A program made the translations under genes and the position numbers. From the NCBI GenBank assembly GCA_034620365.1, contig JAQGEQ010000071.1:2232001-2296000 (forward strand): 64,000 bases of DNA. The letters run 5' to 3'. Source of the DNA: Pegea sp. RAD2-039. Taxonomy: Eukaryota > Chordata > Thaliacea > Salpida > Salpidae. Below, one piece after another: positions 1 through 64,000 of this stretch (position 1 is its first letter; each line of letters opens with the position of its first letter). The notes under the pieces are model-generated. The model saw nothing but the letters and a program-made list of their open reading frames with translations. It was not told where the DNA came from and ran no database searches.

Positions 1-234
1 TGGAAGAATAAACGAAAATAATTTTTTTACACCAAATTGTTAATAAAATTTGTTACAATTCTGAAATTTAATTCTTAAAACTTTTATAAATGTTGTTGCT
101 TTTCATACTACTTCTTTTCTTTTTCAATTTTTTGTTGTTGATTTAGTTTCTGTTAAAAATCATATAAAAAACCAAATAATGTTTGAATCAATGTTTTTAT
201 TCTTGTTTAAAATTTAAATTCTATAAAAAACATG

Positions 235-541
235 TCAATTTTTATGTAATAGATTTCAAATTACAAGCAAGCAAGGTTTTAAACACTTTCATCTTTTTTT
301 TTATTAAATATTTATTTCTTTTAGCTCTCTTGTGATTTGAAGCAAGCTAACAGGAAGTTTCTGCCTTTTGATTATTTTGAAAAACCTTCAATTTTTATGT
401 AATAGATTTCAAATTACAAGCAAGCAAGGTTTTAAACACTTTCATCTTTTTTTTTATTAAATATTTATTTCTTTTAGCTCTCTTGTGATTTGAAGCAAGC
501 TAACAGGAAGTTTCTGCCTTTTGATTATTTTGAAAAACCTT
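235..541. repeat. 153-bp tandem duplication upstream of calmodulin
   Basis: Two head-to-tail copies, about 236-388 and 389-541, read the same base for base as far as I can compare by eye. Each copy contains a T-rich tract ending in a cttttag acceptor-like signal followed by a CTCTCTTGTGATTTG segment, so each carries what could be a 5' untranslated exon or trans-splice site of the calmodulin gene that starts 270 bp further on. The lack of divergence suggests a recent event or an assembly artefact. Confidence 0.9.
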
Positions 542-814
542 GAAGCAGTTTTTCAATTAGTTTTGATACTTTGTTTTTATAGCTTTTTACATTAAACAGT
601 TTTAAACAAGGTTTTAAAAGCTTTTAGTATCAAAAAATGTTTTGTTGAGAGTAGCTATTAAGTAGTTTCATTTTTCTGGTGAAAATTAAATTTTTTGAGA
701 AATAATACACAAATATGTTTTAACATTTTTTAATATATTAAATTATATTTATCAGAAATTCTGTTTTTTAGCAAATAAGTTAATTTTATTTTAACTATTT
801 CTTAATTTCCAAAA

Positions 815-1556
<742 letters not shown>

Positions 1557-2092
1557 AAATTTGTCGCGAAGTATTCATGATGACATCATCATCTTTTCGC
1601 TTTTTCTAATTTGCGGTTTCAGTGTTTTCTGTCAGTGAAAATATTAAAATTTTCTAATGTGGAAACCCTGATTGTGTTTACTTTTATTCCAACTTAACAT
1701 CTAATAGATAAAAATTTCCATATATTTTAAAATCAGCAAATTTTGATTGTTTTCTAGCTTGGTCGTCCAATTCTCAATAAAATTCTAATATTTTAGATTG
1801 TGATTCATACAAATTATTTCTAGATCAGTAAATTTTCATGATGACTCTTATTGTAGGTATTTAAAAACTATTTTTTTTTTCTTTTTATAACTCAGATAAA
1901 TCGAATATTTTAAACCAACTGCTGCCATCTAGTGACTGCTACTAATAACATCTTTTTAACACTGAAAGTTTCACAAATTTTTATTTAGAAAAATCCCTAA
2001 ATTCAAAACGACTTCATCAAGTTTAGTAAAGAAAATAAATAAATAAAAATTATAATTTCGTTAGATGCGTTTATCGCATGTTTGTGGATTCA
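1557..2092. other. intergenic, 3' ends of two convergent genes
   Basis: 536 bp between the calmodulin stop (+) and the mitoguardin stop (-). It holds the 3' untranslated regions of both genes, including an AATAAA for calmodulin near 1778. I see no further gene or repeat. Confidence 0.6.
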
Positions 2093-5000
2093 CTAATTTG
2101 AATAAAGTCTTTGATCTTTAAGAACTTTTTCATGCATAAAAGTGAGGAAAGATTGAAATCTCTCCTGCATCACTTTGACTAAATCTTCAGCCAGCTCTTC
2201 TTTAGTTGTAAATCGAACTCTTCGAAGACTAAACATCGAAGCTAGAAGCTCCATCGTTTCATCCTGTGACGTCATGATCAGTTTCTCATCACATTATTAG
2301 ATGATTATCGAACCTTGAAACGTTGGCAAGCTGTTTTAATCGATGATTCAGGTCCTAGAAAACCCCAAGCTATATCAGGCGTAATAAGAGCTGATACGTC
2401 ATAAAGATGTGCGAGAAAGCCATTGGTATATGAAAGAGTTTGCCGTTTGGCTTTTAAAACTGACCACACAGCTGATGTAAGCGCCTGCGAGAAATCAAGG
2501 TTGAAACCTCGTCAATTATCAAATTAGTTAGGAAGTTACTGATTCTTTCAATGTATCGCCCAGCCACCTATTTTGCATAATTGCTGTCACTACAGAAGGT
2601 GGTTCTTCCAGTGTATCGAAGGCATCCATCAACAAATAGTCGAGAACTACATCATAGAAAGTAAAACTCATCACCTAAAATATGACAATTAGAATCGAGA
2701 TATTTGATATTTTGATTATCACTTTTCGAGTTTTTAATTCTTTTTCAATTTCTTTTTGTTTTTCTTCATTTCGACAAAATGCAACTAATTTGTTGTAACT
2801 TTCAGTAAACGCGTCGCAGTTACGGTTGGCTGCACACAGCATCGTTTCCATCACTAATCGGCCGCTCTCCTCAAACCATTTCTTCACATTTTCATCTTTC
2901 AACAATTCCTCAAAACCAATTCTCAAACAAAAAAGTTTGGCAAGGAACTCGTCATCAGAGGAACACTGAACTCGATTTGTTCTGAACACGTGATCTTTTA
3001 AGGTGTCATGTCATTGATGACGTCATCACTAACCTGATACTGCGACAAGTGACGCGACCTGAGGCGGCAGCGGCAACTCCTTCTTCATATAAATCGAAAC
3101 GAAGTTTAACTGATGACGTCATAGCAAAGTCAGTAGAGCGAATCTCCCAAACCTAAATACGACAAATCGATAAACTAATCGAGAAACGATGACGTCATCA
3201 GTGACTACTGACGTCTTTTGCAGAGAAGTAAGAACTTGTTGATCCAAAATCGGAGGTGACAGAACAATCACTGAGACGACGGCGTGATGCTTCTAGAATT
3301 AACAGATTACAAGAAGATTAAAAGAAGATCAGATGATGAGTAAAAGATGATTGAAAGAAGATCAGATGATGAGTAAAAGATGATTGAAAGAAGATCAGAT
3401 GATGAGTAAAAGATTAAAAGAAGATCAGATGATGAGTAAAAGATGATTGAAAGAAGATCAGATGATGAGTAAAAGATTAAAAGAAGATCAGATGATGAGT
3501 AAAAGATGATTGAAAGAAGATCAGATGATGAGTAAAAGATGATTGAAAGAAGATCAGATGATGAGTAAAAGATGATTGAAAGAAGGTCAGATGATGATTA
3601 AAAGAAGATCAGATGATGAGTAGAAGATTAAAAGAAGATCAGATGATGATTAAAAGAAGATCAGATGATGAGTAGAAGATGATTAAAAGAAGATCAAATG
3701 ATGAGTAGAAGATTAAAAGAAGATCAGATGATGAGTAGAAGAAGATTAAAAGAAGATCAGATGATGAGTAGAAGATTAAAAGAAGATCAGATGATGAGTA
3801 GAAGAAGATTAAAAGAAGATCAGATGATGAGTAGAAGATTAAAAGAAGATCAGATGATGAGTAGAAGATGAAAATAGGTTGGAAAAAATAAGAGAGTATC
3901 AGAAATATAAAGATTTAAAAATTGTTTTCTAAGAAAGATGATTGTTTAATTTTGTTTCCTCACCTTCAAAAGGAATAACACTAGGAAGGTTTTGAGCTCG
4001 TTCTACAATCGAATGAAGTTGCTTCTCCAATTTGTTAACTGAAGCTCTTGACTACAAGAAAATCAGGAAAATATTTCTGTGAAGTTTAAACAACTTACTC
4101 TCGCTTGACGAGGAGATACAGATGTGAGGCTCTGACCAGCTACTGGTGTTAAATTTCTTAAAACAACAAAATCAACTTTTGTGTCTTTGATTTGTTCAAC
4201 TTACTCTTGAAAATCTTCAAATTTAACAGTTTCATTTGACGACTTATCAACAACTAAAGTCAAATTTGATGTTTCATGTTTTGATGATAATTTTAAATCT
4301 AATTTTTCTAAAGCTTCTTCAAAAGCATCAACATCTGCAAAATTTTTTTAAATAAAAATCAAAATATAAAAGTTGTTACCATCAAGCTCATCATCATCAA
4401 TTGATTGAGTGTTTGAAGATATCTGTTGATTTCTGAAATTAAATTTGTTACAAATTGTTAAAAAATTATTTATTAATAGATAACCTTGGGCTGCTACAGA
4501 TAGATGATACTAAAGTGTTTGAAGAAGAACTGATCCTTCTATTTCTTAAATTTGCTGCTAGATTATGAAAGATTAAAAAAATATAATTTTTAAATGTCAA
4601 ATAAATCAAACATTTTTAAAATAAATAAAATATTAATTAATATTAAAAATGATTTGTAAATTTTTTTTTTACTTTTTTCATCAATTTCTTCACAAGTTTC
4701 ATCTTTTATCGCTGATTGATTTTTTTTAATTCTTTTTCTGTCAAAGATATAAAATATAGTTCATATGACGATTAAACAAAAAGTTTTATTTTCAAATTAA
4801 CACTATAGAAGTATAAGTAAATACAATATATGAATCAAAATATAAAATAAATCGAGAAGATGAAGAAACTACCAAAATTAATATTATTTGCTAACAATGT
4901 TATTCAAATCAAAACTTTTAAACAAAATTGTAAAACAGGTGATATATTTTGATGTATTTATCTAATAGGGAAGAAAATTCAAAGCCATGGTTAACCTATT

Positions 5001-5451
5001 ATAAAAATTGCTACTCCATTGGAGGTTAAGGTTGTTGAGTCAGTTAATTTTGAAAGATAAACCTCTGAGGATGTATGAAAGATCACAATCTTTATAGAAA
5101 TCAAAATCTAAGATGGGAAAAACCATCAACAATATAAATAGTAGTACAAGATTTGATAAAAGGATTCGATATTACAAAGATTTAATATTAAGCTTATAGA
5201 GATGATATTTGTATGAAAAAACTTAGTTGTTTATATGTTATAAATAGTATTAATTTCATTAGTTATACTTGTATTTCACTTATTTTTATTGAGTTGTAGA
5301 TAAAAAAACAAACTAACCTTTTGAAATAATAAGCTGCACCTCCAAAAGTTACAAAGCTTGTTAATACAACTAAAACTACTAAAGATTTTTTAAATAAAAC
5401 ATTTTTGAAGCTAATAGAATCTATCAAGGGACTTAAAAATTTAATTCCCAT
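2093..5451 (-). CDS. MIGA: mitoguardin (MIGA/FAM73 family)
   Basis: Outer mitochondrial membrane protein; in flies and mammals it promotes mitochondrial fusion, works with MitoPLD and contacts ER VAP proteins. Exons 5' to 3': 5451-5318, 4737-4673, 4554-4485, 4432-4380, 4334-4205, 4156-4099, 4051-3964, 3292-3213, 3152-3034, 2981-2723, 2674-2540, 2484-2314, 2263-2093. All phases join and the sum is 1533 nt (510 aa). The N-terminus has one membrane segment (KSLVVLVVLTSFVTFGGAAY) followed by a basic KRKRIKK stretch, as in vertebrate MIGA. The C-terminal half matches the family throughout (SDDEFLAKLF, WFEESGRL, DVVLDYLLMDAF, WSVLKAKR, WGFLGPE). YFSAKD near exon 8 sits where MIGA2 has its FFAT-like motif (inference). 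A ttttttcag acceptor abuts the ATG. The intron before 3292 contains a minisatellite. Confidence 0.93.
3300..3872. repeat. intronic minisatellite, units of about 27 and 33 bp
   Basis: About 20 imperfect head-to-tail units built on agatcagatgatgagtaaa, alternating between a 33-bp form (with a gatgattgaa insertion) and a 27-bp form (with attaaaag). Unit types change from left to right: gagtaaaag dominates to about 3600 and gagtagaag after it, showing local homogenisation in blocks. It fills most of the mitoguardin intron between the exons at 3292 and 3964. It is strongly purine-biased on the + strand. Confidence 0.93.
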
Positions 5452-5844
5452 CTGAAAAAATAAAATTTTCTAAAAAAATCAAAATAAGTTTTAGAAAATA
5501 CAAATAAATGAAATTATATTTTGAACAGTTTATCAGAACAAAATAAGTTTTGATAAAATAGAAAAATCATTGTTTTAAATAAGATCTTTAAAAATATATT
5601 TTTTAAATATAAAAAAGAGAAAGAGTATCAGTGAAAACTTAAAAAAATTGAAATAAAATAATATAAAACTAAAATGAATTTGATTTTTTTGTAAAAAATT
5701 AATATTTAAAAAGAAATTATAAAAAAACAACTTAAACATATGAAATTTATCTAATTTTATCATATCTAAATCAAAAAATTTAAATTAAATTGATAATTAG
5801 TGGTGAAAGGTAGTTAATAATTTTTAAAAATTGCTTTTAGGAGC

Positions 5845-5897
5845 TTTTGTCAGTTTATCATTGAAGTTTATCAATGAAAAGTAAACTGACGAAAACT
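5845..5897. repeat. inverted repeat (hairpin)
   Basis: Arms of about 13 bp, TTTTGTCAGTTTA and TAAACTGACGAAAA, with a second inner pair TCATTGA/TCAATGA, fold into one imperfect stem-loop. It could be a solo end of a small MITE or a chance structure. No target-site duplication is obvious. Confidence 0.5.
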
Positions 5898-6469
5898 CAC
5901 TATTTTCTACGAGAAAAATTGTTAAATTAATAATCTATTAGAAATTAGCAAAATCAAAAAAAGTTATTATAATTTTATTACTTAAAATTAATATTTTTGA
6001 TCAGTAGAGACATGAAATTAGTTTACTTTTTAATTATTAACAGTTTACCTAACGTGATACTATTTCAATATCAAAGACGACGATACTGCAAATATCATTC
6101 TTAAGGCCGAAAAATCAAATTTTATAGATGATTTTTTAATTATTGATGTTAAAATTTTTATTATTATTCACAATAATAGGAAAAAAATAACTCGTATACC
6201 TCAACAAATTCCTTCTTATGCTCTTATATGCTTTATTTTTCCTATTATTCAACTGGTATTGCAAGTCTTAAATTCTTCTTTATTCTTTAGTTAAACTTCT
6301 TTCCGATGAAAGAGTTTTATCATTATCCTAATTGATAAAAAAAATAGAAATAATTTATCAAAATACCAACCAATCTCGCTTTAGTAGCTTCTGTCAAATC
6401 TTCAAATTAATTATTATGCAAAAACTTTGAACTCATCTTCTCTACAACAACTTAAATTCTGAATATATT

Positions 6470-6840
6470 TAATTTGATTCCTTCCTCAAAGGTCCTTCAG
6501 TGATCAGCTGTATTCTTGTCTTCAGCCATGGCTGTATTCCTTACTAAACAATCTAACTACTAATACCATCTATACAGACATCTGTAAAGCTTTTGATTCA
6601 GTTTCATAATCAATATTATATATAAAACTTTCGGCAATCTAATATAAACCCTACTCTTATCTCTTGGATTAAAGAATTTCTTAAAGATAGACAACAAGTC
6701 ATCATTAATATGTTTAAAGTCTTTTTTGGGGGATTTTCGCGGTGTTCCCCAATGCAGCCTTAATAGGCTACTTTACTCCAATGTTTACATTAATGATATT
6801 ACAGACTCTTTTTGATTACTAAATAGTTATAAAAAATTTA
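6470..6840 (+). pseudogene. non-LTR retrotransposon reverse transcriptase remnant
   Basis: Conceptual translation with stops and frameshifts recovers the order of LINE reverse-transcriptase motifs: YTDICKAFDSV (for the D-SKAFD-V motif), then a WIKEFLKDRQQVI stretch, then a SGVPQGS-like segment (GFSRCSPMQP), then FTPMFTLMILQTL in the place of L-LYINDI. No intact reading frame remains. It is dead and short, and cannot be assigned to a clade with confidence (CR1/Jockey-like by motif wording). Confidence 0.7.
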
Positions 6841-6949
6841 ATGCCCCTTGCCGTTGGTGAATAGATAATAAAATATCCACAAGCAAAAGAGAAGAAAGTA
6901 TTGACTAAGCAGAATAAGAATTTGTTAAGTCCTGAGATGTTAGACAATA

Positions 6950-7382
6950 AAAGATCCAAGATGTAGTCTTTTGAATCAGTAAATTTATGGTAACATGAGT
7001 CTGGAAATTTGTATTTGTAAAATTGGGAAAGATGTTATGGGTAGAATCATCTAGGAGTAGAAAAATCTTTGTGTTAGAAAGATTTGAATCTCTTTGAACA
7101 AGTAAAATAGAGTTTCACTACGAGTAAATCACTTCAAACGCCGCCTCCTGTAGTATCAATGCGATATTACTTAATGATATAATTTAATAAATTTGTATCA
7201 GATAGCCAGAGCCTAGTTTGAAACAATGGGTCAGTTTGATCGGAGTCAAGATAATGGGACACAAGGTTTATCTTATTTGCTATAAATCTGATGTTACAGG
7301 AATTAATTGACAGACTATGTAAGGTAGGTAGGTTGATTGGAAAAGGTGTAGAAGTATTAGTATCGATCCCAGAGAAGTTCAA
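6950..7382 (-). pseudogene. LINE endonuclease-domain remnant
   Basis: On the minus strand an open stretch reads LPTLHSLSINSCNIRFIANK, then a DP-FQTRLWLS segment, which follows the N-terminal APE-type endonuclease pattern of LINEs (LSI-N-NSI--K ... PDII-LTETWL). Downstream RIDTTGGGV fits the R-DR--RGGGV motif. It is interrupted by stops. Orientation is opposite to the reverse-transcriptase remnant on its left, so these are two insertions or a rearranged element. Confidence 0.55.
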
Positions 7383-8269
7383 AAAGTTTTATTTAGTGCG
7401 ATATTAAAGTGGTTATCCTTGTAAAAATATTCAAAACTTATTTTTTGTAATTTTTCAGCTGAGTTCTCACTAAAAATGTAAAATAAGAGATTTTCATAAA
7501 CTTATTATAGATATTATGTTAAGCAAAAAGGCAAAATTGTGTGATTTAATTTAATATAGCGCTAAGCTATTGTAAATTTAACAGTATGTAATTGAAAATT
7601 ATATTACATACCTTTTTAAGATTAGAATGCAAATCTAATTGAAAAATACTTTATTTAAATAAAATGTCAGATTTCACTTTTCCTATACTTTACTCTCATA
7701 TTTAAAAATCTATAAGGTTCACTAACTAAATATTTTTAAGACACAAAGTTTGAAGTTTTTGGTGAATTTTGCAGTTAAACTCTTGAACGAGGTAATATTT
7801 GTTAATAAACTTTATTAAGTAAAGTAAATCACAATCTGAAAAATGAAACACTTTTATAAATTAGAAATATTTTATTCTTATTTAAATCTTTTATATTTTA
7901 GCTTCGATTTATAATTCTTTCTAAAAGGCAAACAGTAAAATCTATTTTTTTAATAAAAAGTAATCTTCCTTAATAAGTTATTTCTTGTAACAATAAAAAA
8001 TAGATAATAATAATTTTTCAAAGTTGACACAAAACAAATTTTACTTGAAATTTAATAAAACGTTATTTGGAAAAAATCTTCTAATTAATCTAAAAGAATA
8101 AAACTATTTTGCTTTTCAGCTGGTAATAATTATAATCAGCAATATATCTGACTCTAAAATAACTTTTTGTTTCTATCAATATTTCTACATTTATTTCACT
8201 TAGATTTCTTTCAACTTTCACTGAGTTAAATCCATTTAAAGTATCTTCTTTTATCATTATATATTATAA

Positions 8270-8512
8270 AGTTCATCAGAGTAAGGAGCTGTTCCCTGGA
8301 TGGCCTTTGCGGCTGCAAAGCGACGAATAGAAGCAAGTTTTAGAAAAGTAATTAGTGAAAACATCTGTTATATGATGTAGTCTCTCTTTACATGATAGTC
8401 GAAGACTTAGTTTGAAAGATATCAAAATAATGATCAAAAGTTCGAAATAAGATGTCACAATAACTCTAACATCCGACTGATCGCGCGAGGGATGAGACTT
8501 TTTATACATTAC
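8270..8512. other. GC-richer patch of unknown origin
   Basis: About 240 bp stand out from AT-rich surroundings. The minus strand is open for 77 codons (with SHPSRDQSDVRV near its start) but has no family I recognise and no neighbouring exons. Likely a fragment of a repeat; purely descriptive. Confidence 0.3.
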
Positions 8513-10581
8513 ATTTATTTACAGATTCTTTTTAAATCTTATAGTTTTTATCTAACACATGATTTGTTTGAAAGAAAAGTTTGAATGGATTTGATGTCTT
8601 TAGACGAAGAGTATTTTTAAGGTTCTTAGTTGATTCAAGGTGCTAGCTTTTCAATAAGCTTTTTTTGTGGGTTGAAATTCAGTAACATTGAACTAATATC
8701 TAAAAATGTGTTTATTGGTTAGATATTTGTTTGATAAGTAAGCTATTATTTTTTTTTTAATTCTAAATGGAAAAATTTCATCTAAAAATATATTTTAAAT
8801 TATTCAATTTAAAAGTAACATAAAAGTATATAATATAAATTTAATAATTTTAATAATATAAAAAATATAAATTTCTTATCTTTAAAATTTTGATTTCAAA
8901 TTTTCTAGAAATTCAGTTGTAGTATTCAATATTTTTTGGCACTATGATAACTCATTCAACATTAACAAGTTACTAAATTGCTTCTACAAAAATTAAAAAT
9001 TAATTTAAAGTCAAAATATTTTAGTAAAAACCAAAAAAAGAAATTTTTTTGAAGTTTTAGAGTTATTTAAAAATTATTTTATATTATAGATATGAAAATT
9101 TTAGTGGAAATAGATTTTTATTACTGTCAAAATTTAAATAATTTAGAATATTTTTTGTAGAAAGTTATGAAAGAACTAAATTTTAATTATCTTGATAATA
9201 ATCTTTGATTATTTCTATTATAAGCTTATTAAAGTTTCAGCTGCAATTTAAAAATGATGGTTTTGAATAAGTAGCTTAGAGTAATATTTAAAAAATTTTT
9301 GTCAGAAAAAGTTTGTAAAAAAATGTTGTTGGCAATTGTGGAATTCATGCTTCACTTAAAATGCCATTAAAGTTTTAAGAATTTAAATGTAAACACGATT
9401 TGACTTATAACTGAAACATAGATTGTATACATACACAGGTATATCAGTTTTTTATGAATATTTATTATTTACAAGTTAGAGTTTTGTTTATTTAAAGTTT
9501 ATTTAAAATAACTTTTACATTTTAAGGTTGCTTATAATTCTAAAGTAAATTTAGATTTTTTTTTAATGTTTATATAATATTTCAGAAAAATATTTGAAGT
9601 TATCGAAAAATGTTCAGTTTAAACAAACGCTGGTACTAAAGGTTTGAGGCTTCATAATATTAAAAAAGTAAAAGAAAAAAAAGTTTTTATCTGTTAAAAT
9701 TTAATTTTTTGAAATCATTTTGTGAACTGTAAATTCAATTAACTTCATTTGTTAAAAAAAGAAGTAACCAGTAAAAAGTTAGTTGCTTGGTTTAAACATT
9801 TGTAACTTGCAAATACGAATCGTTTAATAAATTGAACAAGTTTGAAGTAGACACTCAATTGAATTGAAAAGCCCGGAGTCAATTGACGTTTCAAGTGAGA
9901 CGTTTTACTTTATATAGTTATAAGTTTTCTGATATCAGATATTGACCTTTTATAGTTTGAGAGTTTAGATAATTTTTTTTTTGGTTTTTTCAGTTCAACT
10001 GGCTATGAGTAATTCATTAAATTTATTCTTACACTTTTTGAGCATATTTATATTACTTTATTATTTTAAGTTTTAGATATTTAAATTTGATATTAATGCC
10101 ACAGTTTGCAGTTTCTCAGATAGTTAATAAATCATTTTTTTATGTTTGTATAAAACAAAAACAGCTCAAGTGACAATGTTGGTTTTAATAAGTTTGTCGA
10201 AAATAAAAAAACCAGAACAAATATTTGTAACAAATAAACGTAGAATTTTAAAATGTTAAAAAAAAATTATTTAAAAAGCTGTTTTTAAACTAAGTGTGGA
10301 TAGAATTCGAAAAAGCTAAATAAAAAAAGTTTGTAATTTGTCAAAAGCTTTTCGATGAAGTCTAAAATAAAAGAACAATTTTTTTCTCAAATTTTCCGCT
10401 GTACTTATCCAGCAATCGATTGCTAAATTGTTTGTTGTTCACCTTTAGTGGAAGCTTAAAAAAATTGATAATTTTAACAAAGTTTGTTTTTGATTCAACA
10501 GTTTTCTTGACTTTATTTAATAATTCATTAAAAAAAAATTAAAAACAAATTGAAAAATATCTTTTAGAAGAGCTTAAAGAA

Positions 10582-13500
10582 ATGAACTTTTCAACAAAGA
10601 AGTTCGGAGGATTGAAAGCTCTTAAACATCGTGTGTTTGGCAAAAGTAAAAATCAAGTTGATGGAGTTTCAGATGTTTTATCAGATGATGAAACTTCATC
10701 TAGGTACGATCTCAGTAAACACGTGACTTGTAAATGATTAACTGATCCTACTGTTGTAGAGGGAAGGTGAACGATGAGTTGTCAACTCAAAAACGGAGTC
10801 TTTCACACGAATTATTAGGAGGAGCAAACATTAAAACTTCTTCTAATATTAAATTGCTTCAAGTAAGCTTATTTCAAATATCTGTTTATGAATAATTAAA
10901 CAGAAGAAAATAGTAAAGTTCAAATAAATTTTGACATTTGTTTTGATTTTAATGAAAATATTTTTGAAACAACAAACATTTTCTTTTTGCAATATTATTT
11001 CTCCTAAATTCTTTGTGAAAATATTTGCAAGCTGAAATTTATTGTTGAAGTTTCTTTGATCACATTCAATGATAGCTAAACAGTAAGTTTCAATTTTTCT
11101 GATTGAAGAGTTTATCAGAAGGTTCTGTAAAAAACAAACAAACAAACATGTTTCAAATGTTTTGTTGCTTTGTAACTTCTCAAATAAAAACGAATTTACT
11201 GTAAACTTTTGTAAATTTTGAATTTGATGTTTTTTAGGGTGAATTACTAAAACAACAGCGACAAGATAATAAGAGTCCATCTAAAGTCAAAAATTTAAAC
11301 CCTAAAAATCGAATGTTGGAAGGAAATTTGATTTGTTCTTCACCTTTAGTTAGTTTTAAACTCTTTTAACTATTTTGTCAACATTTTCTGAATGTAGAAA
11401 TCTTCAAAACTTCCGTCCAAAGAAAAGAAAGATAAAGAAGAAGGCCAGAAAGACCTTTTATCACAAGAAGCTTTAGGTGGCAGCAAAGATGAACAAATCA
11501 TTTCTCAAAAAAATGAAAATAAAGATGAAAAAAGTAAAATTTTTTTTCTCATTATTTTATAGTAATTTTTTCGGTTAAGAATTTGAATCAGTAAAAGATG
11601 CAGAAAATCCGATATTAAATAAATCTGCTGAGGTCACATGTTCATGTAATCATCGCGCTGATGACGTCATTCTTTTACAGATAATCAGTTTCTAGAATCA
11701 GCAAAAAATAAAATCAAAATTCGACCAAAAAATCGACGAAGAAAACAAATCAATCACCAGAAAGTTCAAAAAGTAAAACTTCACTTTTATAGAATTAATT
11801 TTTCTTGAACTTTCTTACTTTGAAATTTTCTTTCATTTAATGATTTTATGGCAAATTTGAAAAATTGGAAGCTACACAATTCTTGTTTAAACATTTCCAA
11901 TTTAATTTACAACAGCAGAAGTTTTACTTTTTGACTATTTCTGAAAGTCAGTTGAAACAACATTCTATGTATCAAAATAAAGTTTTAAAACTTTTTTTGA
12001 AAATAATTACTTCTAGAACTTGAATTTGTTTCATTTTACTTTTCTTTTAGTTAGTTACATTTTTCTACACTTTTATTTCCTGTTTATAGTTTCTCTGATT
12101 CATACAAACCAGATTTCTAAAACTTTTTGATTCCATACTTGCAGGTTACTTTCTAAAAATTATTCAAATATAATTTTTATTAATTCTATTTTCATTAAAA
12201 AAATTTCAACAATTTTTATTAAATTCTTTTTGTGATAAATTTAGTTAATTTTTGAAAAATAACTTAATTAAGTTGAACAATTTTGACAATTTAATTTAAA
12301 TATAACTTTTTAATGCTAACAAAGAAAATGATTGAGAATTTAAAAATGGGAGTTTTAGTTTTTAACCTTTAAAACCAAAAGAAATAAATAACCTAGGATA
12401 AATTGTCAGATTTGTTCACTGACTGAATTTATTCGATTGCAAACATTGTGTTTAAAATAGCTTGTTTTACTTGATTAAAACAAAACCAAACAAATCTTTA
12501 GCTGATGACAAAATCAACAACTTCTCTAATGGTTTATTAAAATCGTTTATTTTTCAGTTTGGAAATCACGTGATACCAATTGGACTTGGAATTGATGAGT
12601 TTTTTGCAATCTCTAATGATGTAAAAGCGACCAATCCGATTGCAGATGATATCATCCACTCTTCATCTAAAGGAGATACAAAAAAAGAAATTGAACAAAT
12701 CTTTGATGAAGCTTGGGGAGAGGAAAGTAATCTTTTGGAGGAGCAGCTTCGAAGTCAATCTATTTGCTCTCGAGTTGTTGATGACGACAAACAAGACGAA
12801 TCTTATAAAGATAAAAACTTCCTAAAAGAAGAGACATCAGCAAGTGATGAAGTCTCAAAGCCAAAGAAACATTTTATAAAAGTGTTGCAGCTTCAAAAAG
12901 TCAATAACGACCAGCGCCGAAGATCGGGCGAAATTATGACGTCATCACCTACAAGGAGTGATTTTAAAAAGATTTCAAAAAAGTTTAGTTTGAGTATCGA
13001 TAATTTAAATAGATGTTTTGAATCTTCAATTTTTACTAAAAAACGAAATCGGATTAAATCAGAGTCTTTTGAAGAGGATCTTAAAAACAGTGAAAACTCC
13101 AAAGATCTCCGAAAGGAAGAAAAATCAGAAGAAGATTTTAGAAAGGAAGACAAATCAGAAGAAGATCTTAGAAAGGAAGCAAAATCAGAAGAAGATCTTA
13201 GAAAGGAAGCAAAATCAGAAGAAGATCTTATAAAGGAAGCAAAATCAGAGGATCCTAAAAATGATGCTGAGTCAGAAGAAGAAGATCTTAAAAAAGTTAA
13301 TAAATCAGAAGAAGAAGATCTTAAAAAGGATATAAAATCTTTGGAAAGAAGATGTTAAAGATACAGATTCTCTAAAATCATTTTCAATGAAATCTCAAGT
13401 GCAGAACAATAAAAGCAACAACAACAATAACAACAGCAACAATAACAATTCCAATTATATACTAAAAATCGAAGTTTAAATTGCATCAATGAAAGTCATC

Positions 13501-14051
13501 CAATTATTGGATCTTCTTTTCACATTAAAGACCGTGTTGCCATTAGAGAGAGATTGGATGATGAAAATAACCTCCATAATACAGATAAACCACATTTAGT
13601 GGTTCACAGAAGAGAAAGGTCTAAAAAAGTTGGATGTTTGAAACCGAATGAAGAACCTGAATGGATTTTAAAGGCAAAAAGACATTCAACAAATTGGGAG
13701 GAAAAGATGGAGAAATTTTCAAATGTAATTTTCAATTTATTTCTTTTGATGAGTTTTATTTCAAAACAAAGTCAATATTATGAAATTATAATTAATAATT
13801 GTAAATATAAAGTTTATTTTTGATAATTTAAAAAAAGTTTAGGAAACATAAAGTTTTCATTTTCTTTTTGAAAATATTCCTTTTTTTAGCTGGAGAAACT
13901 TTCGATCAACGAAAGTATATCTGAAGAGAAAGTTTTAAAACCGAAATCTCCATCTAAGGATTCCATAAAAGAAGAGAAGAACTATGTTCCTGTTTGGATG
14001 GAGCTAGCAATGAAGAAAAAAAGATGTTGGGATCAAACCAAGTTTGTGTAA
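10582..14051 (+). CDS. CRACD-like (capping-protein inhibitor, DUF4592-type) candidate
   Basis: Proposed exons: 10582-10703, 10760-10862, 11238-11348, 11398-11533, 11580-11645, 11681-11772, 12558-13724 and 13890-14051. The N-terminus is basic, then QKRSLSHELLGG resembles the RSLSHDSIF signature of CRACD/CRACDL. The exon at 11681 encodes KIKIRPKNRRRKQ, which fits the RPK core of capping-protein-interaction motifs. The large exon carries acidic 10-residue repeats (KSEEDLRKEA) and an Asn-rich tract. The C-terminus has two similar motifs, PEWILKAKRHSTNW and PVWMELAMKKKRCW. Predicted role: actin barbed-end regulation by inhibiting capping protein (inference). The frame slips between about 13,340 and 13,475, and the 11,646-11,680 intron would be only 35 nt. 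An acceptor-like ttttag ends 14 nt before ATG. The gene is real; the family name is moderate. Confidence 0.5.
13107..13340 (+). repeat. coding repeat, 30-bp units (KSEEDLRKEA)
   Basis: Inside the large exon of the CRACD-like gene, about six units of a 30-bp repeat encode KSEEDLRKEA with small changes, followed by two longer variants (KSEEEDLKK). Highly charged and probably helical or disordered. Confidence 0.9.
13405..13462 (+). repeat. (AAC)n microsatellite-like tract
   Basis: An irregular run of aac/aat triplets. In one frame it encodes poly-Asn. It lies inside the stretch where the reading frame of the CRACD-like gene is displaced, so slippage or a sequence error here is plausible. Confidence 0.8.
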
Positions 14052-14830
14052 AAATCAACTTTCTACAACGTAAAGGTGTTGATGGCACCTATTTTCTCTG
14101 AAATTTTATATTCTACTTTATTTTTAACATTTGATATGTTTGTTTACAAATGAAGTTTTATTTTAATCATGATTTAAAAAAAAAACATTTTTGGTTAGAA
14201 AGAAATTATTTTACTTTTTAACTCTTTTTCTCTTCAATTTTTATTATACTTTTATCTTGTTCAAATAAGAATTATTTCATCTATAAATACTTTGAGACTG
14301 TTAAGTGCTAAAAAAAAGTCAGCAAATAATCAGATGAAAAATTTAGTCAATTCTATTGTCGTGTTTAAATCAAAATGCCTTTTTAAGTAAAATTATTTTT
14401 AAACTATTTGTTCTAAACTTGATAAAACTAAAGCACTTATGGTAAGTGTTGGGTTTGAATGTAGTCTGAAAGCTAACTCAAGAAAAGTTTAGAAAGCTCC
14501 AAAATTAAGAAAAATCTTTTTCAAAGTCGAAATCTTTTCGTTTGCAAAATAAAGCTTGCTGATAAAAATCAAAATAAAATAATAATGAAATAAAGATTAC
14601 AGTTTAATAAATTCTTTTTTCATGTTCAAAAATAAACTTGTAACATTTATTAATTCATTCAATAGTTTTTATTTTTGAGAAAAACATTTTTTGTTCTTCT
14701 ATAGTGTCCTGTAACAAAACATTAATCCAGGACAACTCTACAAGACCACAAAAGTTACCTAAGTGACTAAATTTTGAACAAAGAAACTAAAATTTTTTCT
14801 AAATCACGATTTACAAAAGTTTCTATTTTT
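14052..14830. other. intergenic, nothing recognised
   Basis: AT-rich 3' flank of the CRACD-like gene. No coding signal or clear repeat seen before the LINE-related segment. Confidence 0.5.
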
Positions 14831-14839
14831 TCTCGAACT

Positions 14840-16380
14840 TGCCTATCACTTTGCCTTCAAATGTAGTAAGGGGACACTTTCAAGCAAATCATTAGAAAGA
14901 TGACTAAGAGTTAAGATAACAACAACAAATTTTTGACAACCATCGTCAAAGAAAGCATAAAGTTGCAACAGCTTACAAACTTGCAAAAAAGAAGAGGTAC
15001 GAAAGAGGAAATTTTTTCAACTCAATAAAAGATGACACGGAGGCAGGGGACATTATCTTTTTGGATTAGAAAACGCTCATCGTTGATACCAAGCTCAACT
15101 CCCAGAAGAACTAAATTTCAGCAAAAATGCTGATAGCATCGCTTCGCCTCTAAGGAATATTTTTTTTGATAAAAGCTTGTCTCTGTAATTTTGTGGGCTG
15201 CCATCTCTGAGTCGGAAATCTCATCTTTTTTGTCAATGAAGATGTTAAAATTAAAGGAAAATTGTAAATCAAGACTGAAAGACGAGTTGAGATGAAAAAG
15301 CACTTCAAGCAAAGACTTTTTACCAGGACGGTTAACCCTCGCAGCCGTCAGCTAAGGACAGCTAAGTCCGTCGCTTCACAATAGATCAAAATTTCTTAAG
15401 AAACATATCTGTGCTGCAACAAACAGATGTAGATATAGACTCAAGAGTAATCACCGCCAATATTGGTAAAGGTTTAGTGACTTGGGGGCACTCTTGTACC
15501 AGCTTTGTGACTTGGGGGCACTCTTGTACCAGCCTGCAATCTGCCGATGGTGAAATATTGTACAAAAAGGCGAACAGTTTAGGAGGGGGTGAAACATTTT
15601 TCGCTTTTTTACTCCCAACAAAACATCGTGACGAACAACGCGCTGGATAAAATGGAACGACTACCAACTATACTAGATTGCGAACTAACAAGAGAGCTCA
15701 GCAAATCCATTTCAGCAATGGTTTTTGGAAAAGCACCAGGTAGTGACGGTTTACTACTTGAGCTACTGAAACAATGTAAAACTTGGCTTCTATCCCTTTC
15801 ACACGACATTTCAATAAAATGTTGGAGGGAAGGACAGATTCCCAAACACATGCAAAGATTATATAAAAACAAGGGTGCCAGACCTTATTGCAACAATTAG
15901 AGAAATATCCTTGCTTAACATTAACTTAAGACGCTACAATGTACAGAATGCTAAGCAAGCAAAGGCTTCGCTGGTTCAGACACGTCCGTCGAATGGATGA
16001 CGGACGGGCTCCAAAGAACCTATTGTATGGGAAGCTATCTAAAAACAAACGCAACATCGGCCGTCTCTGTTTCAATTTTCAAGATACCTACAAGAGCGAT
16101 ATGAAATCGCTTAATATCAATACTTTCAACTGGGAAGATATTACAGCAGATCGGTCCGAATGGTGCTCTCTACTTTGCAAACAGCTGAAGGTGAAAGAAT
16201 AAAAAAGAGCTTTAAAGAAAGAAATTCTAAATGATTTTTCTATTCAATTTCACTTTGTCTTGATCGGTTAGCTCCTCTACATTTCACTGTGTTTTATTCT
16301 ATTTTTAATTCCATCACTAAAGCATGGCCATTTTCGGCCAAAAGAGGCCCTTATTATCATTATTATTGTAGCAGCTTAGT
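14840..16380 (+). mobile_element. internally deleted non-LTR retrotransposon (LINE) relic
   Basis: The left part (about 14,840-15,400) is GC-richer and probably belongs to the element but is too decayed to name. From 15,536 the + strand reads SADGEIL, then after a frameshift RWVKHFSLFYSQQ, then SISAMVFGKAPGSDG and QIPKHMQRLYKNKG and CNN, the start of a LINE reverse transcriptase. It jumps at about 15,900-15,935 straight to the C-terminal end (RLRWFRHVRRMDDGRAPKNLL ... WEDITADRSEW), so the catalytic core is missing. The 3' end has a gagg-cc-ttattatcattattatt tail, typical of such elements. A 30-bp tandem duplication lies at 15,477-15,536. Confidence 0.8.
15477..15536. repeat. 30-bp tandem duplication inside the LINE relic
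   Basis: Two copies of a unit beginning gtgacttgggggcactcttg, period 30, differing only at the last few bases. It keeps the reading frame (VTWGHSCTS twice). Confidence 0.95.
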
Positions 16381-16540
16381 GATTTCTGGTAATCTTATAC
16401 TAACCTGTTGATAGTGGGTACAAACAGTTAAAAAAGAAATTTTGTTGCATAAAAAATAAAACGTTTGATTTAGCAATTGATTGCAAATGTGCTTAGGGAC
16501 CAAATAACATGTTAGGGGTGATATGAATTGACATCTAGAG

Positions 16541-16601
16541 GAGATACTATCTCCTTGCTACTAGGGATGAGTTTTGTAGCATCTCCTCCAGATAGTATCT
16601 C
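16541..16601. repeat. inverted repeat, perfect 12-bp arms
   Basis: GAGATACTATCT at 16,541-16,552 and its reverse complement AGATAGTATCTC at 16,590-16,601, with further partial pairing inside the loop (gtagcatctcctcc against the left flank). It could be a MITE end pair or a transcript hairpin. Confidence 0.7.
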
Positions 16602-17261
16602 GTTTTATACTATATTATCGAACAGTTTTGAACTTAATGTACGGCAAGAAACTTGATAAAGTCAAATGTTTTTTTTGAGCCAGACAGAATAACAATAAAG
16701 TATTTAAAATAAGAATTTAACTATTTTAACTTTCCCAGAAACAATCAAATTGATCAATAATTAACCACAAAAATATAAGTGTAAAATAAATTTTTCATAT
16801 CAATTCTAGCAAAAAAAAAACTATGAAAGAACTAATTTCAAATATAAAAGAAAAACATTTTTCAAAGTTACAGAACAAAATTTAAATTATCATTTGATGC
16901 TTGACATTCAATTATAAAAGAAATTTGTAACTTATTAGCGAAACTAAAAACAGAAAAAACTGCTGTAAACTACAGAGGTGTGAAGCAAACGATATATACA
17001 AAATCAACAATATAAGATATACAAGTAAGATGCAGTTTGAAATTGAAGTAACTTTTTATTCAAAATTTAACAATCACTAAACCGAACTTGAAACAAAGGC
17101 AGCGCTGAAAACGACAATAAAGAACTCAAAAATAAAGACGAAAGTAAGTTTATAATTGAAGTGACTGAAACCTGAAACAAGGTCTTTAACAACTGTTCTC
17201 CTAAACTTTATGTGTTACTTTGTGTACTTATTTTTTGTAGTTTCTTTGTAATTATGTTTCC

Positions 17262-17545
17262 ATCTGTGTGACATATCGGTTACCATACCCGCCTACCAAG
17301 CGGGAGGTTTCGGGTTCAAACCTAGGTGGACACATATTGACGACAATGAAAAGTCCATATAAAACCCAGGTAGATAGGCTCTGTAAGTCTGGTTGATGAC
17401 AACACTAATGTCGCTCTGGCAGCTAGTCGGGCGCAGCTACATCACTCCGTTTGTTCCGCTGTATAACCTGGCTGGCATGGAGAGTGGAGTCCTGCTATAT
17501 GGGCAACAGCTGGATCTTCATAACTTCTGTCTCAGCACATTATAC
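17262..17545 (+). mobile_element. tRNA-derived SINE, copy A
   Basis: The head folds like a tRNA 3' half: a five-pair stem CCCGC/GCGGG around a 7-nt loop, then a B-box-like GGGTTCAAACC and a GGTGGACACA end. The body contains GGCGCAGCTACATCAC, TTTGTTCCGCTG and CTATATGGGCAAC. The same order of blocks recurs on the minus strand at 50.3-50.7 kb, which shows that this is a dispersed family and not a tRNA gene. The acceptor stem does not pair, so it is not a functional tRNA. A 90-codon frame over it is not taken as a gene. Confidence 0.75.
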
Positions 17546-18760
17546 ACAGCACATATTTTTGCTTGGTTATTTGCGGGCGAATCGGTCACCAAAAAATGTA
17601 TTACTTATAATGAAATGACTTTTATTTTTGTAAATTCATACTTTCAAAAGCTTGTTTTTAATTGACTCTAAATTGTTTATAAAACTTAATTAACGAAAGC
17701 TTATAAGTTTTTTTGCTTGTGTGACCTCCGCATAGCTTGAAATACAGATTAGGGGAAATTTTAAAATTTACTGTTTATATGGATAAGTAGCTATACGTGT
17801 CCAGTGTCCAACTTATAGGGCACAGACTAAAGTTAATAGTTTTAATTCTATATTTTTGTTTGTTTCATTCTAATATTTTCAAAGTATGTAGTTAAAAAAG
17901 TAAGAAATATACTATTATTTTGTAAAAAAATAATCTAAATTTATAATTTGGTTTGAACACTGCTAAACTCATTTTTGAAATTTGTTGAACTTTATACATT
18001 TCCTTTTTAAACTTTTATATAAAAATTTTTCCTATTTTCTATTTGATTTAATAAAATTATAAACTTATTATTTTTCTTGTTTTGTAAAATGTATAATCTT
18101 TTATCTTGGTATACTTAATAATCAGTTTATGTTTGCTAAATAAGATAATGAATTTGTAACTCACAGCCATGCGTTGAATAAATAAATATTTTTCTGTTTT
18201 TGTTTATACTCATGAAATTATGATGTCACTTTCAGACCCTTTTTTAAATTCTTAGTTAGATATTATCTTTACCAAAAATAAAGTTCAGATTGTTTTAATA
18301 TTTTTGTAGCTTGATTTATAATTTTTTTTTCCAAATAGTTTTTGTTTGATTTTAATCGCTTTTTTTTATTAATAATTAGAAATTATATAATTTGCATCTA
18401 ATTTTAAAATTAAAACTGCTATAAGGACAAAGTGATAAACAACTTTTATAAATATTGTTTATGTTTACTTTTAGGGTTTTTATGTGACATTTATTTATAT
18501 TCATAATATATAATGAAAGCCTGCAATTATTAAGTAACTTTTATAGTTGATTTTTTTATAGTAGGTATTTAATATTTTTGTTATTAGTTTAATTTTGAAG
18601 TCTTGAAAATTATGTTTAAAAATTATTAAGTAGATTTTAAGTGATAAATTTCAACTCATTACTTTTTATATTCTAATTAATAGTAGTGCTCAATAATGAT
18701 AGTCATCTATATTATAGTTTATTTATTTTTATAGGCATTGAAGTAGAAATAAATCCAATC
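17546..18760. other. intergenic and 5' region of SCFD1
   Basis: AT-rich, about 1.2 kb. The only signal is the acceptor-like ttttatag ending at 18,734 just before the SCFD1 start. No other gene seen. Confidence 0.5.
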
Positions 18761-20662
18761 ATGGCTAATATAAGAGATAGGCAGATATCTGCAATTAACA
18801 GTATGTTGAACTTGGGTAAGATGGTTACTTCAAAAAGCTCTATGGAGCCTGAGTGGAAATTGCTGGTATATGATCAAGTTGGCCAAGATATTATCTCACC
18901 ATTACTATCTGTAGCTGAGTTAAGAAATCTTGGTGTTACACTTTATCTACCATTGAATGGAGAAAGAGATCCAGTTAATGATGTATCTGCAGTATATTTT
19001 GTTGCCCCTAATGATCAAAACATCTCTAGAATTTGTCGTGATATGAAAGAAAATTTATATGATAGCTATTACTTTAATTTCATTTCTGCAATTCCAAGAA
19101 ATAAGTTAGAAGATTTAGCAAGTGCTGCTATAGAAGCAAATGCTGAAGCTAAAGTGAACAAAATCTTTGATCAGTATGTCGATTTCATAACTTTAGAAAA
19201 AGATATGTTTGTTTTAAATGGTTGTAACAAACAAGTCCAATCTTACTACAACTTGAATAAAACTGATTTGAAAGACTATGAGTTGCTATCTATAGTTGAC
19301 AATGTTGTTAATTGTCTTTATTGTGTATTTGTGACCATGGGAAGTATCCCAATTATTCATTGTCCCCCTGGTAATGTTGCTGAGATGATAGCTGAAAAAC
19401 TTGATAAAAGACTGAGAGAAAATCTTCGTGACACAAGAAATAGTTTTTTTACTTCAATTCCAAGTCTTCCAAATGAGGTTGGAACTCAGTTAATGTCTTT
19501 TCAACGTCCCTTGTTGCTAGTTGTTGACAGAAATATTGATCTAGCAACACCTCTTCATCATACTTGGACATATCAAGCATTAGTTCATGATGTTCTTAAT
19601 CTCAACTTGAATAGTGTTGTAATACCTGAAACTGTTGTTGAAGCTGGTGATGGAAATGTTCGAAAAAAACCTCAAAAAGCGTTTAATCTAGGACCATCCA
19701 ATACATTTTGGCAAACACATAAGGGTGAACCTTTTCCAGAAGTTGCTGAAGCTGTTCAAAAAGAAATAGAAGAATATAAGAATCATGAAGAAGAAGTACA
19801 ACGTTTAAAAACTACCATGGGCTTGGAAGGTTCAGATGGACCTGTAGATATATCAGACAACACAGCAAAACTGACATCTGCTATGAGTTCATTACCAGAA
19901 CTGTTGGAAAAGAAACGACAAATTGATATGCACACAACAATTGCAACTTCAATTCTTACTTGTATCAAGCAACGAAAATTAGACGAATTCTTTGAACTAG
20001 AGGAAAAAATAATGAGTAAAGTTGCCTCAGATAAAAGTGTTTTAGAGTTTTTAGGTGATTCTAGTATCACTAATAATCGGGATAAGTTAAGATTGTTTCT
20101 TTTGCATTATATTTGTAGTGCTTCAATCAATGATGCTGATCTCGATCAATTTCTCAATGTTTTAAAACAAGCAGAGTGCAACACCTCAGCTTTTTCATAT
20201 ATCAAACGTTGGAAGCAATTCACATCTTCATTAGCTTCTCCTGTTCAATCTAGAGGAGGTGGAGGTACTAAAACTATCGGGATGTTTTCTCATTTAATGA
20301 GTACAGGCTCGCAATTCGTTATGGAGGGTGTAAAAAATCTTGTTATTAAAAAACATAATTTGCCAATAACTAAAGTTCTTGATCAGCTGATGGAGATCAA
20401 ACCTGGTGTTGAGACTGAAAAATATCGATATTTTGATCCAAAACTTGCAAAAATGTCTGAAACATCTGCTAGAAAAACCAAAGTGTCATATTCGAATGCT
20501 ATTGTTTTTGTTGTTGGTGGTGGTAATTATATTGAATACCAAAACTTAAATGAATATGTGAAGGGGAAACCTGGCAAGCAGGTAACTTATGGTTGTATGG
20601 AACTACTTAATGCTGAAGACTTTCTAGACCAATTAAACTTGCTAGGTAAAGAACTACAATAG
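18761..20662 (+). CDS. SCFD1: SCFD1 / Sly1, Sec1-Munc18 family protein
   Basis: SM protein that binds syntaxin-5/18-type SNAREs and drives ER-Golgi and intra-Golgi membrane fusion. The frame is open for 633 aa, close to animal Sly1 (about 640), and aligns end to end: N-terminal IRDRQ, then YDQVGQDIISPLLSV, DPVNDVSAVYFVAP, the highly conserved VDRNIDLATPLHHTWTYQAL, LSDNTAKLTS-like DISDNTAKLT, LPELLEKKR, GSQFVMEGVKNLV and C-terminal VVGGGNYIEYQNL. I chose ATG at 18,761 over an upstream in-frame one at 18,686 because a tttttatag acceptor lies between them and homology begins here. The whole coding region is a single exon, unlike vertebrate SCFD1 with its many introns. Confidence 0.95.
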   Translation: MANIRDRQISAINSMLNLGKMVTSKSSMEPEWKLLVYDQVGQDIISPLLSVAELRNLGVTLYLPLNGERDPVNDVSAVYFVAPNDQNISRICRDMKENLYDSYYFNFISAIPRNKLEDLASAAIEANAEAKVNKIFDQYVDFITLEKDMFVLNGCNKQVQSYYNLNKTDLKDYELLSIVDNVVNCLYCVFVTMGSIPIIHCPPGNVAEMIAEKLDKRLRENLRDTRNSFFTSIPSLPNEVGTQLMSFQRPLLLVVDRNIDLATPLHHTWTYQALVHDVLNLNLNSVVIPETVVEAGDGNVRKKPQKAFNLGPSNTFWQTHKGEPFPEVAEAVQKEIEEYKNHEEEVQRLKTTMGLEGSDGPVDISDNTAKLTSAMSSLPELLEKKRQIDMHTTIATSILTCIKQRKLDEFFELEEKIMSKVASDKSVLEFLGDSSITNNRDKLRLFLLHYICSASINDADLDQFLNVLKQAECNTSAFSYIKRWKQFTSSLASPVQSRGGGGTKTIGMFSHLMSTGSQFVMEGVKNLVIKKHNLPITKVLDQLMEIKPGVETEKYRYFDPKLAKMSETSARKTKVSYSNAIVFVVGGGNYIEYQNLNEYVKGKPGKQVTYGCMELLNAEDFLDQLNLLGKELQ

Positions 20663-23369
20663 TTTTGTTGACTTTTCATGATGTAAGGCCTTATTATTTT
20701 AAGTTGTGTATATATGACTTAGATATAATATTATGTATTTATTCATAATGTTATAAAATTGATGTTATATTTTATTGATTTTGATAATCTGACAAAATAT
20801 TATCTAGCATTCCTGTTTCTGGTCCAAAGCTATAAGCATGACATCTTCACTTAATATCTGGAAGTTATTCATTAAGTTGGTCTTTTTTATGTTAAAAGAT
20901 AATTAGTATTTAAAATTCTAAATAATTTAATTTGGTGAATATTTTCTCTGTTATTACTTGGTTGTATCGAAAATGTTTCTAGTCTGATACTATCATCTTC
21001 TTTTACTGTTATGATTATTTCTACTTTTTTCAATAATTTGTTTCTTTTTGTTTTCATTATAGCTTTGTTGTTTAAGTAAAGTTATTATTTTGATTTATCA
21101 TAGCCATTAGTTTCTATATTTTTGTAAATGGCTTTAACAATACTTATAAAGTCTATTACTAATAAAAATTTATTATGGCAACCATAATTAGTAATTATTT
21201 CTGCGATACAAGATCAAAGCAGAAGTTGACTAGCATCTCATTGAAATAACATGTTTACAAAATATGCTGACAAAAACTTATAACTACTTACGAAACAGAT
21301 ATTATTCTAAAATCTAACTTTGTTTAAACTATTTAGTTCTTGGGCCAATTCATTTTATATCATTGGGAAGGCAAACTATTTGGTATTTAATGTTTCTGTG
21401 GTAAGCTTTGTATGATTTGATACACTTTTATACAATATAAAGTAGGTTCATAATATATTAGTAATTGATGTAAATTATAACTTCACAAGTTTGGTAAAGA
21501 ATATTTTTAAGTTGTATCTTTATTAGTTAAATTTATAGAGGTTTTAAGAAAAGGTTCGTAAATGAATGATAATGTTGTGAATGAAGACAGCAGTTCTTAA
21601 TAAAGTTAAAACAATCTCTACAGCATCGACGAAAATTTTGCAAGGCAGTTGTGTTAGTTCAAATCGATATTATAGATTTAACTAAAACTACCCGGACATG
21701 TTAACATCATTACTTGAGAATTCGTTCTTCCGTAATATTTTTTATCGAATCATTCGGATTCCTGGTAACGACAAACTTAAGAAAACGTAGACACCTATAG
21801 AAAAATAGCGTTTCAAATAACGTGTCTTTTGTATGTTTTAGTTGGTAAAGCAAATTTATTAATGCTTAAAATTGAAAACAGATTCACTGTAGCTTGAGGT
21901 TAAGCCTAGCAGTTTTTCAAACCAAGTTTTTGCCCACTACTCAAGGTTTTCAGTACACACTAATAATAAACAAAAGGGTGGTGTAGTTTTGATCAGGGTT
22001 ATATCTAACAAGCTTTTCAAACTACAGACTAAATACAGATAGCAATCATGAATTTTCTTTATAGTGAGCAAACGATGCTGCATTATTGGCCAAGCTAAGT
22101 AAAAAATATATATGAGATTTTTTACTTGATGAGATTTTACAAAAAGTAATACGGTTAATTAAACTGGTTAGTATTTGAATTCAACCGAAGTATATCACTT
22201 ATTTAGGTAGTTTTATAATGAAGCATAGAGTAACTTGAAGCTATAGAGCTTTATTATAGAAATAGCTCGTTTCTTGCATGTCTTATATAATATATGCTTC
22301 TTAAAAAGTCTTATTTTTTCAAATGATTACTCTTAGTTTTAACTTTGTTACACACAGTTTTTAGATAAGAATTTTAAGAAATTTATCTAGAACTTATGAT
22401 TAGTAATATGTCAGAAGATGTGCGTTACATTATTATAATTTAAGTTTGTGTTGCTCTTTAAAAATATTTCATTATTTAAGTAAATTGTCTATTTTTATCA
22501 TATTTACTAGTAAATATCTAATTATTTTTACATTTTATAAACGATACAAGCTTTTATAGTAATAAGCCAAAATAGTCTGAAAGTTACAGGTTATTGTTAC
22601 AAGTTTTAATAGACGTATAAATGCTAGTATACTAATTAAAACTAATATCACTACATTTTCAGTAATTATTATTTACAATAATTTATCAAATATGCGTTTT
22701 GGTTCTCATAAAATTGTAGCCAAAAGTAATGCTAAGATATTAACTAACAAATTTATCATATTTATTATTTTATGTAATTAAGTCAAATTGTTTCTTTATA
22801 AATGTTTGAAAATCATTTTTTCTACTTTTTTTTATCTTGCAATCGAAATACCATTCAACTAATTTAACTCAATAAACATCATTGTTAATTTTTATGTCTT
22901 ACAACTCAATATTTTAGTTATGAAAAAATGATATTTGTTTTATTATGCTTTCTAAAACATCTGTTTATATTGAGATTTAGCTAATAATTATTTTTTTATT
23001 TTCAATTCAACAGTTTTTAAACTATAAAAAGCATATATTTGATTATATATATATTGATCTAATTTTTGATGATTCAAAAAATATTTTTTTCATATTAATT
23101 CAGACTAATTATGATAAATTACCTAAGACCTTTTAGTTTTCTTTCTGCAATAATATTCTTTTCTATTTACTATAAAAGCTTTATGAATGTCATTTGCAAA
23201 CATGTGTTATATGAATATTTCTTACCTGGCATCTGTTTCCTTAATTAATTTAGTTTTCTATTTGATTAAAATTTTTTATTAATTTTAAGCTAGCCTTTTT
23301 GAAATTGTTTAAATCTTATCATATAATTTTATTTTTTAGTTAGAAAATTAAATTAGAATCTAAAGTTTT
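20663..23369. other. 2.7-kb intergenic region, nothing recognised
   Basis: AT-rich sequence between SCFD1 and TBC1D7 on the same strand. No open frame with family similarity and no clear repeats. An acceptor-like ttttttag ends at 23,339, 30 nt before the TBC1D7 start. Confidence 0.5.
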
Positions 23370-24239
23370 ATGGAAGAAACCTCTAGAAACTTTCGCTTGG
23401 CTTATTATGGAAAAGTTGGTTATAAGAATGCATTTAGAGATCAAGCTATACAAGAAATATTCCAAGATCATATCGATGAAAAAAAAGTTTTAAACTTTTG
23501 TCAACAATTTTCAATTCCATCAGCGTATCGTTGTAAAGTTTGGCAATTATTATTGAAAATTTTACCTTTTCATTCTATTTGTCATGATTATATCAGTTTC
23601 CAGTTTGAAGAAAAGTTTAAAATACTCGATAAAACTTTGGATTTATTAGAAATTAATAAAAGCTATATAGATGGAGATATAAATCATAAATTTCTAAAAC
23701 TTTATTTGTTAGAAAATAACTTACTTGGTCTAAAGTTTTATCATGAATCCTGGCATAGTTCATTCAAGTCAATATCAACAATTTCTACAAGTTTATTTTC
23801 ATCAGCTTCAACTGCCTATAAAGTCACATGTACAATTTTTACATTTTTTCAAAGTGGATGTCATTTAAGTAAAACTTATCATGAAGAAGTTAAGAATATA
23901 CTTCAAAAAGAAAATGTTGAGCTTTATAAACATATGACAGAGTTAGATGTTCTGCAAATAATTCCTTTTGATAGTTGGGTTAGATTCGCATGTGTTGATA
24001 TCATTCATTATAAGGGAAGTATAGAAATGATTTGGGATTTTTTATTTGCATCTAAACCTGTGATTTTAGTTTATGTTTCTGTATCGATACTTTTGCTCAA
24101 TCATAATTTACTTTTTAGTAAAGAATCAAGTGAAGAAATCTTGGAAATTTTTTCAAAAAAGCCATTTTCTATAGATTTAAGCCAAGCTATTGTCAAAAAA
24201 GCTTTAAAACTTTATGAAGTTCATGAGAACATTCTCTAA
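23370..24239 (+). CDS. TBC1D7: TBC1D7-like, third subunit of the TSC complex
   Basis: In vertebrates TBC1D7 binds TSC1 and stabilises the TSC1-TSC2 complex that restrains Rheb and mTORC1. This 289-aa frame matches the 293-aa human protein over its length: RNFRLAYYGKVGYKNA at the N-terminus, then FSIPSAYRCKVWQLLLKILP (the shallow TBC start), IPFDSWVRFACVD, IEMIWDFLFASKPVILV and a C-terminal SQAIVKKALKLYEVH. The TBC fold is the short atypical one without a catalytic arginine finger, as in the family. The coding region is one exon. The stop is only 198 bp upstream of the next gene's ATG on the same strand, with no AATAAA seen in the gap. Confidence 0.85.
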   Translation: MEETSRNFRLAYYGKVGYKNAFRDQAIQEIFQDHIDEKKVLNFCQQFSIPSAYRCKVWQLLLKILPFHSICHDYISFQFEEKFKILDKTLDLLEINKSYIDGDINHKFLKLYLLENNLLGLKFYHESWHSSFKSISTISTSLFSSASTAYKVTCTIFTFFQSGCHLSKTYHEEVKNILQKENVELYKHMTELDVLQIIPFDSWVRFACVDIIHYKGSIEMIWDFLFASKPVILVYVSVSILLLNHNLLFSKESSEEILEIFSKKPFSIDLSQAIVKKALKLYEVHENIL

Positions 24240-24437
24240 ATTTGTACCGTATTCTTGCAAGCCATCAGACAAATCATTTCTTATTATTTTGAACACATTT
24301 GTTAGTTATTATTTGTCTGATTTGAAATTTCTTGAATGATTTACCTGATAAGTTTTGAATTTTATTTTAACATTCTTAAAAAAAGTTTTTTTTTTCTAGA
24401 AACTTCTTATAACTTATACTTATGAAAAAGCTAAATA
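24240..24437 (+). promoter_or_regulatory. 198-bp same-strand gap with T-rich acceptor (operon-like)
   Basis: Between the TBC1D7 stop and the sugar-transporter ATG. Contains a strong tttttttttctag acceptor ending at 24,399 and no AATAAA that I can find. Fits a trans-splice site between co-transcribed genes; equally could be an ordinary compact spacer. Confidence 0.4.
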
Positions 24438-26137
24438 ATGAGCAGCCAACAAAGGTGAATTATAAATATTTTTTAATTTTGTAGAAAATTTAACAACAAT
24501 TTTCAACATTATTATATTGAAATAACAAAACTAAAATTTCAAATATTAAAACAAATATTATTTTAACAAAAATCTCAACTAACTTTTATTACAGTAATCC
24601 TCAACTGCGTTTTCCTAACAATGAGATCTTTAAAGTGGGAGTAATTGCAACTGGAGGTGGGATTCTTTTCGGATATGATCTCGGAATCATTTCAGGAGCA
24701 TTAATTCAACTGAAAGTTTTTTTTTCACTCACATGCCTTCAGATTGAGTTAGTTGTTGCTTCAGCACTCTTTGGTGCTTTGTTAGGCTCTTTAGCTGGAG
24801 GATTTATCATCGATTGTATAGGAAGACGACTGAGTTATCTGATGTCTTCAGCTATATTTCTCATTTCAGCGATCATTCTCATATTTACTCCATCTTATTC
24901 AGTTTTAATCTTAGGTCGCTTCTTAGTAGGTTTTGGAGTAGCTTTAGCTTCTGCATCTGAATGTATTTATGTTTCTGAACTTTCACCTACAAACATTAGA
25001 GGTAGTTTAGTTTCATTAAATGAAGTTGGAATCGCGACTGGTTTTCTGGTTGCATATGCAGCTAATGCTTCTTTCTCAGTTATCAAGGACAATGGTTGGC
25101 GATATATGTTTGGTTTACCTTCATTGTTTTCAATAATAACCATCATGACCGCAGCCAGACTACCAGAAAGTCCCAGATTTCTGATAATGAGTCGGCGTTT
25201 TATTCAAGCTCGAAAAGCTTTGACAAAAGTTCGTCGTAGTCAGACTGACGCTGAAAAGTCAGCTGTAGAGCAAGAGTTCCTCGCCATGAACTTTATTGAT
25301 GATGAAGTCACTACTCCAAGTACTACGTGTGGTCGCATCAAACATTTTTTCACTCCTTCCCTTATCATAGGAAGTGGTTTAGTGTTTTTCCAGCAAGCTA
25401 TAGGTGCCCCTAACCTAATGTTCTACGCATCAACAATTTTTCAATCATTGGGTTTTGGTGATGAGACAAGCGCTGATTTAGGTGCAGTTGGCCTTGGCGT
25501 GGTGAAAGTGCTTACCACTGTATTCTGTTTGTTGATAATTGATAAGTATCGGCGGAAGTCGTTTCTTCTGGTCGGCACCATCACCATGCTCATTTCACTT
25601 TTCACATTATCAATTATTTCTACTTATTTTACCTTCATTCCATCTGATATCTGCCAAGACAATTTCACATCTTTAAACACTTCATCAATAAATATCACTT
25701 CTTCTGTTCATCATCTAACTTATCCTGTTGGTCTTAAGATGGCTTCCTTTATTTCTTTGATGGTTTTTGTCTCAGCATACGCATTTAGTTTTGGTCCTCT
25801 AACTTGGATCGTTCTTAGTGAGATATTTTCTGCTAGATACAGAGGCAGGTATTTCTCGGTGGTAATCGCTATGAATTGGATTTGGAATTTGATCATATCA
25901 TCAACTTTTTTAACTTTTGTCAAATCAACAAATGGTTTGATGGTCTCTCTGATTATGTATGGATCAATTGCTATTCTTGCTACCTTCTTTATTTTATATT
26001 TCATTCCTGAAACTAGAGGAAAAACTTTAGAAGAAATTGATGCTTTAATGACCACATGGCGTGGCAATTTTAGCCCAGAATTAATAAGTTGTTGTCAAAA
26101 AGAACCAGATTCGTTGTCACTTCCACTTATGAGTTAA
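24438..26137 (+). CDS. SLC2A10/12-like facilitative sugar transporter
   Basis: Major-facilitator hexose carrier of the plasma or internal membranes. Exons 24,438-24,454 and 24,595-26,137 give 519 aa; the tiny first exon (MSSQQ plus two bases) is chosen because its phase joins the AAT-CCT frame at the acceptor tttattacag. Twelve membrane segments can be traced. Family motifs are present: GGGILFGYDLGIISGAL, DCIGRR, GRFLVGFGVA, YVSELSP-NIRG, LPESPRFLI, FFQQAIGAPNLMFYAS, IDKYRRKS, GPLTWIVLSEIF, and PETRGKTLEEID. The long extracellular loop between segments 9 and 10, with NFTS, NTSS and NITS glycosylation sites, and the QQ-G-PN-MFYAS wording point to class III (GLUT10/12). Assignment to one of these is not possible by eye. 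Confidence 0.9.
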
Positions 26138-28361
26138 ATGAAAGTTATTCGAAATCGATTGATATCTGGAAATAGTTTAACAACTAAATTTATTCAATAA
26201 GCTTTTTGTCACTACACTTTTTAGTATTTTGATTTTACTTATCTAAACACAAACATTCAAGTATTGCGACCTCTTTGTTAAATTTTGTTGAAGTGTTATC
26301 TGTAACAGATACTTTGTTTGATTTTAGGTTCCATTTTGTCTTTATTCAAAAAATATTTCACAAAACATATAAATTGTACAAATTACCTAATGTATCATAA
26401 ACCGTATCAATCATATTATTAACTCACTACAACCTTCTAGCTTCTATTTCATCACACATTCTATTTTACCTTTCAAAGCTACTTTATTCAATTAAATAAC
26501 AACTTATTTGCACTTCAAAGTTTTTCTTCAATTTTTTTTTGTATGAAAACATTTATTGTATCTTTGTTGTAAATCTCTAAATCTCCTACTTTTATTTAAG
26601 TCTTGAGTAAAATTATTTCTTTTTTTTCTTCACGCTTCACTAGGTCTCTAGATTAACTCTTCTCTATAGATTTAGGCTAATTATTTAAATACCAAATAAA
26701 TGTTGTTTCATTGGCTTTTTAGTGTCGCGTCAATCTAGACAAACTTTTCAATTAGGTTTTTAGTCAAATATTAAACAATTATGTTTAATTATTAATTACA
26801 TTTTTCTCATCTTTATCTGAGATGTAATTTGTCTCAAATAATCAGTTTCTTGAACGAATATGTTTTCAGTTAATACTCTTTCTGTATTTAATTGGATTTA
26901 ATGGTTTTTACAGTTTGAATTTCTTTGTTGGCTTATTTTGCTGAAACTTTGATACACAGTTGCATTGCTTGACTTGTTAGTTCTTAGAAATCAAAAACAA
27001 CTTTTTTACATCTAGCTACTTCATTTTCATCTTCAATATATCGTGTGACTCCTTTTTCTCGAATTTTAATGTTTATAATATTTATGTAAATTTCATCTAA
27101 AATAAAACGTTTACAATTTACAACATTTTTACTCAACAATAATGAACAACAACAACTAGAGATTTGAACTGTTGACAGTAAAATAATTTCTCGTAAATAA
27201 ATCTTTTTTTTATTATGTTTTAATTAATAAAATAAAGTATCTTTGTTAAAACTTTTAGAAATCTAAAACATTAGTCATTTTCAATAATTATTAACAGCCT
27301 ATTCACCAAAAAATATCCTTGATTCAAGTTCTACTTGTTAAATCAAACAACATTTTTAGCTTTGGTTATGTACAAAAATTGATTATAAGATAAGAAATAT
27401 GGAATTTTTACATTGAATCTGTTACTTGTTACAATTATCAGTGAATATGCTTCGATTTCAATCATTTTTATCCAGCTTTCGAAATAAGTAAACTTGAATA
27501 ATTTTGTAAAATGTCTTCAAAATTTTGTCATCATTTTGAAAGATTTTAAGTGCCTTGTATAAGCCTTGTATATTTTCTACTTGTTTTTCAAAATACAGCA
27601 TATAAAAGATATTGGAATGCTTCAACTAGTAGACTAACATTTTGTAATAAAATCGATATTTTACATTACGTGAAAAACAGTTACATATCGACTAAAAAAT
27701 TCGAAATTTTCTGAATCTGGTTTTATATTTTAATCCAAATTCAATAAAATAGTTTTTTATTAGAAATAAAAAGTCCTACTATTCAGTTATTTTTAATTTT
27801 AAACTAAAATATTAAATATTTTCTAATGATACAAGTTTTTTATTTAAATTATCAATTAATTTCTACAAAACGAAAACCACTTAAGATTTTGTTTTGAAAT
27901 TGGTTTAAAGATCTTTAAGAAATCTCTAAAGTATTCAAACAACAACAACTCTATAAATAATCCTAAGTATTCAAATGTTTTGATGTTGAATAAAAAATGA
28001 ATAAATTAAATGCAGTTTGTGAAAGTGCTACTAAAAATAAGAAGTTTTTATTTTCATTGTATCGACATTTATAAATCAGAAAAAATAAGATAAAACCAAA
28101 AAACGTTTTAAAATTGTCCAAAACTTCAAAATAGAGATATTTCTGATAAAAATTAACTGAATAAACGAATCAACTTATTTAAAAAGTTGAAATAAATAAA
28201 TTGATTTATTTAATTATAAACCTTAAAAGTGAAAAAGGAAATCAAGCATGAAAGAATAATCAGAAAGCGCGAAGAGAGATACGAAATTAAAGATTTTAAA
28301 TAAGCAAAACGAAAAATAAAAAAAAAAACAATTTTTAAAAATAATCCGGTAAGACATTAAA
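26138..28361. other. 2.2-kb intergenic region between convergent genes
   Basis: AT-rich 3' flanks of the sugar transporter (+) and the p160 coactivator (-). No coding signal or clear repeat seen. Confidence 0.5.
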
Positions 28362-31300
28362 TCAATCTTTTTTCAAAAGTAAAGTTTCCAATAAGCTTAG
28401 AGGTTCTCGAGATTGTTCAACATCAGAAGAACTGTTTACAGAAGAAAGAGCAGAGATAAGCGATTGTGAGGTTAAAGGAGATGTTGTTACAGATGCAGTA
28501 TACTGAGAGGACGAGACCTCAATTGAACTACTTAAACCATTGTTATTATTTCGGTTGGCATTATTGATAAGATCCGAACAGGGGTTTATCTGCTGGATGT
28601 TATTACAAGTGATAAACGTTTGATCTTCATCTGGATATTTTCTTCCTATGGTCGCCACACTTCCAGGACCTTGTATTGAAGACATCATTATTTGGTTTTG
28701 ATTCAGATGATTATTGAGATGTGTATTGTTGTTGGTTGGAAGCTAAACAAAGATCAAAAGTTACAATTTGATCAAGTAGTATTTAATTAAAGTTAAAAAT
28801 AGTTGATTATTTACTTATATTTCACCTTGTTATCATATGTATCTACCCAGTTGTTAACTTGATACGTGTTTATATCTGAGTTTACTTGATGCACACCAAG
28901 CTTTATAAAAAAGTTGGAATTGACTTTTAGATTTTCAATTTTATTTCTACCATAAATTCTATTATTTAAGTTTTGGTTTAAAATCGTTTTAATTTTGAGT
29001 AAAACTAAATTATTTAAAACTGAAAAATTTTCGTTTCAATATTATTTTATCAAAAAGTTTTTGAAAGAAATAAAATTGTTGAAAAAAGTTGTGAATCTTT
29101 AAACAGATTTCTCGCATGCAAAAAACTTAAATAAAATTCTTTCTATTTTCAGTATGTTGCAAATAATATCTGTTTTAAAGCAGCTACCTGTTCACAAAGT
29201 TTTGTTTGAGATTGAGGATAAACTTGTGAGTTGATTGTTGGATTATTTTGTAACGTATTTCCAGGTATTAGTGTTGATGAAACCATTCGAGGAGTTTGGA
29301 TAATGGGTGCCTGTGAACTGACCGGCTTCTGTATCATTTGGTTGCTTACATCATTATTACACCAAGAATTGTCTTGAATGTAGTTGGTAGTGACACACGA
29401 AGGTTGATTGGTCAGATGTGAAACTGGTTTGTGACCATTTATACGTGGTATAGGTGAGAATAATTGAGGTTGATAACAAGCTGGTTGATTTTGTGTGAAT
29501 GTTTTCCATCCAATACCTGAACTTGTAGTGTCTGCCAATGAATTGATGGTTTTCTTTTTCTTTCTGGTGTTTCTAATTCGTTCTTTTGCTCGTTTATTTG
29601 GAGATGTAGTATAAGCAAAGTTATCTGAAAAAAATGTTAAATTTTTCTACTTTTAAATAAAAATAATTAAAAACCTTGATTCACTGGTAGACAATTGTTA
29701 GGAAGTTTTTGTACCATTGGTAGTTGACTGTAGGACAATTGTGGTGTCCCTGAGTTTATAATTTAAACAGTTTTTAAATAAGATGAAACAATAAAAAAAC
29801 GTTGATAGGTGTAAGAAGAATCAGTTATCATCTTCATCTGACCTTTTTTAATCCTAAATAAATCATTTTAGTAAAAACAGATGTAAAATTTAAACATGAA
29901 ATTAAACTGTCAACAAGTTTACTTAAAACATGACGAAATTTGATGAGTGATTTTCATCACTTCAAAACAACAATTCAATTTTCATTTATATTCTTCAACT
30001 TTTTGTCAGTTTGTATATTTTAATGACTAAAACAAATTTCAAAACATCACTAACATGCCTCTAATTTGCTGATTTCAAATTTTAACGACAGATAGGATAT
30101 GAGGATATTAAAATCAGTTAATTGGAAATCTTCCAAGACGGCTTTTGTTGTTACATTTAATGTGACAAAATTTGAAACTTTCAAATTTGTTTTTTTCTTC
30201 AATTCAATCAACAATCATTTTAAAGAAAACAAAAAATTCTCTATTTTAATATTTCTAAATATCAGTAATTAAAGATTTTTTTACAAAAATATAAATAATA
30301 AACAAATATAATTTTGTTGCTGAAAGGGAAAATGCAGAAAATAAAGAAAAAAATTCATTAAAAAAACTTTTAATGAATAAATTTCAGATGTTTTTCAAAT
30401 GATGGTTTCACAAATTTTCTAAGAAAGCAAATATTAGGTAATTATTCATTAATTACAAGTTGATATGATCATTAATTACCTGTAAATTGTACAGAATTAT
30501 TCTGGTTGTTAATTCTATGAGTTGAAATAAACCTTTGTTGGTGCTTTTGTATGATATGCTTTCCGTCAGGTAATCTAACAATAAAGAATAATTGATAATG
30601 AAACAATAAATGAATTCAAATTTCAAACTGAATTTAAAAAGAAGTTTTATTAAACCTCTTCTCTCATAGATTCCTCTTTTTAACAAACCCAGGTTTGCAG
30701 ATAAAAATTTTAGATTTATAAAATTTTAATATTCACAAAAACAAATCAAAAATTCTAAAAAATTTCAACATAACTTCCTCACCTTAATCTGTGTCCATAT
30801 GTTTGTGGTGAAATGGGGTTGTTAGATGAATAAGGCTGAGAAAATCTTGTTGGACTACTACCCATAAAAGGTCTTTGATTAATTGGATGTTGGTTTATAT
30901 TCGGCCTTAAATTTTGGTCTATATCATTACGCCAAGGTTGAGGTTGATTAAGACGAATCTGAAGCTGTGTAGAGAGCATATAATTTATATTTTCATTTAA
31001 TTATATTTCAATTTTGTAATTAACAAACTACAAAATTCAAACTCACAAAAAAATTTTCTTAAAAACTTAAAAATATTTATTCAAGAAAAGTTCTTAATTG
31101 TTTTGATTAAAAAATATTTTATGAAAATTATGTAGAGATCTAAATATCTGAAATAAATAAAGATTTTTTTATTTACTTCAATTAAGTTAGAGGAAAAATG
31201 TGTGACATATGAAGTTTGTAAAAAGTCAACATCTTTCAAATATTTTCAGTTTTTATCTTTTAGTAAAAAATATTCCAAAAGTTGATCAAACTGACTTCTT

Positions 31301-34300
31301 GCGATTTCAAAATATGTTTTTATAAAAGTTTAAAAACCAAAAAAATATTTTTGTGAAATTTCATATGAAGTGAAACAAACCTGATATCGGGCATGGTTGT
31401 TGTTGGTACACGAGTTGCCAGAGGTCGGAGGCTACAAATAAAAGCAAATTTTACTGACAGCTAACCAACAGAAACCAAATTATTGTTATTCAGAAATTTG
31501 GAAGAAAATATTTGGAAGATATTAGCTTACTACAATGTAGGTAACATTCTGATTGATTCGAGGTACTTTTGGTTTAGTTTCACGAAAGTTTGAAACCATT
31601 TTCGGCTAAAAAGATTACACAAAAATTCATTTAAGAATTTAGAATCGATTTGGTGATGAAGAAAGATCACCTGATTGATGTAGTTGTTGATGTGCTGAGG
31701 ATTCATCTGAGGATGATGGAGATTATTCGCTAAAAGATGAAGAAAATAAAAATTGTCCAATCAGATTCGAGAACTAGTTACCAGGAAGACATGTTGAATT
31801 GTTGCTAGGATACGGAATTGTCATCCGAGGATTGATCCCTGCGGGAGGTGGGACTGCTCCCAGATCAATAAGAGGTTCCTGACCTTCACATCGCTCTAAA
31901 TCCAATCCAAAGAGACCAGAGATACGATTGATCTGAGATTCAGGATGCAAGAGACTTCCGTTTTGAGGAGAATGAGAAAGTTGAGTGCTGACAGCTCCAT
32001 TGGTGTTCACTACCATATTTGGACATCCGTTGACGTCAGACGACAAGATCTTGTTGCCAGGATTTTGTTTCAGTGGATTGAAGATGATATTGTGGTTGGT
32101 TGGTTTGGAGGCTGACTGAATTTGAAGTTTCTTCGCGTCTGTTTGCGAACAAAAGTGATCACGTGATTAGAGAGATCAGTAAGAAGTTACCTAGATCAGG
32201 ACGTTGGACTTGATGTGGAGAACTAAAGCTGGATGGTCCGTTCTGCTGATGAAAGAAATCCCAGTTTTTTGATGCTTCTCATAAAAATTGAAACAAACCA
32301 TTTGATGAAGAATCGGGATGAAGTCTTGAGAAGAACCAAGAGGTGGATCTTGCTGATCAGTATCCTCCGCATCAATAAAGTCTCCCAAAATCTCATTGAG
32401 TTCATCTAATTCTTCCTTACTCAAATCACCAGCTCCAAAATTCGATTGGAGATTAACTCCTTGTTGATCTGTATTACTAAAGGAGCTGAACGGAGGACTT
32501 TTTGGCTCAGATGCTAGGATTTGATCCTGAGGTTTATCTTCTTCAGTTTTAAACTTGCCGATCTTGCTAAACATATGCTCCTTAATCAAGTCTTCCGATG
32601 ATCTTTTCTCTGGGGATGTGATCTGTTTGGAGAGCTTTTCATGCTTTACATCCAGATGATCAACTGATGAACTTAAACTAGAAATATCACCACTAGGGGG
32701 AGTATTATCGGAGGAGCAAATAGGATGAGATGGAAGAGAGGTTAGGGGTCCTTGAAGACTGGAAGAAGAGAGAAATGATGAGGAAGAAGGATGTCTTTGG
32801 CGATCTAGGGAGACTGGAGAGAGCAGAAGATCACTATTAAGGAGATTGGGTTTGTTGAAACTATCTGAAAATGTTCTTTTGATTCTGTCTTCTTGGGACA
32901 CATCAATCTCTGAAAGATCAACGCACGGAGGACCAGGATAAGTAGCAGGATTGTTTAAATGTGTGTCTTCCATTAAACAGCTTTCTGTCAAATACAAAAA
33001 GTGAAAAAAAATTATTTTCAAAGAAGTTGCTACAAACCGTCGGAAGACAACTTGCTGCAGTAAGAAGAGAAATTTGAAGTAGATGAGATGATCGGATCAC
33101 AATTATTCAACTGGATGTTGCTCCCAATTGAGTGAACCAAGTATCCGTCTAGATGAGGTGGAGGCGAGAGAACTGAGTTTACAATCTCCTGAGTTGAGAT
33201 CATTAAGAAATATGTGATGAAGATGACACAATGACTTACTTCTGTGTCAACATCGGCTCCGGTGCTGATCAGAAGTTCTTTGACGACTTTGGCACTATTT
33301 TGTTGGCGCAGAAATGAATTCGACCAATTTCGATGGCTTTTAATGGGAAAATTGTTCCGCTGCTGTACAAAACTAGATTAGAAAAAATTCTCCAAAATGT
33401 TATCAGAATTTTTGACAATATTCAACTATTTAAGAGCAAATCTTTGCTTTAAAACCAACAAATTGTCAGAACCTTTTCAGTAAAATATTTTATTTTCACT
33501 GAATTTTTACAAAAGTTTAAAAACAAGAGTTTGAAGTAACTCGCTTGAGAGATAACTTTCAAATGAAATTTCAAAAAATTCAATTTTTAAACAAAATTTT
33601 TGAAGATAAAAATGAAGTTACTTTTGGTAGAGATGTAGGGTGGACTGTTTTAGATTTGATTGGAGGTATTTCAGATAAGAACTTTACTGGTGATGGAGAA
33701 CAGCTCTTTAGAAGTTCAAAATCATCTAGTTTTTCAAGACCATATTCTATAAAAAATTGATGAAATTAAACAAAATTAAAAAGTTAAATTTCATAACTAA
33801 GAAATTAATCAAAATAATTAGCAAATTAAGTTGTTTATTCTTTGCTAATATTTAGTTATTTTCAACCAGATATACTTATTAATAGATAAACTTTTAAAAG
33901 TTCAAATTTGCAAAGCTGTAAATAACAAAAATAGAAAATTTTATGTTTAATTCTTTTATGACATCAACTTATGAAGTGATGCAATGATAAACAATGTCAT
34001 AAATAAATAGAAGCTTATTACTACTTTTATATTTAATCAAAACTAATTTGTTTATCTTAAAACAAAGTTTTGATAGTTACAAAATATATATTTATCTTAT
34101 TGCTACTGTAATAGCTAAATATTGTTAAATTAAGATTATTTCGCTTGGTTAATGTTACAAACAAATTACTTTTGATTAGAAGCTCAAATATACTTACCTA
34201 AATTATTTGACCTTGTTCTATTTGGTAAGCTGTTTAAATCAAAATGATTCAAAGCTCCATCTCTAGCAAAAAGTAGATTCAAATTTCAGTTCAGTTATAT

Positions 34301-37300
34301 ATAGCGAGTTAAATATATACCGCTCAAGTAAATTTATAAAAATAATTTTAAAATACTGTTTGGTATTTTCTAAATTCAGATTTACAATTTTTATTAGTCT
34401 AGAAATTTGTTAAAGAAAAACAACTAGTTATTAATTGAACAATTTAAATGCAAAATACAAAAGATGTTTTCTTCTAAGAACTGAAAAATTTAAATTCTTT
34501 ACTTTCTGGCTTTTGTAACTAAAACAGAACTGAAATAATAACACTATCTGTTCGTGAAAGCTTGATTTAATAGTGGAATAACTTTACCTGCTTACTTCTA
34601 TAGCTTGTCACTTGCAAACAGCACGCATACTAACTGACGTAATTTCCGTTTTGTCATTTATATTAACTAAAAAATTAGAAAAGTTGTAAAGAAAAACGTG
34701 ATCATAAATCAAGGGTTAAAAATGGTCTAGAAAATTGACTTCTAAAGATGCAATTGATCCCTGATTAGATGTAGTAAACCTCCTTATTAGGATTACCCAG
34801 TGACATTTAAGTAGGGGATTAAGGAAACAATTTAGTTGTTTAACTGGAATCTAGTTCATTCATAAAATTGTTACTACTATAGGATATCCTTTGTTTACTT
34901 TTAATTTTTACATTAGAAGCTTATAAACAAAGTTGATCTACAATTAAAGTGGTTTGAATGATTCTAAGTTTAACTTGCAGTTGCTTAATTTAATCAATTA
35001 AATGTACCAAAAAATAAATAAAAACAAAGTATCTTTATGAGAAATATTTTCTTGCTTAAAATGTAATCTAGTATTAGAAAAATCAAATAGCTGACATAAT
35101 TCAAATAAAAAAATATTTTTATAAATAAAGAATATGGATTTGTAGAAGACAAAATAAAGTTAATCGTGATAAATAATTGAATTGTGAAGTTGCCAAGTAT
35201 CTATAAAGAAAAAAGTTTTAAAATAAATGCTATCAATGTAAAAAATAGAAATTTATATCGATATGGTAACACGTCACTATAAACAACTTTTTCAAAAGAC
35301 ACATGCAGCTATTTGTAGAGAATGTGAAAGAATAGGTTTTGAAACATCAGTTTTTATGTTTCGAAACAACATATATTTGCGAAAAAATGTTTAAACTGAT
35401 AACATCGATATTTTAATTTACATATTGGTTTTTATGAATAATAAATTACTAATAAATGTAAAAGTGACTACTTAAATTAATTTAATCGGTTTTATGCTAT
35501 TACAGCTGTTTTTGTATTTATTAATCACTGATAAGTTGTGATTATAACCTTCTATATGTTTAGCTTGCATGTCAAAGTTCTCACAAAAACAAGATTTTGT
35601 TTATTAATTTTAAATATAAACAAACAAATAAAAACACGTAATTAAAACTGCAACCAAATAATGGTAGATTATTTATGATATTCAAAATCTAGTGAAGCAA
35701 TTAATGTTTATTATTATTTCACAAACTTTAAACAAAACCTGCAAACTTATTTCACAAAGTTAAAAACAATTTTCTTGAAAGTAATATTACGACATCAGGT
35801 TTTAAACAATCGTAATTTAGCAAAATAATTGAATTTCAGAAAGAAAAAATTCCTCGTAAATTTCGTCAACCGCAAAATAGTTTTGATAGTTATACGAGGT
35901 ATGCAGGGTAGTTTAGTTATCTGTAAATATGAATACTATCCACCAGTAATACTGGAAAAAGAGGATTGGTGGAAACAGTAGAAATTCTAACATGACAAAT
36001 CGCAAAGCTTTTTGATTTGAGTTTTTAGTTGGTATGATCGAAATAATAAGTTTTGATTTTTTTTAGATTAAAAGTAAAAAGGTGACTTAATAACTATTAG
36101 TCGAATAGTAACCATCACAATAAACAAGAAAATTAATAAAAATTCCATGAAAAAGTCAACTTTTCATTTTAATCACTTACTTGTAGATGTGATGAACTGA
36201 AACTACGAATGGTGGTTCCTGCTTCTGGACATTTGCAACAAACTTACTTTTTGTAAATGCAGTAACCGACATACCATCAGATAATTGGAACTTAAACTGA
36301 CAACTTTTTGCTTCACCTTGACTAACAACTGCAACAAAGTTGAAAGTTTGAAAAGTGATATATAATTCAATTCTTTCATCTCTATTATTTTATTTGTAGA
36401 TTTATTGTTTTCAAATCTTTTTTCGTTGATATTATAAATTTTTATTTAACAAAATGTTTAATTTTTTAATTCTTGACGAATTAGATATTTGGTTAAAACA
36501 TAAATATTGGATAAATAGTTTTTATCTACAAATATTTATATCAAAAATTAATCTATTTAATTGTTATTGAAAATTATTTCTTTAATCATTTTAAAAATAA
36601 ACAGCTTTAATAAGAAGCTTTTAGACAAAAATAATTTTAGATACAGAAAAATTGTAAGCTATTTTGAAAATCTAAAAATAATTTTAGAATGAAATGCATG
36701 GCATCAGAAATCTGGCTTATAACTTCCTTAAAGTTTTTATAAAATAATAAGCTGCTAATACAAACGAAATATATCAATTCATACTATCAAATATAAGTTT
36801 AATGAATATATAAATTATCAGCCAACTAAATTTTGAGATTAACATTTCTTAAACGAATTTTTAGCTGGAAAAACCAACTTTTGATGTCAATTTATTAAAC
36901 CACTAAAATCTAGTGGTTTAAATACCCATAGATAATAAAAACACTTAAAACTAATCTTTCGCACATAAAAGTAAAATTAAAATAGTTGATAGAATTTCTT
37001 AAGAAATTGTAAAAACCTTTGGTATGTAGAGTTTGTGCAAGTGAAGAACCATTGGTTGAAGATTTTGTAAAAGCTTTTAGGTATCTTTCAATCATGTCTT
37101 CTTTACATGGCAACATCTGCTTATCATAAACCAGAGTCATCTTTCCTTTTAATAAAAGTTTATTTATTTGTCTTATTGAAATTGTTGAGAAAAAATTTGA
37201 TAAAACAAAATGTTGTGACTCATTTTCTAATAATTTTATTTTTGAAACATTTGCAAATAAGCAGCTTTCTAGATGCACTAATGAAAACTAACTTTGACTA

Positions 37301-40300
37301 ATGGGTCAAATTACAAAAAAAATTATATTAGATGAGAAACTGTAAAAATTGAACTATAGCTAAGGCACAAAATTTACAAAATAAAGTAATTAAAAACCTG
37401 AAAGTAATCGGAGAATAGATTTCTGCTTAATTTTTTCAGATTTATTTAGGAACTTATTTACAGTAGTTTTAAAGCTTTTTTTTAAACTCTGAATTTGTTG
37501 AATTATAAATAGTTTTGATGAAAATAAACTGAGTAAAAGAAGTCTTCTGAAGAAGAATAAGAGATTATATTGAAGAATGCAAAATTGTCAACATCTTATC
37601 GTATGAAGACATTTATTATAAGTCTGAAATAAACGAAAACATCTATGGAACAAAATTGAAATATTCTGCTCGTCTCAAACTTAATTACTAACTTTGATTG
37701 TTCAGTTACATACAACTCCAGAAAATTAGATCGCTTTATAAGCTTAAAAAACTCCTGGGTCAGTAACAAAAAGAAACCAAAAAGTTGTAGATGGTTAAAG
37801 TCACTTAAAAAGAACTACACAAAGAAGTAAGTAGTTGATGATGTTAAAAAACATTCTGAATATTTAATACGTAAAACTTCTGGTATTCTGTGAGGTAGAA
37901 AACATTGTTTGGACTTTTAATTTATTGAAAAAGTTACCCAGAATTTCATATTTGTTGTTAGCACCAACAACATTTGTGATTCAAAACAAATAGATGTCAA
38001 TAAAGGTGAAGTGAAAGAAAAAGTTCAAGATGTAAATGTTATAAATTGAAATTAGGAGGTTGTAAGACATCAGCAGCTACTGATACTAGTCTGCTTTTGA
38101 AGATGATAATAATTTTGATGACTTGATAAGGTGAGTATTGATTTTTAAATTATAATTTGACAAAAAGTTTCTTTATAAGCACTACTAGCAAGTATTTTGT
38201 AAGACAGATGAAAATTAAACTTTCATTTGGATTGATGTGGCAGTTAATAACACAAGTAGAAAAGAATTGAACAACAAATTATCGGATCAAAGACTTCATT
38301 CCAATTTTACTTGACAGTATAATTGATCAAAAAATTAAATAAATTTGTAAAATTGAAATCAGCAAAATGATTTATAAAAGAATTGAATTGAAAAGCAGAT
38401 AACTGAAAATGAAATTTTTATTTGAAAATGATTTATTTCAACTTTTTAGAAACTTAAAAATTATTTCAACTGAAACTACAAAGATATCAACAAATGGTTG
38501 CAATCTAGTTCAAGTAATTTCCACATTTTCCTTTCTCAAAAATATCAAATTCAAATCAATTTCTTATAAGCTTTTCACTAGGCTCTTTCAATTGTAGGAA
38601 GCTTAAACGATTAAAAAGTTTACAAAAAATTTCCTCGACAAAAACAGCTTACACTGAAAACAAAACTCTGGAAATAGTTAAAGTCTCAAGAAAGTTGGGA
38701 ATATTTTCAATTATAAAAATATCTGATAATAATTTCTAATAATTGTCAACCTAATCGCTGCCAAAAGTGTTTAAAGTAAAATTACGATAAAAATTTGGAG
38801 ATCTTAACCTGATATTGTCTGGTGCGTCATAAATGTTTCAGGCTCGGGTATTTTGCCTCTTGTATTGATGGTTTGATTCGGAGGTCCTTTTAGATCTTCT
38901 GAAGTTTCGTTACAAAGATTTGAAGCTTTGGAAGGTGATATCAGAGATAAAAACAAATCTGTAAATAATATAGTTTAGCAGGTTAGTTGACTTAGTGGAA
39001 ATAAAAAACTTTGAATTAAATTCAATTCTTATCAAATAAACAATTTGGCTTTTTCTGCTTTTCAATTATTTGATTTAATTTATTTTCAAATTCAGCTTTT
39101 GGATTTGATAAACTTTTGGTAATTTCAAGAAAAAAGGTTAAATACAAATCTTAAAAATACCATTTTGATTAGAAGACGTCGAACTGTGAAGTATTCCTAC
39201 ACAATCCATAAAATTCGATTCTTTTACTACTTCATCGTCAGTTTGATTGAAATGAAAAAAGATCGGTTTAGAAGATTTGGAGCTTTCTGTAGAAGAAAAA
39301 GTGAAAAAAAGGATTTAATTAAAGAAAAAAAGCTAGTAACAAGTTCCTAGTTTAAAGATATTTCAAGAAATTGATTAATAAATAACTAAATGTAGAAAAT
39401 AAAATCAATAAAATTTGATGGTTTAAAATTTTCTTGTTTCTTAGTCGAAATCGGAGTAAAAATAAGTTGCAACTTCATTCATTAGACTTATTTTTGGTTT
39501 TCACCAGGATTTTGCCATTTTTAATCAGAATAAATAGAATTGTGGAAGTAGTGAATATAATCAATCTAAGATTCTAAATTTCTTCCAAATACTTCTTCAG
39601 ATATTACAATGATTGAATTTGATTTATTCTTCAAGTAAATAATAAAAAGTTTTTCAATTGAAATATCCGAAAGTGTAAATTATTTATAAGAATAAGAAGA
39701 ACATTTAACGACTTTTATCTGAAACTCGTTCTATTAAAATAATCAAATAGACGTTTTGAATTATGAAAGTTTGCTAATATCTTATTGAACTATAAATTGA
39801 AATTTTCAGGACATATCTAATCAATTTAAAGACTTGTTTATAAAAAAAAGGAAAATTTACCAACTATAGGTAATTCAATTAACTAATTTCTATATTTTAA
39901 CTATAATTTGATTTATTCTAAAAAATACTAAAGAAAGAATTCAGTTTTAACTAACACACAAATTTATCCAAGTTTTTATTAGTAGGAAAATAGAAGGGTG
40001 ATTACTGGTCTATTTTTAAGCAAGTTTACAATTTATCATGGAAAATTATTCATTTCAAAAATCCTACAAACAATAAATATGGAAAGAAAATGAATCTTAA
40101 AAAGTTTTTATTTATCTTATTAGTAACTCAACGTTCAGCTTTGTAAGAAGAAAGACTTAGAAGGTAAACCTGTAATTAACTTAAGTTCATTCTTATAGCA
40201 TATCATATATAAAAGGAATTCAATTTGAAGAGTTACAAATAACATTGTATTTAGAAATGAACAATTTTATTTAATCAAAACTAATAAAAGGATGAAATTT

Positions 40301-43300
40301 AGTAAAACCTGATTTGTGGGAATTGGTTAGCTTCTTCATCTGCTCATCATTAAAACTTGGAAGAACTTTATTCAGTTTCATGCCAATAATATTTTGCTGT
40401 TTAAAAACCCAACATTTAAATATAAAATTGATGACAAGTATTTTTATATATCTAATGACAGTTGATTTAATTAAAATATCGCCACCATGAGGAGTAAAAC
40501 ATTTAAAAGCTCAAGCTAAGTAGCTAAAAAGATTATTTAAACGCTTAGGAAGATTTTACTGATTGTGAAAATTAAGTTAAACTAAAAATGTTTATCATCG
40601 GTTTAAAAAAATTAGTTTTACTGATTTCATAAATTACATCGAGATAAAAAAGCAAATTGTATTTATAAAAATGAGCTTCTATCTGTAAATGCAGTTTTAG
40701 AAAATGTTTAAAGTAATCTAACGCTTTTAGGATATAAATCAAAGAATCGATTCTTGAATTGAATTTAGTTTGGAAGGTGAATATTTGATTTGTAATATAA
40801 ACTTATAAAGTTATGTTTAAACTTAAAAGTTTGTAAAGTTGATAGAAGAAATCTTTTATTGACAATATAAAAGTGAAATCACCTGATTTATTCCAAGAAA
40901 GTTAGTGATATTTTCAGAAGCATGGATACAAGAATCATCAAGTAAATTAGTGACCAATAAGAAGCAGTTCAATTTCTAGTCCAACGAAAGAAATATTTAT
41001 TTAAATTTAGGATTATTAAGGCAAAGAAAAACTTCATCAACTTTGAAAGTTTAAATTAAAAAAAGAAAATAAACGAAAAAAGTCCATCTTAGAACATTTA
41101 ATGAACTATTTATTAGATTTCAAATTTCTAATATTAAATTTTTTAAGTAAAAATTGATTTAATTTTATCTGATAGTTTATATAAGATGATGTAGGTATTT
41201 AGAAAACGAAAAATTATTTTAGAAAAAGTTTGCAACAAATTTTTTTTGTTGAGTAGATTACAACATCAATTCCAATTCAAAATCAAACTTTCTGATATCT
41301 ACTTACCGAGAAAATTGTGTTTAATTTTTCTTCATCTTCTCCATCTTCTATAAATGTAATTATTTTTACAAATCTTTAGATCAAACTTTATAATAAACGT
41401 CGTTTTTTATCTTTATCAGTTTAAATTCAAATTTATAGAATTATACTTGGTAACCAATAAATATTTATGAACAAAAAACTTCCAGATATTAGGAAAGTAA
41501 TAAACCAACTTATTCATATATTATTTTTGGCTACTTATTTATATCATTTCAAAATGCAAGTTTAAATGTTTCATTCTGATAAAAAATAATCAATTTCAGC
41601 TTGCAAAATTATAAATATCATTTTTTAAACCAATTAGCCAATAAAACTAATTGAATGCTTAAAAATTGTATGCGATGTCTATAGACTAGCAACATTTTAT
41701 GAACTCAACTTATTGCAGTTACTTAAGAAGCGGCAAGTGTCTGCAAAATAACTTATTTAACGCTATACATACCTGATATTGAAAGACGAACTTCAAAAAA
41801 GCTTTTGATTTCTTTGAAAAAGTTCTGACAAGTCTGAAACGATTTTGAATATTTATAAAGTTTCAAATTTAAATTATTAAAACTAATCAATTTATCACCT
41901 AGAATAAGTAAAACTTTTCCTTGATTAATTGCTTAACAAGATGGTTGTTATTGTCTAAAGAAAGGTGTTTTTAAACACCGATTAGTCTTATTTGTATGAA
42001 ATCTCTCATGTATAGTTGAAATAAATTGTTTTCGTTTTACACTATCTCTATACAAACAATTTACAACTGCTAAAATTTATTTTCCAGCCTAATGTTTGTT
42101 TTATAAGACTAAAAACATTGCCACCAGAATACTAAACATAGAATTAGTCAAATCAAGTAAAAATTATTTTTTGATGTCTTAGTGTTGTTTCCAACCAAAT
42201 ATAGCGTTGCAAAAGAGAACAAGCAAAACTTTTTACAACAGAAAAACTAGAAAAAAATGTTTTCAAGTAATCTATTCGTCATTAATGTTTTCTGTTGTGG
42301 CTTCTTGTACAAACAAATGCTCCTCGTCAACATCTATTTCAGGATTTTTATTCCTTCTAATAAAATCATACAGAAGAAGATTTAGAAATGTTAGAATCAT
42401 GTTTTATCTAAATCAAAAGATTCTGTTTCTAAAAGAGTCGCGTTTAAATAAATTAGAGATGGATTCTGATAAATATGATGTACTGATCAAATATTTATTT
42501 CATCATCTACTTAACTACAAAATAAGTCTTTTAAAATGTAGATGCCAACAGTTTAAAAAAATAATATGAAACCTTTTTGTTTATATAAAGATCAAATTAA
42601 AATAGCGATTAAAAAGAAATCAGAATAAAATCCATTAATTTTTTCCAAGTTTTTTTTGGGGGATTTTCACAAATACGTTTTAATAGATAGTTACTCAAAA
42701 CTTTTAATAATAACAAAATTAATTTGTTTAATATTTGTAATTATTTGTTATCTAACTTAAAAGTGTGAAAAACTTTGTAAACAGTCTTTTCATTTTTCTG
42801 AAAACTGTTTAAAGTTCCCTTTAAATACTATCTGTTTAATTCTTCTGTCATTTTGCAAACAAAAATTAAAATAGAAATACAACTGTCAAAAAACCATCAA
42901 CAAAATTTTCAGCTTTCTTAGAAACAATTCTTGAATTTAAGTGGGATAATTAGCTTTATACCAAAGATTTCCAACGTGCTATTTAGGAAATCAAACTTTT
43001 GAACAGTTATATGCTGAAATAAAAACTAAATCAAGTTGAGATTGCAGATTAACTAAAAGTTAAGGAAAACGCAACCAAAAAAATGTAACCACATTTCAAT
43101 AGACAGATAAGTAACCTTTCTCAACAATACTCTTAAGCAAATCTGGCATATTTAAAAAATTCAACTTCACTACTAAAAAGTAAAGTAATTAAAAGCGGTT
43201 GTTTCCAAAGGTTGTGAAAAATAATATTTTTAACAAAGTTAACTCAAATCTAAAGTATTACGTGTAATTTAGAACAACCACAAAACAACAAACATAAATT

Positions 43301-44595
43301 AACCTGTTTGCAAATCTCATAATTTTTTTTCTCAAAAATTCAAAAAGATTCTTTTAAACATATTTTAAGCAAGAAAATTGTAAATGGTTAAATCGAAAAT
43401 AATTTCAAAATTTATTAATAATTACAGAGAAAATCAATTCTTAATCCGTGGTAAACAAAACTAAATTGCAACTAATCATCAGAAGAGAACTTACCACAAT
43501 TAGAAATATTACAACTTTATAATATGTTCTTTAATTTTATAATAAAAAAACACAAACATCAAATTAATTCTTCATTTTAATGACTCAGCAAAATCTGTAT
43601 CTGAGTTATTTAGTAACAATAAAAAGGATTACGCAACAAAAGTAGGTCCAAGCAAATTTACCAAATTAGTAGATGCAAACATTATTGTTAGTTTTGTAAA
43701 AGTTATAAAAGTTGGTCAAGTGGCTTGAAGAATGTCTGTATTGAAGTGTAATAGGTTTATGTGAATAATATCAAAAGATGGCAAAAGTACTAAAAGAAAA
43801 CGTTTGTTTAGATGAAGATGGTATTATTGGTGCATTTTTGATTTAAATCAAAGACTTCTGTGTAATAATATATTCTTTGAATAATATACAAAGAAAATAA
43901 ATAAATAAACTTGATACTTTTTCCAAGAGCTTTGCTACTTATAAATTTCGATATTATGACGATTGACAAACTTCAAATAAAGTTTATAATCAAAAAAATT
44001 TCAATTTAGGAAAACTCCAGCTCTTGTGAGCAATGAAATGAAAACTTCATTAAGAAACAAATGAAACCAATTTAAGCATAAACATGCTTTTTTAGTTAGT
44101 TTACAAATAAATTGGATCAAAATGTAATTGAAGAAGATATAAATAAATATTTATAAACTATAAATCTATTATGAAATATTTGTAGTTTTAGTTGCAAAAT
44201 ATTAAATAATCAATTTGTGAATTGTTATCAATGATAAACATCAAACTAAAAATCTCTTTAACTTTTATAATAACAAAAGGAAATTTGCTACAATCCAATC
44301 CAATTTAAAGCAATCAATTTTAAGATGTATAAATTCTTTGTATACTTTATATTGTAAGTTTTCAAACTGTTTTATTGATTTTAAGGATAAATAGTTAATA
44401 ATTAACGATGTTTTATAACAACAAAAACTGATAATAAATGCTTTTTTAACTACTATTCAAAACTAACTTAAGAAAATCTACTATAGTACTCACGCTAATA
44501 TTTTCTTCTTTTGAATTTAAGCTTTTTATGGAAGAAAACTTTTTCAAATATTCGATATCTTTCCTGTTGTTATTGATTGTTAGTCTTGTATCCAT
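28362..44595 (-). CDS. NCOA: p160 nuclear receptor coactivator (NCOA/SRC/Taiman family)
   Basis: bHLH-PAS transcriptional coactivator recruited by nuclear receptors through LxxLL motifs. Exons 5' to 3': 44595-44494, 41833-41773, 41347-41307, 40975-40883, 40396-40309, 39286-39161, 38958-38809, 37145-37017, 36328-36181, 34262-34198, 33746-33622, 33362-33240, 33188-33038, 32984-32299, 32245-32191, 32138-31782, 31729-31671, 31605-31531, 31431-31381, 30964-30783, 30574-30533, 29727-29675, 29624-29188, 28900-28826, 28742-28362. Every junction is GT-AG with matching phase; total 3855 nt, 1284 aa. PAS-A: LNCFLLVTNLLDD, SENITNFLGINQ. PAS-B: EPETFMTHQTISGKM, EDMIERYLKAF, FQLSDGMSVTAFTKSKFV. Then KVVKELL, EELDELNEILGD, LQIRLNQPQPW, and a C-terminal LETLL. 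Human members are about 1420-1460 aa. The bHLH (exons 1-2) is short and degenerate. Confidence 0.87.
37400..38800. other. long intron of the p160 gene, possible old insertion
   Basis: Most of the 1.66-kb intron between the exons at 38,809 and 37,145. Slightly less AT-rich than other introns at 37,500-38,100, which may be the remains of an inserted element, but no protein family could be read on either strand. Confidence 0.3.
42000..44490. other. first intron of the p160 gene (part)
   Basis: The 2.66-kb intron between the exons at 44,494 and 41,833. A + strand frame at 42,207-42,569 has no family similarity and low-complexity composition, so I leave it uncalled. No clear extra exon could be fitted in phase. 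Confidence 0.4.
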
Positions 44596-47500
44596 CTAAG
44601 AAATTTAAGTTTAAACTAACTATTAAAATCTTAACTATGATTTAAATTCTAATAGGATCTAATTGAAAGATGTAAGAACCTATTTTATTCTTTTAAACAA
44701 TTAAAATTATAAATATATTTTTCTTATATAAAAACTCATATAACTATAATCTATTTTGATTAATTATCTTCAAATTTAATCTATTAGTATTTTAAATACA
44801 TTTTGAAAATATTTTTAAGCAGTAACATTGAAAATCAATCTAAAAATAGAAAATTATTTTTAATAGCTTTGTGATAAACAAACAAAAAATTACTCAATAT
44901 TTAAATTAGCTTTATAAAGCCAATGTTTTAAAACTTTAATAAAAACTGATTTTAGATTATAATAATCAAATTATTTCTAAGATCAAAAACAAACTTACAT
45001 TTGTCAAATATTACTACCAGTAAAATAAGGTCGAAGTTATATCATTTATAACCAAATTAATTCTTTTAAAACATGTTTAGTATTTACCTTCATATAAATT
45101 CAAAATAACAGTTCTTAAGTTTCTGTAAAAGCATACAAAATTCTTGGTCAATTATGTTTACTATAGAAAACTAATAATCACAATTTATAGATACAATAAC
45201 AATCAGTTTATTCAATAACAAAAATTAATAAAAATTCTTTAATTAAAAATCAATTTGCTAAAATGCATTTTGCTTAACATTATAGATAAGTGAAGATATA
45301 TTAAAAGAAATAATCTTCTTGAAATTAACTTTCAATCAACATTTCATAAGAAATTTAAAACTATTTCATTAAATTTCATCATGACGTTTACAAAAAAAAA
45401 GAATTTAGAATCAATTTCTCATAAAACTCAAAAAAATGAAAACTTTTTATATATAATATAAAATATATAATATATTCTATAAATTATAAGTTTTAAAATG
45501 AATTTCATAACAATATTTTATCCAAAAATTAAACCTTTAACTTATATTATTAAGATTAAGAAGTAATTATAGTCGGTTTATTAAGGTACGAAAACTTTCA
45601 ATGTTAAATCTTTTCAAGATAATAAATCTTTTATACAATTTAGATTGCTTTATCAACATAACAACAAATTCCTTTTTTTCATCTCATGTCTACAGATAAG
45701 AAAGTATACCGCTCTTAAAGTGAACGCAAAAGAATACTATTGCAAAATGATAATAAAAAGGTATTCAGTATCATAGTATAATACAATTAATATAGATAAA
45801 TAAAACCAGTACAGAGGCAAAATTATCTATAAGTTATAAATATAAAAAATATATGAAACAAATATTTCATAGTTCTTTCAGTAATAAACTTTTTAAGATA
45901 TTTTTGACATATTTAAAAGAATTGGTGAAAGTGAAAAGAACAAATCAGTAATGTAATAATCATAAATAGTTGTTATAACTCTTATACTTTTCTTTCTTGA
46001 ATTCAAATAGTTTACATAAATTCATTGTTTACATTAACAGATAGAGTTTTTAAACAAATCGCATTTTTTTAAATATCAAAAACATTAAATAATAACAAAC
46101 ATAGTGATAACAATTTCATTTGACAAGTATAACAATTTCTACATGATTCATGACACATTTTGCTAATCTTTATGAAGAACAGACAATCTAACATTTAAGT
46201 ATTACTTTCATAAATATCTTTTAACTAAATAGTTTTAAAAAAAAAATTTATTTCAGCTATTATTTTAAGAAACTATTATTTAATGCACCATGAAATGTTA
46301 TTAAAATGTAACATGTTATTACAAATTGAAAAAATTAACAAGATTATTGGTTAATTTAAAAAAATAATGTAGTATAATCAATAACTTAAAACGTCAATAT
46401 TAATATATACACTTATGTCACCAAACATACAAAGGTATTTAAACGTAATTATTTTAAGTAGTTAAGAGATAAAGGTTTTTATACTGAAAATTAGATAATG
46501 GTTCTGAATACTTTGTCTTTTACAATCATTAAAGTAATTATAAAAATCTGTATTAGTTAAGAAGCATGGGCAACTCTGTAATTTTATGTAGGTGCTTGTA
46601 TATTTTATTACAAGTTAAGGGGATTTCCCAAACTAATAAAAACTAGAGCAGTTGTTTTGATTTATCACTATCTTTATCACTAATTTTAAAGAAAGGTTAG
46701 TTGAAAAATAAATTAATCAAAAAATAGCAAATGAAAAATCAACAAACCAATTATAAATATATTTTTTTATATGAAAAAATAATACGGTGAAACGAATTTT
46801 TTATAACTTATTATTGTAATCTATCAGTTTATAATCTTTTTTAAAATTCGCATTGTTGTTTTTAGCATGCCATAAAGTATTGTTTCAAATATCGTCTTTT
46901 AAACATGATAAACCAGCTTATGATTTTTTCAAACATTTCATAGACTTATGAAAGATTTTTTTATCTATATTATTATTATCCTCTTGTGTCTGATTTTGAC
47001 TTATTGTAAATTGATGAATATATTGAATTTAATAGATGATGAGAAGCAATTTCCAAGCTTATAAATTTCTGATGACACTGATACAATGGGTATAATCGCT
47101 AATTTAAGTCATTTTACAAACATTCAGTCTTAAAATAGAGTACTTTATCAAGTTAATACGGTTATACAATAACAAAGCAAAAAGTACATTCAAAAAACTA
47201 CAACAGCTTACAAAATTATGATTATGTAACTATTTTGTATAAAATAAAATATCTTCTTTGATGTAAACAATTTGCTTCAATTGTTTATCGATCATCTTTC
47301 ATAAAGCTTTACCAAACCCCTAACTGAGTCGGGAGACTAGTACCTAAAAGTTACAAAAAACGAAAAGCATATAACTATTCTTTTTAGTTTAAGACATATT
47401 TTTGTGCATATTTTTGTATCTAGTTATTTTTACGTAGTTAATTCTCGAAAGTTGTAAGTAGTATTTATTGTCTGTAGAACGAAAACTAGACTAGTTGTCT

Positions 47501-49903
47501 TCATACAACCTCAAAAACTTGTAAAAACGATTACCTTAATAAATCAACAGAATGACACTGGTCATTTAATTCATTAGTTTTAGAAATGATAAGTGCGGAA
47601 TACTCACTCACTAAACTAAAAAGATTCTACATGTAAGTATAACAGTCTGCTTATCTAAAAGATAAGAACAATCAGTACTTTTATGATTTGATAGTTTTTA
47701 ATTTTTAAAGCTCTTAAATTTCTAATTTTTAATCTACAGCTTACAATCAATATTTTATTTCTTAAATGGATATATTAAGATTTTTTTTTGATTAAGTAGT
47801 TTTTGATTTGGGGAAATTAAACCTCGTCTTAGAAACACAAGACAATCACAGACATAAAGATGAATATTTTAGCTTCTATTATGACTAAAAGCTTATAAAT
47901 TTGGTTTGGTGATATTAATTTCCATAATCGACCTGATGATAGAAAAAAGTTGAAGATAATTGTAAATTAATAGCTTACTTCAATTTTGTTGAGCATTTAT
48001 TAAACAGTTATTCATCTAAATATGAACACATTAAGATGCTTTACTTAAAGTTTACATAGAAACTTAACAAATTCCAATAATCACAAAAAAATTTTTCCCG
48101 ATGTTGTTTTTCCTACAGTATAGTAAAAGGGTGAAAAGAACTCTTTAAATGTAGAACTAAGTTAGATGATTTCTTATATTTCTTTAAAAATAAGTTTTCA
48201 CATATTATGATGAATATTTTGAAAATAGCTAAATTTTAACCAGTGTAGATTTTTTTACTACAGTAAAAAGCCAAAATCTTCTATATTTACAATAACTAAC
48301 GGAATCATAAAATGTTATAAAAGACTGTGAGCTGTTTTGTTTAAGATTATTTCTTTAAACAAAGTATATATAAAATTTAATAAAAGTACATAAGTGATTA
48401 TTGATGACAAAGTTGGATTTTGATAGCTCTCTTATTTAGTTATTTTAACTTGTGGGTGTTAGAGTTGTAAAATATTTACAAAACTGTATAAACTACTTTA
48501 AAGTTTACTTAAAACATTTGAAATTGCAAGTATACATTTGTTTAATATTTATTTGAAAATGTTTGAGATATGTGTTTTTTTTGATAAAGTATGCTAAAAA
48601 ATCGCAACACAATCAAACTATTGATTGAAAACTGATATTTAGCAATTATTTTTAGAACATCAACTTAAGTAAATTGAGAAAGACGCTAAACTGCACACTC
48701 AACCTTTTTAGGTTATTCAGTTTTACAATTAAAAAACAAGATTAAAAGTTTAAAAAATAATTAAATAAAACTTTAGGAAACCAAAGTCTCAATTTTTTTA
48801 CAGTATTTCAAGGAGTTTAAAAGTCTAACAAACAATTTAACAGCAGCCATTAAAAATTTATAATTTGTTGCCATCTAAGAATTTTTTTTAATAATAACGT
48901 TTAAAAAACCTTTTAGATGCAGGTTAAATTTAAGCTTAAATATTGATATCAATATCATTTAGTTGATTAATGACCAACCAAAAGAACAAACTATTTTTGA
49001 GATTACCAGTGACAGAAAAAGGATGTTTTACTAATACTTAGGGTTAGAAAAGAGACAAGACTTTTTTTTAAGATGAAACAACTAAATAAAAATGTTTAAT
49101 AAAACGCTGCTCTGCAGAAAAATAAACATACTTGAAAAGCAAAGTTCAAATTGTTTATATTATTCGATAAATTAGCCAAAGATAATTCTTTTTTAGCTAT
49201 TTCGTATAATGAAAATTGCGTCTTTGTCATAAAAATGTTGCTGATAAGAAACTTTGATAAACATTTTAAGCAATCTTTTATTTGAAACGTATTTATTTGA
49301 GTCTGTCTGGAATTGCAAAAATTCTACTAATACAATATTTAAATATCTGAGCTGATAGATTGTTTTTAAAATAAATTTTACATATAACCATTAGGTTTAT
49401 AAAATCATTTTTAAGTTTTTTTGATGAAGCTTGTTCACAACTTAAATTTGAGCTTTACTATAGGTACAACTATAAATTATAATCTAAAACATAAATTGCT
49501 TAAAATATTTTTGAAGTATATGTTATACTGCAATAAAATTATAAAATACAATTTTATTTGTATTATTTTGTAATTGCTTGACTTTAATTAAATCCTAAAA
49601 ACAATTGTAATAGCTTAGGGAATTACCCATCAAGAAACATATTTGTTTACCATTTTATCCATGTTTTTGTAATTTAAACTAATTAAAAAATTACTAACTA
49701 ACCTTTAAAGTACATTAGAATAATTTTAGGGAGATTAAATTTGGATAAAGTTTTAAGTTTTTTGAAATTCAACATAATGATATATAATTCAATTCTTTAT
49801 GTTTATTAATTTCAATTACTATTATACCAAATAGACTGAATCAATAAAGTAATACTTGATCATATCAACTGCTTGATCTGATAATAAGATTATAGGAACG
49901 AAG
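44596..49903. other. 5.3-kb gene-free AT-rich region
   Basis: The largest gap in the window, between the divergent p160 (-) and alpha-glucosidase (+) genes, so both upstream control regions should be here. I found no open frame over about 60 codons with similarity, no RNA gene and no clear tandem or inverted repeat. Confidence 0.5.
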
Positions 49904-52900
49904 ATGTTGCTTCAGATTGCTTTTATTTTGCTGATGATAAATCATTCTATGAGTACAAGTGTCTGCGGAGTTGATAAAATTTATAGGTTTGTTCAATTCT
50001 TGTTGTCCTATAACTTTTAATTATTAATTATTAGAAATTTGTTGTACAAATATTGTCTTGTCAATAAAATTGATGAGAAATTATTTTGTTATTTGCTTGT
50101 ACTTTTTCAACTTCCTAAAAGACATGCCCATTGACCAATTCATTCCATCTTAGAAGATTTTTCTTAGAACTTTTTTATTCTATTCCCTGAATCAAATAAG
50201 TAAAGCTCTTCTAGCTAAGACTACTTGTTTCTCAAATGTGATGCAGGATGTCTTCTCCTTGTCAACAGTGAAACACCAAATCACATAAATGATACCTTAG
50301 ATCCAAGTATTATGAAGAAAGAGATCAAACCATCTATCATCAAGACATAACTTAAGGTTTCGTGAAGTTTGTTTTACTCCTAAGTACAGAAGAAGGATTC
50401 TTGCCCATGTAGTAAGGTTCATTCTCTTCGCCAACAAGGCGAACCTTCCAGCAGAACAGACGGACTGATCCAGCTGCACCTAGTTGGCGTCACAGGAGCT
50501 GGCAGAATGCCACTGAGTATAATGATGAACTGCCTACGAGGCTCCGACTCCAGCTTTAATTTCAGAGTTTGCGTCTCTTTCAAGTGTTACCTTTAATGAA
50601 CTTTTTCTTGTCACAAATATGTGTCCGCCAGGACTGGAACCCGAGATCCTTCGCTTGTCAAGCTACAGAGTTTACTGATCCTACATTAATGTGATTTCCA
50701 AAAGTTAATGTCAAGAAAATACTTAGTCTATTTTTCTATAAAAGTTTTAGCTGTTCTAAGTTTTTTAATTACATTTTTTGGATTATTTTATAGGATAGAT
50801 TGTTTTCCTGAAATTTCACCTGGAATTGAAAAGGCTTGTGCTGATAGAGGCTGCTGTTATGATGCAAATAATCACCTTGCTACTGATGGCTCTCCCTGGT
50901 GTTTTTATCCATCAAATTATAGTTCATATGAAGTTACAGCCTTAAAAGTACAGTATTTTACTAATTGATTTTACTTCAAAATTAACTTATGAAAATCTGA
51001 TTATCAACAGAAAACAAGTTATGGTTTACGCGGAATATTACAAATGACAGAAACTCATCAATTAAGGATTGAAAATGAGATTCCCTTGTTGACGCTTGAT
51101 GTTTATTTTGAAACTTCAAGTCGTTTGCGTTTTTCGATCACAAATTCACAAAAATCTCGTTTTGAAGTTCCAATAGAAACTCCAAAGATAAACAAAGCTG
51201 CTGAAGATTTGTTGTATTCTGTAGATTGTGTTAAAGAGAGATTTGGAATTGTAATTCGAAATAAAAACTCTGGTAGAGCTGTGTTTGATTCTACTATTGG
51301 GCCATTATTGTATGCAGACCAATTTTTACAAGTGAGATTTTAATCTGAATCAAATATCAACAAATTGCTGAGTATTTTTATCTTTATATATTTATGTTTT
51401 TTTGCTGAGATGTTTTTATATTATTTGTAACCAAAAGTCGAATTTTTTATACTTTTCTTTTAGATATCAAGCTATCTTTCAAGCAACAAGTTATATGGTG
51501 TGGGAGAAAGACACAGTGATTCGCTTCTTGATCTAAACTGGAACCGATTGGTGTTTTGGGCTAGAGACCAGTTACCAATGGTTGGTTCTAACTTGTATGG
51601 TAACCATCCTTTTTTGTTGGGTATCGAAGATGATGGTTCTAGTTTTGGAATCTTTTTTCTGAATAGTAATGCTCTGGAAGTTCTTCTTCAACCTTCACCA
51701 GCAGTTACTTGGAGAACTATTGGAGGTTTGAAAAAAATATTTAAAAAAACAAAATTTTTAGAGTCAAATATATTTCAGGAATTTTGGACTTTTATGTCTT
51801 TATCGGTAATTCTCCTGAAGACGTAGTTCAACAATATGTCCAGATCATTGGTAAACCTTATCTTCCTCCTTATTGGGGATTAGGATTCCATATTTGTCGT
51901 TGGGGTTATACAAGCGCTAATGATACTTGGAATTATGTGAACCAAACCAGAAATGCATTAATACCGCAGGTTTAAAAAGTTTTTGAGTTAAAAATTCATC
52001 TATTAGATTATATTTGTAGTAAGTCATTGTCATGTTTAGCCTTAAATATTTAAAATTAAGAAAATAAGTTCTTATATAAGCTTTACTTGTTTGAATTTCT
52101 TAAGCTCTATCTCTTTCGACGAAAATAAGTTTCATTCTAAATTAAAAAAAGAATTCAAAGTGAAAAAAACTGAAAGCTTCAAAAATTTATTGTGACTTTC
52201 AACTGAATTAATTTATAAAAAAAGAATATTTTGAACAATATATTTCTTCCTCTTTCTTATCTGTATTGTTTTGTATCCATTAAGTTATTTTAGCTTCATC
52301 TAAATTAATTATATTTTATGAAATATTTAATTACATTAGAACAATAGTCTAAAATTAGTTTTTACTAAAAAATGGCCTTCTGTCTTGATGTTGAATTAAA
52401 CGTATTTTGAAGCATCTGAGTTATTAATTAAGAAAACTTTGATTGTTTGATAGGATGTTCAATGGAATGATCTCGATTATACCTCAAACTATCTTGATTT
52501 CACTTACAACAACAAAACTTTTTCTAACCTTCCAAACATGATACAAAATATACATGCTAATGGTCAGAAGTACATTATGATTGTGGACCCTGGAATTTCT
52601 AATCAGCAACAACCAGGGACATACCCTCCTTATGATGAAGGGTTAGTGTCTGGAATATTTGTGAGTCAACCAAATTCCAGCAAACCAATTGAAGGCAAGG
52701 TTTGGCCGGGAAAAACTGTTTTTCCTGATTTTTTTAACCCAAAAACAATAAACTATTGGAAAGATCAACTAAGAGCTTATCATAACAAGATACCATTTGA
52801 TGGGGCGTGGATTGATATGAATGAACCCTCAAACTTTGTCACTGGATCAACGACAGATTGCCCGAATAATAATCTGGAGAACCCACCGTATGTCCCCAAA

Positions 52901-54067
52901 GTAACTGGCTCTAAACTGAGTGACAAAACCTTGTGTATGTCTGCTCGTCATCATAACTACTCACATTACGACGTTCACAATTTATATGGTTTGTTTGAAA
53001 TGAAAGCTACGTATAAAGCGCTGGTGGAAATTCGTAACAAAAGACCTTTTATAATATCAAGATCTTCATACCCTAGTACTGGTCATTATGGAGGTCACTG
53101 GACAGGTGATATCAGTAGCACGTGGACTGATTTGAAACAATCAATTGTCGGCATCACAAACTTCAATTTGTTTGGAATTCCTCTAGTTGGAGCAGATATT
53201 TGTGGTTTCGGCGGCTCGACTACTGAAGAGCTTTGCATCAGATGGACACAACTAGGAGCTTTTTATCCATTTAGTCGCAACCACAATACCATTGGAGCCC
53301 GAGGACAAGGTCCTGTTGACTTTTCAAATGCAACTCAATCTATTATGAGAAAGGTTTTGTCAGAACGCTACAAGTTTCTTCCTTATCTTTACACATTATT
53401 TTATCGTGCTCATGTTAACGGTACAACTGTGGCAAGAGGTCTTTATTTTGAGTTCCCAACTGACAGATGGTCACTTGTTAATGATGAGCAGTTTTTATGG
53501 GGACATGCTTTGATGATAACACCAGTTCTCGTTGAAAAGGCGACTTCTACCATCGGTTATTTTCCACCAGGCGTTTGGTTTGATATTTATCATGACTTTG
53601 GTTATGCTATAAACAGCATTAATTATTTCAGAAACTTATATGCTCCTTTAGAGTTGATTCCACTGCATATTCGTGGAGGTTATATAATCCCAGCTCAGTT
53701 TCCTGCTCTAAACACTGTTAAAAGTAGAAAAAATCCTTTTATACTTTACGTTGCTTTGAACTCATCACAGCAAGCATCTGGTGAATTATATTGGGATGAT
53801 GGAGACAGTTTAAACAGCATTGAAAATGAAGAATATGTTTTAATTCACTTTATAGCCGATGATAATTGCTTAAGAAATCAAATTATTCACAAGGACTCTC
53901 AATTTACTATCAACTTGAGTAAAGTTTATGTTTTTGGTTTGCAGTATACACCAAGCCAAGTTACTAACAATGGTGAAAATATTCAGTTTCAAATCTTACC
54001 TAATAATGTCTTAGAAATTTCTTCATCCATGTTTTTACAAAATGAATTTTGTATTAAGTGGAATTAG
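49904..54067 (+). CDS. secreted GH31 alpha-glucosidase with trefoil domain (GAA/maltase-like)
   Basis: Hydrolyses terminal alpha-1,4 glucose units. Exons 49,904-49,986, 50,794-50,947, 51,011-51,331, 51,464-51,725, 51,779-51,969 and 52,454-54,067; all phases join; 874 aa. A signal peptide (MLLQIAFILLMINHSMS) leads into a P-type trefoil domain (RIDCFPE, CADRGCCYD, PWCFYPSN). The GH31 N-domain follows (LYGVGER, the YW-LGFH-CRWGY block), then the catalytic barrel with nucleophile Asp458 in WIDMNEPSNF and acid/base Asp556 in GGHWTGDISSTW, and LVGADICGFGG. No transmembrane anchor is seen, so it is lysosomal (GAA-like) or secreted digestive; length is nearer one GAA or one maltase half (about 900). 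The first intron holds a SINE; the last exon carries over half of the protein without interruption. Confidence 0.95.
50285..50690 (-). mobile_element. tRNA-derived SINE, copy B, in alpha-glucosidase intron 1
   Basis: Read on the minus strand, the tRNA-like head is at about 50,690-50,600 (CGGGTTCCAGTCC, GGCGGACACATATTTG), and the body at 50,560-50,390 (GGTGCAGCTGGATCAG, CTGTTCTGCTG, CTACATGGGCAAG). Block order equals that of copy A at 17.3 kb; similarity by eye is roughly two thirds, so the copies are old. It is inserted antisense to the host gene. Confidence 0.75.
51970..52453. other. alpha-glucosidase intron 5
   Basis: 484 bp, AT-rich, no repeat or coding signal seen. Confidence 0.7.
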
Positions 54068-55287
54068 CTGTTTGAATAATATATCTGATTTATCAGAAAC
54101 TTAATAATTTTTATTTGATTTAACAACCATTAATAAGCATTATCATAAAAGTATTTATTGTCGAAAATTAATTATTTTCTTTTTTTGATATTCTTGTTAT
54201 TAGTACTATCTCTTTTTCTAAAACTGTGTAGATAAAAATGTTCTAAACGTATATGATTGTCAGTAATTAAATATTGTATTAATTTTTTGATATTTTTCAA
54301 CAAAAATTATACATTCATCTAGTTGGTTGAATAATTTATTTTCTATTTATTAATATGCAATTAAATCAGTATTTTTAAAGTATCATAAAGTATAAAGGCA
54401 ATTAATACAAAATCTACCAACTTAATTATCAAGTAATAAATAGAATTTTGCAAAAATTATTTGTAATTAATCGAGTTTAAAGACACGATTTATTTACACC
54501 AAAATAGGTAAATAGATTTTCTAAATTTGTTAATTTTTTTATAAATAGATTCCAGATATTGAAAAAATTAATAATATGTCAAAAGTCAAGAAATTATCCT
54601 TTTAGCTTGATAGCTCCTAATATGTCCCTAAAATAGAAGATTTATAGATCTTTAAAGAAAATCTTTTAATGAAGACAGTAAAAATGTTTTAAAAAACTTA
54701 ATTTAAATGTATTAAGTACTCAAGATACAAATGGTCGAAATAATAGTTAGTTAAATATATTTTCTAAAACATCATTTCATCAAATTAAAACAAATGCTAT
54801 AAAGTTATTTTATCACGTGACTAAATAACATAAATGTTATTCGTTTTGAAAACAATTGTTCTAAAGGAATTATTTAACTAAGGATCAGATCAATGGAAAA
54901 TCATCTAGAGTGAAAGCTAAACCTGAAATTTCTCGTAGAAGTTTATAATTAAACGACTTTATTAATGACTGATATTTTGTCTCAAATACCAAATCTTCTT
55001 TTAAAAGTATTTCAAAATCGATTATTTAAGTTTTGAATCAATTTCTAACAAACTAATAGATTTGAAATTAATCTATCCTTATAAGTACACTTGAAGTTAA
55101 ATGATCTAACAAATTATTTTACATTAAAATTCAGAGATTGGTTTTATAACGTGGACTGATTACAGCATGTTAAGTTGATTTTTTCCTTTTTGAATAATAC
55201 TTCAAGTACCTTTGAGGGCCTGTTGAAGTCAATTGCTAAATGTTGTTCATATTTTTATTACATTTGTTTTAAATCGGTATAAGAAAT
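54068..55287. other. 1.2-kb intergenic region, nothing recognised
   Basis: AT-rich spacer between the alpha-glucosidase and the membrane-protein gene, same strand. No coding signal seen. Confidence 0.5.
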
Positions 55288-56577
55288 ATGTCAGTTTTGT
55301 CTCAACAATTTATTGTTTTATTTATCTTATTATTAGGTTTGATTCTTGGTAGCAGTTTAGATACAGGTTTGTTTTCTTTTAATTTCTATTTAATAAATCA
55401 TTATTTATTTGTTAAAAATAACTATAACTGTGGCCTTGATAAGTCTGCATTATTGTGATTATAGCCATATTATAGATACTTAATTTATATGACTAAGAAG
55501 TAGATGATTAATATTTAATTTTAATTAATTAAATCGATACATATCATTGAAAATCTACTAAACTCTGGTAATTTTTTTTAAACTGTCATAATAAAGAACT
55601 GATTTAGGTTTATATTATCGCTGTAAATATACAATGTTTAATTATAACACATAAATATTGCAAACTTTCCTGTTTGTATGATTGCTAGCTATATGACAAT
55701 GTTTTAAAAGAAATAAATCTTTCTTGAAGTTACAGATGGAGGATTGAAACTTTCGAAAGATGTAAGCTCTTTAAACTCTTCAGAATTAAATAAAGAAAAT
55801 GTTGATCTTCAACAAAATCTTCCAGAAGATACTGTATCTGTTGAAGAGTCACAATTAAACAACTCTTCATTTGAAAGCATTATTCCTAAAGATGAATTGA
55901 CCAACCAAAATGACTCCTCAAATTTTCTAGAAAATTCTGATTCTGAAAAAACTTCACCTGATCTTGCTTCTGACTCCGATGACGACAAAACTTCACCTGA
56001 TCTTGTGTCTGACTCCGATGATGACAAAACTTCACCTGATCTTGCGTCTGACTCCGATGACGACAACACTTCACCTGATCTTGCATCTGACTCCGATGGC
56101 GACAAAACTATCTTTGAGCCTGTTTCTGACTTCGATGATGAACAAACTTTATCTGATTCCATTCCTGACTCCAAAGACAACAAAACATCTCTTGATCTTA
56201 AGTCTGACTTTAAAGATGATCTTACTTTACCTGATTCTGATGATAAATCAAATGATCAAGAAATTACATCTCCCTCTGTAGCTGACAGTGCAACAAATAA
56301 ATCTGCTGATGCTGAAGATTCAATATTGAACAGTAATACAACAGATCTTTCAACAGTAAATGAAGAAGATATCAAACATCACAACATCTCAAGGAGTTAT
56401 GAAACAGTTGGGATTGTTGTGATCGTAGTGATTATGCTTACAGTTGGATTAGCAATAGCAAAAAAACGTGGATACATCTGTAGTGAGTATGAAGATGTAT
56501 ATGACAGATCAGCTTCATATCAGCACAATACAACTCCTAATTTAGGTGTTCCAAGTGAAAAATATGACCCTTTGTAA
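55288..56577 (+). CDS. type I membrane protein with acidic Ser/Asp repeats, function unknown
   Basis: Exons 55,288-55,366 and 55,736-56,577 join in phase (G plus AT) to give 306 aa. Exon 1 encodes a signal peptide (QQFIVLFILLLGLILGSSL). The luminal or extracellular part is very acidic and Ser/Thr-rich, with about nine 13-residue repeats (consensus DDKTSPDLASDSD) at 55,938-56,246, followed by NTTD and NISR potential glycosylation sites. One membrane segment follows (VGIVVIVVIMLTVGLAIA), then a stop-transfer KKR and a 40-residue tail with two YxxPhi-type sorting motifs, YEDV and the C-terminal YDPL. The layout resembles TGN38/TGOLN2 trans-Golgi proteins (signal, acidic repeats, one span, tyrosine motif), but no sequence match supports naming it. 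Confidence 0.85.
55938..56246 (+). repeat. 39-bp coding tandem repeat
   Basis: Four close copies of a 39-bp unit (DDKTSPDLASDSD) followed by about four diverged ones (GDKTIFEPVSDFD, DEQTLSDSIPDSK, DNKTSLDLKSDFK, DDLTLPDSDDKS). The gradient suggests recent expansion at the 5' end. Open frames on other strands here are shadows of the repeat. Confidence 0.95.
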
Positions 56578-57564
56578 AAATTGAATCTTTTTTTATTTCT
56601 ATACTATTTCTTTAATTTATTCAATGCATGTATTCAAAATATTCTTTCTATTCTTTAAAATTTTGCTTTAAATCAGATGTCAATTAGTTTCCATCACATT
56701 GTGGAAGCAAGTTTAATAATTTACTAACTTTTTGGTCAATAATCTTTACGCAAGTTCAACAAATATGGCTGAGAAGATTCGTGGAGTTTAAAAGCTTTTA
56801 ACATAGATTGTTGTAAAAATATTTCTTGGAACTAATTTCTTTAAGTATCATAGAACAAAGTTGAACCATTTCTACTTTAAACAACATTTTATAGATACAA
56901 TAAAAAGCTCATTTATAAATGTCATATTTGAAAACTATTATTGTGCTTGAAACTTTGAAAAATAAAAGTGGTTCAAAGTAAACAGATTTAAATAGAGCTG
57001 TCGAGGTTCACACTGTTCTATTTTCATTTATCAACATATTGTTACGTTAAAAGTCGATCTTATTGGACTTAATCTAACGAATTAGTATTTAGGCTCTAAT
57101 CAAAAATCATAAAATTAATTTTTTGTCTTTTTAATCAGTTTTAAATCATTTAAATATGATATAAAGTTAAAAGATTTTCCCAATGCAGCCAATATTTGAG
57201 TATTAATACCAATTTAAAAAAGAAACTTTGATAGGTATTTGGCATTATAGTTGCAAAACGTGTAGCAATATAAGAATTGAAAAATCTGAAATAAAAATTC
57301 ATCAAACAAAATCTAAAGATGAAGCAAAGCTGGGATTTTAATCTTGACAATCAGTAAAACAAGTAAAGACATAATTGAGTTTTCAAGCAAGCTAAAAGTC
57401 GAAACTTGAGATAGCAAGCAATCTGCTGCTTTCATGACTAGATTTGTTCAGATATTATATGGAAATAAAAGAGAAAAAGCTAAAACAAATCAGTGAGTTT
57501 AGAAAAAAAAAGTTGTTCTGATTATTAATAACTAGAAGAGCAAATTTTGGCGACTTTTCCGATT
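56578..57564. other. intergenic region between convergent genes
   Basis: About 1 kb of AT-rich 3' flanking sequence. No gene or repeat recognised. Confidence 0.5.
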
Positions 57565-58248
57565 TCAACTCTCTTTTAAAGTCAGAGAAGCACAGATATC
57601 CCCAACTGCCAAGGAACTGCAGTTAAGATGATATCTGCGAAGTGACAGTTGAGGATTCACGGATGACCATCCTTTATTGTAAACAAAAAATGGATGTTCT
57701 AGAGGTGCTTCAATTGTTATCTGAAATAAAAAGCTGATGATAATATGCAAACGAAAGATTGATTTCATCAACAAGTACTTATGATGAATACTCAACGATA
57801 TAATTATTAAAGATTAACAAATTTAATTTATTTAAATATAAAAATTTGTACTTGAACTTCATCTGGTCCGACTAGATAACACAGAAAAGCTTTTTTACAG
57901 CTTGAGTCGACCTCAATCTTAATCAGCACACTAGAGTCCAGTTTGAGATCTGTACTCAAGCTTGTACTTTGTTCGAAATCTTTTATCGTAAGATCTTCGA
58001 CTTTTTTGACTTCACCATTAGCCATTTGAATGTGTGCTCCTAAAACCCATCATCAATTGAATTGTTGTTTAAAATCAAATCAATAAAAAGCAGAAAGATC
58101 AACTACTTATAATATAGAACGTTTTGATCTTAATTATATTGAAAGATTATAGAAATAATCGTTTGAAAATGATTGCAGTACCTTTTTCAAAGTGAGGTGG
58201 GTATAAAGATGATGGTATATTGTTAGGTTTTGTGCTTTGTGGTTCCAT
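57565..58248 (-). CDS. AXH-domain protein (ataxin-1 family), minimal form
   Basis: Exons 58,248-58,182, 58,039-57,852 and 57,720-57,565 join in phase to 411 nt, 136 aa. Almost the entire protein is an AXH domain, the dimerising RNA- and transcription-repressor-binding module of ataxin-1 and HBP1: YPPHFEKGAHIQMANGEVKK, VEDLTIKDFEQS, DLKLDSSVLIKIE, then LEHPFFVYNKGWSSVNP, LNCSSLAVGDICASLTL. It resembles ataxin-1/ataxin-1-like more than HBP1. There is no polyglutamine tract, no long N-terminus and no C-terminal nuclear-signal tail as in the vertebrate protein of about 800 aa. An acceptor-like tttttag lies 57 nt upstream of the ATG, so an additional upstream coding exon cannot be excluded, but none was found. 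Confidence 0.85.
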
Positions 58249-59191
58249 TTTTTGATGAGGTAATATTTGATTTGAAATGGTAACATATACAAAAATTGTA
58301 ATCAACTAAAAATTAACTTTATTAAAAAGGAAAAAAAATATCCTAAAATAACTGTGAAGACAAAATATGCTAGAGTCTTCTACGAGTATTTAAAAGATCT
58401 TATCATTTAATTCAATCGTATTAATAAGATCATTTCATTTACATTTCTAATTTTGCAAGAAATAAATTTGAAATTAAAATTAGTTACAAAATTTTGCAAA
58501 AATTCATATAAATATAAAGTAAAATTAAATTTAAAAAATAGAAATTGTAGATGCAAAGATTTACTGAAATTTTTGTTTTGAAAAGATGAAATATCAGCTC
58601 AGAGTGACTTTGAAAATGTTTTGACAAGCTAGCTACCAATGAAGGTTGTTGTATTGGTGAGAGAATTACGTAATCAAGTTGAAAAACTGACTTAAATGAA
58701 AGGATTTCAAAGAGTAATTATCTTCTAAACAAATCTTGTTTGTATTTAAACAAAGTTAAATCGATATGCAGCAAACAAATATTCGAACAAATTATTGAAA
58801 GACATTAAGTGAAAATTCCCAACAACACATCTCTTTAAAAAGTCATTTGCATAATTTTAAGAGAAAGAATCAAATTACTAACGTTGTATGATCAAATGGA
58901 AAAAACTTCAAGTTAACACAACACTTTGTTGACAGGACTTTTTAGAAACCAAATGTTTATGGACGAGTTGCCTCACAGATGTCAATTAGCTGATAGGGCA
59001 ACAATATTATCTATTTGAAAACGAAACTTTGCGAATGCATTCAACAATTTGACTTCCACGATTTGATTGAAAATATATTAGTGTTTGTATCACCTTCAAA
59101 TTCTTTCAAAATTAAATACTAACTGAAAGTATGCAGTTAGGAGAAAGTAGCAAATTTCAAAGTACTATCACCGCAAAGTTGAAGGAATAGT
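58249..59191. other. intergenic region, nothing recognised
   Basis: About 0.94 kb upstream of the AXH gene and downstream of FAM210 (both on minus). No further AXH-gene exon could be fitted. AT-rich, no repeats seen. Confidence 0.45.
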
Positions 59192-60167
59192 TTAAAGTTT
59201 ACTTTCATCTTTCTTTTTCAATAATTGTTTTTTCGCTACTTGTGATCGGTATTTACGTCTAACATGCGTCTTATAATGTTTCCTGTATTCTTCTGAAGTC
59301 CGAATCACTTGGCGATGAATAATCTCACTTTGAGCTTTAACTAAGTCTTTCATAGTAGCCGACTTCGGAAGAGGTTTCAAGTATCCTGCTCTTCTCAGAT
59401 ACCTCACAGCATATACAGTTCCAAACAGAGTAACCACTGTTCTTACAGGTTTCAAAATCTGAAATAAAAAACAAAATTTGTTCAAAAAAGTGAAGGAGAC
59501 ACTTTAGGTGAGTTTGTTGTATCAATTCCTACCTCGTATATTAGATAAGTGACCATGAAGCAACTAGCATCTGGATTTTTCAGAGCTTCAGCCGCATATG
59601 TTAAGCCAATAGCTTCTAAAAAATTAAAGATTCCAAACTTCTCGAACATCGGAATTACGTCAACACCTCTGATAAAAAGTTGTGTTTAATCAGCTGCATT
59701 TATTGTAGTTTACAAAAAAAGTATTTTAAAACCTACCTGACCAACAAAGAATATATTGTCATCAACCACAGTAGTGTGGTTGAAACATAAACAAATACAA
59801 GGACGGTTCCATATTGTTTGAAAAGAATCTTGAATTTTTCTGTCACTCCAATCGATTTATCTTTAAATATTTTCTTCAAATCATCAATTTCCTGATCATC
59901 AGATGGTGGTGGTGGATTCTTGTTTGAAAGATGTCTTACCTTTGTATCAAAGACTTCCAATTTACTAACAAATAATTTTCTATCAATTTTCAAGTCGCCA
60001 TCAAAATACTTTTGAGAAATTGATGATGAATGAGCTAGAGAAGGATTTTTTGATGAAGAATAATGGATGAGATGGCATGATGCAAGCTTGCATACAGATT
60101 TAGGTGATAAAGAACGTCTACTAGAAAGGCTATTCAATGGTAGAAATTTTCTACAAGCCAAAATCAT
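59192..60167 (-). CDS. FAM210: FAM210 family mitochondrial protein (DUF1279)
   Basis: Exons 60,167-59,737, 59,668-59,533 and 59,458-59,192 give 277 aa; human FAM210A has 272. The N-terminus is basic and Ser-rich, suited to a mitochondrial presequence. The DUF1279 domain starts at LFKQYGTVLVFVYVSTTLLW with one membrane segment, continues with GVDVIPMFEKFGI and AEALKNPDA, and passes into the conserved LKPVRTVVTLFGT and VRYLRRAGYLKP. The C-terminus is a charged coiled coil rich in Lys, as in FAM210A, which interacts with mitochondrial EF-Tu in the inner membrane. A or B paralogue cannot be decided. The ATG lies only 199 bp downstream of the UBR7 stop on the same strand. Confidence 0.9.
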
Positions 60168-60366
60168 ATTACTCTGTGAGTTTGCAATTATTCAATAAAT
60201 CAAAGTCCTAAAATTCTGAAATTTCAAATGACTTATTAAAGGTGAATTACTTGTGTGAAATTTTAAAAGGTTACAAACAGCAAAATTTATAAAAAAAACA
60301 TTTTTAAAGTGAAAATTTCATTATAATTTTTGTACAAAATGTTTTTAAACTGACAAGCTCTGCTAT
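60168..60366 (-). promoter_or_regulatory. 199-bp same-strand gap with acceptor signals (operon-like)
   Basis: Between the UBR7 stop and the FAM210 ATG, both on minus. AG acceptor-like sites lie 6 nt (ctcacag) and about 45 nt (gaaatttcag) before the FAM210 ATG, and I find no AATAAA on the coding strand. Fits trans-splicing of a co-transcribed downstream gene, but this is inference. Confidence 0.4.
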
Positions 60367-61545
60367 TCAATATCGAGAAAATCTTTCTTCCCGTTTCTTC
60401 TTTAAGTTGTCAGCAAATTTTTTCACATCTTCAGTTGTAACTGTTCTCCCAGCTTCTTCACAATCTTTTGCAAACTCACTCATTGAAGTTATAAAATCAC
60501 ATATCCCAGCAGCATATACACCCTGTTGATAACGACTAAAATTTCCAAACTGTTGATTATTTTGATGGTTATCAGAGTCTGGATCATCTAAATGATTTTC
60601 TTTATTTTCATAATGCTCTATAGTGTCTGATTCATCAACTATGAAACCAACCCCAAGACTTGTATACAAATCTAAGCAAGGTTTGCAGTTACATAAGCAT
60701 TGCCTCCATTTTAATGGCCAAAATGAAGCCCCAGTAAATTTTAGATCTTCTTTTTTATTTTGAAGAGCATTAACTTTTTTTTCAACAGTTTCAGAAGATT
60801 GTGATTCAAGATGCTTAATAGAAATATTTCTATCCTTTTGTTTATTTTCTATCTGCTGATTATAAACTCCGCAATGAAATGTTTTTTGCTCTAGATAAGT
60901 AGAAATACTTGAAGAATGGCAATTTGGTGCATCAAGGTCAAAAGACAGTGGCTTATATCTACCTAAAAATGTGCACTTCTTTGTGCAATCCATACATATC
61001 ATTTCAGCATATTCATTAGATGAAGGAACTTTGCCTAAATGATTCAGATGAAACCAATCTTCACAAACAATACACTGCATCATATCTTCTTCATTATCAT
61101 CATCATCTGTGTCATCAGAAGGATATGGTTTATTACAAGAGCAATATAACCCTTGAAAGTTCTGATTATATTTATTTTCAGTATTTGACTCCTTCTTTTC
61201 TTTATATAGTTGACAAGTGCTAGAAAATTTGTTATTACCACAATCACATCTGAAGTTTCGTTTTGTATATAACTCATATATATCATGGCCATCATGGCAA
61301 TTGATAGAACAAGCTAGACAAAAACCAGCTGGGTTATTTTCTAAATCACAACAATCAGCACATGAAAAAACAGCTTGTCTTTTTACAAAACCATCAGGAT
61401 AAGAACATTTATCAATATTACAACCTCCAAGAACTGCATTTGCAGTCTCTTCTAACATGGCAGCTTCTTTAATAACATCCTGTAAACAAATATCATCCTC
61501 ATCAGATTCTTCACCATCAAGTTTAATTCTTTTAGATGGGAGCAT
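60367..61545 (-). CDS. UBR7: UBR7-like protein (UBR box plus PHD finger)
   Basis: In mammals UBR7 is a PHD-type E3 that ubiquitinates histone H2B. The 392-aa frame matches human UBR7 (425 aa) in order: acidic N-terminus, ANAVLGG, UBR box with its Cys/His ligands (CSYPDGFVKRQAVFSCADC, CLACSINCHDGH, TKRNFRCDCGN), then the PHD finger (LYCSCNKPYP, MMQCIVCEDWFH, MICMDCTKKC), a variable linker, and the C-terminal FWPLKWRQCLC and CKPCLDLYTSL block. I set the start at ATG 61,545; a short in-frame extension lacks an ATG and is entered by an acceptor (tttttag) ending 20 nt upstream. The coding region is a single exon, unlike the many-exon vertebrate gene. Confidence 0.95.
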   Translation of the reverse strand: MLPSKRIKLDGEESDEDDICLQDVIKEAAMLEETANAVLGGCNIDKCSYPDGFVKRQAVFSCADCCDLENNPAGFCLACSINCHDGHDIYELYTKRNFRCDCGNNKFSSTCQLYKEKKESNTENKYNQNFQGLYCSCNKPYPSDDTDDDDNEEDMMQCIVCEDWFHLNHLGKVPSSNEYAEMICMDCTKKCTFLGRYKPLSFDLDAPNCHSSSISTYLEQKTFHCGVYNQQIENKQKDRNISIKHLESQSSETVEKKVNALQNKKEDLKFTGASFWPLKWRQCLCNCKPCLDLYTSLGVGFIVDESDTIEHYENKENHLDDPDSDNHQNNQQFGNFSRYQQGVYAAGICDFITSMSEFAKDCEEAGRTVTTEDVKKFADNLKKKREERFSRY

Positions 61546-63010
61546 AGCTTTTAAACACAAACAACCTAAAAAACAAATATATAGATGGTCATTAGATATT
61601 TCTTAAATAACTTTTGTTATGAACAACAATTATTCTTTAAGCTATTAATAGAGCATAAAATCAATATAGCAACTAAAGAAAGATAAAAGAAAACTGTTTG
61701 TAACATTGAAAGATAATCACATAATTATCAAATTTTTATAAAAAAAGTAACTTAATTTATCACTTACTAATATCATGTATAATAAAACTGATCAATAGAT
61801 TAAATTCATGTAGATAATAATACTTTAAAAGTGAAATGACTTTATTTATTTTATTCAACACATGGCTACAAATATTAAATTATTCAGTTTTGAGCAAAAT
61901 AACTAATAAAATTAATAAATATTTTTTGAAGTACATTTAACATAATCTAAAGGTAAATAATCTAAAATGATCTTGACTTAAAAATAAATTTTCTATTTAC
62001 AAATATAAAAGATTTTAAATATTAAAGAATATAAATTTTATTTTTAAAATATTTAGTTGTTACACTTGCATTTATCAACATAAGCAATTATTAATGAACA
62101 AATTATAAATTTCATTTGAAAAATATCAAACTATAATACCATTTAAAATAGAAATTTATTAAAAACAATATTTCAACATGAACTCAATTTATAAAATAAA
62201 CAATATCTGCATATATTTAGAGATAATAAATATTATTAACGATAAATTTAATGTTAATAAATGATTTCTTAACAAAAACATATTTTTATACTTTATATAT
62301 ATAACAAACTGTGGTCAGACAATAAAAATTGGAGAATCTATAAAATAAAAATAATTAATTTCTAGTTGTCAAGTAATAGCTTAAATAATGAATATGCAAA
62401 ATGGAAATTTAATTTAAGAAAGACATATTTTTTAAAACTATTATACCAATCATTTCAACACCAATGTAAAAAGTGTCCTATATTAGTCAACAAAAAAAGG
62501 ATGTAGGTTTAATTACTTTCTTAATAACATTTATCAATAACTTCATTGCTACAAATATTAAACAGCAGTTGTCTATAATATAGCAGCTTAGTCGAAACAA
62601 TTGAATCGAAGCAAAAAACCATTTTTCAAACAGCCTTAAACTGCAATTAATGTAACATTACAAACTTTATAAAATTTTGCTTAAAGTGCTGAAGTTGCAA
62701 ATAAAACTTGTCGTAAAATTAGTAAACTATTTGTTATTTAAAGAACATTTATTTGCTAATTTTATTTTAAAATAAGAGAAAAGTTATTTTGAAGGAGTAT
62801 TTATTATTGAGGTTGAAAAATATAATTTTTTATAAAAGGTCTGGAGAAAGTTCTCGATCAAGTTTCGTTTTTTGAATTAAGGATGGCATTTACTTACTAA
62901 AATAATCATTTATTTCTTATTCTTTTCCCGTAATTATACATTAACATCTTTAAGCTCTAAATTTTGATGAATTTACAACTCATTTTGTAAAAATTAGGCT
63001 TTTATTCAGC
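61546..63010. other. AT-rich region upstream of UBR7, nothing recognised
   Basis: About 1.5 kb, extremely AT-rich. Apart from the acceptor-like site before the UBR7 start I see no gene, RNA or repeat. Confidence 0.5.
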
Positions 63011-63019
63011 TATATTGCA

Positions 63020-63720
63020 CAGATAAAACAACCCCAACGATTGTTAAGGTGCTAAAAGCAACAAAATCGATTATAAGTGATACCATGATGCCCTACCAAG
63101 TACTTGGGACAACAGGTAATTGACCAAGGACTGGCCGACCTCTAAGAGTACTTACTTTGACCAAAATTAAGTATTCTAGGGAACGGATAAGCAACAAAAA
63201 GACTATTAAGAGTTTTTATAGCGATCAAAAAGTTGTGAAAACTATCGTATAAATATCTTCAATTATTGCTTCAAAATGTTCAAAAGGATGAACAGGCAGT
63301 CGCCAACGAACTTGCAGAAACAGAAAAGGCTATAGAGCTCAGAGTCTATATTGAAAATAATGAAAGATGATATGCAGGCTGATAACGCAAATTGTATCTT
63401 TCTTTTTAAGTTTCAATATGACAGTCAATCCTCACACACATCCAGCAAAGCTAAGGACTGCTATAAGCGTCACTTGTCTGCATTTTGTAGAAAGAAATTG
63501 CTTTCTTATTCTTCGCTAGATCCGGGCCCTCTAGATTTTCATGTGCGGTTTATTTTAGAGAAGGAAGCGGGCACTACAGTTCATAGCAGTAGAGAAAGTT
63601 AAAAAAGCGCGACAAAAAGGTATAAGATTCATTAAAAAATCATTCGGTGTCGCAGTAAAGAACTTGAAAAGTAGAATCAAGAGAGTATTAGCGTCAATAG
63701 TGATAAATTATTAAGTATAA
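63020..63720 (+). pseudogene. Tc1/mariner-type transposase relic
   Basis: The + strand, with stops and frameshifts, gives VKVLKATKSIISDTM, a YQVLGTT then PRTGRPLRVLTLTK (the G-R-PR-GRPR helix-turn-helix linker) and SRERISNKKTIKSF. After a gap it gives DPGPLDFHVRFILEKEAG, the C-terminal SPDLNPLDF-VW-ILE block that carries catalytic residues, then a frameshifted KKARQKGIRFIKKSF tail. The middle with the first catalytic Asp is not recognisable. Dead copy; terminal inverted repeats were not found. Confidence 0.72.
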
Positions 63721-64000
63721 CTGATAAATGGCTTTATTTCAATATTGTAAGATAAATTTTGCTTCATTTCATCCGTCACAAATAATTAAATTAATATTCT
63801 TATATGATTACGAAATTTTTCTGCACTCTGTAAAAGCTTATTCAAGTTTCAGTTCACTTTTAAACGTTAACTTATTAAAGCAAAAAACTATCGCAATATG
63901 TAAAGCTAGTTCTATGTATAACTAAGTATAACAGTGTGTAAGATTTTTAATAATTACTTTATTCTAATCCAAGTCCCTGATTGAAAATATAAGCTGCTTG
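63721..64000. other. window end, nothing recognised
   Basis: AT-rich sequence without coding or repeat signal. Confidence 0.4.

Follow-up and report, generated by a model that had tools for sequence, protein, structure and literature searches.

A single spliced gene of 25 exons, which by similarity appears to descend from the p160 (NCOA/SRC) coactivator genes, lies on the minus strand of the window, a 64-kb stretch of DNA within an assembly of 105,744,746 bases in 387 contigs. The usual description of p160 coactivators is of bHLH-PAS proteins that carry three LxxLL motifs in their central part. Our preferred reading, which we regard as probable, is that of a tunicate-grouped p160-line gene that encodes PAS-A and PAS-B without a recognisable bHLH, and whose product likely contacts receptors through one LxxLL motif encoded by its last exon. 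Since searches for both a bHLH and a three-LxxLL region found neither, a point that had been overlooked in an earlier note on this DNA, we call the gene a p160-lineage variant rather than a canonical bHLH-PAS p160.

The gene runs from 44595 to 28362 in phase-consistent exons (Table 1) that add up to 3924 nt including the stop codon and encode 1307 amino acids. All 24 introns are bounded by GT-AG and range in size from 50 to 2660 nt, and 18 of the 25 exons are shorter than 150 nt. The strand, the ATG at 44595, the stop codon ending at 28362 and the 25 phase-consistent exons given in the earlier note were all recovered in the rebuilt model; its exon total of 3855 nt had to be revised to the value above. 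The model was assembled from stop-to-stop frames, an exon-chaining script and finally the protein of a relative (P0001), which corrected exon 1 at its donor and added exon 2, an exon of low coding-score rank that had not been picked by the script. A first automatic model (start at 43149, over-long exons) was rejected, as was a reading of exon 1 on to the end of its open reading frame as a helix-loop-helix, because its second 'helix' is intron according to P0001. An in-frame TAG, and also an AG, stand directly 5' of the ATG. The G+C content of the window is 19.8–35.0% per 2 kb, and an Rfam scan of the 64 kb returned no matches.

Table 1. Exons of the p160-line gene and its last intron, with positions in the 64-kb window
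Feature	Position	Strand	Support and content
Exon 1	44494..44595	-	ATG at 44595; 31/34 residues identical to P0001; GTGAGT donor; no detectable bHLH
Exon 2	41773..41833	-	15/20 identical to P0001
Exon 3	41307..41347	-	8/14 identical to P0001
Exon 4	40883..40975	-	PAS-A; model, Pfam/profile, P0001 alignment
Exon 5	40309..40396	-	PAS-A; model, Pfam/profile, P0001 alignment
Exon 6	39161..39286	-	PAS-A; model, profile, P0001 alignment
Exon 7	38809..38958	-	PAS-A end and PAS-B start; model, tblastn, P0001 alignment
Exon 8	37017..37145	-	PAS-B; model, profile, P0001 alignment
Exon 9	36181..36328	-	PAS-B; 48/49 identical to P0001; tblastn
Exon 10	34198..34262	-	Model, P0001 alignment
Exon 11	33622..33746	-	Model, P0001 alignment
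Exon 12	33240..33359	-	ELL..STG block common to Ciona and Phallusia; NAGNAG acceptor; P0001 alignment
Exon 13	33038..33188	-	IVNxxLSPPPHLDG block common to Ciona and Phallusia; P0001 alignment
Exon 14	32299..32984	-	Shared YPGPPC block; helix KEELDELNEILGDF, possible AD1 relic; P0001 alignment
Exon 15	32191..32242	-	8/17 identical to P0001; NAGNAG acceptor
Exon 16	31782..32138	-	Shared EPxxDLG..PxPxGxNPRM block; P0001 alignment
Exon 17	31671..31729	-	Model, P0001 alignment
Exon 18	31531..31605	-	Model, P0001 alignment
Exon 19	31381..31431	-	Model, P0001 alignment
Exon 20	30783..30964	-	Model, P0001 alignment
Exon 21	30480..30574	-	Model, P0001 alignment
Exon 22	29675..29749	-	Model, P0001 alignment
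Exon 23	29188..29624	-	Model, P0001 alignment
Exon 24	28826..28900	-	Beyond the match P0001 runs on as VKYK, then ends
Intron 24	28743..28825	-	83 nt; read-through is V-K-Y-K-stop, same as the P0001 ending
Exon 25	28362..28742	-	Last exon; C-terminus SLLETLLLKKD with the sole LxxLL of the protein; stop

P0001, a JGI protein of 1198 amino acids retrieved by database search, is encoded without introns on a contig of 4209 nt. A frame of this length on so short a contig, unbroken over the positions of introns 1–23, suggests that it derives from spliced RNA or cDNA. Alignment of P0001 with exons 1–24 showed 1020 identical residues out of 1184 (86%), which places the gene model beyond chance. The alignment is free of gaps within about six residues of 21 of the 24 exon junctions; junctions 15/16 and 22/23 have a small indel nearby, and P0001 ends at junction 24/25. 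The last exon resembles the C-termini of the Ciona and Phallusia proteins, with z values of 7.7 and 7.5 over shuffles. P0001 is a single sequence and comes from another species than the host of the window.

Both PAS domains were recognised by Pfam in the order claimed in the earlier note, PAS-A being the weaker of the two: PAS_2 scored 23.7 bits (cut-off 21.4) and PAS_11 33.4 bits (cut-off 25), and the Pfam PAS family remained below its cut-off in the model (13.5 bits) and barely passed it in P0001 (23.0 versus 22.6). In Ciona and Phallusia, PAS_11 alone exceeded its cut-off and no PAS-A was detected by Pfam, despite which the PAS-A stretch of both proteins aligns with that of the model. The model also matched Folliculin_C, but at 16.4 bits this fell short of the cut-off of 27 and was taken as chance. 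A search of the host's own genome with the PAS family PF00989 yielded no matches, likely because exons were searched apart.

A profile built from the proteins of P0001, Ciona and Phallusia, with the window left out, scored 67 bits against the NCOA1 PAS-B, followed by HIF-2 alpha with 37 bits over the PAS-A part; another profile, which included fish NCOA2, is not independent. For the HIF, BMAL1, AHR and CLOCK families the best profile stretches precede PAS-B and score lower, and ARNT was absent from the profile matches at E values up to 1. The predicted structure of P0001, whose underlying alignment also included fish NCOA2, is confident in PAS-B only (pLDDT of 69–92 in blocks of ten residues), with a whole-protein mean of 35.5 and values of 52–69 at best in PAS-A. 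With this predicted fold, Foldseek placed four NCOA1 PAS-B chains on top (best E 2e-9, TMt 0.85). Because PAS-B resembles NCOA1 both by sequence and by predicted fold, we judge the PAS core to be p160-type. The assignment to the p160 line rather than to ARNT or CLOCK, put forward in the earlier note, is thus upheld by similarity, namely by the PAS-B profile, the fold and nearest named proteins that are NCOA2-like.

Each p160 database search scored only some 8,000 candidates, chosen as those with the most words in common; among these, the matches were the JGI relative, Ciona and Phallusia, followed by five salmonid NCOA2 records. The affinity of the host was further assessed with a neighbouring gene, SCFD1 (18758-20659), which is 63–65% identical to its counterparts in Phallusia, Clavelina and two Ciona species and at most 57% identical to named non-tunicates among the 120 matches listed of 1176. 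In a tree of 23 rows, SCFD1 fell into a set with four named tunicates and six unnamed rows with 100/100 support, where its neighbours were unnamed rows. By these p160 matches, the SCFD1 identities and the SCFD1 tree, the host groups with tunicates, the sister group of vertebrates; that it might be a planktonic thaliacean is a guess. A non-bilaterian (sponge-like) or flatworm-like host, which the earlier note had entertained, is therefore ruled out; with it falls the interest as an early-branching animal p160, as a gene from a tunicate-grouped host says nothing on early animal branching.

The family bHLH_NCOA, which scored 126.5 bits in fish NCOA2 as a positive control, had no match in the model, P0001, Ciona or Phallusia. 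Tblastn of the fish bHLH against the 64-kb window retrieved no bHLH exon (best E 0.63), and whole fish NCOA2 retrieved a PAS-B exon at 1e-5 as its sole match at E up to 0.01. Comparison of the N-terminal 58–60 residues with the fish bHLH gave z values of -0.67 to 0.04, against 7.3 for PAS-A and 26.6 for PAS-B as controls. The tunicate N-termini are weakly alike between lineages (z 1.8–3.0). Helices predicted in P0001 at residues 11–25 and 29–51 (N-terminal pLDDT 30–48) might be a relic of a helix-loop-helix. The gene type itself is already public in the Ciona and Phallusia records; in the abstracts and the parts of PMC4066832 and PMC1828162 consulted, the absence of the bHLH from tunicate p160 and that of the three-LxxLL region are not stated.

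The later p160 blocks reported in the earlier note were not confirmed: the Pfam SRC-1 receptor-interaction region, which holds the three central LxxLL motifs, matched fish NCOA2 and none of the model, P0001, Ciona and Phallusia, and AD1 (Nuc_rec_co-act), NCOA_u2 and DUF4927 were found in fish NCOA2 only among the five proteins scanned. What is conserved in this part of the protein are blocks common to Ciona and Phallusia (ELL..STG, SPPPHLDG and EPxxDLG..NPRM). The helix KEELDELNEILGDF in exon 14 shows a weak likeness to the fish AD1 (z 2.2; Ciona 1.4, Phallusia 4.1) and might be its relic; a PDB sequence search for AD1 gave four unrelated matches only (E 0.1–0.46).

A single LxxLL occurs in the model; it lies at residue 1299 of 1307, within the last nine residues. 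Ciona carries an LxxLL at 1348 of 1357 plus two others, Phallusia at 1567 of 1577 plus three others, and fish NCOA2 has three at 660–773 of 1441; a count over the 1198 residues of P0001 found none. A single LxxLL is therefore not general in tunicates, but the C-terminal motif is present in all three proteins that have this C-terminus (the model, Ciona and Phallusia). Shuffled models contained 0.83 LxxLL on average, so that a single motif as such is unsurprising and what counts is only where it lies and that other tunicates retain it; a motif in the last 12 residues occurred in 0.7% of 5000 shuffles.

P0001 ends in DNKVKYK, exon 24 ends in DNK, and reading through intron 24 yields V-K-Y-K followed by a stop, so that the transcript of the relative probably either terminates within intron 24 or retains it. 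The VKYK ending could also come from unspliced pre-mRNA or mis-assembly. The donor of intron 24 is the third weakest of the 24; it makes a weak argument for a switch, because introns 18 and 1 have still weaker donors and are nevertheless spliced according to P0001.

From the anatomy of the protein we infer how it may act. LxxLL motifs of p160s dock on liganded receptors (PMC13199265, in the part consulted). The C-terminal LETLL helix would fit into the AF-2 groove of a receptor with bound ligand, partner proteins would be bound by the PAS domains, and the disordered remainder with the KEELDELNEILGDF helix may recruit acetyltransferases of the CBP/p300 kind; lacking a bHLH, the protein would reach DNA only via partners. 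As the sole LxxLL lies on the last exon, omission of exon 25 would likely remove receptor contact. An mRNA that keeps intron 24, or ends there, would then encode a receptor-blind form, and splicing of the last intron would set the balance between receptor-binding and receptor-blind forms. The product is likely a stripped-down p160 with its receptor contact on a skippable last exon.

Several other explanations were weighed. That the gene belongs to another bHLH-PAS family (HIF, ARNT, CLOCK or AHR) and lost its bHLH is very improbable. When the N-terminal part alone was compared with PDB, HIF-2 alpha followed mostly via PAS-A, for which it was the best match, and no NCOA PAS-A was among the matches; the top match overall was the NCOA1 PAS-B (E 2e-7), and given the NCOA1-like sequence and fold of PAS-B, NCOA1 as the best PAS-B profile match, and NCOA2-like proteins as the nearest named ones, a HIF, ARNT or CLOCK identity was rejected. 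We also consider it unlikely that the gene encodes an ordinary bHLH-PAS p160 of full length, with bHLH exons upstream of 44595 that were overlooked both here and in other tunicate annotations. The AG directly before the ATG is acceptor-like and may leave room for an upstream coding exon, or may be a site of spliced-leader trans-splicing, and the region 5' of the gene is very AT-rich. However, P0001 begins at the same methionine as the model, tblastn recovered no bHLH exon in the 64-kb window, and four sequences from three lineages (the gene with P0001, Ciona and Phallusia) start without a bHLH.

A more serious competitor, though one we doubt, holds that the protein contacts receptors not through the C-terminal LxxLL alone but also through non-canonical motifs in the shared middle blocks, and that VKYK is splicing noise in a p160 of ordinary action. 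The conservation of these blocks and the additional LxxLL motifs of Ciona and Phallusia speak for it; against it, the motif is the sole LxxLL here and is kept in three of the three proteins with this C-terminus. Beyond the preferred reading of a tunicate-grouped p160-line gene with a likely last-exon contact, we tentatively suggest a broader scenario, possible rather than probable, in which tunicates rebuilt their p160: the bHLH was lost and the three-motif dock worn away, leaving here, as the sole canonical contact, an LxxLL on a last exon that splicing can omit, with a short intron as the receptor-blind switch. A chordate line whose p160 persists with no detectable bHLH and, in the present gene, with just one LxxLL at the C-terminus is a natural experiment on the role of these parts. 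Should the last exon truly act as a switch, the sister group of vertebrates would also provide a simple system for coactivator isoforms that gate hormone responses.

Among known proteins, the NCOA2-like protein of Phallusia mammillata (A0A6F9DLA9) and isoform X3 of Ciona intestinalis LOC100176816 have the same layout as the model: a short N-terminus without detectable bHLH, a p160-type PAS-B, the middle blocks and a C-terminal SLLE(T/S)LLLxKD, with 33–34% identity to the model over about one third of the protein. Vertebrate NCOA1/2/3 (SRC-1/2/3; represented here by salmonid NCOA2) share the order of PAS-A and PAS-B, the PAS-B fold and the long C-terminal part, but bHLH_NCOA, the SRC-1 region with its three LxxLL, AD1 and further Pfam blocks were found in fish NCOA2 and not in the model. 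An additional LxxLL stands at the end of SRC-1a. The literature consulted, including passages of PMC13026340, does not state this C-terminal motif. SRC-1a and SRC-1e are C-terminal splice forms of NCOA1 with differing receptor effects, SRC-1e lacking the last 56 residues and having 14 of its own instead (PMC13199265, in part). The pair resembles the proposed switch in that alternative C-termini arise by splicing, but the C-terminal end of SRC-1 is not its sole receptor contact, as it has three central LxxLL motifs (same source). Insect Taiman is likewise an invertebrate p160 whose C-terminal isoforms matter, and in the cockroach, unlike in the model, it combines a bHLH with PAS-A, PAS-B and seven LxxLL motifs (PMC4214675, in the portion consulted).

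Intron density appears to differ sharply from gene to neighbouring gene in the window, since neither the sugar transporter frame nor that of glycosyl hydrolase family 31 is broken by a stop over its more than 530 codons. The UBR-box protein is presumably UBR7-like. The p160 coactivator gene, with 25 exons, is adjoined by SCFD1 in one open frame; a similarity search placed three sequences closest to SCFD1 (73–81% identity) among the matches listed (120 of 1176). The frame carrying 39-base repeats has a hydrophobic, membrane-helix-like segment close to its end.

Features in the window
Feature	Position	Strand	Description
Tandem array	3311..3871		33- and 63-base units; 33-base unit ~17 copies
In-frame 30-base tandem repeats	12456..13358	+	open frame; KSEEDLRKEA-like
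SCFD1 (Sec1 family)	18677..20662	+	single open frame, 661 codons
Sugar transporter (Sugar_tr)	24521..26137	+	>530 codons, no stop
NAGNAG acceptors (n=2), p160 gene	33359 and 32242	-	
Glycosyl hydrolase family 31	52454..54067	+	>530 codons, no stop
In-frame 39-base tandem repeats	55717..56577	+	open frame; SDSDDDKTSPDLA-like
UBR-box (zf-UBR) protein	60367..61602	-	one open frame, 411 codons

At both NAGNAG acceptors of the p160 gene, comparison with P0001, the intron-free protein of a relative, agrees with use of the downstream AG. Immediately 5' of the p160 ATG, an AG acceptor-like site lies at 44596 (-) within an in-frame TAG. This AG would fit spliced-leader trans-splicing, which occurs in tunicates.
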